A stretch of 52,241 nt of DNA from an uncultured Clostridia bacterium. Lineage in GTDB: Bacteria; Bacillota; Clostridia; Oscillospirales; Acutalibacteraceae. How positions within the stretch are numbered: position 1 is the stretch's first letter; each line of letters opens with the position of its first letter. Below the pieces are notes generated by a model. It worked only from the letters and a program-made list of their open reading frames with translations, searched no databases and was not told where the DNA came from. Location: contig CANQDR010000012.1 in the NCBI GenBank assembly GCA_947593615.1, positions 1 through 52,241 of the forward strand. Direction: 5' to 3'. A program made the position numbers and the translations under genes. Below, in pieces: positions 1-52,241 of this stretch.

Positions 1-77
1 TTTGAATTGTACCAGCTCAGGCAGCACCTGTTATGCCTTCCACTCCTGTACTAATCTAACTAACTGTACAGGTTCCA
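1..77. repeat. 77-bp terminal direct repeat, left copy (assembly overlap of a circular genome)
   Basis: Bases 1-77 are identical to 52165-52241. Seventy-seven bases is a common assembler k-mer length, and the same coding frame runs through both copies. I read this as the overlap of a circular or circularly permuted genome, not as a biological terminal repeat. Confidence 0.9.
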
Positions 78-583
78 GCTCAGGCTTCGGCACCTGTTGT
101 GCCTTCTACTCGTGTACTAATCTAACTAACTGTACAGGCTCCGGCTCCACCTCCGGCGGCAGCGGCTTCGGCGGCTACGGTTTCCACTCGTGTACTAATC
201 TAACTAACTGTACAGGCTCCGGCAGCTCAGGCAGCTCAGGCTTCGGCACCTGTTGTGCCTTCTACTCGTGTACTAATCTAACTAACTGTACAGGTTCCAC
301 CTCCGGCGGCAAATCCGTCTGCGGCGCCTTCCGCTCGTGTACTAATCTAACTAACTGTACAGGTTCCGGCTCCGGCAACAGCACAGGCTTCGGCGGCTAC
401 GGTTTCCACTCGTGTACTAATCTAACTAACTGTACAGGCTCCGGCAGCCCGGGCTTCGCCTTCTACGACTGCAAGATATGCTCTAATTGTAGACAAGACC
501 CGGATAATGCTTCCACAACTGCAACGTGGGGCGGCACAAATACTAATATTTCCAAAGACACATGTCCCGAATATACGGGCTAA
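1..583 (+). CDS. Collagen-like tail fibre, C-terminal end (continues the gene starting at 48995)
   Basis: This is the last 193 codons of the fibre gene that starts at 48995. The frame is open from base 2, and the circular join places it exactly in frame with the right end, giving a 1250-residue protein. The segment is built from repeats of the type [10 protein letters not shown] followed by a Gly/Ser-rich linker and an aromatic-F-x-x-C return. There are six full copies and a degenerate last one ending in a Cys-rich tail. Such Cys/Thr/Asn repeats suggest a beta-solenoid-like fibre tip that meets the receptor. The start at base 2 is not a real start, because the codon there is an internal TTG. 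The join and frame are seen in the sequence; the receptor role is inferred from position. Confidence 0.85.
   Translation, partial: LNCTSSGSTCYAFHSCTNLTNCTGSSSGFGTCCAFYSCTNLTNCTGSGSTSGGSGFGGYGFHSCTNLTNCTGSGSSGSSGFGTCCAFYSCTNLTNCTGSTSGGKSVCGAFRSCTNLTNCTGSGSGNSTGFGGYGFHSCTNLTNCTGSGSPGFAFYDCKICSNCRQDPDNASTTATWGGTNTNISKDTCPEYTG
47..438 (+). repeat. Six in-frame copies of a 26-bp unit in the fibre tip
   Basis: A 26-bp sequence beginning TGTACTAATCTAACTAACTG and ending TACAGG occurs at 47, 113, 191, 269, 338 and 413. The intervals are 66, 78, 78, 69 and 75 bp, all multiples of three. Each copy encodes the CTNLTNCTG core. The copies are identical at DNA level, including synonymous positions, which points to recent duplication or gene conversion. 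Copy number could change by recombination without breaking the frame. The copy number here may also be mis-assembled, because the contig ends lie in this region. Confidence 0.85.
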
Positions 584-658
584 ATTAAGTTAATAACTTC
601 GATAACTACGCGACGGCGGACGCGAAGTTAAATAAATTAAAAGGAAGGTAAACTAACC
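584..658 (+). other. Short intergenic leader with an 8-bp stem
   Basis: TAACTTCG (594-601) can pair with CGAAGTTA (623-630) across a GC-rich loop. No T-run follows, so it is not a standard terminator. It lies just before the AAGGAAGG ribosome binding site of the next gene and may be a processing or stability stem in the late mRNA. Confidence 0.35.
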
Positions 659-1132
659 ATGGGTGAATTTGCATCCAAAGGTGTGGCAGGTGCCGGTCTT
701 GGCACCGGTATTGCTGGTCTTGCACTCGGCGTACTTAATGGAGGTCTTGGTAATCTCCTCGGTGGCTATGGCTACGGTTATGGCCGTGGCTATGGTTACG
801 GCGGCTGCGGCTATGGTACTTATGGCGACGTTGGTATCTCTGAGGCTCTTGCTGAAAGAGATGCTGAGATTGCTCGTCTGAGTGCCAAGACTTACAGCGA
901 CGAGAGTGACCTTACTCTTTACAAGTACTTTGATGGCAAGATTAAGGAACTGAATGACAAGATGAACGAGCAGGCTGTGTATAATGCAACGGTCAATGGT
1001 GCTCTTGGTACCATTACCAATCAGATTGCACAGCTGCAGTCTCTTGTTGGCAGCATCACCAAGACTGCGGTGCCTGCTTCCGCCGTTTGTAATTTCACGC
1101 CAGCATCTGGCTGCCAAACTCAGATGAGCTAA
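659..1132 (+). CDS. Gly/Tyr-rich virion-type protein
   Basis: This 157-residue protein has no family I recognise. The N-terminal 35 residues are Gly/Ala/Leu-rich and hydrophobic. A GYG repeat tract follows at about residues 36-60, with one Cys. The rest (about 60-140) is a charged helical segment likely to form a coiled coil, then a Thr/Ala stretch with two Cys. The ATG follows AAGGAAGG at good spacing. It lies between the fibre gene and a beta-rich protein, ahead of a strong terminator, and its codon use is GC-richer than most neighbours, as in the capsid gene. A fibre- or head-attached structural role is inferred. CDS reality is near certain; function is unknown. Confidence 0.8.
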   Translation: MGEFASKGVAGAGLGTGIAGLALGVLNGGLGNLLGGYGYGYGRGYGYGGCGYGTYGDVGISEALAERDAEIARLSAKTYSDESDLTLYKYFDGKIKELNDKMNEQAVYNATVNGALGTITNQIAQLQSLVGSITKTAVPASAVCNFTPASGCQTQMS

Positions 1133-1141
1133 GGAGTAAGT

Positions 1142-1591
1142 ATGAACGGTGTTTATAGACTCCTTCAGCTTGTAAACACGGCTATCGGTGCAGTTACTCC
1201 TGGTGCTGCAATTCCTCTTGGAGTTCAAAACAAAGCTGTCGAAACTGTTCCAAATTGTCAGAACACGTTTACCGCTACTACGACGGCAAACAACGTAGTG
1301 TACATTAAAGAGGCAGGCCTCTATAAAGTAACGTACACCGCGTATCTGACTGTTGGAGCGGCAGGAGACATCATTGTTAACCTTCAAGTTAATGGAGTTA
1401 CGGTTCAGACAGCTACTGTTACTGTTGCTGCGGCAGGTACGTATCTTATTACGTTCACTTACATTACGAGCACGTACAATTATCTCCCTGCAAATGCTCC
1501 TCTTGCAGTAAATGTTCAGCTTGGTACTACGAGCGCGGCTCTTACCGGCGGCTCGAGCGTCATGCAATTTGAAAGGACTTACGTTAACTAA
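1142..1591 (+). CDS. Beta-rich virion-type protein, TNF/C1q or BclA-C-like jelly roll
   Basis: The protein has 149 residues and a strongly alternating Val/Thr/Ala/Tyr pattern with no charged helices after about residue 40. It reads as a series of beta strands (for example YIKEAGLYKVTYTAYLTVG and related stretches to the C-terminus). This resembles the trimeric jelly-roll domains at the ends of collagen-like bacterial fibres (TNF/C1q/BclA-C type). The N-terminal 25 residues are hydrophobic and contain a Gly/Pro-rich turn. ATG 1142 follows AAGGAG, 9 bp after the previous stop. The position beside a collagen-like fibre and directly before a terminator suggests a highly expressed fibre tip or head decoration protein. 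The fold assignment is from pattern only. Confidence 0.7.
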   Translation: MNGVYRLLQLVNTAIGAVTPGAAIPLGVQNKAVETVPNCQNTFTATTTANNVVYIKEAGLYKVTYTAYLTVGAAGDIIVNLQVNGVTVQTATVTVAAAGTYLITFTYITSTYNYLPANAPLAVNVQLGTTSAALTGGSSVMQFERTYVN

Positions 1592-1600
1592 TTAGGACAC

Positions 1601-1650
1601 GTGTGGACACCGCTGTTCCGCCGCATTGGGCGGTGTCCACACTCTTTTTA
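1601..1650 (+). terminator. Rho-independent terminator after the fibre/decoration genes
   Basis: A perfect 13-bp stem, GTGTGGACACCGC (1601-1613) with GCGGTGTCCACAC (1630-1642), is followed by TCTTTTTA. The T-run abuts the ribosome binding site of the next gene (AAGGAGG, 1650-1656), and no promoter is visible between them. Genes 1661-4371 therefore probably depend on read-through and are expressed below the fibre genes. Confidence 0.92.
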
Positions 1651-1660
1651 AGGAGGTTAA

Positions 1661-1990
1661 ATGACAGTAACTATAGAACAATTTCAAGCTGGGATTATAA
1701 AGTACATAGATAGCTACCTTGGTCCTAAAGCTACAGGTATGCAGAAGTTTGCTTTATACTTCTTAGCTCCGTCCATTCCAAACCTTGTTATGACTAAAGT
1801 TCAAGAGCTTAAAAACTCTGGAATGCTGTCAGACTTATTTGATGAGTCAGGTAACATAAAGATAGACGAAACGTACAAAAGAGCTAATGAAGCTATTAAG
1901 AAAAGCGGCAAAGTTTATATTGAGAGGCTTAATTACTTTGCTGATGAACAAGACCTTCAAACATTGTATAACTTAATAACATCATCGTAA
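1661..1990 (+). CDS. Hypothetical protein (109 aa), start of small-gene cluster
   Basis: I do not recognise this 109-residue, mainly helical protein. It has a hydrophobic stretch around residues 28-45 (FALYFLAPSIPNLV) that could be amphipathic or membrane-associated, and a charged C-terminal helix. ATG 1661 follows AAGGAGG. It opens a close-packed set of six genes (1661-4371) between the fibre module and the scaffold gene. Three of these have transmembrane segments. The set is the best place to look for the missing lysis functions, but nothing in this protein shows such a role. Confidence 0.75.
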   Translation: MTVTIEQFQAGIIKYIDSYLGPKATGMQKFALYFLAPSIPNLVMTKVQELKNSGMLSDLFDESGNIKIDETYKRANEAIKKSGKVYIERLNYFADEQDLQTLYNLITSS

Positions 1991-1999
1991 GGAGGAGTT

Positions 2000-2338
2000 A
2001 TGCTGAAGAAACTTGCTAAAAGGATAGAGCTTGAGCTTCATCAAGCAGAAGATTATGCAGAACAAATGTTTCTTGTCAAGCACAAAAGTTCGAGCACCGC
2101 CGACTTATTCGCTTCATTGTGCGGAGAAGAAATAGAACACGCAGAGAAGCTTTTGAAGGAAGGCCAGAGACTTGTAAATGACATGTCAAGTGACGTAATA
2201 AAGTACCTTGACGAAGACTCCAAAGACGAACCTTCTCATAATAAGTGTAAAATTATTTGGGACTGGGAAACGAGATTGGCCATGACGGATATACTTAATC
2301 TTAAATATAAACTTTCTCAGTACAGGAGTACCAGATGA
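2000..2338 (+). CDS. Small helical protein with ferritin/rubrerythrin-like helices
   Basis: This 112-residue, all-helical protein has an N-terminal helix ELELHQAEDYAEQ and, about 35 residues on, GEEIEHAEKL. The spacing and residues recall the first two helices of ferritin-like di-iron proteins, where E and ExxH bind iron. Only a half bundle is present, and the C-terminal half has no clear second ExxH, so metal binding is a guess. ATG 2000 follows GGAGGAG. Its stop overlaps the next start (ATGA). The CDS is firm; the fold is a weak inference. Confidence 0.72.
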   Translation: MLKKLAKRIELELHQAEDYAEQMFLVKHKSSSTADLFASLCGEEIEHAEKLLKEGQRLVNDMSSDVIKYLDEDSKDEPSHNKCKIIWDWETRLAMTDILNLKYKLSQYRSTR

Positions 2339-2538
2339 CAGGAGAACAATTTGACCTTATCATAGGAAGAATCAACTACTTAATAGGTGAGGTAGATGAA
2401 CTAAAGAAGGTAGTAAATACTAATAACGAAATCTTAAAATCCCTTGTAAGTAAAACGGTTGTAATATCTGACGTTGACAAACAAATTGAATCACTTAAGC
2501 TTGATATAAAATCACTTATAGACGAACAGGAGATGTAA
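2335..2538 (+). CDS. Small coiled-coil protein (67 aa)
   Basis: A 67-residue charged protein with heptad-like Leu/Ile/Val spacing through its whole length (about residues 8-64), so probably one long coiled coil. It starts on an ATGA overlap with the previous gene and ends at the base before the ATG of the next. It is thus translationally coupled to the single-pass membrane protein after it and may be its partner. I recognise no family. Confidence 0.72.
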   Translation: MTGEQFDLIIGRINYLIGEVDELKKVVNTNNEILKSLVSKTVVISDVDKQIESLKLDIKSLIDEQEM

Positions 2539-2949
2539 ATGTTAGACGCTATAAGCAATGAGGTTTTTACAATTTTAACAACGTCTGTCTGCGGCGTGTC
2601 ACTTACCAGCATTATTGGTATGGTAATATACGCAATCCGACTTTCTGTTAAAAATAAGAAAAACCTTCAGATAACTACGGAAACCATCGAAGAGGCATTC
2701 AAAAACGTAGTTCTTCCAAAGAATATTAAACTTGACATATCTAACAAAATAGAAAAACCTATAAAAGAAGGTTTGCTCGAGTTATCAGAACGAGTCAATG
2801 GTACACTTTCCAGAGTTGAAGAAGGCGAGAAGATGATGCTTCAAATACTTACCTTGTTCACTCACTTCCAGAAGCTCCCTGATGATGTTAGGGAACAAAT
2901 CGAGGACTTCATTAACGAAGACGCTTTGTCAATGGACGCCAAACTGTGA
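2539..2949 (+). CDS. Single-pass membrane protein with coiled-coil tail
   Basis: The protein has 136 residues. One hydrophobic segment at about residues 10-32 (ILTTSVCGVSLTSIIGMVIY) is followed by Lys/Arg, so the N-terminus is probably outside. A long amphipathic helical region (about 60-125) follows, likely cytoplasmic. Its size and single membrane segment fit a class III holin or a membrane anchor, but no holin family is recognised. It abuts the coiled-coil gene before it and lies 8 bp before a multi-pass membrane protein gene, GAGGTGAC preceding that start. Confidence 0.72.
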   Translation: MLDAISNEVFTILTTSVCGVSLTSIIGMVIYAIRLSVKNKKNLQITTETIEEAFKNVVLPKNIKLDISNKIEKPIKEGLLELSERVNGTLSRVEEGEKMMLQILTLFTHFQKLPDDVREQIEDFINEDALSMDAKL

Positions 2950-2957
2950 GGTGACAT

Positions 2958-3464
2958 ATGACGAAGTCCAGACATCTTCGGTTGCATATTTGGCAGGAGA
3001 TAGTCTACTTCATGCTAGTGGCCATCGCTCCGGCGGTGGTCACTTGCATAGAGGTATTTCAATCTCACAGTAGTGTATTTAAGATTACGTTTAGTTCTAT
3101 TGGTTCATTACTGCTTCTTGTTATAATACTTCGAAGGTTCGTTTTGAGAAACTATATAGACAAACTTAAAGAGAAGACGGTCTTACTTGAGCATGACTAC
3201 TCTATAAAGGTAGGAGACCAAAACCTCTGTAAACGGCAGTGGGCAATAAACAATATGATTCAATACATTTATTCAATTATTGTAATGGTATTGTCTATAG
3301 CACTTGCGTACTTCTTACTTGCAGCAGTATACGAACAAGTTATTCAATTCAGAGGCGCTGCTTTATTGATGCTACTATTTGTTTTACTTGCAGTAGTATT
3401 CAAATTGGCATGTTACATCGTTATTTATCGCTCAACTTTAAAGGACGGAGACAATGAAGGATAA
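2958..3464 (+). CDS. Four-segment membrane protein (168 aa)
   Basis: Hydrophobic segments lie at about residues 12-32, 40-62, 102-125 and 133-156, with a charged loop between the second and third (about 63-98). No signal peptide or catalytic motif is visible. The start at 2958 follows GAGGTGAC, and the end overlaps the next gene, also membrane-bound, by 11 bp. The pair may act together in the membrane. A lysis role (holin or antiholin) or an exclusion role is possible but unproven. Confidence 0.72.
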   Translation: MTKSRHLRLHIWQEIVYFMLVAIAPAVVTCIEVFQSHSSVFKITFSSIGSLLLLVIILRRFVLRNYIDKLKEKTVLLEHDYSIKVGDQNLCKRQWAINNMIQYIYSIIVMVLSIALAYFLLAAVYEQVIQFRGAALLMLLFVLLAVVFKLACYIVIYRSTLKDGDNEG

Positions 3465-4371
3465 GGTTTCAAGATTTGTCCAGCATAGACTTGTAAGCAA
3501 GATTGTTGCTTGTGGCGCATGGGTAATGCTTGCGTCGGCCATTTGCGTTCTTGCTTACATGTCATTTGTGGACACGTTTATGTTTTCGCCTTCCGTAAAA
3601 TCTTTGACTACATTTGGTCTCGTTTCTTTAATACTTAACGTATCATTGTGGGAGAGTTTTTACGATAGCCTGTATACAAAGCAACTTAACTTTGATATGG
3701 ATAATGAAGAGTACAGCGTTCATAAAAGATATTACTTTGCAAGAAAAGGTTGGAAATATTCAGACCTTCAACTGTGCGTAAGAAATTATAATAAAGAGTT
3801 CAGAGAAGCTTGGATTCAAGACATAGAAGATATAACCGGTAGAAGTGTAGAAGATATAAAGCGCGGGAGATACAGAGGAAATACTCACAAGTTTTTAATT
3901 TGGAGAGTTAAGCACGATAAATATCCTACAACAGGTATTAAGATAGCGAGCGACCTCCTGTATATCTTGTCAGTCGGTAAGAGCTCAAGAATGCGCTTGG
4001 ACTTAAAAGAGAGCGAAAAGTTTCATGCCAATAAATTGATATGGAAAATTTTGAGTTCTATAGCTACTTCTGCTCTTGTGGCATCGTTTGGCTTTGAGTT
4101 TATTCAAGGTAATTACTTGTCTGCTATTCTACGTCTTGTAATAACCATCGTAATGGTTTGCTTTACCGTATTTCTCGGTGCTTCGGCCGGATACAAGTCA
4201 GCTAAAATTAAACTGTCAACAGCTGAAGCTGTTAGTGAAAAGCTCGAAGAATGGCGTGATAAGATACCGTCCGTAGTTCCATATAAAGATGACTCTACTC
4301 CATCCGAGCAACAAGAGTCTACCGAGGATAAAGATGAAAATTTCGACCAAAGAGTTATTGAAATAGGGTAA
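3454..4371 (+). CDS. Membrane protein with large central soluble domain (305 aa)
   Basis: Hydrophobic segments occur at about residues 18-40, 50-68, 195-212 and 220-245. A soluble, charged, aromatic-rich domain (about 70-185) sits between the second and third. The C-terminal 50 residues are acidic and disordered-looking (a Glu/Ser/Asp-rich tail). It overlaps the previous membrane gene by 11 bp, so the two are coupled. I recognise no family. It is the last gene before an 88-bp gap carrying a promoter-like element. Confidence 0.74.
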   Translation: MKDKVSRFVQHRLVSKIVACGAWVMLASAICVLAYMSFVDTFMFSPSVKSLTTFGLVSLILNVSLWESFYDSLYTKQLNFDMDNEEYSVHKRYYFARKGWKYSDLQLCVRNYNKEFREAWIQDIEDITGRSVEDIKRGRYRGNTHKFLIWRVKHDKYPTTGIKIASDLLYILSVGKSSRMRLDLKESEKFHANKLIWKILSSIATSALVASFGFEFIQGNYLSAILRLVITIVMVCFTVFLGASAGYKSAKIKLSTAEAVSEKLEEWRDKIPSVVPYKDDSTPSEQQESTEDKDENFDQRVIEIG

Positions 4372-4386
4372 TATTTGCACAATTTT

Positions 4387-4402
4387 TGTCATATAATAGA
4401 TT
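4387..4402 (+). promoter_or_regulatory. Promoter-like element before the head genes
   Basis: The 16-mer TGTCATATAATAGATT lies 58 bp before the scaffold start. An identical 16-mer lies 32 bp before the first terminase gene (43606-43621). It contains a perfect TATAAT (4392-4397) but no TTGACA-like -35 at 16-18 bp. This could be an extended -10 promoter, or one read by a phage-altered polymerase. Two identical copies in front of the two main structural blocks argue for function. Confidence 0.65.
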
Positions 4403-4459
4403 GTACAGAAAAACGGCTGACCGCCCGAAACTCGTACAAAAACGGTCTAAGGAGCATTC

Positions 4460-5167
4460 GTGGCAGACGAAGAAAAGGACGTTGACCTTTCCGCTGAATT
4501 AGAAGCCATATTCAACGAAACGGAGCCGAACTCGTCCACGGCAGGTAACAATGGCGAACAGAAGACTGAACAGTCTGTAGAGAATACTAAAGCGTTTGCT
4601 CAGAGGCTTAAGGAAAGAACCGATAAAGCTGTTGCTGAGGAAAGAGATAATATTGCTAAAGAATTTGGTTACAAATCGTGGAGCGACTACCAAGCCAATA
4701 AGGACAAGAAACTTCTTGAGGATAAAGGATTAGACCCCGACGAAGTGTCGCCGGTAGTTGAGGAAATCGTTAAGCGTCGCATTGATTCTGACCCGCGGAT
4801 AAAAGAATTAGAGTCCTACCGAGCACAGCAAGCGCAGGCTTTTGCAGAGAAACAGCTCAAACAACTTTCTGATATGATTGGAGAACAATTAACTTCCCTC
4901 GACCAAGTACCTAAGGACGTGGTCGAAGATTGGAAAACCTCAGGTTCTCTTAAAGCATCGTATATGAAGTTGCATGGTGAGGAACTCATAAAGAAAGTGA
5001 GGTCGGCCGCAAGTAAAGGCGAAACTCAACATTTGCAATCCGCCAATGGAGCTCCTGCTACTCCTTCAGGTGAACGTCCGTTGACTCCCGATGAGAAACG
5101 CGTCTGGAAAATATTCAACCCTGATATGACAGACGATGAACTCAACAATAAGAGGGTAAAAATTTAA
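4460..5167 (+). CDS. Scaffolding protein
   Basis: This 235-residue protein is acidic, rich in Glu, Lys and Gln, and largely helical with coiled-coil potential (about residues 45-180). A low-complexity, Pro/Ala-containing linker precedes a short C-terminal charged helix. This is the usual make-up of capsid scaffolds, whose C-terminus contacts the capsid protein. It begins at a GTG (4460) after AAGGAG. It lies two genes before the major capsid protein, as expected. The sequence is too divergent for a family name, so the call rests on composition and position. Confidence 0.75.
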   Translation: MADEEKDVDLSAELEAIFNETEPNSSTAGNNGEQKTEQSVENTKAFAQRLKERTDKAVAEERDNIAKEFGYKSWSDYQANKDKKLLEDKGLDPDEVSPVVEEIVKRRIDSDPRIKELESYRAQQAQAFAEKQLKQLSDMIGEQLTSLDQVPKDVVEDWKTSGSLKASYMKLHGEELIKKVRSAASKGETQHLQSANGAPATPSGERPLTPDEKRVWKIFNPDMTDDELNNKRVKI

Positions 5168-5182
5168 GGAGAAACATTTGCT

Positions 5183-5518
5183 ATGAAGGTTGCATTTAAG
5201 ACCGCTTATCTTCAGCGTGAAATTGTAGTAGATGCCAAGCCTCAGACGGACCTTGAGATTGGGCATCTTGTAACTTTTGAAGCTGACAGCGGCAATCTTT
5301 CAAAGAAGTCGGGAACAACGGCTGCGGATATTGCAGCTGGCGACTACATCGTAGCTCAGTCTGATATTACCATGGAATATGGCCATGTCAAGGTTGAGAA
5401 CAGGGACTATTCTTATAGCCCTGTCGTAAAACAGTCCACTGACAAGTTCAAGAAAGTGGCTTTGTTCAGAGTGAATAACCCGGACGACATTATCATCACA
5501 GACGCGGAGGGTGACTAA
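5183..5518 (+). CDS. Small head protein, possible decoration protein
   Basis: A 111-residue protein with short beta strands: an N-terminal hydrophobic strand, a GHLVTFEAD-type strand, a GDYIVAQSD strand and an acidic C-terminus. It sits between scaffold and major capsid protein, with ATG 5183 after AAGGAG. The capsid ATG follows 2 bp after its stop, and the capsid ribosome binding site (GGAGG) lies inside its 3' end. Proteins of this size, fold pattern and place are often capsid decoration or stabilising proteins. I cannot assign a family. Confidence 0.7.
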   Translation: MKVAFKTAYLQREIVVDAKPQTDLEIGHLVTFEADSGNLSKKSGTTAADIAAGDYIVAQSDITMEYGHVKVENRDYSYSPVVKQSTDKFKKVALFRVNNPDDIIITDAEGD

Positions 5519-5520
5519 CA

Positions 5521-6762
5521 ATGGGAATGATAATCAACATTGACCAGGCGCTTAATCAGCGCACAGAGTATAACGTTCTCAAGGAGCCGTTGAATGCAAT
5601 GCTCATGGAGCAGCAGGAAGCGTGGGAACGTGAAAATCCCGTCGATATGCTTTTCGTAAGACGGTCCATCGGCAGCTTCCAGGAAACGTATACGTCTACC
5701 ATCGGCTTTGACCATGCGCTTTCCGAGACTGCGGATTATACCGTTTCTCCTATCTTCAACACTGCTGAAGGTTTCGCCGCAACGTTCCGTACGAGAACGT
5801 TCCAGGGCTCGTTCATCATCTCCCAGCAGGTGCTTGAAGACGGCCAAGCTGGTGCAGTAAAAGATACTGCTACTCAGTTCATGCGCAGATGGCATGGCGA
5901 CATCGTTGAGTACTGCATGACTGCTCTTGCTGGCGGCTTCGGCGAAGTCGTAGAGTTCACTACGAGCCAGGGAACTTCGAGACTGAAGCTCGACTCGGCT
6001 GATACGACGGACGGTAAGATAGATACTCCTACCAAGAACCCTTTGTTCAGCAAGAAGCATACTACTGTTGCTCGCGACGGCAACAAGCCTATGGAACAGT
6101 CCAATGCGTACTACGTTAAGGACGGCGAGACCAATGGCATCGACCTTCTCGGCAGCGACCCCGGCTCTATTGCGAAGCTCGCAGACGTCATTGACCAGGT
6201 TATCACCAACATGGAGAATTACCTGGACGACAACGGCAAGATTGCCGGCGTAATTGGCGCTAAGACCATTGTTGCTCCCAATGACGCTCGTCTTAAGTCC
6301 GCTTTGTCCACGGCTCTTTCTATGGAAAGCCTTTGCGGTCGCGGCGACTCGTCCGTAATCAACCCCGCGTATCAGAAAGCAACTCTTCAAACCTCCCCGT
6401 ATCTGAACTACTGTGCGGCTACGAAGAACGGTATCGGCTTCTTTGTGATTGACAAGGCGTATAATGCTTCCAATCACGGCCTCGAACTTACCGAAAGAAT
6501 CCCGCTCACTCTCGATGTTCAGCAGACAACTCGGCCTCTTCCTCGCGGCATCATTTATGATGGCCGTCAGAGATTTGACGTCAACGTTGCGACGTGGCGT
6601 GGCATCGCTTACGTCTACATCGGCAAAGGCGAGTCTGAAGGTCTCACGGCTCTTAAGACGGCGGAACTCGAAAACCACCTTACAGCCATCACTCCTGTGT
6701 CCACTCTCGTCAAGCCCGTCACCATTGTTGGCGAGGTTAAGACGTCTGGTGCTGGCGCATAA
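5521..6762 (+). CDS. Major capsid protein
   Basis: This 413-residue protein follows scaffold and a small head protein and is followed by a strong terminator. It has a charged helical N-terminal arm (about 1-40), a segment rich in beta strands with FRTRTFQGSF (about 85-95), long helices typical of an HK97-like P-domain (about 115-150 and 220-250), and a C-terminal beta-rich A-domain-like part. Codons are GC-rich and even, as expected for the most expressed virion gene. HK97 fold is inferred from layout and length. No N-terminal delta domain with a protease gene is seen, which fits the separate scaffold gene. Confidence 0.85.
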   Translation: MGMIINIDQALNQRTEYNVLKEPLNAMLMEQQEAWERENPVDMLFVRRSIGSFQETYTSTIGFDHALSETADYTVSPIFNTAEGFAATFRTRTFQGSFIISQQVLEDGQAGAVKDTATQFMRRWHGDIVEYCMTALAGGFGEVVEFTTSQGTSRLKLDSADTTDGKIDTPTKNPLFSKKHTTVARDGNKPMEQSNAYYVKDGETNGIDLLGSDPGSIAKLADVIDQVITNMENYLDDNGKIAGVIGAKTIVAPNDARLKSALSTALSMESLCGRGDSSVINPAYQKATLQTSPYLNYCAATKNGIGFFVIDKAYNASNHGLELTERIPLTLDVQQTTRPLPRGIIYDGRQRFDVNVATWRGIAYVYIGKGESEGLTALKTAELENHLTAITPVSTLVKPVTIVGEVKTSGAGA

Positions 6763-6798
6763 CATATACTGGAGCCTCCTTCCTATATATGTTGCACG

Positions 6799-6835
6799 GA
6801 GCCGGCCGGCTTAGTCCGGCTGGCTCTTTTGTTTT
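6799..6835 (+). terminator. Rho-independent terminator after the major capsid gene
   Basis: GAGCCGGCCGG (6799-6809) pairs with CCGGCTGGCTC (6816-6826), with one G-U pair and a six-base loop, followed by TTTTGTTTT. It closes the capsid transcription unit. The next genes have their own upstream palindromic element. Confidence 0.92.
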
Positions 6836-6850
6836 ATGAGTCTCTCTTTT

Positions 6851-6930
6851 TGATTTTAATATATAATAGATTTTCATCGATAGATTATTCAATAGAATAT
6901 ATAAATCTTCTCTATTATATATTAAAATCA
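6851..6930. promoter_or_regulatory. AT-rich palindrome A (20-bp perfect arms)
   Basis: TGATTTTAATATATAATAGA (6851-6870) is the exact reverse complement of 6911-6930. Partial pairing continues outward (GAGTCTCTC near 6837, GAGGGACTC near 6936). The loop carries TCATCGA (6874-6880). Related elements lie at 22486-22573 and 34132-34207. It sits between the capsid terminator and the connector gene, so it is probably the control site of the 7-22 kb late unit. TATAAT is present in the arm, in both orientations. Confidence 0.75.
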
Positions 6931-6981
6931 TTTAAGAGGGACTCTGATGATATTTATAAATAAAAATTTGGAGGAATAAGA

Positions 6982-7704
6982 ATGTACACATATGGATACA
7001 TTGTAGATTCAACGTTGGCAAAACTTGATATGAGCAAGGAGTTAGCTCAAAAGAACGGGTTATATAATAAGTTTTCTTACTACGCAAACGAGGCAATGAG
7101 CCAAATTTGTAGCGCTATTAAACCAAAGAGAACCTTTGCAAAATTTACGGTTGTAGATAGGAAAGTTATTATTTCTAACCTTAAACGAGACTATCCAAAA
7201 GTAAATTTTTCATTTCTTGAATACAGTTGGCAGAAGATGAAAGACGCCACGGAATGGGAACAACAGTGTTGGAAAGAATATCATTCCTTAACGTTTCTTT
7301 GTGAACCTGCTAAAATGCCTGAGGATTTTATATCTTTTGGTGATGAAATAAATAAACGTACTTTTGTTAACTCAGTTGACGAAAGAGTTGCGGTTAACTG
7401 TACTGACGACGACTTTGAAATACATGGAAGTAATTCAATACTATTTAAGAACCCTGGTATTTATCTTATAAGTTACAATGCCAGATGGTTTAAGTTTACT
7501 ACTAATACCGATTATGACGAGGAGATTGATGCTCCGGACGACGTAATAGAGTGTATACCTTCTTACATTACGAGTCAATGCTTTAAGATTGATGACGAAA
7601 CCAAGGCTCAAGTGTACAGGAATGAATACGAACAGTTCCTTTCGAGAATTGATGACGACCATTATATCAGTAGTAAGACTGTTAACATAACAGGAGATTG
7701 GTAA
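6982..7704 (+). CDS. Head-tail connector (adaptor) protein
   Basis: The protein has 240 residues. The N-terminal part is helical (LAKLDMSKELAQKNGLYNKF, then SYYANEAMSQICSAI). A long beta-rich middle follows, then a C-terminal helical stretch with IPSYITSQCFKIDDETKA and a charged tail. This order (helix bundle, insert, and a late 'IPxYIxxQxFKxDDxxxAxxxRNEYE' signature) is typical of gp6/gp11-type connector proteins that bind below the portal. ATG follows GGAGGAAT. Its stop overlaps the next start (TAATG). Family membership is inferred from pattern and position. Confidence 0.7.
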   Translation: MYTYGYIVDSTLAKLDMSKELAQKNGLYNKFSYYANEAMSQICSAIKPKRTFAKFTVVDRKVIISNLKRDYPKVNFSFLEYSWQKMKDATEWEQQCWKEYHSLTFLCEPAKMPEDFISFGDEINKRTFVNSVDERVAVNCTDDDFEIHGSNSILFKNPGIYLISYNARWFKFTTNTDYDEEIDAPDDVIECIPSYITSQCFKIDDETKAQVYRNEYEQFLSRIDDDHYISSKTVNITGDW

Positions 7705-10700
7705 TGGCAAGAAGAATATACAGACGTGGAGTTTCGTATAATGAAGTAGATTGGAGAGGATATGAAAAACTATCTGGCCGAGACTTTTATTTTGCGGAAT
7801 TTCATGGAATAAACACTGGACGAAATTATGCAACAATAGACCAGACTTCATTTGTTGAGGCGGAGAACATATATGTTAATCCTGACGGATTACTATCTAC
7901 GAGACCGCCTCTTGTTGAAACAGTGTTTGGTTCTCGAAATAACTATTACGATATTAAAATTATAAATGGAGTAGGTTTTTACTATATTAGTAACTGGGCG
8001 TTTCAAGTAGTATCATTGTATACGGATTTCGGAAAGTACTTTGACCTAAATGATACTTCTTCCGCACTTAAAATGATAACAGACCAAAGGTTTACAATTA
8101 CGGAAGATTCAAAAATATATTGGTTATTTGACAAGTACATAGTATTCAGTAAAGATAAAATATGGGGATTTACTCTTGATTCAGAAAACAAAGAAGTAAC
8201 TTTTTTAACTGAAGATGAACTAATTTATATTCCAGATAGTTACGACTTAAATGCAAATGGAGAAGTAAACAAAAACATATTTACTCCAAATGTATCCGTG
8301 TCCGTAGCATTTACTCCAGAGTCAGTTCAAGACCCTCTTACTGCTTTAGATGATGCTCGTTTGGTTGGTAAACCGGTGTCATTCACGATGGAAGGAGTTA
8401 CATATAGTACAACTTGGACCGCTGGAAGATGGCGTTCATTCTTCAAAACTTTATACGCCGGAAATGCTTTGAAAGGCATAACTAATCTTGAATTTTCAAA
8501 GAGCGGAAAATACGCTGTCGCGTACGCTTATACTTCAAGTGACGAGTATGACGTAAATACTTTTGATGGTTTTTATTTTTCAGATGACTATGGAGTAACT
8601 TTTCAGAGAATAAGTAATCCAGGCTCCCGGTCTGGAAACGTTTCAAGAACTATTTGTATTGCTGAAAACGAAAAAGGTATATTGTATATCGGTTCAGTAT
8701 ATGATACAGGAAGTAAAAGAAGAACACCTGTATACTGGTCGGATATGCCAACGGATGGGAATTATAAATTTTCCTGGACAGACATAGGATTTGATGAAAT
8801 ACAAAATACTTACAATGGATTTAACTATTCTGATTTTAGTGGAAAAACTTCAAAATACTGTTGGTTTAAGCCAATCATAACTGCTGGCCATACAGAACAA
8901 ATTGCTTATTGTATTGACAAAGATAACTGGGTAGTTTGTTCTTCTTGTCCTCCTCCTACTGAAGAGGAGTTTGTACAATACTGGCAAGCATTTTATACTA
9001 ATTTTACAGATAATCCTACTTCCACTACTGACGAAAGCGGTGGAGCCGTTCAGAAAACAAATACATATACTATAGACATAGTTGCAAAACTTAATGGTCA
9101 ACTAAACGCTGTTAAAAAATTTGGTACAAAAGAGAGCGTTAATACTTACTTACAAGGCTGCTCAATAGTTGATGTTAAACTAAAGAGCGTTGTTGATAAG
9201 GCTAAATTGTTTATGGACGGCGATAACGTCCTTTTAGTATTTACTCATGAATGGAAAGTGTGTAGAATATTCTTAAGTAAGACACACGGATTCTGTCCTG
9301 CTGTAGCATACGGTGGAGAAAACGGAAGTACTTCTCAAGGCGCTCAAGGTCTTTGTACTGTTGTAGGTACCGATGAGACTCTTGGCTACTATGATTATGA
9401 AGGAAAGCCCGTGGAACTCCCTCCTGCAGGATTAGAATATTGGGCTGGCACTGGAACAAATAATAAGTGGTACGATATTTTCGTAACGTTTGAATTAGGA
9501 GAACCTAATGTAACAGAAATAGGAATAGAAGATGATACAAATAAAATATCTCTTGTTAAAAACAAGTATAATTTAATTACAGATAACAACACTACTCCTC
9601 AGCAGCATACAAATACTACAGACCTTAGTAAAACTAGCGCTACGTCAAGGGCGTCGTTATACTATAAAGTAAGTGTTCCTTATAACAGTCAAAAAGCATA
9701 TCCAATTGCTACTTCCAGTGTTTTACGAAGCATCACCATTTCTGAAAATGCTGTTTTAACGGACGGTTCGTTGTATCTTATTCAAGACGGTTCGCTTAAA
9801 GAATACCGCTTGTTTAAGTCCGCTACTCCAATATACGTTACTGATTCTGGAGAATTTGTAAATCTTACCGGAGAACCGTCTTCTATAGACTTTAGTAAAT
9901 ATCTTTCTACTACATTAAATAATACTTTGTACAAAAATGGGCTTCAAGAGGACGTCGTAGTAAGATATTCTGAGTCTGACCCTCAGTATAATTATCTGGT
10001 TCCATCATTTGTACAAGAAGTAGTTAATAATAACTACGTAATTGTAATAGGAAATAAATTATATCAGACTGAAGGCGTCGGTCAGCTGTATGTTCCTGAA
10101 GATACAGAAGTAGAATTTGAAGGTGAGATAACCAATGTAATAACTTTTTCTGATACTTCACTTGCTATATTTCTTGAAAATAAAGTATATGAGTACCAAT
10201 ATGATAGTGATTTAAGTCAATCATTGGGGCGTTCTACCTTCAGATTACACCCCACTAAACTTCAGCTTGGTTGTAAAAAGGGAAGTGAAATAATTCATAC
10301 GTACGACGGTTCATCTATAATTATGACTACTAAAAAAGGCGTTGCCGTTCTTAACTACCAACAGTTCGTTCAGTCTACAGAGCAAGTATATACGTTTCTT
10401 AGTGAACAAATAGATGACATTTACGAAGAATTTTCTGGTTCGTACCAGTATCCAATAAAGATAACGCTGTACAAGGATTATATAATATTGTATAAAAGTT
10501 ATCTTGAGGTAGGAAATGACAACTGTAAAGATGTTCTTGTATATGATACAAGAAGTCAAAGCTGGTGGAGATGGACGTTTAATTGTCCTATTCATTTGAT
10601 AATTGAAGTTAAAAATAAATTAAACCTTTGTAAACCTTCTATACAAGATTACTCAAGAAATACTTTATGTATGCTTGATATGAATAATAGAACTGAATAC

Positions 10701-11051
10701 AAAGATAATAACACAGAACCCATTCATTGGAAACTTAAGACTCAACCTCTTCATTTTAGTTATCCGAATAATTATAAGCACATAACAAGAATATCTATAC
10801 TTACTGACACCGGTTCGGATTTCATCGGATATAAACTTAAATTTACTACTTATAGAAACCTTAATAATATAAACGATAACGATGCTGACCTTAATAGAAT
10901 AACTGACTTGTCAACGGTAATAAAGAGAATAAACTTTGTAAAAGCTAATGCCTTTCAATTAGAAATGGAAAGTAGCGCCGATATTACAAAGTCGCCTCTT
11001 ATTTTATCAGCTATTATAATTCATTATAGAATAACGGAGGAGGTAAGATAA
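7704..11051 (+). CDS. Tail hub / stabilisation protein, P22 gp10-like
   Basis: This 1115-residue, strand-rich, acidic protein has no long helices. Near the N-terminus, SFVEAENIYVNPDGLLSTRP (about residues 50-69) matches the start of podovirus tail-hub proteins, which have an 'AxNxYVxxxGxLxxRPG' motif before beta-propeller-like repeats. The size is large for the family. I start it at ATG 7704 (a TAATG overlap with the connector gene, behind AGGAG) instead of the in-frame TTG two codons earlier. The stop overlaps the next ATG in the same way. It probably plugs the portal-connector channel. Confidence 0.7.
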   Translation: MARRIYRRGVSYNEVDWRGYEKLSGRDFYFAEFHGINTGRNYATIDQTSFVEAENIYVNPDGLLSTRPPLVETVFGSRNNYYDIKIINGVGFYYISNWAFQVVSLYTDFGKYFDLNDTSSALKMITDQRFTITEDSKIYWLFDKYIVFSKDKIWGFTLDSENKEVTFLTEDELIYIPDSYDLNANGEVNKNIFTPNVSVSVAFTPESVQDPLTALDDARLVGKPVSFTMEGVTYSTTWTAGRWRSFFKTLYAGNALKGITNLEFSKSGKYAVAYAYTSSDEYDVNTFDGFYFSDDYGVTFQRISNPGSRSGNVSRTICIAENEKGILYIGSVYDTGSKRRTPVYWSDMPTDGNYKFSWTDIGFDEIQNTYNGFNYSDFSGKTSKYCWFKPIITAGHTEQIAYCIDKDNWVVCSSCPPPTEEEFVQYWQAFYTNFTDNPTSTTDESGGAVQKTNTYTIDIVAKLNGQLNAVKKFGTKESVNTYLQGCSIVDVKLKSVVDKAKLFMDGDNVLLVFTHEWKVCRIFLSKTHGFCPAVAYGGENGSTSQGAQGLCTVVGTDETLGYYDYEGKPVELPPAGLEYWAGTGTNNKWYDIFVTFELGEPNVTEIGIEDDTNKISLVKNKYNLITDNNTTPQQHTNTTDLSKTSATSRASLYYKVSVPYNSQKAYPIATSSVLRSITISENAVLTDGSLYLIQDGSLKEYRLFKSATPIYVTDSGEFVNLTGEPSSIDFSKYLSTTLNNTLYKNGLQEDVVVRYSESDPQYNYLVPSFVQEVVNNNYVIVIGNKLYQTEGVGQLYVPEDTEVEFEGEITNVITFSDTSLAIFLENKVYEYQYDSDLSQSLGRSTFRLHPTKLQLGCKKGSEIIHTYDGSSIIMTTKKGVAVLNYQQFVQSTEQVYTFLSEQIDDIYEEFSGSYQYPIKITLYKDYIILYKSYLEVGNDNCKDVLVYDTRSQSWWRWTFNCPIHLIIEVKNKLNLCKPSIQDYSRNTLCMLDMNNRTEYKDNNTEPIHWKLKTQPLHFSYPNNYKHITRISILTDTGSDFIGYKLKFTTYRNLNNINDNDADLNRITDLSTVIKRINFVKANAFQLEMESSADITKSPLILSAIIIHYRITEEVR

Positions 11052-12493
11052 TGGCATACGGTGGAGTATACGGAAGAGGTTTGACCGCGTCTCAAGTTGC
11101 TCAGTCACTGAGAGAACTTGACAACGCGGGCCAATCCAATTATTGGGATGAAACTGCTAATCAATACGCTGAGCAGTATCAGTCTGGCCTTAACATTCTA
11201 AAGTCCTCATATGACGAAGCTATAGAACAAGCATACGCATCAAACCGTCAACAGCAAAGACAGTTATCTATGACGGATATTGTTGGAGCTGGACGGAGTG
11301 AACTTGGAGCTGAGCTTAGAGGAGCGTACGAAAGCGCTTATGAGTCATATACAAACAGTTTGTATGAAGGACAACAAAATTTGATTGGTACATACTATGA
11401 ACAGTTAACTGATTTGTCCAGTCAGCTTCAAGAACGAGCAGAGAACTACGCTAAGTTCGGAAACATGAGTTACGACTATCTTCAGTACTTATATAATACT
11501 TACTATACAGGAGATACTTCTTCCGACTTCTGGAACAATGAAGTACTTAAGTCTATGTTTATTAAACAAACTACGAATCCTGGTGATGACCCTAATGCTA
11601 TGCCTGTTCTTGACGCCGCTGGAGAACAGGTTACTGATGAAGATGGAAATCCTTTGTACTATACTCTTAAGTCGAGAGGTGAACTGTTCAACGCATCTTT
11701 AGATGAAGGCGGAGAATATACTTCTATATACGATGAAAACGGTTATCTTACAGAATTTGGTCGTACTTATTTTGACCTCATTGAGAATTACAATTATGGC
11801 AATGACGTATCTACGTTCGGAGATTGGTTATATGAAACTGACCAGGACCTTTGGACGTACATGTACGAAACTCCAAACGTCTACGACGAGAGTACATCAG
11901 GATATAACATTGAAACGTGGCATGAACTTACAGGAAGAAGCGCTTCTGACTATGACTTCAGCGTTGCTGATAATTTGTCAGGTATCCCTAAGTCGTTCTT
12001 GGAAAATACCTTTAAGTCGTACTCTTCTAAACTTGATGAAGCTTTGAATATAGGGAATACTGAAGATAGACTTCAAGCAGTAATTGATACAGCTCCTACT
12101 CTTGCTTCAAATCTTGAAAAAGTAGCTAAAGAGATGGGAGTATACGATGACGAAATGGCATCTCAAATTGAACAGTTCAAGGAAACAATTTCCAAGATTA
12201 GTGATGAATACAAAGACAAAGGAGAACTTACAACGGACTTCTTCCAAGGTCTTATTACTAGTGAAGGAGTCCTTGGAGGAGCTGCCGGGGTATTAGGAAG
12301 TAATCCTGCTACTGCTCCATTTGCCGCTCTTATCGCGTCAATAGGATTCATAGGTAATGCCGTAAAGAGCGGAATTGATGTCTACCATAGTCAGCAGAAT
12401 AATGCTCTTCTTGCTAATAACTTACGTGACGCTTATGTAAAATCCGTTAATTCGATGGCGGAAATCGCGTACAGAAAACGCGAAAACAAATAA
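11051..12493 (+). CDS. Internal virion / tail protein (480 aa)
   Basis: The protein is rich in Tyr, Gln, Asn, Ser and Glu in its first 150 residues, with helices that look amphipathic. An acidic middle and a helical stretch at about 300-390 follow. A hydrophobic Gly/Ala-rich segment lies near 405-440 (GVLGGAAGVLGSN and following). Gln/Tyr-rich helical proteins before a giant internal protein are common in podovirus ejection modules. No enzyme motif is visible. It starts on a TAATG overlap behind GGAGG. Function is inferred from position. Confidence 0.7.
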   Translation: MAYGGVYGRGLTASQVAQSLRELDNAGQSNYWDETANQYAEQYQSGLNILKSSYDEAIEQAYASNRQQQRQLSMTDIVGAGRSELGAELRGAYESAYESYTNSLYEGQQNLIGTYYEQLTDLSSQLQERAENYAKFGNMSYDYLQYLYNTYYTGDTSSDFWNNEVLKSMFIKQTTNPGDDPNAMPVLDAAGEQVTDEDGNPLYYTLKSRGELFNASLDEGGEYTSIYDENGYLTEFGRTYFDLIENYNYGNDVSTFGDWLYETDQDLWTYMYETPNVYDESTSGYNIETWHELTGRSASDYDFSVADNLSGIPKSFLENTFKSYSSKLDEALNIGNTEDRLQAVIDTAPTLASNLEKVAKEMGVYDDEMASQIEQFKETISKISDEYKDKGELTTDFFQGLITSEGVLGGAAGVLGSNPATAPFAALIASIGFIGNAVKSGIDVYHSQQNNALLANNLRDAYVKSVNSMAEIAYRKRENK

Positions 12494-12513
12494 CTGATAC
12501 TATCTTGTATCAG
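12494..12513 (+). other. 7-bp hairpin between two ejection-module genes
   Basis: CTGATAC (12494-12500) pairs with GTATCAG (12507-12513). It is followed by A residues and not T, so it is not a rightward terminator. It directly follows the stop codon and may protect or process the mRNA 3' end. Confidence 0.35.
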
Positions 12514-12541
12514 AAAAATAAAACTCGAAGAGAGGTAAACG

Positions 12542-15500
12542 ATGGCAGAAAACAAGCTTTCAAGTACACCCGGAATATTACGGGCTACTGATAGGTATTC
12601 TAATCCGTATGAGGAATATTACGCTAACAACATAAATAACCCGAGATTCTTAAGCGGGGCATTTAATGAATACTACAGGAGTGGAAAAGCTCCTACCATT
12701 ATGGCAATACAAGATGATATTTATAAACTAAGTCCTGAAATTTATAATCAGTATGAAAAACAGTTTCTTCGTTTCTTTGACAATGATGAACAGAAACTTG
12801 GTTTTCTTGCAAACGAATTGTATAACGACGATACTGAAGTAAAAACATTTGAAGACCCGTACGTAGATGAGTACGGACAAGAAAAGGTTGAGACGTTTAC
12901 TGGTACAGAGAAGGCTCATAACCGTAAAATGTTTGAAAATCTCGTAACAGCAAAGAAGTCTCAACTTGAACTTGAAGCAAAAGAGGCAGCTAAGGAAGCA
13001 TGGAGAACAAATAATACAGCATTAGCGTTTCTTGCAGATGCTGGAGTAGTTGCTTCTACAGCGTTAAGTATTCCGTTTGAAGCTTGGAATATGGTTTGGG
13101 ATTTGGTAGGAATTCCGGCCAGACTGATAGGAGCTACAATAGATTCTCAGTCTGGAAAAGATTGGGGAGAAGCTTATAAATACTGGGCTTCAGAATACTA
13201 TTCCGCAAGTCCAGCACGTAAAGCAAGACAAGATATAAACGAGTACTTTTCTGACTATAGTGACCTTGTGGATATATACGGAAACTACAAATCCCTTGTA
13301 GCTAAGATTGATGGTATATTTGGTTCATTTGGTAGAATGCTTCCGAGTATTGCTTTAACGTACGCCGGAGTTCCTGGTCCTGTTACTCAGGGACTTTTCT
13401 ATGCTTCTGCAGCAAGCCAAAGAATAGGTGAAATGGCTTCTCAGCCTCAGTTTAAGGATACAGATTTCTGGAAAATATCCACTAATGCATATGCTACAAG
13501 TGCCGCAGAATGGGCTATAGAATTTGCTCTCGGAAAACTTGTTGGCACTTCCGCATTTGATAGAGCTGCTCTTGGATATCATGACGCTGCTATAAGAGAG
13601 AATGCACAAATTACTTGGAAGAACGCTTTATCAAGAATGCTAAAAGATGCTCTTCATGAGGGACTTGAGGAATGGACTCAGGACTATAGTACGTACTTTA
13701 TAACGGGCCTCTACGGTTATCTCGATGAAGCATTTAATATAGATAATAGGTACGGACTTCAAGAGCAGTTTGACGCATTTATTCTTGGTTTCTTTGGCTC
13801 ATTGTTCTCCACAGGAATGATGATGGCCGGTAGAAGAATTGCCGGCGGATACAAAGGAGGCGTACAGGGCTTCCTTGCCGATTGGGAGTTCTCTCAAGTT
13901 TATGAGGACTTGATGAACCAAGCTAATGATATTCTTGAAGGCAAAAATAAAGCTAACACAAAAGGTCAAAGTTATTCTCTTAAAGCACGAAAGTTGAATA
14001 ATATAATGTTCACTACTCAGGTCTTGAACGATTATATTGCTTCTATCGGAGCTGAGAGGTCTAAGAATGCTATCGACTTACTTGACAGTATTAAATCATA
14101 CATGAATGACAAAGGTAACTTATCTTGGACTGAACTTAATGAAAGAACTGACTCTCTTGTTGACGATGTCTTCCAAACCGTTCTTGATATTGGGCAAATT
14201 AGAGAACAGAGAATGGAAGAAATTAAGCAAGGGCATCCTACATTTAAGGACAAGCTTGGTGAAGTTTTCCATAGACGTAACGTTACTAAGGTTGACAGAA
14301 CGGAATCTCTTAAAACTATACAATCCTCGGACAATGAAGAGGACGTTAAGTTAAGAGAAATTATGGAAAACACAGGAGCACAGACTGTAAGCATTGTAGA
14401 TGGTAATGGCTCCGATATCGCTGAAAATCATCTTGTAGTAAATAAGCAGCAGCTTAAAAATAGAGACGCAAAAATAATTACTAAAGAAATTGCTCAACGA
14501 GAAGCCATTGATAGAATTACTTCTTCAAAAAGATTTATTGCTATTCAAGGACCTCTTGAGGAAATTTATAAACAACTGTTCCCTAAAGATGAGCATCCTA
14601 ATTCTGAAAGAATCGCCATGGCGGTCTTGTACAATTCCAATATGCAAGCAGCTATGCTGGCTGAGAGAACTCAAGAAATGTACGAACTTATTTCAACGGT
14701 TGATAAGCTAATATCTTCTGATGAATTTGTAAAAAATAAGCACGGACAAAACGCAGTGTATGATGCCGAAATGAAAAAGACTCTTTCCGATGCGTCTAAC
14801 GAGCTGCGTAGAGTAGTTAAGTCATTCTTGTGTGATATTCAGTATGCTGATTACGAGAACCTCGAATGCTTAACTTCTGAAGATAAAGATTACATCACGT
14901 CTAAACGTTATGCAAAAACAGTTGCTAACAATTTGATACTTAATGGTAAAGCTACAGATGCTGAATATAATAGTATTGAGAAGAGAGTAAATTCTACTCC
15001 GTTGTCTGATAAAGAAAAGCAACGAATTATATCTGGGCTTCACTCTGATGATTATAACGTTAGACTTAATTCTCTACAAAAAATAGATAGGTTCTATGCT
15101 GGAGTATTCTTTACTAACTATGACGGTAAACGTTTACTTATGCCCGTTAACGCCGGAAACCAAGTTATAAATAACTATCTTGTTAATAATGGAATTCGTG
15201 CAGACCAGCTTGCAAGGTTCATGAGTTCTACTGATACTACTGAACTGTATAGTACTCCTTACGGCCAAAGACTTAGAGAGTTTATAACAAGGACTGGCTC
15301 AACTCCGAGAGAAGCTATTACTGCTGACGTTAGAGCTTTCAGCGGAAATTCGGTAGTTCCTCTTTCTAATAACGGGGTTCTTTCTTCTTACATTTTGAAC
15401 TTGAATAGTGACTATACTAAACTTAAAGACGACGTACTTCTTACAATAAAAGATTCACGTTATACTGAAATGGTTTCATCTGACCAAAAGAAAATCATAG

Positions 15501-18500
15501 GAGAACTTGTTTCAGATAACTCTGAAGGATACGATATAAATGAAGTTGTTTTTGACCCGAGTGTAAAACTTAGTGATGAACTTCTTCAAGAGCTGTACAA
15601 GAGGTATCCTAAAACAAATCAATACGACCCTGCTAATCAGTGGGAAAACAGGCTGTATGTAATAAGAGATTACTTAACGAGAACAAGTACAAAAACAGTT
15701 TCATATACAAGCAAGGGAACTCTCGTTATTGTGGACCTTATAGACAGTTATAATATGCTAACAGATAAGAATATCTCTGCTTCTACTATTAAGTCTGGTG
15801 ATACTCTTGACAAGTACGTAAAGTCTGAATACCTTGGAAGATTTGCCAAGTCCGTTAAAATACGTCTTAAAAATACCGGCGACTCTTACTTTGATTCAAA
15901 GTCAAATGAAATAGTAATTCCAAGATACAGCGGAAAAGATACTTCTGGAAATTACGTTCCTCTTGATGACAAAGTCGTTAGAGCAAATCTTGTACACGAA
16001 ATTCAGCACGTGATACAGCTTCAGAACGGATTGAATCAAGGGCTTGATTCTCGTTGGCTTATATCTGGTAATAAGATAAAAGCAAATGCGCGTTTCATGA
16101 TAAAACTTCATGACGACCTTGAAAGAATAAATCCTTCAATAGCCAATTCATTCCAATACTACAGTCCACAATTTGCTAAGTTCATGAACGACTTAATTTA
16201 CTATGCAAGTGGTGAGTTAAGTGCGTACGGATTTGCCGGTGAAATACAGCATTTTATTCCTTACGTTATACGTCGTACTCGGAATGGAGTATCTATAACT
16301 TCACCTACAGGAACTGTATTTAATATAGACAACAACGGAAGAATGAGTTCCAAAGAGTTAAAAGATTTTGATGAAGATAAAGACCACCCTTTTCCTTTAG
16401 ATGAATATACCTCAGAAAAACTTCCGAAGGCAGGAGTAGATTATCCTTTAGTACTAAGAAGAGTTTCCGTTCATACGAAAAGTGGAAAAGATTTAACGGG
16501 GCACGTTATCACTATTAACGGAGAAAACTATTTTGCTAATGAAAACGACTATACAGACATATATTCTCTTGATAGAATTGAAACTCTTAAAGTTCTAAAG
16601 CCTAATGTCGCATCTTACGGTTATCAGCGTCATCTTATTGAAAACGCTGGATATAAAACTAAGAACGTTCCTCTTCCTGAAATGTTGCATTTGGATAAAA
16701 ATGTATCTAAATTTGCATACAGTAGAGAGAATTTGGAGTCCTCTGGATACGAATCAATTTTACAGTTGTATGATGAAATACGTAATTCTAAAGAATACGA
16801 GGACTTCTTCAACCTTATAAAAGTTCATAATACTTATGAATACTATAAAGTAGATGCCGCGGCTGAGGAACACAGGATGGAGTATTATGCTAAAGTGGGA
16901 ATTCCTAAAATTGACGTGTTAGCAATGGAGAAAAATCCTTTTGTCCAGGCCTGGGTTAGAACTGCTTACGGCGGAAGTGGTTCAAAATATACTAACGAGT
17001 ATAAACAGTTTTTAGCTAAGAATGCAGTAGGAACTTCGAAAAAGTTTTTCCAAGCGTATTTAGCAATGATGATGGGAGTAAAGGCTGAAGATTTTGACAA
17101 ATTAAAGAATGTAAAAATACCTGTTTTAAGAAGCTCAAATAATACCTACAATGACCTTTCTCAACCGTTAAATAGTTTTTTGCCTATTTCTAAGAAAGGA
17201 CTTGTAGAAAGAATGGCAGCTTCTGTAGCAAAAGGAAGGCCTAATGTAGGAAGTTCTACGGTTTATATTACTTATTGTACTCTTGATGAAATAATTGCTT
17301 CATTTGATTTTGATGAAAAACACAGCATAAGTGAAGTTCTACTTCCGTCCTCACTCATGACTGATAGGACTGTAGACCAGTATGACGGATTACTTACTGG
17401 TGACGTAGAAGTAAATGAGGAAGATACTCCTTACGTTTTATTTCTTAAAAAAGTTGGAAATGCAGTAAATATAAATGAAGTCACTGCGTATAACACGGAC
17501 TTGTCTATAAAGTATGTTAACAAGATTAATTCTCTTGCTTATACTAATGAGTACGAATATTTAGTAGATATCTTGCTTAATAATGACGTATCTTTTACTC
17601 CAAAAGATATGAGTATATTTGACTCCTTACTTATTGACATGTACGGACAAGCAAGAAAGGCAAATAGATATAGTTCTGCATACTTTGACAATGGCATTCT
17701 CATATATAGGCAAGGCGCTAATTTAATAGTTAATGCCACTAATAGAATAACAAACGCCCAAGCTGAAGTAATCCAAAATCTTGCAGAAAAACTGGCTATT
17801 GCTACTGATTATAATCCTTACATGTTTTCTGGAAACGTAATAATAAACTTCTTAGGTCGTCAAACTTTTTCTCACAAGTGCATGGACATTGAAACTGGTG
17901 AAATTTTTAGGCTTGAAGAAGAGCTTGAAAGCTACAAGAACACAGGACTAATGTCATCTAAGCCAATTCCTCCTCAGAAAAGTGTTAAAACTATAACTCA
18001 AGAAGAGGAAGAAGAAGCTAAGAAACAAAAGGCCAAAGAGAAATACCGGTCTGCCGCTAAAGAACGTTATATAAGTAACGAAGATGCGAGAGGAACTAAT
18101 CTGTCATTCTATATACAGAAAGGCCGTCCTATAATGCTATCTCCTAAACTTGCTAATTTCATAAAAGACGTAGACCCGGCTCAGTTAGAACCTGAAATAT
18201 GGGATATGATTGGAGGAAGTAATAAAGGTACTTTAAGAACAGAGAAACAACTTACTCAATACTTAAAAGCCCATTTGAGTCCAGACACGGAGCAAAGAAT
18301 TAACAGTTACACTCTTCAAATGATTGCTAAACATATTTACGGTACTAAGATTAACAGTTACGAAGATGTAGATTTATTCGTATCTACTGCTCAGGACTTC
18401 TATGTTTTGAGTTCTAATCTTTGGGACAAAGAAAACGAAGTTTCAAAGATACCAGACACGGAAGTCAGTATACAAGTCGCTTCTAAATTTGCTTTAGAAA

Positions 18501-21500
18501 CTAACACGTCTCCAGATTATGCAAAGCGTCTTTCCAGAGTAACAGCACATTGGGACCATGTAAAAGATTCTGACGGAAAATGGAGAGAAATAAATATTTC
18601 TAATAACGACCTTGCTCTTGCATTTGTAATGCATTTTGATGGAACAATTCAAAGCGCAGTTAAAGCTGCAGATATTGCAAGAAAACTTGCAATTCACAAT
18701 CATCAGAGAGACGTTAAACTTGTTCAAGAAGGTACTACGCATATAACCAAAAAAGGTACTACATATGAAACTGGCTTTGAAAACGTAGAAGATACAGACG
18801 TTTCAGCTCAAATTGATGCTATTGAAAGTGGTACGTCCAGAGAAGATTGGGAAGATTATATACGAAATACTTTGTATGATGAGTATATTCCTAAGTGGGA
18901 AGCTCAAGGAAAGTCTGAAGCTTTTATTGACAGAAAATGTCAAGAACTTGAATTCAAACTTGAGAAACTTTCTGATAAAGCTTTATTTAATCAGTACGTA
19001 AAACTTCTTAGAAAGAAACTCGAAGCTTCTAAAACTTCTGACGTAACAGAAAAGGAAATAGAAGAAGCAGAAAAAGCGCCAATGATATACGGACAAAGAA
19101 CTAATACGAGAACGAAGATAAAATCTAACGCTTCAAGAATTGCAAAAATGATTCCTGCTGAAGGAGTCAAGTGGTTTTTACAGGTTAACGGAGATATTTT
19201 TAACGAGGACATGAAGCTTAAAGAAGAAGCTTACGTCAATAAGTCTCAGGAAGAGCTTGATAAATTGTATGACAGACTAATGGATATAAAGAAAAAAGCA
19301 AGAGCTAATGCTTATGCATCTAAAACTCGTTCGCAGGAATGGGATAAAGTTGTTAAAAAAGCTGCCAGACTTGAGCAGCAAAAGGAAAAACAAAAGTCTC
19401 AAGTAACTAAGTACAAGACTTTATACAAAGATGCCTTATCTAAGACTAAGACTCGCGTATATGATATGAAAGGTATAGCCGTATCTATCGACAGCGAAAC
19501 TCCTATGCCGGCGTCTTTTAAGAAAATAATGGAAACTAATCTTACTACTAAATATAAAACTGATATTTATAATTTAAGTGCAGCTGATGAACAGCATACA
19601 AGGCAGTCCCTCAGGGAATTCCTTGTATCTAATAGTGAAACTCTTGACTCTTTAACAGTGGAAGAGATAGATGATATACTTAACTTCCTTGAATATTATA
19701 CAATGAACCCTCTTGAAAATGACGAGGAACTGGTTAGACGTTTCTCAGCGTTCTCAATTTATACATTGTCCTATATATCAGGCCAACTTGGTACTACACT
19801 TAACGCTTCAAAAGAACAGAGAATTCATGCGGAAAATGTTCTTAAGCGTTTAATTGGTCCGGAGGCTGGTACTAAACTTGCAGCTTACGGCTCAGTAGTT
19901 AAATACTTAAAGAGCCAAGAAGCTCAAGAAGAAGTATTTAAGGCCAATTCTAAGAAGTTAGGACTAACAGTATCTGAACCTCTTGTAGTTGACCTTGTCA
20001 AAGCTGTTCGAGAAAACAATATGCCGGCTATGGAAAAAGCAATGAAGGCTATACGAATTCAGCTTGAAGGAGAATATACTTCTCGAAACAGAAATATCTT
20101 TGACAAGTTACTTAAACTTCAAAGAGCCGCGATGCTTAGCAGTCCCGGTACAATGGTTAGAAACCAGGTAAGTAACGCTCTTGTAACTGCAGGTAATGAA
20201 GTTTCTGATGTAATTGGTAAGATATTTACTTCTGGACTCAAACGGTTTAGTAAATTCCAGAACGGAAGTATTGTGGATGGATTACTTAAGAATCAGTACA
20301 TTTTAACAGGAACAAAAGTTAGTGACGAAATTCGTCAATTCATTGAAATAAACTTTAAGAAGAACGGATTATTAGCATTAGTTCAAGATGGAATGAACAA
20401 GTATGACGTTCGAGGAATTAGTAGACAATCTACTGATGAAACCGTTGCGGACCTAATAATTGAAAGCATAAAAAATAAAATATTTTCTGAACGCTCATTT
20501 GGAGAAAACAAAGGACTTGCCTCAGTTGTAAACAAAGTAATAAGTATTACGATGAAAGGCATGTCCGACTCTCCTTGGGTTAACAGAAAAGCGATATCAT
20601 ATTTTGGCAAAATGCTCGCTGAGAACGAGATTAGAACTGGTCGCAGTTATCACAGTGAAGTTACTCCTGAGATATACGAAATATTTGCTGATGCGTATAT
20701 GATGGCCTCATTTGACTATATGCACAAGACTAACCCAGTTATAAAGTCTCTTGAGCAAGCAATAAGAAACCAAGGAGCTGGTGCATATTTTGTATACAAA
20801 CAGATATTCCCGTTTGCCAATGCAAGTTTGAACTGGGCCGTGGAAGGCTTAAAGTACTCTCCTATTGGCCTGGCCAGAGCAGTTTACAATCTATTCAAAC
20901 TTGAAGGAATAGAACAAAACATAGATTTCCGTAAACAAAAAGGAGAAAGCATTCCATCAAGTAAATTTACTGAATTCATTGTTAAACGTGACCTCGGTAA
21001 AGGAATAGTTGGAAGTGTTCTTTGGGTACTTGGAGCAGCATTAGCTGGATTTGGTCTTATGAGAATAGATGATGAGGACGAAGGCCTTAAACTGTACTTT
21101 GGTAATGATGTATATCTTGATATAAATAATATCTTCGGCTCCTCAAGTCTACTCGCAGGCGCAGCTCTTGTAAGTACAAAATACCAGGAAGGCCACACAT
21201 TCTTGGATTCCGTAACTCTTTGTCTTGATGAAATGTTTGATGAATGGTTTTTTACTGACCTATATAATTCGTTTAGGTTCAATCAAGGCATAGGAGAATG
21301 GCTTATAAGTCAGCCTTCTGAAGCTCTTGGAAGATTTGTTCCTAACTTTATCAAGGGCCTTTCAGCTATGGCGTATCCGTACAAAGTTCAGTATTCAAGT
21401 AATACGTTATTAAAACCTCTTGAACGAATACTTATAGATGCCGCCCCTGGTATAGCTTATAACTTCCCAGCCAAGGTTGACCCGTACACCGGAGAACTTC

Positions 21501-22000
21501 AATCTAAGTATAGTTTGCCGTTCTTGTTCGACTTCCTTGGAAAGTTTGTAGGATTCAAGATTCAGCCTTATAAGGTGAGCAGTCAGGAACAAGAAGCAAT
21601 AGCTGTTGGAGTAACAAGAGGAGTTTTAACTGGCAACTACAAAGACCTTCAAGAACTTGGAGTTACATTATCTTCTTCTGATATAGAAAACTTGAATAAA
21701 CTGTATGGAAAACTGAATAAACGGGCAATATCCGAATTGTTATCAAATAGTAAAAAGTACAGTGTAAAAACTAAAGACGGAACATTTAAGGAAATGAATT
21801 ACAGACAGATGACTAATGAACAAAAGAAAAGCGTTATCAATCGCATAATGGATGATAACGCTAATAAAGCTAAGATTTATATAGCAACTCGCAAAGGTCT
21901 TAAGTATTATACAACCTCTGAGGAAAGGTCTGAACTAATTAAGCTTGGAATACGAAACGTATATGTCAAACTTAAAAACAAAGACGGCTTCTCAAATTAG
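12542..22000 (+). CDS. Giant internal virion (polyvalent) protein with HExxH metallopeptidase motif
   Basis: The protein has 3152 residues, about 18% of the genome. Hydrophobic segments occur near residues 160-200 and 260-300. A helical region with ALHEGLEEWTQ lies near 375. VHEIQHVIQ at 1151-1159 is a zinc HExxH, with a possible third ligand in SGELSAYGF about 60 residues on. Long charged coiled coils lie at about 2140-2310. LQRAAMLSSPGTMVRNQVSN near 2523-2542 resembles the LPD38-type domain of large polyvalent proteins. A transmembrane-like GSVLWVLGAALAGFGL lies near 2823. Such proteins are packed in the capsid and ejected with DNA. ATG 12542 follows GAGAGG. The stop overlaps that of the convergent gene. 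Confidence 0.8.
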   Translation: MAENKLSSTPGILRATDRYSNPYEEYYANNINNPRFLSGAFNEYYRSGKAPTIMAIQDDIYKLSPEIYNQYEKQFLRFFDNDEQKLGFLANELYNDDTEVKTFEDPYVDEYGQEKVETFTGTEKAHNRKMFENLVTAKKSQLELEAKEAAKEAWRTNNTALAFLADAGVVASTALSIPFEAWNMVWDLVGIPARLIGATIDSQSGKDWGEAYKYWASEYYSASPARKARQDINEYFSDYSDLVDIYGNYKSLVAKIDGIFGSFGRMLPSIALTYAGVPGPVTQGLFYASAASQRIGEMASQPQFKDTDFWKISTNAYATSAAEWAIEFALGKLVGTSAFDRAALGYHDAAIRENAQITWKNALSRMLKDALHEGLEEWTQDYSTYFITGLYGYLDEAFNIDNRYGLQEQFDAFILGFFGSLFSTGMMMAGRRIAGGYKGGVQGFLADWEFSQVYEDLMNQANDILEGKNKANTKGQSYSLKARKLNNIMFTTQVLNDYIASIGAERSKNAIDLLDSIKSYMNDKGNLSWTELNERTDSLVDDVFQTVLDIGQIREQRMEEIKQGHPTFKDKLGEVFHRRNVTKVDRTESLKTIQSSDNEEDVKLREIMENTGAQTVSIVDGNGSDIAENHLVVNKQQLKNRDAKIITKEIAQREAIDRITSSKRFIAIQGPLEEIYKQLFPKDEHPNSERIAMAVLYNSNMQAAMLAERTQEMYELISTVDKLISSDEFVKNKHGQNAVYDAEMKKTLSDASNELRRVVKSFLCDIQYADYENLECLTSEDKDYITSKRYAKTVANNLILNGKATDAEYNSIEKRVNSTPLSDKEKQRIISGLHSDDYNVRLNSLQKIDRFYAGVFFTNYDGKRLLMPVNAGNQVINNYLVNNGIRADQLARFMSSTDTTELYSTPYGQRLREFITRTGSTPREAITADVRAFSGNSVVPLSNNGVLSSYILNLNSDYTKLKDDVLLTIKDSRYTEMVSSDQKKIIGELVSDNSEGYDINEVVFDPSVKLSDELLQELYKRYPKTNQYDPANQWENRLYVIRDYLTRTSTKTVSYTSKGTLVIVDLIDSYNMLTDKNISASTIKSGDTLDKYVKSEYLGRFAKSVKIRLKNTGDSYFDSKSNEIVIPRYSGKDTSGNYVPLDDKVVRANLVHEIQHVIQLQNGLNQGLDSRWLISGNKIKANARFMIKLHDDLERINPSIANSFQYYSPQFAKFMNDLIYYASGELSAYGFAGEIQHFIPYVIRRTRNGVSITSPTGTVFNIDNNGRMSSKELKDFDEDKDHPFPLDEYTSEKLPKAGVDYPLVLRRVSVHTKSGKDLTGHVITINGENYFANENDYTDIYSLDRIETLKVLKPNVASYGYQRHLIENAGYKTKNVPLPEMLHLDKNVSKFAYSRENLESSGYESILQLYDEIRNSKEYEDFFNLIKVHNTYEYYKVDAAAEEHRMEYYAKVGIPKIDVLAMEKNPFVQAWVRTAYGGSGSKYTNEYKQFLAKNAVGTSKKFFQAYLAMMMGVKAEDFDKLKNVKIPVLRSSNNTYNDLSQPLNSFLPISKKGLVERMAASVAKGRPNVGSSTVYITYCTLDEIIASFDFDEKHSISEVLLPSSLMTDRTVDQYDGLLTGDVEVNEEDTPYVLFLKKVGNAVNINEVTAYNTDLSIKYVNKINSLAYTNEYEYLVDILLNNDVSFTPKDMSIFDSLLIDMYGQARKANRYSSAYFDNGILIYRQGANLIVNATNRITNAQAEVIQNLAEKLAIATDYNPYMFSGNVIINFLGRQTFSHKCMDIETGEIFRLEEELESYKNTGLMSSKPIPPQKSVKTITQEEEEEAKKQKAKEKYRSAAKERYISNEDARGTNLSFYIQKGRPIMLSPKLANFIKDVDPAQLEPEIWDMIGGSNKGTLRTEKQLTQYLKAHLSPDTEQRINSYTLQMIAKHIYGTKINSYEDVDLFVSTAQDFYVLSSNLWDKENEVSKIPDTEVSIQVASKFALETNTSPDYAKRLSRVTAHWDHVKDSDGKWREINISNNDLALAFVMHFDGTIQSAVKAADIARKLAIHNHQRDVKLVQEGTTHITKKGTTYETGFENVEDTDVSAQIDAIESGTSREDWEDYIRNTLYDEYIPKWEAQGKSEAFIDRKCQELEFKLEKLSDKALFNQYVKLLRKKLEASKTSDVTEKEIEEAEKAPMIYGQRTNTRTKIKSNASRIAKMIPAEGVKWFLQVNGDIFNEDMKLKEEAYVNKSQEELDKLYDRLMDIKKKARANAYASKTRSQEWDKVVKKAARLEQQKEKQKSQVTKYKTLYKDALSKTKTRVYDMKGIAVSIDSETPMPASFKKIMETNLTTKYKTDIYNLSAADEQHTRQSLREFLVSNSETLDSLTVEEIDDILNFLEYYTMNPLENDEELVRRFSAFSIYTLSYISGQLGTTLNASKEQRIHAENVLKRLIGPEAGTKLAAYGSVVKYLKSQEAQEEVFKANSKKLGLTVSEPLVVDLVKAVRENNMPAMEKAMKAIRIQLEGEYTSRNRNIFDKLLKLQRAAMLSSPGTMVRNQVSNALVTAGNEVSDVIGKIFTSGLKRFSKFQNGSIVDGLLKNQYILTGTKVSDEIRQFIEINFKKNGLLALVQDGMNKYDVRGISRQSTDETVADLIIESIKNKIFSERSFGENKGLASVVNKVISITMKGMSDSPWVNRKAISYFGKMLAENEIRTGRSYHSEVTPEIYEIFADAYMMASFDYMHKTNPVIKSLEQAIRNQGAGAYFVYKQIFPFANASLNWAVEGLKYSPIGLARAVYNLFKLEGIEQNIDFRKQKGESIPSSKFTEFIVKRDLGKGIVGSVLWVLGAALAGFGLMRIDDEDEGLKLYFGNDVYLDINNIFGSSSLLAGAALVSTKYQEGHTFLDSVTLCLDEMFDEWFFTDLYNSFRFNQGIGEWLISQPSEALGRFVPNFIKGLSAMAYPYKVQYSSNTLLKPLERILIDAAPGIAYNFPAKVDPYTGELQSKYSLPFLFDFLGKFVGFKIQPYKVSSQEQEAIAVGVTRGVLTGNYKDLQELGVTLSSSDIENLNKLYGKLNKRAISELLSNSKKYSVKTKDGTFKEMNYRQMTNEQKKSVINRIMDDNANKAKIYIATRKGLKYYTTSEERSELIKLGIRNVYVKLKNKDGFSN

Positions 22001-22005
22001 CGTCT
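21974..22005 (-). terminator. Probable terminator of the leftward block, inside the 3' end of the giant gene
   Basis: On the minus strand AGACG (22005-22001) can pair with CGTCT (986-982 of the 21 kb block), followed by TTGTTTTT. The stem is only five pairs with a large loop, so the call is tentative. It lies right where the leftward transcripts should end. Confidence 0.45.
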
Positions 22006-22236
22006 GTAATAATCATACCTTCTGAGTTGTTCATCGAGCCAATTTACTTCTGACTCTGTACCTGTAATTTCAAGATACTCGCCACAGCCGGGCAACCTAA
22101 TTGTTAGGTGGTCCGGCTCTTTTTCTATAAAGCGAATAGACCTCCGTATATTCATTGAACGTTCTACTATATAATTAAACGTACTCATTTGGTTTTTAAG
22201 CTCTATTGGACGAAATGTATCGTTGAATACTGTCAT
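21997..22236 (-). CDS. Hypothetical protein (79 aa), last gene of the leftward block
   Basis: A 79-residue protein with a charged helical N-terminal half and a beta-hairpin-like segment (HLTIRLPGCGEYLEITG), ending in a basic Arg/Tyr tail. ATG 22236 follows AAGGAGATAAAATAA and abuts the zinc-ribbon gene before it. Its stop (TAA at 21999-21997) overlaps the stop of the giant rightward gene. The rightward terminator hairpin is built into its coding DNA at 22086-22124, so LRLPGCGEYL-type codons are constrained twice. No family recognised. Confidence 0.7.
   Translation of the reverse strand: MTVFNDTFRPIELKNQMSTFNYIVERSMNIRRSIRFIEKEPDHLTIRLPGCGEYLEITGTESEVNWLDEQLRRYDYYRR
22086..22124 (+). terminator. 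Rightward terminator of the late block, embedded in an antisense gene
   Basis: A 15-base arm starting AGCCGG (22086-22100) pairs with 22104-22118, with one G-U and one mismatch and a three-base loop. TTTTT follows at 22120-22124. It lies about 86 bp past the stop of the giant gene and within the convergent 79-residue gene. Confidence 0.88.
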
Positions 22237-22473
22237 TTATTTTATCTCCTTTATTTCGTTTTCTGGTTTAAGTCGTATGTGTATTTGAACAACTTCACTT
22301 ATGTTTTTATAGATTATAGCTTCTTGTAAACATGAACGACAAGTATGTTTTACTATAACTTGTTTGTCCACGTTACTTTCATAGTAATTACTTACTGTTG
22401 AATTTATAATTAGTTCATTTAAGTTTCCACACTTCGGGCAGTACCACTTTGTTTTACTTCTCAAATGCTTCAT
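22237..22473 (-). CDS. Zinc-ribbon protein (78 aa)
   Basis: CPKC (about residues 12-15) and CRSC (about 46-49) form a four-Cys zinc ribbon around a short beta-rich loop. The C-terminal part is charged. Phage zinc ribbons of this size often act in transcription or bind nucleic acid, but nothing shows the partner here. ATG 22473 follows AGAGGT. Palindrome B (22486-22573) lies directly upstream and probably drives this gene and the next. Confidence 0.78.
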   Translation of the reverse strand: MKHLRSKTKWYCPKCGNLNELIINSTVSNYYESNVDKQVIVKHTCRSCLQEAIIYKNISEVVQIHIRLKPENEIKEIK

Positions 22474-22485
22474 GTTACCTCTTTT

Positions 22486-22573
22486 AATTTTAATATATAA
22501 TATTTTTAATTCGATGAGATATTCGATGATATAGATTATTATATATTAAAATTGATTTATTATATATTAAAAT
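22486..22573. promoter_or_regulatory. AT-rich palindrome B with an extra half-site
   Basis: AATTTTAATATATAATA (22486-22502) is the exact reverse complement of 22537-22553. A second copy of the right arm follows at 22558-22573. The loop carries TCGATGA twice (22511-22517 and 22523-22529), the reverse of the TCATCGA found in the other two elements. It lies between the polymerase stop and the zinc-ribbon start. The last half-site overlaps the final codons of the polymerase gene. Confidence 0.75.
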
Positions 22574-24477
22574 GGAGAAAACCTATCTTCTTTTATCAAA
22601 TCCCCATCATTGAATGAATACCACTGCATATCAAGTAAATCTATCGCTCTTTGAAGATAGTAACTATAATCTATATCTTTGCGTATTTCATCAAAGTCGT
22701 ACGTCGACAAATCTTTGTTATATGTTCTGCAGTATTCTGGAACGTTTGGCATTTGAGTATAAGACTTTCTTCCTTTGTACATTTTAATCTTGTATATTTT
22801 ACCAAGACTTTTGTCTTTACTTGCTATAACTCTATTACACCTAAACAATTCTTCTTCCGTTCCATCTGACATTCTTTGAACGACCGAAGAATAAGTAGGT
22901 CCTTTTTTACAAACAATTATAAAATCCTCTATGTTCTTGTTTTTAACTATAGTTTCTGCAAGAGGTGTTCCGTTTATTAGAAATTCTTTTGCTGCTTTTG
23001 AAGATACGTACGCAGACAAAGGACTAAGCATAACATATCCAGGTCTAAATTTGTCTTGGTTAAGCCATCCTCCTCTGGTAGTATAATTACCATTTTCATC
23101 AACTATTAAATAGTTGTTAACATCTCTCTGCCACATCTTTTGTATAACTTTTTCTTCCATGTTTATTCTCGTATTTTTAGTCCATTCTTTTTCTAACTCG
23201 CGAACCAAATCAAGATGTTTTCTTTTAACGTAAATAAATATCCCATCTGTATTTGTTTGTATAACTTTCAATCCTGGTACTGTCTTATAAAGTTTATTTG
23301 ATAAAGCAGCTAAAAATAATTGTCCAAGCCTGCAAGTCGTTGTACATTTATACGGGTCATACATTTCAAGATACTTGTTTCCACTTGCTCCAAATGAAGT
23401 ATTTAATATAAGTTTATAAGCCATCTGTGACTTTTCATCTTGATTAGTCTTATTTTTCAAATGCTTTATTCGTACTCGTTCATTGTATATCCATTCGTAT
23501 TTACCAGGGTCAGTAACGCATCTGCTCAAACACTTGTGCTGTATTAACAATGACGGATAATAACTAGTAGCGTCCACGTCAAGAAGAACCCATTCGTCAT
23601 TACTTTCGACGTATAGATTAGAACGAAATACTGAATGTATTCCTCCATTACCAAAGCTAACATCATTTTCAAACAATCTAACATCAAGTCCTTCAGTTGA
23701 AGTTAACAAATGATTTATAACTGTCTCTGGTACATTGTCATATATATACTGTTTCATTTCTTCTGGTATTACTACAGAAGAATTTTCATCTCCGAACTCT
23801 TTTCTTTTAGCTCCTAATACAGTTGATACAAGTGCCGCATTTGTAAGCTTTCTTGCCACGGCTTCTTCTATTCCAAACACTTTCGCAGTTATAAGTTTAG
23901 TAGTTGTATAAGGTTTAACCACTTGTCTGTACCATTCCATAGCTGCGTATACGTCTTGTTTGCAATAAAAAATTACATCTTCTTTATCGCTGTCAGTTAA
24001 ATCCTCTTTGTCAAATGGAACTGAACTTTCAAGAACGTCAAGTCCAAGAATTGCTTCTTTTTCTTTTAGCGAACCAGTTGCGTCGTTCATCAAATCTTGA
24101 AACGACGAGACTGGAAGTTTCTTTTTTGCGAAAGGAGACATTCTAAGATGCTCCTTTGAAGAATATGCAAGAGATGGATTTATTATTATATCACTTACAA
24201 TTCTTACCTGTTGAGGACTGAATCCTTGATATATAGTATTTGCTATTGCTAAGTCATAGTACTTTATATTATATCCTGCCACACAGTAACCTTCTTCCTT
24301 AAGTAATGACATTAAATTGTCTCTTGCGTTTACATCATCGCTTGTAACTAGCTTGAAGTTTTTCTTTACAGAATCTACGTCACAGTTGTACGTATCCCAA
24401 TCTTCTGGCTCATCTCCAAACACACAACACCACCAGTTTGGAAATACCTCAAAGTCAAAGAACCTTAATCTTAACAT
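22567..24477 (-). CDS. Family B DNA polymerase
   Basis: Replicative polymerase with 3'-5' exonuclease, 636 residues. Exonuclease motifs: FDFEVF near residue 8 (Exo I), GYNIKYYDLA near 73 (Exo II) and YCKQDVYAAMEW near 171 (Exo III, YxxxD). Polymerase motifs: DVDATSYYPSLL near 300 (motif A, DxxSLYPS type), YKLILNTSFGASGN near 357 (motif B, KxxxNSxYG type) and TNTDGIFI near 412 (motif C). No protein-priming insertion is obvious, and a separate primase is present. ATG 24477 follows AAGGAGGGAG. The gene follows primase, helicase and nuclease genes in one leftward operon. The residue numbers are approximate. Confidence 0.93.
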   Translation of the reverse strand: MLRLRFFDFEVFPNWWCCVFGDEPEDWDTYNCDVDSVKKNFKLVTSDDVNARDNLMSLLKEEGYCVAGYNIKYYDLAIANTIYQGFSPQQVRIVSDIIINPSLAYSSKEHLRMSPFAKKKLPVSSFQDLMNDATGSLKEKEAILGLDVLESSVPFDKEDLTDSDKEDVIFYCKQDVYAAMEWYRQVVKPYTTTKLITAKVFGIEEAVARKLTNAALVSTVLGAKRKEFGDENSSVVIPEEMKQYIYDNVPETVINHLLTSTEGLDVRLFENDVSFGNGGIHSVFRSNLYVESNDEWVLLDVDATSYYPSLLIQHKCLSRCVTDPGKYEWIYNERVRIKHLKNKTNQDEKSQMAYKLILNTSFGASGNKYLEMYDPYKCTTTCRLGQLFLAALSNKLYKTVPGLKVIQTNTDGIFIYVKRKHLDLVRELEKEWTKNTRINMEEKVIQKMWQRDVNNYLIVDENGNYTTRGGWLNQDKFRPGYVMLSPLSAYVSSKAAKEFLINGTPLAETIVKNKNIEDFIIVCKKGPTYSSVVQRMSDGTEEELFRCNRVIASKDKSLGKIYKIKMYKGRKSYTQMPNVPEYCRTYNKDLSTYDFDEIRKDIDYSYYLQRAIDLLDMQWYSFNDGDLIKEDRFSPF

Positions 24478-24486
24478 ACTCCCTCC

Positions 24487-26550
24487 TTAAAACGGTTTGA
24501 ACGTTGGGTCAAACATACCGCGTTTTATAAATATTTGTTTCTTTGGTCCGTCTACAGTAGACTTAGCTGCAACCTCGAAATCAATGTCCATATCATACAA
24601 TGAACATATATCTTCCTTAAAAGTATAATGACTTATCTTGAGCTGATATCCGTTTTCTACGCACCACTCTGTATACTGTTTATACAAAGTCATTGTAACT
24701 TTCCCGTTCAAATCAGCCACTGTCATGTCATTATCAAATAGCCATTCATTTATCGAAGACTGCCGTCTCTTGAACAGCGTCAACAGTTGCCGTTCACTCC
24801 TCATAATCTTGAACCTACCCTCTTCAATGGCTTCTTTAATTCCTTCAACCGCCTTGAAAAAGAAGTACTCCATATCTGATGTAGTAATCTTGTTCAAATA
24901 TAGAGGGTCTGGATTAAGTATTTTATTATTTAATTCTACAAGTATCATTCTTCTTAGCAACCCGGTCGTCTTGTCCATCAGCTTAGGAAGCCTGTTACAA
25001 GAAAAAATGGGAGTAGCATAAGGAGTATAATCCACCGGCGCTTGGTACACCTGGCGTACCGATATCGAGTTTCCCGATACAAATGACTTAAACCTCCCTG
25101 TGTTTTCAAGTGATTTTCCATCTACTGCATCATCGTCAATATTTACCAATTTACTTATAGTAGTAGATAAATAATAATCCTTATCAAAATCGCATAGTGC
25201 AACGTGAGAACAGTTCTTATATCCTACCATCTTTTGTATAATTTCAAGAAATGTAGATTTACCTGTTCCACCTTCTCCTTGAAAGATAAAGAACTTTGCA
25301 AACAAATTCTTTTTAAGTAAACAATAACCAGCAACCTGATACAAGAACTTAATCTTTATAAGGTCGCCATTGCATATATCTTTCATGAACTCATCAATAC
25401 GAGGTGAGGGAGGTGGGTCGGGGTCATAATTCCAAGGAATATAAATTGTATTTATATCGTTCTTAGTAGGAGCAGTAATCTCTCCTGTAACAAGATTTAG
25501 TATTCCGTTTCCGCAAGCTATCTTGTACCAATCCTTATCGAATTCCTCCGGCTTAACCTGCGTTTTTAGAATTATAAATTTAAGTACTTCTCTTCTCGGT
25601 CCAATACCGAGAGTCTTGTCAATCTCAAAGTGTATAAGTCTTTCAACTTCTATCTCACTTTGCTGCTCATAATAAACTCCGTTAAATCTATACAAATTAG
25701 AACCAAAACTTATCAAGTCATTTGTGTCTATAAACTCTTCAGCCATCTCGTTATATAAAGCAGAGGCTCTTCTTTTTCCAGGGTCTAATGGCTTATCCGT
25801 CTTTACGCCTTTGCTATCAAGCTTTCTTAAAACAGTAGAGTATAACTCTTTGTTTGTCATTCCTATTTCAAAAAGGTTTTCGTTTATAATTCTAATACTC
25901 TTTTCGATTTCCTCTTCAGTAAGTCTTTCAGTATTTATTAGTTTGTATCTCCAGCGTATAAGAGCGTCATTTCTTCCGTCTCCGTCAGACATACCTATAA
26001 AACTTGCTGTTCCCTCATTCCTAAGTACTGGCTTCATGAAGTAAGGAATCTCTTCAACGAACTCATTCCACGTTCCCCACTCACGATGAGGGTCGTTACA
26101 AGGTAGAATTATATATCCTGTTTCATTGGCTCGAGTATCAATTACAAGGTTTAAGCTTGTTTTAGTTTTAGCCCCGGACTGTATTTCCTCAGTTGGGTCT
26201 CTGAATAACATATGTATTCCTTTACTTGTATAATTATAATTGTATTGTACTTCAAACTTTTTAAGTAAACGTTCAAGACATTCTTGGGTTCTAAAATCCT
26301 CTTTGTTGTCTACATCTACTACAACGTATCCCTTAGGAACTATCCATCCAATACGGCCGCCTTTCATAATCCAGGCTCTGGCTTCCATTGGAGTTAAAGG
26401 ATTAGTTTTCCACCTGTTAGTTGCTGCTTTTGTATCTAATGAACTGTCATATTCCTTATCCTTAAAGAACTCTTCATTATAAGGAGGTATACTTGCAAAT
26501 CTTGAGTCTGGAAAAATTCTTAAAAGTCTTTCAAACATTTCGTCCAGCAT
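24487..26550 (-). CDS. Primase-helicase (AEP primase/polymerase plus SF3 D5-type helicase)
   Basis: The 687-residue protein makes primers and unwinds DNA at the fork. The N-terminal archaeo-eukaryotic primase domain shows YVVVDVDNKED (near 76) and SKGIHMLFRD (near 105). A middle region corresponds to D5_N. The C-terminal SF3 helicase has Walker A GEGGTGKST (near 430), Walker B NIDDDA (near 473) and sensor-like SCNRLPKL (near 520). It starts at ATG 26550, one base after the stop of the SNF2-type gene, behind GGAGC. This fusion is the common primase form in phages with family B or A polymerases. Confidence 0.92.
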   Translation of the reverse strand: MLDEMFERLLRIFPDSRFASIPPYNEEFFKDKEYDSSLDTKAATNRWKTNPLTPMEARAWIMKGGRIGWIVPKGYVVVDVDNKEDFRTQECLERLLKKFEVQYNYNYTSKGIHMLFRDPTEEIQSGAKTKTSLNLVIDTRANETGYIILPCNDPHREWGTWNEFVEEIPYFMKPVLRNEGTASFIGMSDGDGRNDALIRWRYKLINTERLTEEEIEKSIRIINENLFEIGMTNKELYSTVLRKLDSKGVKTDKPLDPGKRRASALYNEMAEEFIDTNDLISFGSNLYRFNGVYYEQQSEIEVERLIHFEIDKTLGIGPRREVLKFIILKTQVKPEEFDKDWYKIACGNGILNLVTGEITAPTKNDINTIYIPWNYDPDPPPSPRIDEFMKDICNGDLIKIKFLYQVAGYCLLKKNLFAKFFIFQGEGGTGKSTFLEIIQKMVGYKNCSHVALCDFDKDYYLSTTISKLVNIDDDAVDGKSLENTGRFKSFVSGNSISVRQVYQAPVDYTPYATPIFSCNRLPKLMDKTTGLLRRMILVELNNKILNPDPLYLNKITTSDMEYFFFKAVEGIKEAIEEGRFKIMRSERQLLTLFKRRQSSINEWLFDNDMTVADLNGKVTMTLYKQYTEWCVENGYQLKISHYTFKEDICSLYDMDIDFEVAAKSTVDGPKKQIFIKRGMFDPTFKPF

Positions 26551-26551
26551 T

Positions 26552-27832
26552 TCAAGCTCCTTTTACTGACATAAATAAGTCGTGCATATTTTTCTTTTTA
26601 ATAACAGCGTTGTATATCTGTTCTTCGACTGAGCCTTTGAAGATAAGTACTTGTATAAGGGTATCTTTTTCTTGGCCAGTTCTCCATACTCTATGCAGCA
26701 TTTGTTTGAACTTTATAAATGAGTAGTCCATTGTAAAAAATATTACTCGTCTACACATTTGAAGATTAAAGCTCTCACATCTACTGCACTGTAAAAGTAA
26801 TACCATCTTTTTACCTAACTTAAATTCGTTTATATCTTCTGTCCAACTATCAAGTATACCGCACAATAAATCAAGCTCTGCTTTATGTCTATATACTATT
26901 GTAACTTGTCCGTCATAATCAAACAAATGATTTCCGAGCCAACTTAACTTTTTGTTATAACAAATTTTCTCTGTATGAATCATACCATCTGCATCTTTAT
27001 AGTACAAGAAGCCATTTGCTGCTTGATGAAGTTTCGCAATAGCTGCTAATTTAGTAAGAGTAGATGCGTTATCTCCAATCTCAAATATCCCTTTCTTCAA
27101 GTTCTTATATTGTTCGCTCTCTTCAAATGGAATATGTACTTTTTCAATATTCAGAGGAGGCATGTCTCCATCTTCGTATGTAACTCTTTGAGTATACATG
27201 GCAATGTTTCTTTCCCAGCCAGGAATATATTTACTATTTATTCCTATGACTTGTCTAAATGCACCATAAGGACCATACTTCTCAGTTGTATCACAACAAA
27301 GATTTACGAAATTACTGTATGTTACTGAACCCCATTCTCCAATATTCAAGTTATGAAATTGGCAAAAGATGTCAAGGTCTACATTTCCTCTCGGAGTACC
27401 AGTCAAACCAAATACATATTCTGCTTTCTTCGTTAACTGGTATACAAGTTTTGATGTCTGAGTGTTATGAGCTTTTACTTTATGGCACTCATCTACTATA
27501 ATAGCTTTGAACTTTGTTTTAACAAGATTATTCTTTACTGAATCTTGTATAGCTTGAGTAAAACTTAGAAGCCTTGTTTTCTTCGGTAATATATTTTGAG
27601 GTACTATATCTACTCTCCACATATTACGAATTGAATCTGCTGTTGACAAGATTAGTACTTCATCATTGTCACCAGCTACTTGCCTTAATGCAGCTATAGC
27701 CGGGTATGTTTTTCCTTTACCCGGCTCGTAATATAAACACGCGTGCTTCTTTTCGAGAAGCAAGTTTTCTCCGTCCTCTTGGTACTGAAACTTATTTCGT
27801 AGATAATCATTGTATGTAAACGTTTCAGACAT
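26552..27832 (-). CDS. SNF2-type superfamily 2 helicase
   Basis: 426 residues. Motif I is YEPGKGKTY (near 34), motif II is VDECHK (near 112), motif III GLTGTPRG (near 138). Motifs V/VI, including FKQMLHRVWRTGQ near 385, are of the SNF2/Rad54 type. It overlaps the VRR-NUC gene by 8 bp, a pairing seen in many phages of Gram-positive bacteria where the two probably act together in DNA replication or repair. The family is compact, with no extra DNA-binding domain. Confidence 0.92.
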   Translation of the reverse strand: MSETFTYNDYLRNKFQYQEDGENLLLEKKHACLYYEPGKGKTYPAIAALRQVAGDNDEVLILSTADSIRNMWRVDIVPQNILPKKTRLLSFTQAIQDSVKNNLVKTKFKAIIVDECHKVKAHNTQTSKLVYQLTKKAEYVFGLTGTPRGNVDLDIFCQFHNLNIGEWGSVTYSNFVNLCCDTTEKYGPYGAFRQVIGINSKYIPGWERNIAMYTQRVTYEDGDMPPLNIEKVHIPFEESEQYKNLKKGIFEIGDNASTLTKLAAIAKLHQAANGFLYYKDADGMIHTEKICYNKKLSWLGNHLFDYDGQVTIVYRHKAELDLLCGILDSWTEDINEFKLGKKMVLLLQCSRCESFNLQMCRRVIFFTMDYSFIKFKQMLHRVWRTGQEKDTLIQVLIFKGSVEEQIYNAVIKKKNMHDLFMSVKGA

Positions 27833-28181
27833 CGTACTTATCCGTGAACCTCATCATCAACGCCTCAGCTATCATAGGGTCGTCAATCAGAAGCCATATA
27901 CCTCCTGCTTTTTTAATTTGCTTTCCAACTATCTTTTGTGAACTTGATACTCCCTTCAAATTGCCTGGACGTTTCATTTCTATTCCTATGAACAATCCTA
28001 TCTTTGTATCATCACTGTATCCCTCTTCCTTTAACTTTCCGAGAGTAGTAGGAATACAGGCTGTGAGGTCCGGCCTACCAACTTCAGTATACATAGATTG
28101 AGCGTTCTTATAAACGTAACCACCGTACTTGCGAATTACATCTATTACTTTTTTCTGAGTGACTGATTCTCGTTCTGTCAT
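27825..28181 (-). CDS. VRR-NUC nuclease
   Basis: 118 residues. PD-(D/E)xK nuclease of the VRR-NUC type: an N-terminal helix (ESVTQKKVIDVIRKYGGYV), GRPDLTAC with the catalytic Asp, then IGIEMKRPG with the ExK pair, and a C-terminal helix and strand. I choose ATG 28181, which lies five bases after GGAGG, over the in-frame GTG at 28193. Small VRR-NUC proteins cut structured DNA. It is the first gene of the polymerase operon after a 14-bp gap from the 102-residue gene. Confidence 0.9.
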   Translation of the reverse strand: MTERESVTQKKVIDVIRKYGGYVYKNAQSMYTEVGRPDLTACIPTTLGKLKEEGYSDDTKIGLFIGIEMKRPGNLKGVSSSQKIVGKQIKKAGGIWLLIDDPMIAEALMMRFTDKYDV

Positions 28182-28195
28182 AATTTCCTCCACCT

Positions 28196-28504
28196 TTAAT
28201 AGTATCGTATATCTTTTTCCGTAACTTGTTTTTCAGGTAGTTCATCTGGCATGGGAAGATGTATAAACCTCCACCATTCAGAGCCATCATATTCTTCTCT
28301 TACCATTACGAAATCTTTTCCTATGAATTTAAGGTCCTCATTTATTTCTTGATTTCCATATCCATCGTAGTACCAGAAGTTGGCCGCTTCTTTGAAGTTT
28401 TCTTTGGAAATTGAATAATCGTTCGTACATATAATGATAACATCGTCCATTGTTTTATTATGCTTTTGTAACTCATAAATAGTTTCTTCATACAAATTAG
28501 CCAT
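28196..28504 (-). CDS. Hypothetical acidic protein (102 aa)
   Basis: 102 residues, acidic and rich in Tyr and Trp, with an N-terminal helix, a strand MDDVIIICTNDYSI and a WYYDGYGNQEI segment. I recognise no family. It starts at ATG 28504 behind AGGAGG, just downstream of the tRNA-like gene, and runs into the VRR-NUC gene. Confidence 0.72.
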   Translation of the reverse strand: MANLYEETIYELQKHNKTMDDVIIICTNDYSISKENFKEAANFWYYDGYGNQEINEDLKFIGKDFVMVREEYDGSEWWRFIHLPMPDELPEKQVTEKDIRYY

Positions 28505-28526
28505 ACAGTTCCTCCTACAAATTTAA

Positions 28527-28626
28527 TGGTGGCCCTTAGAGGAATCGAACCTCTATATAGTTGACTGCTCATAGTGCAATTCACCACAATTGTTTATGAC
28601 TGTCTACTAATACTACCAAGAGGACC
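28527..28626 (-). tRNA. tRNA-like gene with abnormal central region
   Basis: On the minus strand the 3' part is tRNA-like: T arm AGAGG-TTCGATT-CCTCT (28554-28538), then AAGGGCC, A and an encoded CCA (28529-28527). The 5' end GGTCCTC (28626-28620) pairs with AAGGGCC with one G-U and one C-A mismatch. The total is 97 nt without CCA. I cannot fit a normal D arm. The best anticodon-type hairpin, ATTGC-ACTATGA-GCAGT, lacks U33. An alternative hairpin CAATT-GTGGTG-AATTG has a six-base loop. It may be a degenerate or unusual tRNA or a tRNA mimic, so I assign no anticodon. Confidence 0.55.
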
Positions 28627-28658
28627 ATATTGCCGGTCTTTCCCGGCTGTCATTTAAG

Positions 28659-29078
28659 TTATTCGATTTCGTACGAAGTAATCTTGTAGCTCGTTCTTAC
28701 GTCCACGTCGTCTCTGAACGTCCCGTCATCATTCGGAACCTTCACAGGCTTTTCGTAAGTATCTTCTTCAACGACACCGATGAACCTCTTACCTACGAGT
28801 TGCTGACCGATTTCTTGGTAGTCACATTGGAACTTCTGAATCTGTTCTTTCGTTTTCATCTTAAGGCAGGCCTTGATGAGATTATTGAACGACCATCTTG
28901 CTTTAGGAGCAAGACTGTGGTATATTGTAGTTTTACCATGGTCACTCTCGCACTCAAATACCCACATCGGGTCGCCTTTCTGGCTCTCTTTAAGTTCAGC
29001 GGACTTAATAACGAAGTTGAAACGGCCTTCTTCGGAAAGGAAACCTACGGATTCGTAGTCTGAAAACTTTTCAATCAT
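28659..29078 (-). CDS. DUF669-type single-strand DNA annealing/binding partner
   Basis: 139 residues with an OB-like strand pattern: EGRFNFVIKSAELKESQ, then MWVFECES, TTIYHSLAP, a helical LIKACLK segment and a C-terminal RTSYKITSYEIE strand. Proteins of the DUF669 type have this layout and sit directly downstream of Sak4-like ATPases, as here. The role is inferred to be ssDNA binding in recombination or replication. ATG 29078 follows GAGGAG. The gene is followed by a GC-rich hairpin and the tRNA-like gene. Confidence 0.75.
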   Translation of the reverse strand: MIEKFSDYESVGFLSEEGRFNFVIKSAELKESQKGDPMWVFECESDHGKTTIYHSLAPKARWSFNNLIKACLKMKTKEQIQKFQCDYQEIGQQLVGKRFIGVVEEDTYEKPVKVPNDDGTFRDDVDVRTSYKITSYEIE

Positions 29079-29083
29079 GATTG

Positions 29084-29923
29084 TTACTCCTCAATGTTTT
29101 GATTTTCTTCGTCCTCAGTATCTGGTGTAAGTACAGTTTCAGCCTCGAGCTTGCCGGACTCAACAAACTTTTGGAACTTCTCGTAAGTAAAATCTTCAAC
29201 GAACTCTCCTACCTTCAAAGGAATATCTCTTGTGCCTGTATCCATCAAAGGATGCGGACCAATGAACGTTAAAAATTTTACAGTCTTTTCACCGAGGTCA
29301 TTGTAACACGTCTTTCTGCAGCAGTAGAAGATATTACTTGCATCCTTCATAAACTTGACTCCGGTGTTTATTGTCAAGTCAGGAACAATTCGTATCTCTT
29401 TGTTTAAGCCAGACGTTTCATACACCTCTTGCTCTCTGGTGTGAGTTATCCACACAAAGGTAACACCTTTCTCTTCTGAGAATCGTTTCATGTTATCCTT
29501 TATGTTCATCATCATCTTGGAAATATCACCCCATTCTGAAGTAGAAAGTGCACGACCTCCCTTAGTAAACTCAATGTAACTCTTGTAGTCATCTTGTAAA
29601 GCTCCTACAGTATCTATTACAATTGTCTTAAACTCATCGGCCCCGGGTTTTCTCAGTTCCGATAAAAGTTCTGCAAGTTTTTCAATAGAAGTCTTTTGTA
29701 TTTTACCTCCGACTATCTTGTCATTCGCAAGGTTCTTAACTCTGATATTACCTTTGACTACGTCGTTATGATACATCATGTTAAGAACTCTGCCGCCGCC
29801 GTCGCTGCCGACTGACACATAAAGCAAAGGCTTTGGATATGAACCTGCAATAAGTGTCTTGCCAGACTTCGGTTTACCCATGAACAGGTGAATGTCATGA
29901 GTAATAAAGCTATCGTATTCCAT
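29084..29923 (-). CDS. Sak4-like RecA-fold ATPase
   Basis: 279 residues. Walker A GKPKSGKT near residue 16, Walker B FKTIVIDTVG near 98, and THTREQE near 165 in the sensor region. The compact RecA core without LexA/RecA accessory domains fits the Sak4-type recombinase/ATPase of phages. The C-terminal 30 residues are acidic. It starts on a TAATG overlap with the dNMP kinase gene, behind GGAGGT, and is followed by its usual DUF669-type partner. Confidence 0.87.
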   Translation of the reverse strand: MEYDSFITHDIHLFMGKPKSGKTLIAGSYPKPLLYVSVGSDGGGRVLNMMYHNDVVKGNIRVKNLANDKIVGGKIQKTSIEKLAELLSELRKPGADEFKTIVIDTVGALQDDYKSYIEFTKGGRALSTSEWGDISKMMMNIKDNMKRFSEEKGVTFVWITHTREQEVYETSGLNKEIRIVPDLTINTGVKFMKDASNIFYCCRKTCYNDLGEKTVKFLTFIGPHPLMDTGTRDIPLKVGEFVEDFTYEKFQKFVESGKLEAETVLTPDTEDEENQNIEE

Positions 29924-30405
29924 TATTTACCTCCTATAAAATTCAATACATCTTGCACCGTTTGTTTTTCAAAATCGTAATAATATACTGGAACTACTTC
30001 GTATAGTTCTAATACTCTTACGACATAATTGTACAGTTTTTGTATTTCCATAGCCTCATATTCGTATTTTATATTTTCTTCTCCTCTGGCTATAGAGTAT
30101 TCATATGCATTTGGAGTACAACAATATATAATTTTTGTAAGGCGTTTGTTCAATATTGTACAAACCTGGTTCCAATTAAAATCACACTTATCTAATGATT
30201 TACCATCATACAAACGATAAACTATTTGCGTTAATATCATTCTATCAACTACAACTACTGCGTCCGACATCATAATCGTATATACTTCACGTATTGTCCA
30301 ATTGTACCCTCTTTCTCTTCGTAATGCAATACATCCATTTTCTTTTAACTTCTTACATAGTGTTGTTTTTCCAGAGCCGTCCGGCCCTTCAATTATTACT
30401 AACAT
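29923..30405 (-). CDS. Deoxynucleoside monophosphate kinase, thymidylate-kinase fold
   Basis: 160 residues. P-loop EGPDGSGKTT at residues 6-15, a VVVDRMILTQIVY segment (the DR-type motif of thymidylate kinases) near 50, and a C-terminal alpha/beta half. In phages with modified bases such kinases phosphorylate the unusual dNMP (T4 gp1 is the model). Its start lies inside the last codons of the hydroxymethylase-like gene, so the two enzymes are translated together. This suggests the hydroxymethylase product as substrate. A plain dTMP kinase is the alternative. Confidence 0.85.
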   Translation of the reverse strand: MLVIIEGPDGSGKTTLCKKLKENGCIALRRERGYNWTIREVYTIMMSDAVVVVDRMILTQIVYRLYDGKSLDKCDFNWNQVCTILNKRLTKIIYCCTPNAYEYSIARGEENIKYEYEAMEIQKLYNYVVRVLELYEVVPVYYYDFEKQTVQDVLNFIGGK

Positions 30406-31055
30406 AATTTGTCTTTATCCCTCAAATACATATGAAAACTTCCAGCATTATGATAGTATGTGCCAATTTCCAGTCCTAACTCCATAGCCATTTGTATTTG
30501 CATACAAGTAAAATTAAACACATCATATGGCAAACCAAGATAAATATCATTGCTTCTCATTGTTGTAATTAAATCAAGTTTATTATCTCTACAAATAAAT
30601 TGAAGAGCAATAGTACAATTAACATCTAAAGTTGGATACGATATTAAATCCCTTGCTTCTTTAATATGTATAATTGCCTGTCTTGAATAGCTGTCTTTTC
30701 TAAGTAATTCTTTCACCATTTCCCATTGGTCAAATGTGTATTTATCATGTATACACCAACCATAATTACTATTGACACATCCATTTTCATCAGCAATATT
30801 TTCCCAAAATTTAGAAAACGGACTTATAGATTTAGCCGTAACGTTTCTACTATTATACCAACATAATTCTCCTATAGCATATCTCATTGGCATTTTTCTT
30901 TTGCAATTACACATAGTATTTCTTGTGGGGTCATTAAGTACAAGATTAGCATTTATCATTTCAAATGCCACTGTTTCGTGTTTTACTGGGTGCTCTTTTA
31001 ATGCTGCTAAAGCATTATCAAATAAAACATCAGCTGTCTCACCACAAACAATCAT
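30399..31055 (-). CDS. Thymidylate synthase family, predicted dCMP hydroxymethylase
   Basis: 218 residues from ATG 31055 (behind TGGAGGT; the upstream TTG is rejected). The catalytic residues match E. coli thymidylate synthase at identical spacing: C147, R167, S168, D170, H208, Y210. At the next key place, LGLPYD, D178 replaces the Asn that selects dUMP (N177 in E. coli, 31 residues after the Cys). T4 dCMP hydroxymethylase has Asp at this site. The His that follows the catalytic Cys in synthases is Thr here. The predicted reaction is dCMP plus methylene-tetrahydrofolate to 5-hydroxymethyl-dCMP. Methylation is possible but less likely. Confidence 0.83.
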   Translation of the reverse strand: MIVCGETADVLFDNALAALKEHPVKHETVAFEMINANLVLNDPTRNTMCNCKRKMPMRYAIGELCWYNSRNVTAKSISPFSKFWENIADENGCVNSNYGWCIHDKYTFDQWEMVKELLRKDSYSRQAIIHIKEARDLISYPTLDVNCTIALQFICRDNKLDLITTMRSNDIYLGLPYDVFNFTCMQIQMAMELGLEIGTYYHNAGSFHMYLRDKDKLC

Positions 31056-31056
31056 A

Positions 31057-31872
31057 TCAACCTCCAACAATATTTTTTATTGTATTATAAAATCCTTTTG
31101 TATCCACATTTTCTCTATAAGATATAAGAAGAGCGTCATACAAATCATCGGAATGTTCCATTCTTTGTATAAAAGATTTAACTGTTTTAGTATTAACTTT
31201 TATACAGTTAAGCCAATCATATTTATCGTATTCTTCATCTACAACTGGCAAACTATGACACGCCAACGTTTCAAAATACCTTGCAGTTATCCAACCTATT
31301 CGTTCATACATCTTACGAGCAACTATCAAATTATATTTTCTTTTAGCTACTTCTCGTTTATATTCATTATATGGCAATCTATTGTCAAAATCATTTGATT
31401 TAATAAGGTTATCTGACGGAACCATAGACAAATATTTATATATCTTTGCTTCGTTATCTCTTACTCCACCACCAAACAATAATTTATTATTGTTTCCTGG
31501 TATAAACAAATCTTCTTTGTAAAACAATTCAGGAACATATGAATATCTTTGGTCTATATTTTGTGGTAAATCAAGGTTGCTCATCGGGCATTGATGAAGC
31601 ACATGAGTGCTCATTTCAATAATATCTTTATTTTCATCAAATGCTATAGGGTCTGACAATATAAATATAATGTTTTTGAATTTTTTAAGAAAACGTTTCA
31701 ACTCTTCAGTATCACCATCTTTTTTTCCATTTATTACAACTATACTATCTGGAGCTTCTATTTCTGCTAATTCATTTAGTATCAATTTATATTCATATAC
31801 TCCGCTATTCTTATCAATTAAATCTCCATTACTATCTAAGTATTTACTCAAACCTATTTTATATGCTATCAC
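31057..31872 (-). CDS. GT-B-like glycosyltransferase, possible DNA-base glycosyltransferase
   Basis: 271 residues. The N-terminal half is Rossmann-like (SIVVINGKKD near 44, NIIFILSDP near 67). The C-terminal half has LLFGGGVRDNEAK near 131 and KMYERIGWITARYFETLACH (188-206), which matches the donor-binding E-containing segment of GT-B enzymes, followed by SLPVVDEEYD. I choose GTG 31872, which overlaps the radical SAM stop (GTGA) and follows GGAGG. Being between the radical SAM gene and the hydroxymethylase gene suggests that it decorates a modified base. The sugar donor is unknown. Confidence 0.72.
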   Translation of the reverse strand: MIAYKIGLSKYLDSNGDLIDKNSGVYEYKLILNELAEIEAPDSIVVINGKKDGDTEELKRFLKKFKNIIFILSDPIAFDENKDIIEMSTHVLHQCPMSNLDLPQNIDQRYSYVPELFYKEDLFIPGNNNKLLFGGGVRDNEAKIYKYLSMVPSDNLIKSNDFDNRLPYNEYKREVAKRKYNLIVARKMYERIGWITARYFETLACHSLPVVDEEYDKYDWLNCIKVNTKTVKSFIQRMEHSDDLYDALLISYRENVDTKGFYNTIKNIVGG

Positions 31873-32654
31873 ACAAATTCCTCCATTTTGCATTCAGATT
31901 TTTGCCATTTACCTTTTGGAATATTCCATTCTTTAACTTTACAATATGAACACATTCTTGCTTCTTCTTTCAAAAATTGTTCTATATCGGACAATGAATG
32001 GTCTCGTATGATAATATAGTCGTCTATCGGCAAATTTAGTCCGTATAACTTATTCAGATATTCCGCCCTTGCAATTTGACTACATGGATACAACTTGCCA
32101 TCTCGTAGTTCATGACACGTATAATAAGGTTTTTCTTTCCAAAGAGTACAAAGATTGTGCATCTCTTCTCCGTTTTGCTCACCAGTCTGGTCAATAGAAT
32201 ACTTATAAAATGTAACGTAATCATTGTTTTGACAAAACTTGTATACAATGTGGTATTCATTTAACAGTTTTTCCATTCTTTTGTAATCAATTTTGCTACT
32301 GTATTTACTTATAAGTATCTCTATGTCTAATCGTCTTAACATTGCAAGATACTGTTTGGGCATGGACAGTAACAATATACCATTAGTTGTAACTCTTATT
32401 CTTGACCATGGTAGTTGGTCCCTTGCAATTTTGCAAAGGTCTATAAACTTAGGGTGTATCAGCGGCTCTCCTCCGAGAATGCCTAACGTTCCTAATTCTC
32501 TGCCGTGTTCTGTAAGTATTGACAACGCCAAAATGTCATCAGCAAATTGTTCTATAGTCACTTCGTATTCATTTACAACAGGCGCGTAATGACAACAATA
32601 CTTGCAATTAAGATTACACCTATCAACTATTGAATATTCTATTCGGTCTATCAT
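31869..32654 (-). CDS. Radical SAM enzyme with Cys-rich C-terminus
   Basis: 261 residues from ATG 32654, which overlaps the MetK stop (ATGA). C13, C17 and C20 form the CxxxCxxC that binds the radical SAM 4Fe-4S cluster. LGGEPLIHP (GGEP 61-64) and TTNG (89-92) bind SAM. C169, C180, C191, C235 and C238 suggest a SPASM/Twitch-like auxiliary cluster. It is not QueE-like, since the Cys motif is canonical. It lies between SAM synthetase and the glycosyltransferase, so I infer a role in building a hypermodified base or the group put on it. Confidence 0.85.
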   Translation of the reverse strand: MIDRIEYSIVDRCNLNCKYCCHYAPVVNEYEVTIEQFADDILALSILTEHGRELGTLGILGGEPLIHPKFIDLCKIARDQLPWSRIRVTTNGILLLSMPKQYLAMLRRLDIEILISKYSSKIDYKRMEKLLNEYHIVYKFCQNNDYVTFYKYSIDQTGEQNGEEMHNLCTLWKEKPYYTCHELRDGKLYPCSQIARAEYLNKLYGLNLPIDDYIIIRDHSLSDIEQFLKEEARMCSYCKVKEWNIPKGKWQKSECKMEEFV

Positions 32655-33466
32655 ACGAACCCCCACTCAGCAAATTTTTCAAATCCTCCAATTTTCTTTA
32701 TGTACGAATCCGCATCACTCATAAGCATCTGATAAGAGTTATGGTCTACATACAAATCACCTATGGCGCAAGAACATTTATGTATACTGCCAGCTTTGGC
32801 CATTAAATGGCAATGGATATTTAATGTAACATCTGCTTTTGTAAAATCTTTGCCATGCAATCCACCTCCAGTAGCTGCTCTTCCCATGTCAGAACCGAGC
32901 TTACGATTAGTTGCTCCAGTATCTACATCAAGTCCTCCAGTCCAATTTCCCAACGGATTTATTATTAACTTTTTATCACGTACAAGTCTACGATGTTTGT
33001 TTATTATAAATTCTCGTATCTCCTGTTCTTCAGCATTGCTTTGACAAATTACTAGTTTGTCTTTATCTATAAGGTATTTGCCGTCATAAGGATACTTTTC
33101 GTACAATTCCCTTGCAATTTCAGATAACTTAAGTTCTTCGTAATTAGAAACGCATCCTTTGAATATCCCGTTGTCTCCACAATGGAAATTAAATTTTTGA
33201 TTTTCTGCAAGTTTTTCATCTTGAGGTATCCAACGAAAATTAACCTTCATTACACCTGCTATACGATTTACTATGCTTTGGATTTCAAAAATGGTAATGT
33301 TAACATTTGTTTCACAAATTACTGTAGCTTCTCCATGACCTATGAGTACTTCTACAGCTATCACAGGATTTGACGGATTAGATTTATTATATGCCAAATC
33401 AACTATGGCCCCGGCGATTCTATCAGCAATTTTGTCCGGATGCGAAGGATTTACTTTTTCAAACAC
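32651..33466 (-). CDS. metK: S-adenosylmethionine synthetase, compact form
   Basis: 271 residues, against about 380-400 for bacterial MetK. Family motifs are present: NPSHPDKIADRIAGAIVD (residues 6-23), IGHGEATVICET, NPLGNWTGGLDVDTGATNRK (170-189) and GGGLHGKDFTKAD (200-212), which holds the P-loop-like and metal/phosphate site. The last domain, and part of the middle one, are missing relative to cellular enzymes. GTG 33466 follows AAGGAG. The enzyme makes SAM from Met and ATP, and its direct coupling to the radical SAM gene says what the SAM is for. The operon shows no DNA methylase. Confidence 0.88.
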   Translation of the reverse strand: MFEKVNPSHPDKIADRIAGAIVDLAYNKSNPSNPVIAVEVLIGHGEATVICETNVNITIFEIQSIVNRIAGVMKVNFRWIPQDEKLAENQKFNFHCGDNGIFKGCVSNYEELKLSEIARELYEKYPYDGKYLIDKDKLVICQSNAEEQEIREFIINKHRRLVRDKKLIINPLGNWTGGLDVDTGATNRKLGSDMGRAATGGGLHGKDFTKADVTLNIHCHLMAKAGSIHKCSCAIGDLYVDHNSYQMLMSDADSYIKKIGGFEKFAEWGFV

Positions 33467-33794
33467 GGCTTCTCCTTGTCAATCTTGCTATGTTTTTACT
33501 TTGCTTTAGTCGTATAGCATTCATTAGCTCTTCGCAAGATATGCCATAGAAAATACAAGCATTTATTATGTAAATCACGGCGTCCGCTGTTTCTTCAATA
33601 ACATTACTTTTATTTACCTTCGGAACTTTATTACTTCCAAAATTTCTCTTCCATCTTGTATCTTCTGCTAAGGCCTCTCCTATTTCAAGTATCGCTCCTG
33701 TTAAACTATTATACCATTGAGTAATATTTTCTCCACCTACTCCAAGGCCTAGTTTTTCTTGCAATTGTTTTTGCTTATTAAAAATTTCTGTCAT
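33459..33794 (-). CDS. All-alpha NTP pyrophosphatase, dUTPase/dCTPase-like
   Basis: 111 residues, helical. ILEIGEALAED (E37xxE40) and, later, EETADAVIYI (ExxD) form the magnesium site of the MazG/dimeric dUTPase superfamily. TRWKRNFG follows the first motif, as in dimeric dUTPases and T4 dCTPase. It overlaps the MetK gene by 8 bp. In a phage that replaces cytosine, an enzyme of this family removes dCTP and supplies dCMP (T4 gp56). Plain dUTPase or house-cleaning MazG activity is the alternative. ATG 33794 follows AGGGGG. Confidence 0.75.
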   Translation of the reverse strand: MTEIFNKQKQLQEKLGLGVGGENITQWYNSLTGAILEIGEALAEDTRWKRNFGSNKVPKVNKSNVIEETADAVIYIINACIFYGISCEELMNAIRLKQSKNIARLTRRSRV

Positions 33795-34042
33795 CAATTA
33801 ACCCCCTTAAGTTCCTCATATTGAGGGTCTGTCAAGTACTTGTGAACGAGCTCTTGGAACTCGTCTCTCGGGATTATTCCGTCCCTATCAAGCACTTTAA
33901 TAAGAGCTGCCATTACAAATGCCAACTCTTCTGCGCTTGTTCCATTTGGAGCCGTAAAAGAATATAATCCCCCATCCCCATCGAAAGAGACGCTGAGAAC
34001 CAATCTCCTTGGCTCATTAGTAGCTTCAGTTTCGTTTTCCAT
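33794..34042 (-). CDS. Hypothetical acidic protein (82 aa), first gene of modification operon
   Basis: 82 residues with an N-terminal Glu/Asn-rich head, a beta-hairpin (RLVLSVSFDGDGGLYSFTAP) and two helices. ATG 34042 is chosen because TGGAGG lies six bases upstream; the ATG 12 bases earlier overlaps that site. It shares one base with the next start (TGATG). I recognise no family. It may be a small regulator or subunit for the operon that it opens. Confidence 0.72.
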   Translation of the reverse strand: MENETEATNEPRRLVLSVSFDGDGGLYSFTAPNGTSAEELAFVMAALIKVLDRDGIIPRDEFQELVHKYLTDPQYEELKGVN

Positions 34043-34071
34043 AAATACCTCCATGTTTTATTTTTTTTTTC

Positions 34072-34094
34072 TTTTCATAATATATTATATGATG
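34072..34094 (-). promoter_or_regulatory. Promoter-like element before the modification operon
   Basis: On the minus strand ATCATCATATAATATATTATG carries TATAAT (34089-34084), 42 bp before the ATG at 34042. Nearly the same sequence (GCATATAATATATTATG) occurs at 40657-40641. An A-rich tract follows. No -35 is clear. The larger palindrome C lies about 40 bp further upstream. Confidence 0.6.
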
Positions 34095-34131
34095 ATTTTC
34101 TGAAAATATATACCAGAATATTCCCAAGATT

Positions 34132-34207
34132 ATTTTAATATATAATGAGGACACGATATAATTCTCATCGATGAATCTATCATGCCTCATTTATTATATA
34201 TTAAAAT
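34132..34207. promoter_or_regulatory. AT-rich palindrome C
   Basis: ATTTTAATATATAAT (34132-34146) is the exact reverse complement of 34193-34207, extended by GAGG (34147-34150) with CCTC (34185-34188) across a four-base bulge. The loop centre is the palindrome TCATCGATGA (34165-34174). It lies between the ligase stop and the start of the modification operon. It belongs to the same family as 6851-6930 and 22486-22573. Confidence 0.72.
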
Positions 34208-34232
34208 CGATATTCATTGTACTGAATAACCA

Positions 34233-35555
34233 TCAATACTCAGAAGGTTTTGTTTTATCGTTTCTTACTCGTATTAGACGAGGGAACTGCAATGAGTACT
34301 CGTTGTCTCGACTACCTTTGTTCTGACTTATGGACTGATAACCAACCTCTACCACCTTCCCCACGATGTTAGATTTGTTTAACCACCATAGAACTCTCTC
34401 GGCGTCGGACAGTCCACTACCGACATTACAACTTACTTCTCTTCCGTCGTCTGTCATCAAGTAGCAGTACAATGAGCCTACTGCGTTCTCGTACTTACCT
34501 ATTCCCTCGTATGTATCAAGAACGTACATATCCATCGTCTTTACTTTCTTGTACTTAAGTAAGGCGTCCGTTCTCTTGTGCTGATACGACAAAAACGGCT
34601 GGTTAAGCATGAGACCCTCGCCACCACTGAACGTAATCTCGTCAAGAAGTTTATTTATTATGTCTGTATTTTTTCCTTGATACAGTATCGGCAAGATACG
34701 TACTTGAGGATAAGCGTAGTTTATGTACTTTCCTATCTCAGCAAGACGCTTCTTTCGTTCATCTGCAGGCGTATATATATCTATGATGTCAAAGATATTG
34801 TACACCAAAGGATGATTAACAGACTTATCATTAACCATCCCCATTGTTTTCATGAACTCTTTTGCCGATTCGAACTCACTCATGTGCGTCAAATTAGACC
34901 TCATTTGTATCTCAATGGTACGTCTGATTGACTGCTGAGTTTGGTCGTATGACAGTAGTTCACCATCATAGACATACTCTTTAGGCATGCCAGTCATATC
35001 TATGTCAACTTTGAGTTGTTTCCCGGACCGTGATACAAAATGCCATCTGTCTTGGTCACAGTACGCAATACAACGATTGCCGTTAAGCTTCTCTGTTACA
35101 ATGTACTGAAAGACCGGCGACTTTATTGGGTCAAACTTCTTTGCAAGCATAGGAGATAAGTCGCTTGTATCAAGCAACGATCGGCCTATTCCGAGTCTCA
35201 AAGTTCTGTTAACAATAGGTTCAATGAAATAGCCTATCGCTCGTCCAAGAACTCTTTGAGCTTCCATTGTATTGTCTAATGTCTTTGGAGATTTACATTC
35301 ACAGTACTTTATGCACTCTCTTATAGACCCGAACATCTCAGGCACACCCCTTGAATCAAAGTTTGTAATAAACGTCCAGCCTATAGGATGTTTACCAGAC
35401 AATGTCTCTAAGATGTATACCCAATCGTCATATAACTCAGGATACTTCTCAAGGAACATCTGTATATAATACTCTTTGTCAAGGCGGCTGTTAGTAGACT
35501 GAAGTTTGTCAAACAAGTCGTTGAACTTTGTAATGCGTTCTATTACGTTCATCAT
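34233..35555 (-). CDS. ATP-dependent DNA ligase
   Basis: 440 residues. An N-terminal helical DNA-binding region precedes the nucleotidyltransferase domain: motif I VTEKLNGNRCIAY (K near 157 takes AMP), motif III VYDGELL near 196, motif IV SGGEGLMLN near 314, motif V ALLKYKKVKTMD near 334. A C-terminal OB domain follows (EVGYQSIS onward). ATG 35555 overlaps the stop of the gene before it (ATGA), behind GAGGAG. It seals nicks in replication. The phage keeps its own ligase together with nuclease and ssDNA-binding genes upstream. Confidence 0.92.
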   Translation of the reverse strand: MMNVIERITKFNDLFDKLQSTNSRLDKEYYIQMFLEKYPELYDDWVYILETLSGKHPIGWTFITNFDSRGVPEMFGSIRECIKYCECKSPKTLDNTMEAQRVLGRAIGYFIEPIVNRTLRLGIGRSLLDTSDLSPMLAKKFDPIKSPVFQYIVTEKLNGNRCIAYCDQDRWHFVSRSGKQLKVDIDMTGMPKEYVYDGELLSYDQTQQSIRRTIEIQMRSNLTHMSEFESAKEFMKTMGMVNDKSVNHPLVYNIFDIIDIYTPADERKKRLAEIGKYINYAYPQVRILPILYQGKNTDIINKLLDEITFSGGEGLMLNQPFLSYQHKRTDALLKYKKVKTMDMYVLDTYEGIGKYENAVGSLYCYLMTDDGREVSCNVGSGLSDAERVLWWLNKSNIVGKVVEVGYQSISQNKGSRDNEYSLQFPRLIRVRNDKTKPSEY

Positions 35556-35782
35556 AGCTTACTCCTCTTATTACAGTGAGTTGTTAAACAGTACTCTTCT
35601 GTAACTTTCGAAGCAATAGAAATCAGTCTTACATTGTCATTAGTTTCAAGAAACTCGTTCAACAGAACGCGAATCAAACTTGCAAGCTGACCTTTCTCTT
35701 GTATGCCACACAGACTTTCAATCCTCTTAGTGGCGGACTCTTTTACTTCGTCGTCTAAATAAAAGTTAAACAACCTTTTCAC
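35552..35782 (-). CDS. Small protein, possible ribbon-helix-helix DNA-binding protein
   Basis: 76 residues. The N-terminus MKRLFNFYLDDEVKESATKR looks like a beta strand followed by helix, the pattern of ribbon-helix-helix repressors. A second helix (QLASLIRVLLNEFLE) and a C-terminal Cys/His-containing tail follow. It starts at GTG 35782 on a GTGA overlap, with GGAGGG before it, and is coupled to the ligase gene after it. A regulatory role is inferred from the pattern only. Confidence 0.68.
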   Translation of the reverse strand: MKRLFNFYLDDEVKESATKRIESLCGIQEKGQLASLIRVLLNEFLETNDNVRLISIASKVTEEYCLTTHCNKRSKL

Positions 35783-35889
35783 TTCTTACCCTCCTTGTTA
35801 TGTTTATCGTCATGCTCTGGCCACCACGCGGGTAGTGTCCAAAGAGCGAGTATTACTACGACAAGAGGAACTACTACGTACCACGGCAT
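35779..35889 (-). CDS. Single-span membrane peptide (36 aa)
   Basis: The reading frame from ATG 35889 encodes MPWYVVVPLVVVILALWTLP and a further 16 residues, mostly charged. The first half is a clean membrane segment and the tail is Lys/His/Glu-rich. It starts just after the nuclease stop (TGAGATG) with GAGAGGA upstream, and ends in a four-base overlap with the next gene. It fills what would otherwise be a 108-bp gap in a tightly packed operon, so I think it is real. Function unknown; small phage membrane peptides can act in lysis, exclusion or host takeover. Confidence 0.65.
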   Translation of the reverse strand: MPWYVVVPLVVVILALWTLPAWWPEHDDKHNKEGKK

Positions 35890-35890
35890 C

Positions 35891-36889
35891 TCAGTCCTCT
35901 CCATGAACGCTTAGCCACGGTTTACAATGACTTAGATAGTCACAGCCTGCGCAGCTGTACGCGTCGTATCTTCTACAGAACGGGAGTCCCTCTCTTGTCA
36001 TAGTATCTATCATTCTTGCTGTAGTAAATAAGTCATCACACGTATAGCGCATCACCTCAGTATCCAAGTATCTTGTGTTCATGTAAGCTGCTTGATTATT
36101 TAAGAGTTCATTGTACACGTCCTCGTAGTACCCACCCGGGTCACAATTATAGTACGGGTCGTTTCCATGAACGGCAATGACGGACTTCTTATACAGCTCA
36201 CCAGACACGTTCTGACTCTTAGACCTTGACAATGTGCCGTTCTTTAACAGGATTGGTCTATCAAACGACATTTTTGGAATGTCTATGTAACCAATATGAA
36301 TGTTATTGTACGGTATACCGTAATTTGTATGTACGAGAAGTGCATACAGATATAGCTGACTGTCATGGTCGAAATTGTCTTGTGTCTTACGTTTAGTACT
36401 GAACTTGTAGTCAAGTATACAAGCTATAGTCCTCTCTTGGTTGTATATCAGTAGGTCTATTACACCAACCATTGGTTGAGTAACTCCTTTCCATCCATAC
36501 CTGTTAAGTGCTACCTCTGGTGAAATCTGTAGCTTGACCTCTCGTTCTACAATAGGTTTAGCTATACCTTTCCTCCAGAACTCCTCGTGCTCTGCAACCT
36601 CTTGTATAACAGGAATAAAGTATCCTTGCCAATTGTTAATACCAAAGTATTCTTTTAGCTCAGGATACAACACCTCAGACGGTATGACAGGATAGTAGGC
36701 CTCTCGGTCTACTACCCCATCGTTTATTTCATCTCTCAGCCTTCCAGCCTTTTCAAGCACCTCGTGAGCCATAGCCCCGAACACAAGATGCGGGCTTGTT
36801 TTATCAGGCGGAATGTGATTGATGTAGCTCAGTTCATACTTCTTCATACAAGAAGTAAAACAATTTAGCGATGAGTTACTGTGAGCCAT
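35891..36889 (-). CDS. Cas4/RecB-like PD-(D/E)xK exonuclease with Fe-S cysteines
   Basis: 332 residues from ATG 36889, nine bases after GAGGAGG; an ATG 18 bases earlier overlaps that site. HSNSSLNCFTSCMKKYEL at the N-terminus and CSCAGCDYLSHC near the C-terminus supply the Cys residues for a 4Fe-4S cluster, as in Cas4/AddB. The nuclease core is FGAMAHEVLE (near 38), VGVIDLLIY (near 142) and ILDYKFST (near 160), then a Q-containing helix (SQLYLYALL). It probably resects DNA ends in phage recombination. No CRISPR array or cas1 is present. Confidence 0.85.
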   Translation of the reverse strand: MAHSNSSLNCFTSCMKKYELSYINHIPPDKTSPHLVFGAMAHEVLEKAGRLRDEINDGVVDREAYYPVIPSEVLYPELKEYFGINNWQGYFIPVIQEVAEHEEFWRKGIAKPIVEREVKLQISPEVALNRYGWKGVTQPMVGVIDLLIYNQERTIACILDYKFSTKRKTQDNFDHDSQLYLYALLVHTNYGIPYNNIHIGYIDIPKMSFDRPILLKNGTLSRSKSQNVSGELYKKSVIAVHGNDPYYNCDPGGYYEDVYNELLNNQAAYMNTRYLDTEVMRYTCDDLFTTARMIDTMTREGLPFCRRYDAYSCAGCDYLSHCKPWLSVHGED

Positions 36890-37172
36890 CTCGTTCTTCC
36901 TCCTCATTCCAGTACTCTGTTATACACTCAGAGCAGGATTTCACCTCACCGAAGCTTATCTCGTTGTGGTACATAGCCGCTGACAATTTGCAGTATGTCA
37001 CTGAGGACTTCCCGTTGAACGTGTACGGAATAGGTTCGACTGACCTCATGCGGCACTCTGTGCAGTTACCTCTTCTTACGAGGAAGTCAAGAAGGGCATC
37101 AGTCCTGCCTTCTTCAAACTCGTCGTGTATCTGTTTTGCAAAAGCTTGTATCTTTGTCATATCAGTTACCAT
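36876..37172 (-). CDS. Small Cys-rich protein (98 aa)
   Basis: 98 residues. CTEC (near 37) and CSEC (near 80), with a further Cys near 61, could form a zinc site. The N-terminus is helical and the C-terminus is acidic (a run of Glu). The start could be ATG 37172, which overlaps the previous gene by 11 bp, or ATG 37160, directly after that gene's TGA; neither has a strong ribosome site, so translation is probably coupled. The end contains the ribosome binding site of the nuclease gene. No family recognised. Confidence 0.7.
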   Translation of the reverse strand: MVTDMTKIQAFAKQIHDEFEEGRTDALLDFLVRRGNCTECRMRSVEPIPYTFNGKSSVTYCKLSAAMYHNEISFGEVKSCSECITEYWNEEEERDGSQ

Positions 37173-37335
37173 CCATATAGTCGTCTACTGCTGGGTCGAA
37201 CTCCTCAGTGTCACAGTCAATAACTGTTACGTTGCCACAGTCGTCTTCCAGTCGCTCAAGTGCTTCCTCGTACGTAGCCGCTGTGTAACAGGCCTCACCT
37301 ATATAAGTGAATTTGTAGTTAAATTGTCTTGACAT
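37162..37335 (-). CDS. Small acidic protein (57 aa)
   Basis: ATG 37335 follows AAGGAGGTATAAC. The frame encodes MSRQFNYKFTYIGEACYTAA and continues for 37 residues, acidic at the end (many Asp/Glu). The pattern strand-strand-helix-strand resembles small ParD- or DUF-type 'YxF' proteins but gives no clear family. It lies between the sigma-like gene and the Cys-rich gene, with 11-bp spacing and a coupled end. The ribosome site and close packing make the CDS convincing. Confidence 0.75.
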   Translation of the reverse strand: MSRQFNYKFTYIGEACYTAATYEEALERLEDDCGNVTVIDCDTEEFDPAVDDYMDGN

Positions 37336-37346
37336 GTTATACCTCC

Positions 37347-38144
37347 TTATTCATCTTTAAGCTTGCCTCGAAGCTTCCTACCTAAGCGGAACATGCATGT
37401 TCTATCTGTTCCGCTCAATGTGCCAGTCTTAACCTTAAGCACGAGGTCCTCGTACCGTCTCTCGCCTATTTTGCTTATCACAAGGTCTCGTCTATCTCTT
37501 GTCCTCTGTTCTCGCCATTCTCGTTCCTCAATCTCTTTGAGTAACTCCGTTTGTCTTACGTCCTCGACCACTGACAAGAGAGGCGTATCAGTTCCCTTGA
37601 TTGTAGCGTCAAGGCTCAGGTCTCCAGGATAGTTCTCAGGTTTCTGTCTGTACTCCTTCCTCATGCTCACAAGGATATAGTTGACAAGAGTACGTGTTAG
37701 TAGGTTCTTATGCACGTAGTATCCTTTGCGGTACAGAGTTATCATGCACAAATAGCACATCTGTTTCATGTCCTCAAAAGGTACGTTCCACTGTGACGCC
37801 ATCTCTTGCGAGAGTTTATTGACGAGAGGCTCAAAGACCTCGCACATGACGTCCAGCGGCGGCTGACCATATCCTATCACGTACTCCTGGTTATCCTTGT
37901 ATATGCAGTCTGCAATAGCAAGTATTGCTTCTTGCTTAAGTATTGTATTGTATCTGTCCACCTGACTTACACACACTTGTACTGTGTAAGAGGTTATCTT
38001 CTTGTCCTCAATATGAGTTCTGACAAGATAGCTGTAAAGCATCAGGTCGTTAGACAACCAATCGTTGAGGATTGTTACTAACTTAGTCTCAGCGTCAGAC
38101 TCCTGTATCGTCAGTCGCCGAGTGAAGAGCTTGTTTTCCTGCAT
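37347..38144 (-). CDS. Sigma-factor-like transcription protein
   Basis: 265 residues. The middle (FEDMKQMCYLCMITLYRKGY and the helix after it, about 125-165) resembles sigma region 2. The C-terminus (ERRYEDLVLKVKTGTLSGTD followed by a basic helix, about 223-262) resembles a region 4 helix-turn-helix. A SLDATIKGTD linker lies between. This matches small phage sigma-like proteins, but identity is low and it could be another HTH protein. If real, it could read the unusual -35-less elements and palindromes. ATG 38144 lies inside the previous gene, behind TGGAGGT. Confidence 0.6.
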   Translation of the reverse strand: MQENKLFTRRLTIQESDAETKLVTILNDWLSNDLMLYSYLVRTHIEDKKITSYTVQVCVSQVDRYNTILKQEAILAIADCIYKDNQEYVIGYGQPPLDVMCEVFEPLVNKLSQEMASQWNVPFEDMKQMCYLCMITLYRKGYYVHKNLLTRTLVNYILVSMRKEYRQKPENYPGDLSLDATIKGTDTPLLSVVEDVRQTELLKEIEEREWREQRTRDRRDLVISKIGERRYEDLVLKVKTGTLSGTDRTCMFRLGRKLRGKLKDE

Positions 38145-38580
38145 AATGTACCTCCAAAGAATCTTTAAGTATAAGTGTCATGTTGTTGAATGCGTCATGC
38201 AGCTCTGGCTTAGCGTGAACTATAAGAGCTGCCAGTGACAAGAACTGGTCCACGAGTTCAGGAAACACGTCCTTATCCTGAGGTCTACAAGAGAGTATGT
38301 CATCTATCAGTTCTGCGTCTAAGACGTAGTGTATTATGCGTCTTAAACTGAGCTGACGGCCACTCCTTACTATCTCATCTCTCAGTGACAAGAATGCTGT
38401 ATCCTTTATATCCACCGTGAGCAGTACATCAGTCTGTCTGTTACCAAGATGTGGCAGGTTGACAAGACTGACGTACCCTTGTGCCACGGCTGAACAAATA
38501 GAGTTAATTATTTCTTCCGGGTCACCTTTACTTAACAGCGTGCAGTAGTCGTGACGCGGCAGGTATATCCTGAACTTCAT
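38095..38580 (-). CDS. Hypothetical protein (161 aa)
   Basis: 161 residues, mixed alpha/beta, beginning MKFRIYLPRHDYCTLLSKGD. A central helix pair (SLRRIIHYVLDAELIDDIL) and a C-terminal helical region follow. No family recognised. It starts on an ATGA overlap with the tandem-OB gene and overlaps the sigma-like gene by 50 bp. Higher GC and frequent Arg and His codons mark it as part of the 37-46 kb compositional block. The long overlap and coupling suggest a partner of one of its neighbours. Confidence 0.73.
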   Translation of the reverse strand: MKFRIYLPRHDYCTLLSKGDPEEIINSICSAVAQGYVSLVNLPHLGNRQTDVLLTVDIKDTAFLSLRDEIVRSGRQLSLRRIIHYVLDAELIDDILSCRPQDKDVFPELVDQFLSLAALIVHAKPELHDAFNNMTLILKDSLEVHYAGKQALHSATDDTGV

Positions 38581-39242
38581 TCAGGCTGGCTCCCAGTGTC
38601 TGGCTCGTCCGGGTCCTCACCACCGGCCCTCAGGTCGTAGACACTCAGCTCGTACGCCGTTCTGTCCTCACCCAGCTTGTTACGATACTCTCTGCTCTGG
38701 AACCGACCGAAGACTGTAACCAGAGAGTTAGGCTCTACCGTGCTGAACCACTCGGCGGTCCTGCCCCAGCAGATGCAAGGCACCTTGTACGTACGGTTGA
38801 TGCCAGGCACCGAGAGTGTGAAGTCCACAATAGTGCGGTTACCAGGCGTAGTACGAAGAGCGCCCATGCGCGTGATAGCGCCTGTGAGCTTGGCCTCGTT
38901 CAGGTCGTCCCAGTGTTCTCCGTCCTCAGGCACGAACTGCTCAATAGAGCGAGTGAATACGCTGACGATGAGCCGAAGCTTGCCACTCCCGTCATTGCGA
39001 GGCTTACTTGTACTGCGCACCTCCCCTGTGATACGAGCCCTCTCGCCGCTGACAAGGATGCTGTTGACTTCCTTGAGCTTAGTCTGACTGAACACCACGG
39101 GTATGATGTCCACCTGACCGCTCTTGCGTGTCGTCTCAAGGTAGACCTGATAGAACTGCTCACCTTGCGTGCTTCTGAAACTCTTAACTGGCTCGCTGTT
39201 GATGTGGCCGGTCAGTACAATAGTGTTGTTGGGGTTTGACAT
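38577..39242 (-). CDS. Tandem OB-fold single-stranded DNA-binding protein
   Basis: 221 residues from ATG 39242, behind AGGAGGAAGAGTAAC; an open frame extends 64 codons further upstream but lacks a start signal. Two SSB-like OB folds are visible: about 7-105 (NTIVLTGHINSEPVKSFRS to FTRSIEQF) and about 115-212 (EAKLTGAITRMGALRTTPGN to YELSVYDL). The C-terminus is acidic (Asp/Glu/Pro-rich), like SSB tails that recruit partners. This is probably the replication SSB, with DUF669 serving recombination. Both OB folds in one chain would halve the subunits per binding unit. Confidence 0.83.
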   Translation of the reverse strand: MSNPNNTIVLTGHINSEPVKSFRSTQGEQFYQVYLETTRKSGQVDIIPVVFSQTKLKEVNSILVSGERARITGEVRSTSKPRNDGSGKLRLIVSVFTRSIEQFVPEDGEHWDDLNEAKLTGAITRMGALRTTPGNRTIVDFTLSVPGINRTYKVPCICWGRTAEWFSTVEPNSLVTVFGRFQSREYRNKLGEDRTAYELSVYDLRAGGEDPDEPDTGSQPE

Positions 39243-39243
39243 G

Positions 39244-39525
39244 TTACTCTTCCTCCTTGTTATTACGAAGTTTAGTGAGCTGACGCTCAATATTAGCCTT
39301 CTCTTGTGCAAGCTTCTTAATGAGTGCCTTCTTCTTGTCCGCGTCTGTGACGTCGGTCCACTCGCCGTAGTATGTGCTCTCATCAGGCCTGTCGTTCGGG
39401 TGGTCTGCTCTGACGTAGTGTGCGTACTCATCACTCAGCGGGTTACCTGTCATGCCGTGATGTACGTAGCTCTTAACGTGCGGGTTGTTCAAAACATCTT
39501 GTGGAATAGGGTAGTGGTTACTCAT
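39244..39525 (-). CDS. Small early protein with coiled-coil C-terminus (93 aa)
   Basis: 93 residues. The N-terminal 55 are His/Tyr/Pro-rich, and the C-terminus is a charged coiled coil (DADKKKALIKKLAQEKANIE onward). The 'WTDVTDADKKKAL' stretch recalls the C-terminal region of the proteins at 39646, 40020 and 42510, so it may be a distant paralogue. ATG 39525 follows GAGGT at a long 12-base distance. A terminator-like hairpin lies directly upstream, so it may have its own promoter. Confidence 0.7.
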   Translation of the reverse strand: MSNHYPIPQDVLNNPHVKSYVHHGMTGNPLSDEYAHYVRADHPNDRPDESTYYGEWTDVTDADKKKALIKKLAQEKANIERQLTKLRNNKEEE

Positions 39526-39540
39526 AAATATATTTATACC

Positions 39541-39580
39541 TCATACGAAAAGTAAGACAAGAGTGGATAGCCTCTTGTCT
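39541..39580 (-). terminator. Probable leftward terminator or attenuator
   Basis: On the minus strand AGACAAGAG (39580-39572) pairs perfectly with CTCTTGTCT (39563-39555) around an eight-base loop, then TTACTTTTCG. The T-run is interrupted. It lies between the 87-residue and 93-residue genes. Confidence 0.7.
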
Positions 39581-39645
39581 GGTGGCGTTACCTCCTATCC
39601 GAGGTATGGGTGATTGCTCTCCGTGCAGGCGAGCAGGTGCTGGTG

Positions 39646-39909
39646 TTACTCGATTCCCTCGGCAGCGAGGAGCGCGTCGAGCTGGGCCTGTGCCTTCTGC
39701 ATACGAGCGAGAAGAGCTGCCTTCTGCTGCTCAGGCGTGCGTTCCTTGAACTTCCGCGGTGTCTTAGGTGCGGCGGCCTTAGCCTCTGCGGCCTTAGTCA
39801 TGAGTTCGCTGTACCTTGCGTAGTCTTCCTCGGACAAATAGTCCAGGACGGTCTTACGATGCTTGTGAGTGGTTTCCTCAGCGACGGCATCAGTGGTTGC
39901 TTCTACCAT
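39646..39909 (-). CDS. Small early protein of the LSEED paralogue family (87 aa)
   Basis: 87 residues, Ala/Lys/Glu-rich. KTVLDYLSEEDYARYSELMT followed by KAAEAK, then a basic linker and LLARMQKAQAQLDALL, a C-terminal coiled coil. The same order of motifs is found at the ends of the 40020 and 42510 proteins, so these form a paralogous set; here the N-terminal domain is reduced. ATG 39909 follows AAGGAG. GC is markedly higher than in the replication genes. Function unknown; early expression is inferred from position. Confidence 0.78.
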   Translation of the reverse strand: MVEATTDAVAEETTHKHRKTVLDYLSEEDYARYSELMTKAAEAKAAAPKTPRKFKERTPEQQKAALLARMQKAQAQLDALLAAEGIE

Positions 39910-40019
39910 AGTAGTTACTCCTTATCAGATGATGTACAGATAACGCTCTGTCAGGCGTGTTACAAGAGTGAGGTGAGCCCGCGGTGAGGAGGCCGCTGAG
40001 CTGCACCTCCTGTGAGCGG

Positions 40020-40526
40020 TTACTCGCTGACCGTCTCGTCTGCGTCGTCTGCGTCGAGCTCAGTGAGCATCTTCTGCAGCTTAGCGATGCGGGCGAGAAT
40101 CTTCTCCTTGTCAGTCGTAGGTCTGACTGGCTTGTCTGCTTCCATGGCGTCGTACGCCTTGTTGATGAGAGAGCGGACCTCGTCTGCTTCCTCAGCTGAC
40201 AGATAAGCAAGAAGCGCCTCGTTGGGAATCCGTCTGCCGACCGGGCCAAGCTTGCGGCTGGCCTTGTACAAGAGAGGGAATGTCTCGTGGCCGTCTGCGA
40301 GGTACTTATCGACCACGTTGTTCTTGAGCCACTTGCGGTTCGCACTGTTGGAAGGGAGACAGAGGTAGCCGTCGTCGTTGACATAGATAGGGTCGCTGAC
40401 CACGCCTGTCACTAGGTCGCGGAGAAAGTACGTATCGTCTTCCTTGAAGATTTCGGCAAGAGGCTGGTCTGCCGGGTACGCGGAGCCGTCCACGACTGCC
40501 GCTGGTGTAGTGTTCTCGTTGCTCAT
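40020..40526 (-). CDS. Small early protein of the LSEED paralogue family (168 aa)
   Basis: 168 residues from ATG 40526, behind AAGGAGGCTCAT; the open frame upstream is a leader. The N-terminal part is beta-rich with NDDGYLCLPSNSANRKW (near 53), like GVKDGYIHLPQNPSGREW in the 42510 protein. The C-terminus has LLAYLSAEEADEVRSLINKA and a coiled coil (ILARIAKLQKMLTEL). The set looks like a two-domain family of small binding proteins. The acidic end is typical of host-takeover proteins. No known family. Confidence 0.78.
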   Translation of the reverse strand: MSNENTTPAAVVDGSAYPADQPLAEIFKEDDTYFLRDLVTGVVSDPIYVNDDGYLCLPSNSANRKWLKNNVVDKYLADGHETFPLLYKASRKLGPVGRRIPNEALLAYLSAEEADEVRSLINKAYDAMEADKPVRPTTDKEKILARIAKLQKMLTELDADDADETVSE

Positions 40527-40714
40527 ATGAGCCTCCTTAATAAATATTATATGATGACGCGCATACACGCGAGAGGGTAAGGACCTCCGGCCTATCACAA
40601 GATTGGTGATTCCTCGGTCGAACCAATCTCAATGATTTTTCATAATATATTATATGCCAAAATATAGAAGATATGACCATATTTGACACATAATTTTATG
40701 CTGATTACAAGAAG
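40527..40714 (-). promoter_or_regulatory. Promoter and structured leader of the 168-residue gene
   Basis: On the minus strand GCATATAATATATTATG (40657-40641) is a promoter-like TATAAT site. It precedes two mutually exclusive hairpins (ATCAC/GTGAT at 40594-40598 and 40606-40610; AGATTGG/CCAATCT at 40600-40606 and 40623-40629). A second TCATATAATA element (about 40551-40542) lies directly before AAGGAGG. The gene may have one long structured and one short mRNA form. Confidence 0.5.
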
Positions 40715-40936
40715 TTAGAATTCTATGTCATTAGCTTCTTGCAGTATCTCGTCCGTGACATCCAATCCGCTGTCTATCCACTTAGTAATGCTGAACTGAT
40801 ACTGACTCGGTAGAGATTTACGCAAGAGGTGATAGACAAAAAGTGTCTGAGTACGACTGTCACAATAGACCTTGAAGGCGTGCTGGCCTTTAGGGTATTG
40901 CTCAGTTATACAGGTTACGTTGATTTCGTATCGCAT
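40715..40936 (-). CDS. Hypothetical protein (73 aa)
   Basis: 73 residues from ATG 40936, behind AAGGAGGACTAAC; the open frame continues 18 codons upstream without a start signal. It reads as strand-strand-helix-helix (RYEINVTCITEQYPKG, then FVYHLLRKS). No family recognised. It lies one base after the stop of the DUF6011-like gene and so shares its mRNA. Confidence 0.7.
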   Translation of the reverse strand: MRYEINVTCITEQYPKGQHAFKVYCDSRTQTLFVYHLLRKSLPSQYQFSITKWIDSGLDVTDEILQEANDIEF

Positions 40937-40937
40937 G

Positions 40938-41369
40938 TTAGTCCTCCTTAGGTTTACATTCTCTGCCGTATCCTCGAAGCATGCTTGCATATGACGTCAA
41001 TTTGCGTCTACAATAGTGGCAGTAGGTACAAGGGAATATCTTGAAGTTAGCGACCGCCCTCTTGTGCGAGAGCCAGAACACGAAGTTAGTTACTTGACTC
41101 TCGTATACAAATGGTACAAGATAAGTTGGTGAGCCATAGACAGGACTGTCCGAGCTGACTACAAGATTGATGTCGGGGCACTTTGGTTCTGCAAGAAAGT
41201 ATAGTGGCACATAGCGGTTCTCATAGAACACGTTTATGACAATGATGGTCTCGTCGTTGAGCATTTTGACAGGGTTAGTGAACATCTCGCACCACCTGTC
41301 ACGCTCACGATACTCGATGAAGACCCTCTGCTTTTTCATGAGCTCTATGAGGTTAGATTTTGATAGCAT
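40938..41369 (-). CDS. Zinc-binding protein, DUF6011-like C-terminus
   Basis: 143 residues from ATG 41369, eight bases after GGAG; the GTG 9 bp upstream is less likely. The C-terminus, CTYCHYCRRKLTSYASMLRG followed by YGREC, matches the CxxCxRxLxxxxSxxxGxGxxC zinc knuckle seen in DUF6011-type phage proteins. The first 100 residues are beta-rich with no recognised domain. The origin-like AT-rich region lies directly upstream. Confidence 0.73.
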   Translation of the reverse strand: MLSKSNLIELMKKQRVFIEYRERDRWCEMFTNPVKMLNDETIIVINVFYENRYVPLYFLAEPKCPDINLVVSSDSPVYGSPTYLVPFVYESQVTNFVFWLSHKRAVANFKIFPCTYCHYCRRKLTSYASMLRGYGRECKPKED

Positions 41370-41384
41370 TTTACACACTCCGTG

Positions 41385-41640
41385 AATGAATTTAACATTT
41401 TGTGATTGAATGTAACAGTCTGATAGGATATTTTAAGGTCGATACACAAAATCACATTTTTAGAATATCTAAAATATATATAATATTATCTATTTTATAA
41501 TATAATATATTTATAAATATAATTTTTTTGAAAAGATGCTTCAAATTTTATTATATATTTATATCAATTTTGTGATTTTGTGCACGAACCTTAAGAATTT
41601 TCAATAAAATTACTGCATTTTACCGCCCGTAACTCCAAGT
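41385..41640. other. AT-rich region with repeats, candidate replication origin
   Basis: No gene is visible in about 340 bp. About 100 bp (41461-41560) is almost pure A/T. It is flanked by a 12-bp inverted repeat, CACAAAATCACA (41445-41456) and TGTGATTTTGTG (41571-41582). An 11-bp direct repeat ATTTTGTGATT occurs at 41397 and 41567. A low-melting core between iteron-like repeats is the usual form of an origin or of a strong promoter region. It lies between early genes on the minus strand. No ORF or RNA gene is seen. Confidence 0.5.
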
Positions 41641-41644
41641 ACCA

Positions 41645-41684
41645 GTGATACGTGATGCACAACGCATTCCTCATCACGTATCAC
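41645..41684. repeat. 13-bp perfect inverted repeat next to the AT-rich region
   Basis: GTGATACGTGATG (41645-41657) is the reverse complement of 41672-41684, with a 14-base spacer. No T-run follows on either strand, so a protein-binding dyad (origin, partition-like or operator) fits better than a terminator. It lies just past the stop of the 152-residue gene. Confidence 0.7.
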
Positions 41685-41716
41685 GGACTTAGAGACGGCT
41701 ACTCTTCACTTCATTG

Positions 41717-42175
41717 TCACAGGAACTCTTCGATGTCCTCCAATGAGTGCACTTTTGCGGTCGGATACTCATCATATACCATGAACAATCGAGCGGTCAT
41801 GGGATTCACGTCGTCTGGATAGTTGGCATCGAGCCAGCATAAGTACTCTCTTATGTACTTTACAGGCGAACGGAGGAGTAATACTATTGCGGCGTCGGAG
41901 ACGTTCGCATTTGTCGCTGGCGTATTCCGCTTGATTCGGGCATTCACGGTGGCAATTGCCTCATGCTCCGTGTAAACGTACCTCACTTTGTTGATTCCGT
42001 TGCGGTCACAGTTTCTGCGGAGTACCGTCGAACGGACTGCTATAGGCGGTTCGTCGCCGAGGTCTCGGGTATAACGCTCGTTATAAGGGCCGTAGCGGCG
42101 TCCTTGACGTTCATTGTACCATATCGCGGCCAATTTTCCGTTGGACGTGACATAAAATTGTTGGTGTTTTCTCAT
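41717..42175 (-). CDS. Hypothetical protein (152 aa)
   Basis: 152 residues, basic N-terminus (MRKHQQFYVTSNGKLAAIWY) with many Arg/Tyr, then helices and a C-terminal acidic part (SLEDIEEFL). No family recognised. ATG 42175 follows AGGAGGTAAAAA. It is the third gene after the structured-RNA region and the last before the origin-like stretch. The basic, aromatic N-terminal beta region could bind nucleic acid, but this is only a pattern. Confidence 0.75.
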   Translation of the reverse strand: MRKHQQFYVTSNGKLAAIWYNERQGRRYGPYNERYTRDLGDEPPIAVRSTVLRRNCDRNGINKVRYVYTEHEAIATVNARIKRNTPATNANVSDAAIVLLLRSPVKYIREYLCWLDANYPDDVNPMTARLFMVYDEYPTAKVHSLEDIEEFL

Positions 42176-42189
42176 TTTTTACCTCCTGA

Positions 42190-42480
42190 TTATGGTTCGT
42201 ACCATGATACCACCTCAAATGTCTCATTGAGGTAGTTCACAATTTTACATATTTCTTGGTTGTGCTCAAAAGCATACGCTATTTGGTCCAAAGAGTATCC
42301 AATGGCGAGAAGAGGGCCCATCAGATTGTACCAATCGACCCCTTCGACGCGGGTTTCACCGATATAGCACCACTTGTGTGGGTCGTACTTCTTGCCGAGG
42401 AGGTGACACACGTCCCTATCGACGCCCTCAAGAAACGCGGTGTCCCCGCTTTTCTTGTAAGTTAATTTGAAATAGTACAT
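42190..42480 (-). CDS. Hypothetical protein (96 aa)
   Basis: 96 residues, mixed alpha/beta: MYYFKLTYKKSGDTAFLEGV, then KWCYIGETRVEGVDW and two helices. No motif of a known family. ATG 42480 follows AAGGAGGTAATTA. It lies between the 137- and 152-residue genes with short gaps and a ribosome site for each, so all three are probably on one early mRNA. Confidence 0.74.
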   Translation of the reverse strand: MYYFKLTYKKSGDTAFLEGVDRDVCHLLGKKYDPHKWCYIGETRVEGVDWYNLMGPLLAIGYSLDQIAYAFEHNQEICKIVNYLNETFEVVSWYEP

Positions 42481-42509
42481 TTAATTACCTCCTTGAGGGA
42501 GGAGAGGGA

Positions 42510-42923
42510 TTATTCCCCCTCCTCGTCATTAAGTTCTTGAAGTCTCTTGGTGAGAGTCGCTAACTCATCTTCGATAGCTTTCCTCTTGAGTCTCTTTTCT
42601 GCTTTCGATTTCAGTTCATTGAAGATTTTCAGTTCATCTTCTGTGAGGACGTCGACCCATGTGGTTTTCTGAGTGACTTTGGTGGGAGAGTCGTTTCTCT
42701 GTCCGAGAATTCTTTTTTCTCTCGGGATGAGCTCTAATTCTCCTTCGTGCTTTTCAACTTTCTGAACGGTTACCCATTCTCTTCCCGAGGGATTTTGAGG
42801 GAGGTGGATGTATCCATCTTTTACCCCAAGGACGTTGATGGAGTTCGTTGTTCCGTCGTCGTTGACGACTACGACCTCATAGCCGAGGTCTGCTGCAGGG
42901 TTACTTTTGATGAAAGTTTTCAT
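42510..42923 (-). CDS. Small early protein of the LSEED paralogue family (137 aa), downstream of structured RNA
   Basis: 137 residues. N-terminal beta domain with GVKDGYIHLPQNPSGREW (near 33), then a basic linker, then WVDVLTEDELKIFNELKSKA and a coiled coil ending in an acidic tail. The layout is the same as in the 40020 protein. ATG 42923 follows AAAGGAG. It is the first protein gene after the roughly 470-nt GC-rich segment, so this segment is its 5' leader or an independent RNA. Early host-directed role inferred. Confidence 0.78.
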   Translation of the reverse strand: MKTFIKSNPAADLGYEVVVVNDDGTTNSINVLGVKDGYIHLPQNPSGREWVTVQKVEKHEGELELIPREKRILGQRNDSPTKVTQKTTWVDVLTEDELKIFNELKSKAEKRLKRKAIEDELATLTKRLQELNDEEGE

Positions 42924-42936
42924 AACTTTCTCCTTT

Positions 42937-43411
42937 CACCTTCGGGGGAGTTGAACCCTCTAATTTTTGGCACCGGCCAAGGCGATATAGGGACCTCAAG
43001 GGTCCCATTCCGTTTTCTGGGCTGCCCCTTGCCATCGGGGTTTACCATGACCTATTTCCCGGGTCGCATCGGTATCGTTGGGCATCTTTTTGTATGGACG
43101 GATGCGTGTCGGTCGCTATCGGCCGTGTCTGATTGCTCAGGATGCTGATGCCTGTCCATATCGCAGTACTTCCTATTGGTTTCCTGGCCGGGGCCTGTTC
43201 CGGAGTGGTAGGTTTCAGGGTAGGATACTGTTCTGTCCCTATACGACCCGCGATGGATGTGGGTGGGGTGGTTAGTGCCTCACTTGGCCCACTGGCGGTC
43301 CTACTTCTGCCCTCGTTCATATGTATGAGGTGAGGGAAACCCCAGAGCCCTGGGCCTCGTCGATGAACCGTATCGGTTGGTCGCTGGGCTCGAGAATTTT
43401 TCGTTCTCATA
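42937..43411 (-). ncRNA. Large structured RNA or leader (about 470 nt)
   Basis: The segment is GC-rich inside an AT-rich genome and has no protein frame with start signals. Helices that can form include GGGACC/GGTCCC (42990-42995, 43001-43006), TATGGAC/GTCCATA (43093-43099, 43154-43160), GGCATC/GATGCC (43081-43086, 43147-43152), AACCG/CGGTT (43366-43370, 43374-43378), GAGCCC/GGGCTC (43345-43350, 43386-43391) and a long-range GGCCAAG/CTTGGCC (42975-42981, 43283-43289). Pairs two and three cross, as in a pseudoknot. The 3' end has a tRNA T-arm-like GAGGG-TTCAACT-CCCCC (42960-42944). A minus-strand TATATAT box lies at 43417-43411. Pairings of 6-7 bp are not proof, since chance gives several in such a segment. 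It resembles in size and place the ROOL/GOLLD class of phage RNAs, which I cannot confirm. Confidence 0.6.
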
Positions 43412-43605
43412 TATAAACAGTTTGAAATATATTAAAAAGTCGAAGGAGCGTCCCGATAGGTAAATCGGTTATATAATAATTACACGACCTCCCGACCACA
43501 ACCTTTTTGAACCATATTAAAACTCCCAGCAATCTCACCTGAAATCCCTTCTGTCTCTAAAATTTTTACAAAAATTTTTCGTAAAGGTAACAAACTGTCA
43601 GTTTC
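43412..43605. promoter_or_regulatory. Divergent control region between the early and late blocks
   Basis: An AT-rich stretch of about 190 bp holds a minus-oriented TTTTTAATATATTT (half-site-like, 43436-43423), a short hairpin CCGAT/ATCGG around 43460, TTATATAATAATT, and an AAAATTTTT repeat near 43559-43579. No ORF is visible. It must contain the early minus-strand promoter and leads to the late promoter-like 16-mer. Confidence 0.55.
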
Positions 43606-43621
43606 TGTCATATAATAGATT
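43606..43621 (+). promoter_or_regulatory. Promoter-like element before the terminase genes
   Basis: The 16-mer TGTCATATAATAGATT is identical to that before the scaffold gene (4387-4402). It lies 32 bp before the GTG of the first terminase gene, with AAGGAGGT in between. TATAAT is perfect; no -35 is seen. Confidence 0.65.
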
Positions 43622-43652
43622 AGAAATAGAATTGCTAAAGGAGGTACCTCTC

Positions 43653-44165
43653 GTGATTAACAAGACATACCGCGAGATTGGTGAACTTAAAGGCCTCTTT
43701 GCAGACCCTAAATACTTCCGTCAAGCATGGAAGTCAGTTGGTAACGCCATCTTGATGAACCCTGCTCGCAAACCAATTGAGCGCCGCGACAAGAACGACA
43801 ACGAAACCTTTGACTCTCTTGTAGAGAAGTACACGTACGAAGACCTCGCACGCGACCTTAAAGCTATGCAAGGTCCGGACAGAGAGCCAACAGAGCTCGA
43901 GATGATTCTTGCCTGTCAGGCAGTTAAGGCCCGTACAGACACCTCTGCAGCAGTCTTCATGCGTGATACCCTCGGTGCTAAACCTGTTGATGAGTCGAAG
44001 GTTGAGGAGACTGTCAACGCCTACGACACCTTGTCAGACGACGAGCTTGAACTTATTGCAGAGCTCCGTCGCAAGAAGGCGCAGGACGCTAACCGTGACC
44101 TCACTGCTATTAAAATGGCTGAGGCCATGCGCATCGGTGAGAACGCGGACGGCCGCGGCGAGTGA
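43653..44165 (+). CDS. terS: Terminase small subunit
   Basis: 170 residues from GTG 43653, which lies 8 bases after AAGGAGGT (the TTG 21 bp upstream is inside the leader). Mostly helical: an N-terminal DNA-binding-like region (NKTYREIGELKGLFADPKYF), a middle helix with RTDTSAAVFMRDTLGAKPVD, and an acidic C-terminal helix ending in a charged tail (DDELELIAELRRKKA). The 'DTxAAxFxxDTxGxKP' stretch is typical of small terminases of Gram-positive phages. It recognises the packaging site and is followed by the large subunit. Confidence 0.78.
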   Translation: MINKTYREIGELKGLFADPKYFRQAWKSVGNAILMNPARKPIERRDKNDNETFDSLVEKYTYEDLARDLKAMQGPDREPTELEMILACQAVKARTDTSAAVFMRDTLGAKPVDESKVEETVNAYDTLSDDELELIAELRRKKAQDANRDLTAIKMAEAMRIGENADGRGE

Positions 44166-44174
44166 GGTGACATC

Positions 44175-44471
44175 ATGAGCTGCAACCTTTGTAACGGCGG
44201 ACGCAAGCATCTCGCTGACGATGGTGCTATACAACCACGCGGCCTACCTCGTCGCAATATCTTGTCCATCGACGAGTTCATAGGCGCAGCTGTCCGCGAC
44301 ATACTTCGAGCATACGAGAATGTTAACACTTGTCACGCTGAGTCGGACATGGACAACGTGCTCGATGGACTCAAGCGAGACTACCGCTATCTGACGTGGA
44401 GCCAACGCTACATTGAGGGACGCGCAGTAGCGCCTACCAGTGAAGCCACTGAGGACAAGCATGATACCTAA
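44175..44471 (+). CDS. Hypothetical protein with CxxC (98 aa)
   Basis: 98 residues. MSCNLCNGGRKH at the N-terminus gives one CxxC, and a helical region with EFIGAAVRDILRAYENV follows. No family recognised. ATG 44175 follows GAGGTGACATC. It is inserted between the two terminase genes and its end overlaps the large subunit start by 11 bp. A packaging accessory role (for example an HNH-like or portal-binding factor) is possible but no catalytic motif is seen. Confidence 0.7.
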   Translation: MSCNLCNGGRKHLADDGAIQPRGLPRRNILSIDEFIGAAVRDILRAYENVNTCHAESDMDNVLDGLKRDYRYLTWSQRYIEGRAVAPTSEATEDKHDT

Positions 44472-46116
44472 TACACTTGACGGTGAGCTCCTGCGTCGTA
44501 AGCTACGCAAAGACTACGCCGCCTATTGTCAATACGTCAACCCCGGGTTCTATATGGGTACATTCCATCGCTTTTTGTGCAGCAAGATACAGCAGTTTCT
44601 TGAATCACCTTGTACAAACGGAGCGATGGATATTTTACTTTTGTCAGTTCCTCCTCAGCACGGCAAGTCGTACACTGTAACTGAGACTTTACCATCGTGG
44701 GTGATGGGCCGTGACCCTACGTCCGGTATCATTATTGCAGGCTACGAGAGTTCGTTCGCTGAGAGCTTTAACCGTCGTAATCGTGACAAGTTCAACGAGT
44801 ACTGTACAGATATCTTTAAGGACTGTGCTCCTAATAAGTCAGTACAGAGTACTGGCAGATGGGAGACCTCTAAGGGCGGTTCGTCTCGTGCCGCTGGTCT
44901 TAAGGCAGGTATTACTGGCCACGGTTGCGAGCTGTTTATTATTGACGACCCTATTAAAACTAAGGAACAGGCAGACAGCGAGACCATGCTTGCTAAAATA
45001 CATGAGGAGATGGGACCTTCTGTCCAGTCACGTATTCATCCCGGCGGCAAGCTCATTGTAATACAGACTCGATGGGTCGAGAACGACGTCATCGGTTGGA
45101 TACTGGCTAACTGGGGAGAGTGGGTGTGGGAATACATCAACCTCCCTTGCGAGTATGACGAAGAGGCAGCTCGTCTTGGACCTGACCCCCTGGGTCGTTC
45201 TATTGGCGACTCACTCATTGGAGCTCAGGTCGGAGACGACGAGTCTAAGATACCTCCTAAGATTGCTAATACTAACAGATGGCTCGCGAGTAAGAAGCGG
45301 CTTATTATTAACTCTGACGGTGAGCGTACATGGAATGCCTTGTACCAGGGGCGTCCCAGCGCCGAGAAAGGTAACTTGTACCAAGAGGACTGGTGGCAAC
45401 TGTACGACAGGACTGAGACGCTACGTAACTCACTTGAGTACATGCAGCTTAGCGTTGACGCTACTTTTAAGAACACCGAGGTCAGTGACTTCGTCGCTAT
45501 TGAGCTCTGGGGTCTTAAGGGCGCGAACGTCTACCTATGGAAGCTCGTCAACAAACGTATGTCGTTCGTTGAAACTGTTCGTTGTATTAAGCAGCTGTGT
45601 AAAGACTACTCGGACATCAGTGAGCTGTGCATAGAGGATAAGGCCAACGGTTCGGCCATCATCGACGTCCTCATGTACGAGGAAGGCGTACCACCTATTG
45701 TGGCTGTTCAGCCTAAGGGTGGCAAGTACGCACGAGCTCAGGCCACCAGCAACTTTGTTAGTACACGTAAGGTTCACTTGCCTCGTTACTGGACCGAAGA
45801 TGAGGAACGAGACATTGAGAACTATGGGGACAGAGACGCTACTAACGGTACACAACTCTTCATTAAACAGCACAGCACCTTCCCGTACGCTGCGCATGAC
45901 GACATGGTGGACGCTCAGTCGCAAGGTCTCAGCCGTATTATTAAGCTTGTGACAGGCGAGGTTCCTATGCCTAAGCGTCGGTATGAGAGGTTCACTCATT
46001 GGCGTCCAGACATGTGGGAAGATTACGACCAGCTGGACGACGCTGGACAGCTTGAGTACATTAGACTGTACGGTGCACCGGAGGAGTGGGAAGATGACGA
46101 CTATGACAATAACTAA
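44461..46116 (+). CDS. terL: Terminase large subunit
   Basis: 551 residues from ATG 44461, within the end of the previous gene. ATPase: Walker A-like VPPQHGKSYTV (near 64), Walker B ELFIIDDPIK (near 160), coupling motif region near 200. Nuclease: LSVDATFKNTEVSDFVAIEL (catalytic Asp near 337), EDKANGSAII (near 395) and AAHDDMVDAQSQG (near 479). These are the expected RuvC-like acidic sites. It packages DNA into the prohead. The end overlaps a possible 33-residue gene. Order and size fit a headful or cos packaging phage; I cannot tell which. Confidence 0.94.
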   Translation: MIPNTLDGELLRRKLRKDYAAYCQYVNPGFYMGTFHRFLCSKIQQFLESPCTNGAMDILLLSVPPQHGKSYTVTETLPSWVMGRDPTSGIIIAGYESSFAESFNRRNRDKFNEYCTDIFKDCAPNKSVQSTGRWETSKGGSSRAAGLKAGITGHGCELFIIDDPIKTKEQADSETMLAKIHEEMGPSVQSRIHPGGKLIVIQTRWVENDVIGWILANWGEWVWEYINLPCEYDEEAARLGPDPLGRSIGDSLIGAQVGDDESKIPPKIANTNRWLASKKRLIINSDGERTWNALYQGRPSAEKGNLYQEDWWQLYDRTETLRNSLEYMQLSVDATFKNTEVSDFVAIELWGLKGANVYLWKLVNKRMSFVETVRCIKQLCKDYSDISELCIEDKANGSAIIDVLMYEEGVPPIVAVQPKGGKYARAQATSNFVSTRKVHLPRYWTEDEERDIENYGDRDATNGTQLFIKQHSTFPYAAHDDMVDAQSQGLSRIIKLVTGEVPMPKRRYERFTHWRPDMWEDYDQLDDAGQLEYIRLYGAPEEWEDDDYDNN

Positions 46117-46195
46117 CAACGACTTAACAAGTACTATAAGTTGCCAGACTGGTGACATATTAGACATATGGAGCTATTCCAATAGCGCATTTTAA
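46094..46195 (+). CDS. Possible 33-residue protein between terminase and portal
   Basis: ATG 46094 lies seven bases after GAGGAG. The frame encodes MTTMTITNNDLTSTISCQTG and 13 more residues, and ends at 46195, overlapping the end of terL. Position and ribosome site are suggestive, but the size is near the noise level. The region otherwise contains only a weak hairpin (GCTATT/AATAGC). Low confidence. Confidence 0.3.
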   Translation: MTTMTITNNDLTSTISCQTGDILDIWSYSNSAF

Positions 46196-46206
46196 CGGAG
46201 GTGGAC

Positions 46207-48288
46207 ATGCCGGTAAGTAGGATTGACTTGTATCTGCATAGGAACATGCCAGAGTCTTATGTGAATACTACCGAAGAGAACGAGCTGCTTAATAAGTTCG
46301 TTCAGTTATATTCTATGGCGCTTTCTGCTAAGAACTCTAATCAGCTTTCGAACAATGAGAATATTGCTAAATGGCGTAAGGCTTATCTCGGTACTTTGAA
46401 CGCCCTCAATATGGACGGTCAAGAGAGCCGTAAGAAGAGCCGTCAGGCGCGGAAAGTAATATACGAGTTTGTAGAAAGTAAGATAGACAACTCTATACCT
46501 AAGCCTAAGATGATACCTCGCTACAAGCGAGATACTATTCTTGTACAGACAACAGAGGACTACTTAAAATATCACATTGATACTATTTTTACTAAGTTCA
46601 TGAACGACCGCAGCGAGAGAGCCACCTACGTAGACGGCACATCTTGGTACAAGGTCTGGTGGGACAGTAAGGATAGTTCTCATACTACTAATGGTAGCGT
46701 TAAGATTGACATACGCCTTGCAGACCAGATAATTCCTCAACCGGGCGTGGTGGACTACAGAGACCTTCAGTACATCTTTGAACTGCAACAGTTGTCTGTT
46801 GCTACTATTTACGACTTGTTCGGTCGTCTTGTAACTCCTACTGGCGACGACAGCTCGTATCGCTCGGACACTAGTCGTCCGGCCGATTTGTCTACAGTAA
46901 CAGTCATCACTTGTTACTATATCAACGAGATGGGAACAGTCGGACGTTTTGCTTGGTGCAGTGACACTCTTCAGGTCATCTGTAACGAGGAAGAATGGCA
47001 AGTACGGAAGCTTCGCAAATGTACTAAGTGTAAGACTGTGGTACCTCTTGCGTTGGAGTGCCCGGTCTGTGGCAGTAAGAGCTTTAAGTACGAGACCGCG
47101 GACGAGGAGACCTTGGACGAGGATTTGTACGAGCTGTATAATCCATACCTCGAGGGTGAGACTAATGACAAGAGCCAGGACCAGGCGAGAGCCAGGGTAT
47201 TCTTGACTAAGGGAACTGTTATTCCGTTCTATAAGGTTCGTCAGTTGCCTTTTGTTCCTCGTCCAGCTGTCAGTTGTACAGACAGTATCTACGGTATAAG
47301 TGAGGCGTTCATCTTACTTGATATGCAGGATGGTATCAATAAGATGATGAGCAAGGTCATAAGCAAGAGTCTTAAGTCCGGTGCTGTTGTCACTAAGTTT
47401 GAGAAGAATAAGCTCAAGGACACTGACGAGGACATTAAGATTATAAGCGTTAAAACTGCAGAAGAAGCTGCTATGATTCGTGTCAACCAGATTGAGGCGG
47501 ACACGTCGCAGGAGATTCTTACTGCTAATCTCTTGTACGAGAGCGCTAAGAACGCCTCTGGCATTACTAATTCGTTTCAGGGCAAAGAAGATACTACTGC
47601 TACATCCGGTAAAGCTAAACAGATTGCGGCCGAACAGTCTGCAGGTAGAATCGAGTCATTGCGAGTTATTAAGTCCGCGGCATTTGCTGGCGTGTACGAG
47701 CTCGTTCTTAAGTACCTCCTTGCATTCAGCGATGAGCCTCGTCAGTACGTCAGAACATTGCCTGATGGCCAGACTCAGCAGGAAGAGTGGAGCAAGTACT
47801 TGTTCTTGGATAAGGATAAGTACGGTGAAATCTACTACAGAGATGATTTTCAGTTTAGTTCTGATGCGGCGTCTACCTTGTCCACCAATCGAGTTGCCAT
47901 GTGGCAAGAGACTCAGGATAAGTTCATCAACGGCCTGCTTGGTAATCCTGCTGACCCTCGTACCATGGAACTTTATTGGAACATGATGGCCCAGCAGCAG
48001 TATCCTCTTGCGGAACTTGCTCTTGCTGGTATTAAGGACAACTCACAACATTTGCCTCCTGATGTTGAGCAAGCTATAATGCAGAACCCTCAGCTTATGC
48101 AAATGGTTATGGGTGCTCTTCAGGCGGGACAAGAGAACAGAGGCGGAGCGAGACCTAATAGCGGGCCTCAAGGGAATGGAGCTACTCATGCAGCTAACGT
48201 TGAGAGGACTAATGAGAGGAACAGGTCACAGAGCGAGGAAGTTCTGGACGCCATTCAAGGAACTGAGACTGGAGGTAGTATCATATGA
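46207..48288 (+). CDS. Portal protein with inserted zinc ribbon
   Basis: 693 residues from ATG 46207, behind GGAGGTGGAC; the GTG two codons earlier overlaps that site. Long, helical and strand-rich with a Gln/Asn-rich C-terminus, typical of podovirus portals (dodecamer at the head vertex). An unusual insert near residue 275-293, LRKCTKCKTVVPLALECPVC, forms a four-Cys zinc ribbon. A Gly-rich, Gln-rich end (about 640-693) may contact the tail or DNA. Identified by position after TerL and by size. The zinc ribbon is seen in the sequence; its role is unknown. Confidence 0.83.
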   Translation: MPVSRIDLYLHRNMPESYVNTTEENELLNKFVQLYSMALSAKNSNQLSNNENIAKWRKAYLGTLNALNMDGQESRKKSRQARKVIYEFVESKIDNSIPKPKMIPRYKRDTILVQTTEDYLKYHIDTIFTKFMNDRSERATYVDGTSWYKVWWDSKDSSHTTNGSVKIDIRLADQIIPQPGVVDYRDLQYIFELQQLSVATIYDLFGRLVTPTGDDSSYRSDTSRPADLSTVTVITCYYINEMGTVGRFAWCSDTLQVICNEEEWQVRKLRKCTKCKTVVPLALECPVCGSKSFKYETADEETLDEDLYELYNPYLEGETNDKSQDQARARVFLTKGTVIPFYKVRQLPFVPRPAVSCTDSIYGISEAFILLDMQDGINKMMSKVISKSLKSGAVVTKFEKNKLKDTDEDIKIISVKTAEEAAMIRVNQIEADTSQEILTANLLYESAKNASGITNSFQGKEDTTATSGKAKQIAAEQSAGRIESLRVIKSAAFAGVYELVLKYLLAFSDEPRQYVRTLPDGQTQQEEWSKYLFLDKDKYGEIYYRDDFQFSSDAASTLSTNRVAMWQETQDKFINGLLGNPADPRTMELYWNMMAQQQYPLAELALAGIKDNSQHLPPDVEQAIMQNPQLMQMVMGALQAGQENRGGARPNSGPQGNGATHAANVERTNERNRSQSEEVLDAIQGTETGGSII

Positions 48289-48986
48289 TGTTCATTGAGA
48301 AAACTCTTGTACTTGGGCGAGGACAGAGCTGTACTTTGAAGGGAGAAATATTCATTGAGGTTGATGGCGAGAAGGTTCCTTATACTATGCCAATGAATCC
48401 TCGGAATCCTCACTTGCTGTTAAGCATACGAAATAGTTTGATGTTTGAGAACAAAAGAGGAACAATATATAACTATTATATTCCAGCCGAGACTTTTATA
48501 TTACAAACTTCTACAAGAGTTCCAGAATACGCGCTGACAGATGCCGCCGTAACTAAAAAGAACACATTGTACTACGTTCCTACCGCGGAGATAATTTCTG
48601 GTAAAGAGGTTCGTAGAAAGTATATGTACTATTCTGGAGGAAAAGCTAAAGAGTATCACTGCTGGTTTAAGAAAACTTTTCACTCCATTGATACAAAACG
48701 ATGGAGAGAACAGGACTGGTACTACAGCGTATCTCTTGTTTCTGGAACTCTTATGACGGAATACCTTCAAGGTTTATACGATGATATATACGGAAAACCT
48801 TCTGAGGAAAATCCGAGTTTGTGGACAAAAGATGTCATGAACGGCTACAAAGACAAAAGGTGGTTGTATGACGCCATTTGTTCCGCTAAGCCTGAGTTTG
48901 AAGGACGCGTTGACGTTAATGAATACTTTGCAAGTATAGATACAAAAGATTTGATACAAGGCGACCAGAAACTCGTTATCATTTAG
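48285..48986 (+). CDS. Hypothetical virion-type protein (233 aa)
   Basis: 233 residues, beta-rich and aromatic (many Tyr/Trp), with strands such as [20 protein letters not shown] and later [20 protein letters not shown]. No family recognised. It overlaps the portal stop (ATGATG; GGAGGT upstream) and lies directly before the fibre gene. It could be a head-tail or fibre-attachment protein. The start is either 48285 or 48288. Confidence 0.75.
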
Positions 48987-48994
48987 GAGGATAT

Positions 48995-51900
48995 ATGATT
49001 AAAAACATAAAAGACGTTGAGCTTACGGAACTTGATGACGAGACATCAAGAGTTCCTGTAGCATCTTCTACTGGTCCAGGCATTGCTTCATTTGATGCTG
49101 AGGACTTCAATATTTCTGAGGACGGAGAAATAAGCCTTCGAAATGGTTCTCGGAAGTATAATCTTTTCTACGCTAAAGTAATTTCTTTAACTACAGAGGA
49201 ACAGTTTACTGGAAAAAAGGAAGTAGACATTGGTTACGTGGACTATCTTAAGTTTAATCGAGAGCCTCTTAAGTTTGACTTCTTCTTGTCTATGTTTTCA
49301 TATAATGGAGAAAGTTATCTTGGAGTATTTCAAGTCAGTCAAATTACAGAGCAAGTTCATGAGACGAGTAAGAACGTAAAAGCCATTCTTATGGATAAGT
49401 CTATTGTTCTTAAAGGCGACAAAGGTGACAAAGGTGACAAAGGTGACGAAGGCAAAAAGGGTGAAACTGGCCCGGCTGGCCCTCAAGGTCCTCAAGGTAT
49501 TCAAGGTCCAGAAGGCAAGCAAGGGCCTGCCGGTTTGTCTGTAAATATTCTTGACGGAACTTTCTACGCTGTAGGACAAGAACCTTCTTCGACTCTCGGT
49601 TTAACTCCATTGCCGGATTTTTCCAGCACAAGTGAGAATGACGGCTACGTAGTTCTTGATAAGACTAACCGATATGACTTGTACATGCACAATATTGGTG
49701 GTAAAACATGGAACGTTGTCAATGATTGGGGTGGCGTTCCTGGCCCGCAAGGTCCTCGTGGTGAGCAAGGTCCTGTTGGACAGACGGGGCCTCAAGGCTC
49801 AGTTGGCCCTAAAGGTGAGCAAGGCGTAGGCATTGAGGACGTAGAAGTTTCTCCAAAAGGTAGCAGCGACCAAGGAATGCTTTATGAAGTTACTGTTCAT
49901 TTTGATGACGGAAATGAAGTATTAGCAGGAGATATTCTTGCTCCCACTGGACCTCGAGGTCCTCAAGGTGCTCAAGGACTTCAAGGCGTTGCAGGTCCTA
50001 CAGGTCCTACGGGGGCTCGCGGACCTCAAGGAGAACCTGGCGTTGAGGGTCCTCAAGGCGTAGCTGGTCCTCAAGGCGAACAAGGACCGGAAGGTCCTAA
50101 AGGTCCTAAGGGAGATACTGGCATACAGGGACCTATTGGTCCTCAGGGCGAGAGAGGCCCTACTGGTTTGCAAGGTCCTCAAGGCCTTCAAGGCGTTCCT
50201 GGTCCCGCTGGTCCCGCGGGGGATACTGGACCTGAGGGTCCCATGGGTAAAACTGGCCCGGCTGGTCCAATTGGTCCCGCTGGTCCGGAAGGTGCAAGAG
50301 GACCTGCTGGCATTCAAGGTCCTGCTGGTGAGCAAGGTCCTACCGGTCCCCAGGGTCTGGTAGGTCCAAGAGGTCCTGCTGGTCCCGCCGGAGAGGCTGG
50401 TCCTCAAGGTGAGAGAGGCCCTGAGGGGCCTGAAGGCCCAGAGGGTCCTGCCGGTCCAGCCGGTCCTGCCGGTCCTGAGGGTTTGCAAGGACCTGCTGGC
50501 CCTCAAGGTAAGCAAGGTCTTCAAGGTCCAGCTGGACCCCAAGGCCCCGCAGGTGACCCTGGTCCTCAGGGATTGCAAGGTCCTCAAGGCGTGGCCGGCC
50601 CTGCTGGTCCTCAGGGAATTCAAGGTCCTCGCGGTGAACGTGGTCCTGAAGGACCTGAAGGTCCTCGTGGCCCAGCTGGAGCTGACGGAAAGAGCTTCCA
50701 GATTCTTGGTCAGGTAGATACTAAAGAGGAGCTTCCTGAAGTATCTTCCGCTAACCTCGGTGACGCGTACTTTGTAGGATTATCAACCCCTCGTAACGTC
50801 TATGCTTGCGTTCTTGTTAACGGAGAAGCTAAATGGGAAAACCAGGGAACTCTCCAAGGTCCTCAGGGCGAGCGTGGTCCTCAAGGTATTCAAGGCAATG
50901 CAGGCGAAACCGGTGCTCAAGGTCCTGTCGGTCCTGCTCCTAACCTTACAGTTAAGGTTACAGTTGACTCTTTGTCAAGTGATATGCCTACCGCTGAAGT
51001 AACCAAAGAAGGTGACGATGCTTCTCCTACACTCACTATTGCGATAAGTGGTATTAAAGGCACCAAGGGTGATAAAGGCGAGCAAGGTGATATCGGTCCC
51101 GAAGGACCTGAAGGTCCTGCTGGTCCGACTGGAGCTCAAGGTCCTAAGGGCGAACAAGGTGACCCTGGGGAGCAAGGACCCGAAGGTCCTCAAGGAAAGC
51201 AAGGGCCTCAAGGCATACAGGGACCCACTGGCGAGCCTGGTGAGACTGGGCCTCAAGGTCCAGCGGGTCCTCAAGGCCCAGTTGGTCCGGTTGGTCCTGA
51301 AGGTCCTGAAGGTCCTGAAGGTCCTGCTGGCAAACAAGGTCCTAAGGGTGACACTGGTGACACTGGTCCTATTGGTCCAGCTGGTCCGAAAGGTGACGCC
51401 GGTGAGCAAGGTCCTGAAGGTCCTGCCGGACCGCAGGGTATTCAAGGGCTTCAAGGTGAGCCCGGTCCTGCTGGCGCCCAAGGTCCTATCGGTAAGACTC
51501 CAGTGCTTACTGTAACTGCGACAACCGATGGTACTTCAAGTAGCACGCCCAAGGTCAATGTTACTAAAACAGGCACGGACGAGAAACCTACTTTAGCTTT
51601 TGCGTTTACTGGCTTAAAAGGTCCTGCTGGCCAGTCTGGCGCTAATGGTAAAGATGGTGCAGCAGGTAGACCAGTATATAGTAAAATTGGAGGAACTAAT
51701 CTTACTGACCTTGGTCTAACTGATTATACTGTGACTTTTAGTAACATGACTCCTTCGACTCCTACCCCTATCGTAGGTGATACTGTTGTATTTACAACAT
51801 CTACTTGCACTTATATTGGCCAGATTAAAACAGTTCAAACATCAGCCGCAACAGTTACGGCTAAAGCCAGACTGAACGGCCTTGGTTACGATACAGTCAT

Positions 51901-52241
51901 TGGCTCACAAGAAGAGTTTGAGGCATGGTATGCTAAACTAGATGCTGGGACGTATAAGGGTGAGGGTGTTCTTATTCTCAGTGGTACGTATACTCGTAGT
52001 GACGGAAAAGGGTTACGCTTGCCTGAGACATTAAAACAATTGCATGGACTTGGAACCGTAAAAATAGATATTACTGATTTTGTATACGCTGCAAATACTG
52101 CCAAAGGTGGTATTTGGTATCCTACTGCCCGGACTGCAAAAGAATATTCTATTGAGAATATATCTTTGAATTGTACCAGCTCAGGCAGCACCTGTTATGC
52201 CTTCCACTCCTGTACTAATCTAACTAACTGTACAGGTTCCA
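48995..52241 (+). CDS. Collagen-like tail fibre (N-terminal 1082 codons; continues at base 2-583)
   Basis: ATG 48995 follows TTAGGAGGATAT. With the circular join the protein has 1250 residues. The first 140 are a globular base. Long Gly-X-Y collagen-like tracts follow (about 140-165, 245-275, 310-570, 625-645 and 685-835), broken by globular hinges. One of these hinges is duplicated ([20 protein letters not shown] and [20 protein letters not shown]). After about residue 870 a beta-rich domain leads to the Cys-rich repeats at the start of the window. Pro is frequent at X, and Gln, Glu, Ala and Lys at Y. The likely role is receptor binding. Confidence 0.92.
52165..52241. repeat. 77-bp terminal direct repeat, right copy
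   Basis: Identical to bases 1-77 and in the same reading frame. It is best read as the overlap that closes the circular assembly, not as a biological terminal repeat. Confidence 0.9.

Follow-up and report, generated by a model that had tools for sequence, protein, structure and literature searches.

The DNA analysed here, referred to below as the window, is a stretch of 52,241 nucleotides whose first 77 bases are identical to its last 77. The assembly is hence likely to be circular, with a length of ~52,164 bp, and its probable source is a gut phage. In this window we recovered the six leftward ORFs of a preliminary description, spanning 29923..33797 at the coordinates assigned there and overlapping or abutting their neighbors, such that the claimed run of coupled genes holds. 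Homologue starts and local sequence suggest later starts for several of them. All the features discussed lie on the reverse strand. Upstream, an ORF of 86 aa (33794..34054) with no match to a Pfam or PHROGs family overlaps the first gene of the run and is possibly the first gene of the transcript. On the other flank, after the cassette and beside replication genes, a gene for an AAA_24 ATPase (29084..29923; Pfam AAA_24) overlaps the stop of the last cassette gene with its start as TAATG. Neither promoter-like sites (25 observed against 25.8 in shuffles) nor terminator-like sites (1 against 2.0) are in excess.

The predicted cytosine-modifying enzymes

The ThyA-fold protein coded by the fifth gene (30399..31070, with a probable start at ATG 31055, one base past the stop of the preceding gene and preceded by GGAGG) matches Thymidylat_synt in Pfam with 79.6 bits against a cut-off of 24.3. 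Its top PDB matches are the CMP hydroxymethylase MilA (3.5e-23) and the T4 dCMP hydroxymethylase (4.3e-17), and the best thymidylate synthase (6e-16) falls below the best cytidylate hydroxymethylase chains. The catalytic Cys of this putative enzyme is C152, and its D183 corresponds to D179 of T4 gp42, where the dUMP enzyme of SPO1 has N194. An Asp occupies this selectivity position in all 28 rows of alignment A7, which unites the proteins of the window and of Agathobaculum phage AB434P2 with 26 relatives out of the 120 listed. The earlier reading of a ThyA homologue with the dCMP-type Asp is thus borne out, and the sequence supports the prediction of a dCMP 5-hydroxymethylase.

The fourth gene (31057..31893; probable start GTG 31872, with a GTGA overlap) was rightly called GT-B-like, T4 beta-glucosyltransferase (BGT) being the best match of its product in both fold and sequence. 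A residue comparison with T4 BGT indicates that the equivalents of D100, R269 and E272 are invariant in its family. No Pfam family is matched at E <= 0.01, and the protein hence lies outside T4-Gluco-transf (PF09198), which is matched by the enzymes of phages VPE25 and ATCCB. Hhalign comparisons of its profile with single glycosyltransferases gave probabilities of 35, 86 and 70%, which are too weak alone. Taken together, the fold match and the conserved residues support a putative DNA glucosyltransferase of the BGT kind, in which we found no donor-specific feature.

The dCTPase and dNMP-kinase labels are the weakest of the six assignments and marginal, because their Pfam scores sit just above the cut-offs. 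The first gene (33459..33797; start possibly ATG 33794) codes for an all-alpha NTP pyrophosphatase, a proposed dCTPase-dUTPase, which barely passes the threshold for dUTPase_2 (24.9 bits against 22.9; E 2.9e-5) and matches phrog_173, NTP pyrophosphohydrolase. Across 108 aa it shares 33% identity with the product of the dUTPase_2 gene in the AB434P2 operon (L001 401-772). It aligns poorly with T4 gp56, and its specificity for dCTP is putative. The last gene (29923..30405) codes for a P-loop (deoxy)nucleoside monophosphate kinase, a proposed hm-dCMP kinase, whose match to Thymidylate_kin (28.0 bits against 27.0) is confined to residues 5-22; that to the thymidylate kinase family phrog_761 extends across residues 1-142.

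A radical SAM enzyme coupled to a SAM synthetase

The third gene (31869..32666; probable start ATG 32654, in an ATGA overlap with the stop of the preceding gene) codes for a radical SAM enzyme with 46.2 bits to Radical_SAM against a cut-off of 29.5. It displays the CxxxCxxC motif, C-terminal cysteines predicted as ligands of an auxiliary cluster, and the twitch fold. In fold it is most like SpeY (22% identity) and BtrN (18%), dehydrogenases that act on precursors in the synthesis of aminoglycoside-type antibiotics, and is accordingly predicted to be a sugar dehydrogenase. Twitch relatives perform other chemistry as well, and a fold shared with SpeY at just 22% identity does not fix the reaction. 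Nevertheless, given this resemblance to dehydrogenases, oxidation appears likelier than the carbon-extended product that the preliminary description had envisaged.

Genome scans with this enzyme gave, at E <= 1e-30, two matches in 300 genomes of the same family, apart from the window's own genome; at E <= 1e-45 there was one in 394 genomes of the order, which is one of those two, and none in 391 genomes of the class. The contig scan of GTDB covers only the matches listed, such that close relatives may be missed. We found no close relative in named phage, plasmid or IMG/VR collections, and distant radical SAM enzymes occur in two phage records; the hydroxymethylase had no match in these two, a result that carries no weight as evidence. 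The neighbor set A4 comprises the nearest gene on each side for 34 of 42 loci, along with four second neighbors. Some cellular relatives seem solitary, as in L104, where the gene lies among ribosomal and RNA-polymerase genes, judging from translations.

The second gene (32651..33466) codes for a MetK-like S-adenosylmethionine synthetase of 271 aa that matches S-AdoMet_synt_N (37.1 bits against 33.1) and phrog_1569 (E 4e-55). It falls under the TIGR01034 equivalog cut-off (47.6 against 309.4 bits), and its HPDK, RK and GKD..K.D stretches align with those of solved MetKs. By its sequence it belongs to a compact branch of phage MetKs that retains these motifs. The notion of a private SAM supply is still fair, since Pfam scans found no methylase family among the 57 distinct ORFs of the window; that the gene is peculiar to this pathway did not stand, MetK being a widespread phage gene found in many phages without the cassette.

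The gene set, the proposed pathway and its alternatives

At the limits of the searches, and including the query from the window wherever it appeared in a list, the glycosyltransferase, radical SAM enzyme and hydroxymethylase have 20, 72 and 1121 relatives, from which we judge that their genes are not chance ORFs. Alignment A1 omits P0001 and P0002, which are near-identical to the query, and A2 omits the short P0053. Single-protein scans of IMG/VR returned no relatives of the hydroxymethylase or the radical SAM enzyme, and neither such a scan nor the glycosyltransferase alignment returned any of the glycosyltransferase; at E <= 1e-15, scans of 300 and 398 genomes found only the window's own copy of the latter. 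As a stand-in for synteny, we looked for contigs of identical bp size between the lists of relatives, covering 120 of the 1121 hydroxymethylase clusters by the longest contig of each. The radical SAM and glycosyltransferase families each share contig sizes with the hydroxymethylase relatives; between themselves they share none, and their pairing may therefore be loose. Size matches between radical SAM and hydroxymethylase relatives include P0032/P0095 (53,670 bp), P0030/P0147 (45,704 bp), P0023/P0166 (15,275 bp) and P0007/P0129 (47,009 bp). Of the seven radical SAM pairs, the one at 1,089 bp links contigs from separate data sources and probably arose by chance. Neither this radical SAM gene nor this MetK occurs in the 80 IMG/VR hydroxymethylase loci kept of 127 found, 79 of which are <=38% identical to the window's hydroxymethylase, or in the kin stretches of AB434P2, ATCCB, VPE25, MW202657 and MT837767. 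The full set is hence not fixed.

We posit that the operon replaces cytosine with a sugar-bearing 5-hydroxymethylcytosine whose sugar is oxidized by radical chemistry, a reading of the sequences to which we give a probability of roughly 0.56. It retains the T4-type cytosine pathway with radical SAM and MetK genes inside the operon, as first described, and drops the pathway-specific MetK, the carbon extension and the fixed set. The pyrophosphatase would convert dCTP (and dUTP) to the monophosphate, a step drawn from a weak domain call or logic. The ThyA-fold enzyme would then hydroxymethylate dCMP, as sequence, residues and fold suggest, and the kinase, again by weak domain call or logic, would with the host NDP kinase yield hm-dCTP for the phage polymerase. 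On sequence, residue and fold evidence, the BGT-like enzyme would add a hexose to the hydroxymethyl group in DNA. Going by its fold and genomic company, the twitch enzyme would oxidize a sugar hydroxyl to a ketone, the reaction of SpeY and BtrN on their antibiotic precursors, at one SAM per turnover, either on the DNA or on the sugar nucleotide prior to transfer. This stoichiometric use demands a supply of SAM, which MetK would furnish, by logic or a weak call. More tentatively, most virion cytosines of a phage with an anaerobic gut host might carry a ketone-bearing sugar, oxidized by the MetK-fueled enzyme on finished glucosyl-hydroxymethylcytosine.

It is somewhat unlikely that the radical SAM enzyme acts on a sugar nucleotide such as UDP-glucose, with an oxidized, epimerized or deoxy donor then transferred by the glycosyltransferase. 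Its gene precedes that of the glycosyltransferase, and the extra genes by hydroxymethylase and glycosyltransferase genes elsewhere have a donor-making look: a UDP-galactopyranose mutase in ATCCB, and a HAD/kinase fusion with an HldE/TagD-like nucleotidyltransferase in AB434P2. Against this, sugar nucleotides are not known as substrates of SpeY or BtrN, and the glycosyltransferase shows no donor-specific feature. We consider it quite unlikely that the product is plain T4-type glucosyl-hydroxymethylcytosine and that the radical SAM and MetK genes, serving peptide maturation or host metabolism, are merely co-transcribed. MetK is generic in phages, and the radical SAM enzyme and glycosyltransferase are not seen together elsewhere; however, the dehydrogenase fold, the overlapping genes inside the operon, the size coincidences between radical SAM and hydroxymethylase relatives over 5 kb (6/25) and the lack of any anaerobic RNR family in Pfam scans of the 57 ORFs all speak against it. 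That MetK chiefly guards the phage against low SAM or a SAM-depleting host defense, the radical SAM enzyme only benefiting, would fit its presence in phages without the cassette. This is very unlikely: the commonest family following MetK is a SAM-using DNA methylase (41/77 loci, from the best 80 of 582 IMG/VR loci plus L002, minus four without a called downstream gene; some contigs look like near-copies), and here MetK abuts the radical SAM gene. Hydroxymethylation of dUMP, with the modification on thymine, would accord with the annotation of the closest named phage relative as a deoxyuridylate hydroxymethyltransferase and with the radical SAM enzymes known in thymidine hypermodification, but is scarcely credible given the Asp in all 28 rows, as in T4 gp42 rather than the SPO1 enzyme, and the higher-scoring cytidylate hydroxymethylases.

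Significance and comparison with known systems

Cytosine hypermodification is the classic means by which phages counter restriction and CRISPR. In the literature searched, we found no description of radical SAM sugar oxidase chemistry on DNA. If oxidation of the sugar is indeed its role, the radical SAM protein would be an editing enzyme for DNA-borne sugars and would account for the presence of a SAM synthetase gene in the phage. The ketone could provide a reactive site at which lysines of restriction enzymes are trapped or further groups are attached.

Shewanella phage Thanatos encodes an enzyme that makes a sugar donor, from which cytosine is proposed to receive a sugar other than glucose; the searched text on this pentosyl-cytosine pathway names no radical SAM enzyme, with "radical" occurring 0 times (PMC12838424). 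Lactobacillus phage ATCCB and Enterococcus phage VPE25 combine a hydroxymethylase bearing the Asp, a T4-Gluco-transf glycosyltransferase and a further sugar gene, namely the mutase in the former and, in the latter, one annotated as nucleotide-sugar-synthetase-like without a Pfam match; radical SAM and MetK genes of the families described here were not found in the 12.6 kb stretches searched. SpeY and BtrN serve antibiotic synthesis, whereas their distant relative here lies in a phage operon. Also similar to the window are AB434P2 (OP172633) and the human-gut scaffold MT837767, in which genes for a pyrophosphatase, kinase, glycosyltransferase and hydroxymethylase likewise stand in a row, with hydroxymethylases 54% and 38% identical to that of the window and glycosyltransferases of the same profile family. 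Their gene order differs, for the kinase is second there and last here, and their middle holds an EcbF-like HAD/kinase fusion, joined in AB434P2 by the nucleotidyltransferase, in place of the MetK and radical SAM genes. On the more tentative reading, gut phages would maintain an exchangeable position for sugar-tailoring genes, flanked by those for dCTPase and DNA glycosyltransferase, with the radical SAM enzyme as one of several inserts, and such operons, including that of AB434P2 with its named host, would become predictions of new DNA bases. With the T4 glucosyl-5-hydroxymethylcytosine pathway (gp56, gp42, gp1 and beta-GT), the window shares the dCMP-type hydroxymethylase, the pyrophosphatase and kinase candidates and the key residues of its BGT-like glycosyltransferase; it differs in that this glycosyltransferase is compact and outside Pfam's T4 family, and in that its operon adds MetK and a radical SAM enzyme, with all the candidates in one coupled run.

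Layout of the operon and its hydroxymethylase

The six coupled leftward genes of the preliminary description (29923..33797) were all recovered as ORFs that overlap or abut each other. As judged from the starts of homologues, the probable starts of the genes for the radical SAM enzyme (31869..32666, minus strand), the T4 beta-glucosyltransferase-like GT (31057..31893, minus) and the ThyA-fold hydroxymethylase (30399..31070, minus) lie slightly downstream of the longest-ORF starts. The first operon gene is overlapped by an 86-aa ORF without a Pfam or PHROGs family, and a gene for an AAA_24 ATPase comes after the last.

Among the best 60 of 115 PDB matches, the hydroxymethylase recovered the CMP 5-hydroxymethylase MilA (E 3.5e-23), then the T4 dCMP hydroxymethylase (4.3e-17), both ahead of the best thymidylate synthase (6e-16); one T4 hydroxymethylase variant chain (2.6e-15) ranked below the latter. 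The dCMP-type Asp previously ascribed to this ThyA homologue is corroborated by the alignment of its Asp183 with T4 D179, where the SPO1 dUMP hydroxymethylase has Asn194, and by an Asp in 28 of 28 aligned rows. We take D183 to be the selectivity residue and C152 to be the catalytic Cys. At E <= 1e-40, 1121 relatives were counted in the protein database; the 120 listed entered the comparison of contig sizes below.

The probable phage genome and its possible demand for SAM

The operon-bearing sequence is a single contig of a 2.2 Mb metagenome-assembled genome. Its first and last 77 bases are exactly identical (1-77 = 52165-52241), which points to a circular assembly, and Pfam and PHROGs detect genes for a DNA polymerase, primase, helicase, terminase and portal protein; its most likely identity is a tailed-phage genome, complete at ~52,164 bp, that ended up in a bacterial bin. 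It also codes for a collagen-like repeat protein (48995-52241 and 1-583; Collagen E 2e-76), whose reading frame runs off the contig end and may resume at the contig start, and for a 3152-aa ORF (12542-22000, plus) without a Pfam match at E <= 0.001 in this 52 kb phage. Two ORFs oppose each other over the same stretch (416 aa, 5515-6765, minus; 413 aa, 5521-6762, plus), and one of 41 further ORFs scanned matched the BclA_C domain.

MetK (32651..33466, minus) belongs to a compact branch, phrog_1569, present in 38 named phage records and in at least 582 of 600 IMG/VR candidate stretches. Of the genes called downstream of MetK in 77 loci, 41 match an N6/N4 DNA methylase, and the others include terminase (at least 6), HNH-protein and unnamed genes; in the window, this place is taken by the radical SAM enzyme. 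Pfam scans of 57 distinct ORFs of the window detected no methylase, so that no SAM user other than the radical SAM enzyme is recognised in this phage. Twitch dehydrogenases use one SAM per turnover; hence, with 21,240 G:C pairs per genome, an assumed burst of 50 progeny would consume ~1 million SAM molecules, which exceeds the usual pool several-fold. Such a demand gives MetK a reason, though no proof.

Do the families travel together?

As a stand-in for synteny, we scored exact matches in longest-contig size between protein clusters. With the 120 listed hydroxymethylase clusters as reference, 7 of 37 near radical SAM clusters and 7 of 20 GT clusters had a matching size, against means of 0.25 and 0.13 (maximum 2) when sizes were shifted by 1-200 either way. 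With contigs > 5 kb only, 6 of 25 and 5 of 12 matched (shifted means 0.06 and 0.02, never above 1), all 11 pairs being drawn from the same data source. The 35 distant radical SAM clusters gave no match to the 120 hydroxymethylase clusters, and the radical SAM and GT lists had no longest-contig size in common. Thus, by these matches the radical SAM and GT families are each linked with the hydroxymethylase, while a link between the two themselves is not visible.

In IMG/VR, 80 of 127 hydroxymethylase loci were kept (77 confirmed by profile; closest identity to the window's enzyme 49%, others <=38%): a GT of the window's family lies in 2 of the 80, but a window-type radical SAM enzyme or MetK in none. 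Separately, a 281 kb IMG/VR phage contig (3300028886_000035) has, at 5567-11842, genes for a NodU-like carbamoyltransferase, a GT2-like enzyme and several radical SAM proteins; its record has no hydroxymethylase match, which does not show absence there.

Proposed chemistry and related phage operons

We favor a route in which the radical SAM enzyme would oxidise a hexose already on phage DNA; the main rival is that it acts via a sugar-nucleotide route instead. All of this chemistry is inferred, as are the donor sugar and the roles of the dCTPase and kinase. Among titles and abstracts on radical SAM enzymes with cytosine hypermodification, DNA glycosylation, or a phage glucosyltransferase plus hydroxymethylase, and on hydroxymethylcytosine with UDP-galactopyranose mutase, in a literature set with few subscription papers, we recognised no paper on the window's combination.

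Agathobaculum phage AB434P2, which has a named host, encodes in order (OP172633.1, 401-5582) a dUTPase_2, a thymidylate-kinase-like protein, an EcbF-like HAD/kinase fusion, an HldE/TagD-like nucleotidyltransferase, a GT, a hydroxymethylase and a second possible GT. Its first GT falls in the profile family of the window's GT (BGT family) and its hydroxymethylase is 54% identical to the window's; this is a further, apparently uncharacterised hydroxymethylcytosine decoration operon. Much of this gene set is repeated in the human-gut scaffold MT837767, a record marked unverified, in which the GT (5598-6600) is apparently split over two reading frames; the gene may be broken, or the sequence may contain an error. 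In Lactobacillus phage ATCCB (MK504445.1, 5914-8969), a hydroxymethylase, a T4-type GT and a UDP-galactopyranose mutase stand in a row, suggesting galactofuranosyl hydroxymethylcytosine, and Enterococcus phage VPE25 has genes for a hydroxymethylase, a dUTPase and a T4-type GT as well as one whose annotation is nucleotide-sugar-synthetase-like, itself without a Pfam match. Neither the window-type radical SAM enzyme nor MetK was found in the searched stretches of these four. Although the kinase gene is last in the window's operon but second in AB434P2, their recurring operon frame with exchangeable genes supports the reading of the MetK-radical SAM pair as a sugar-tailoring insert.
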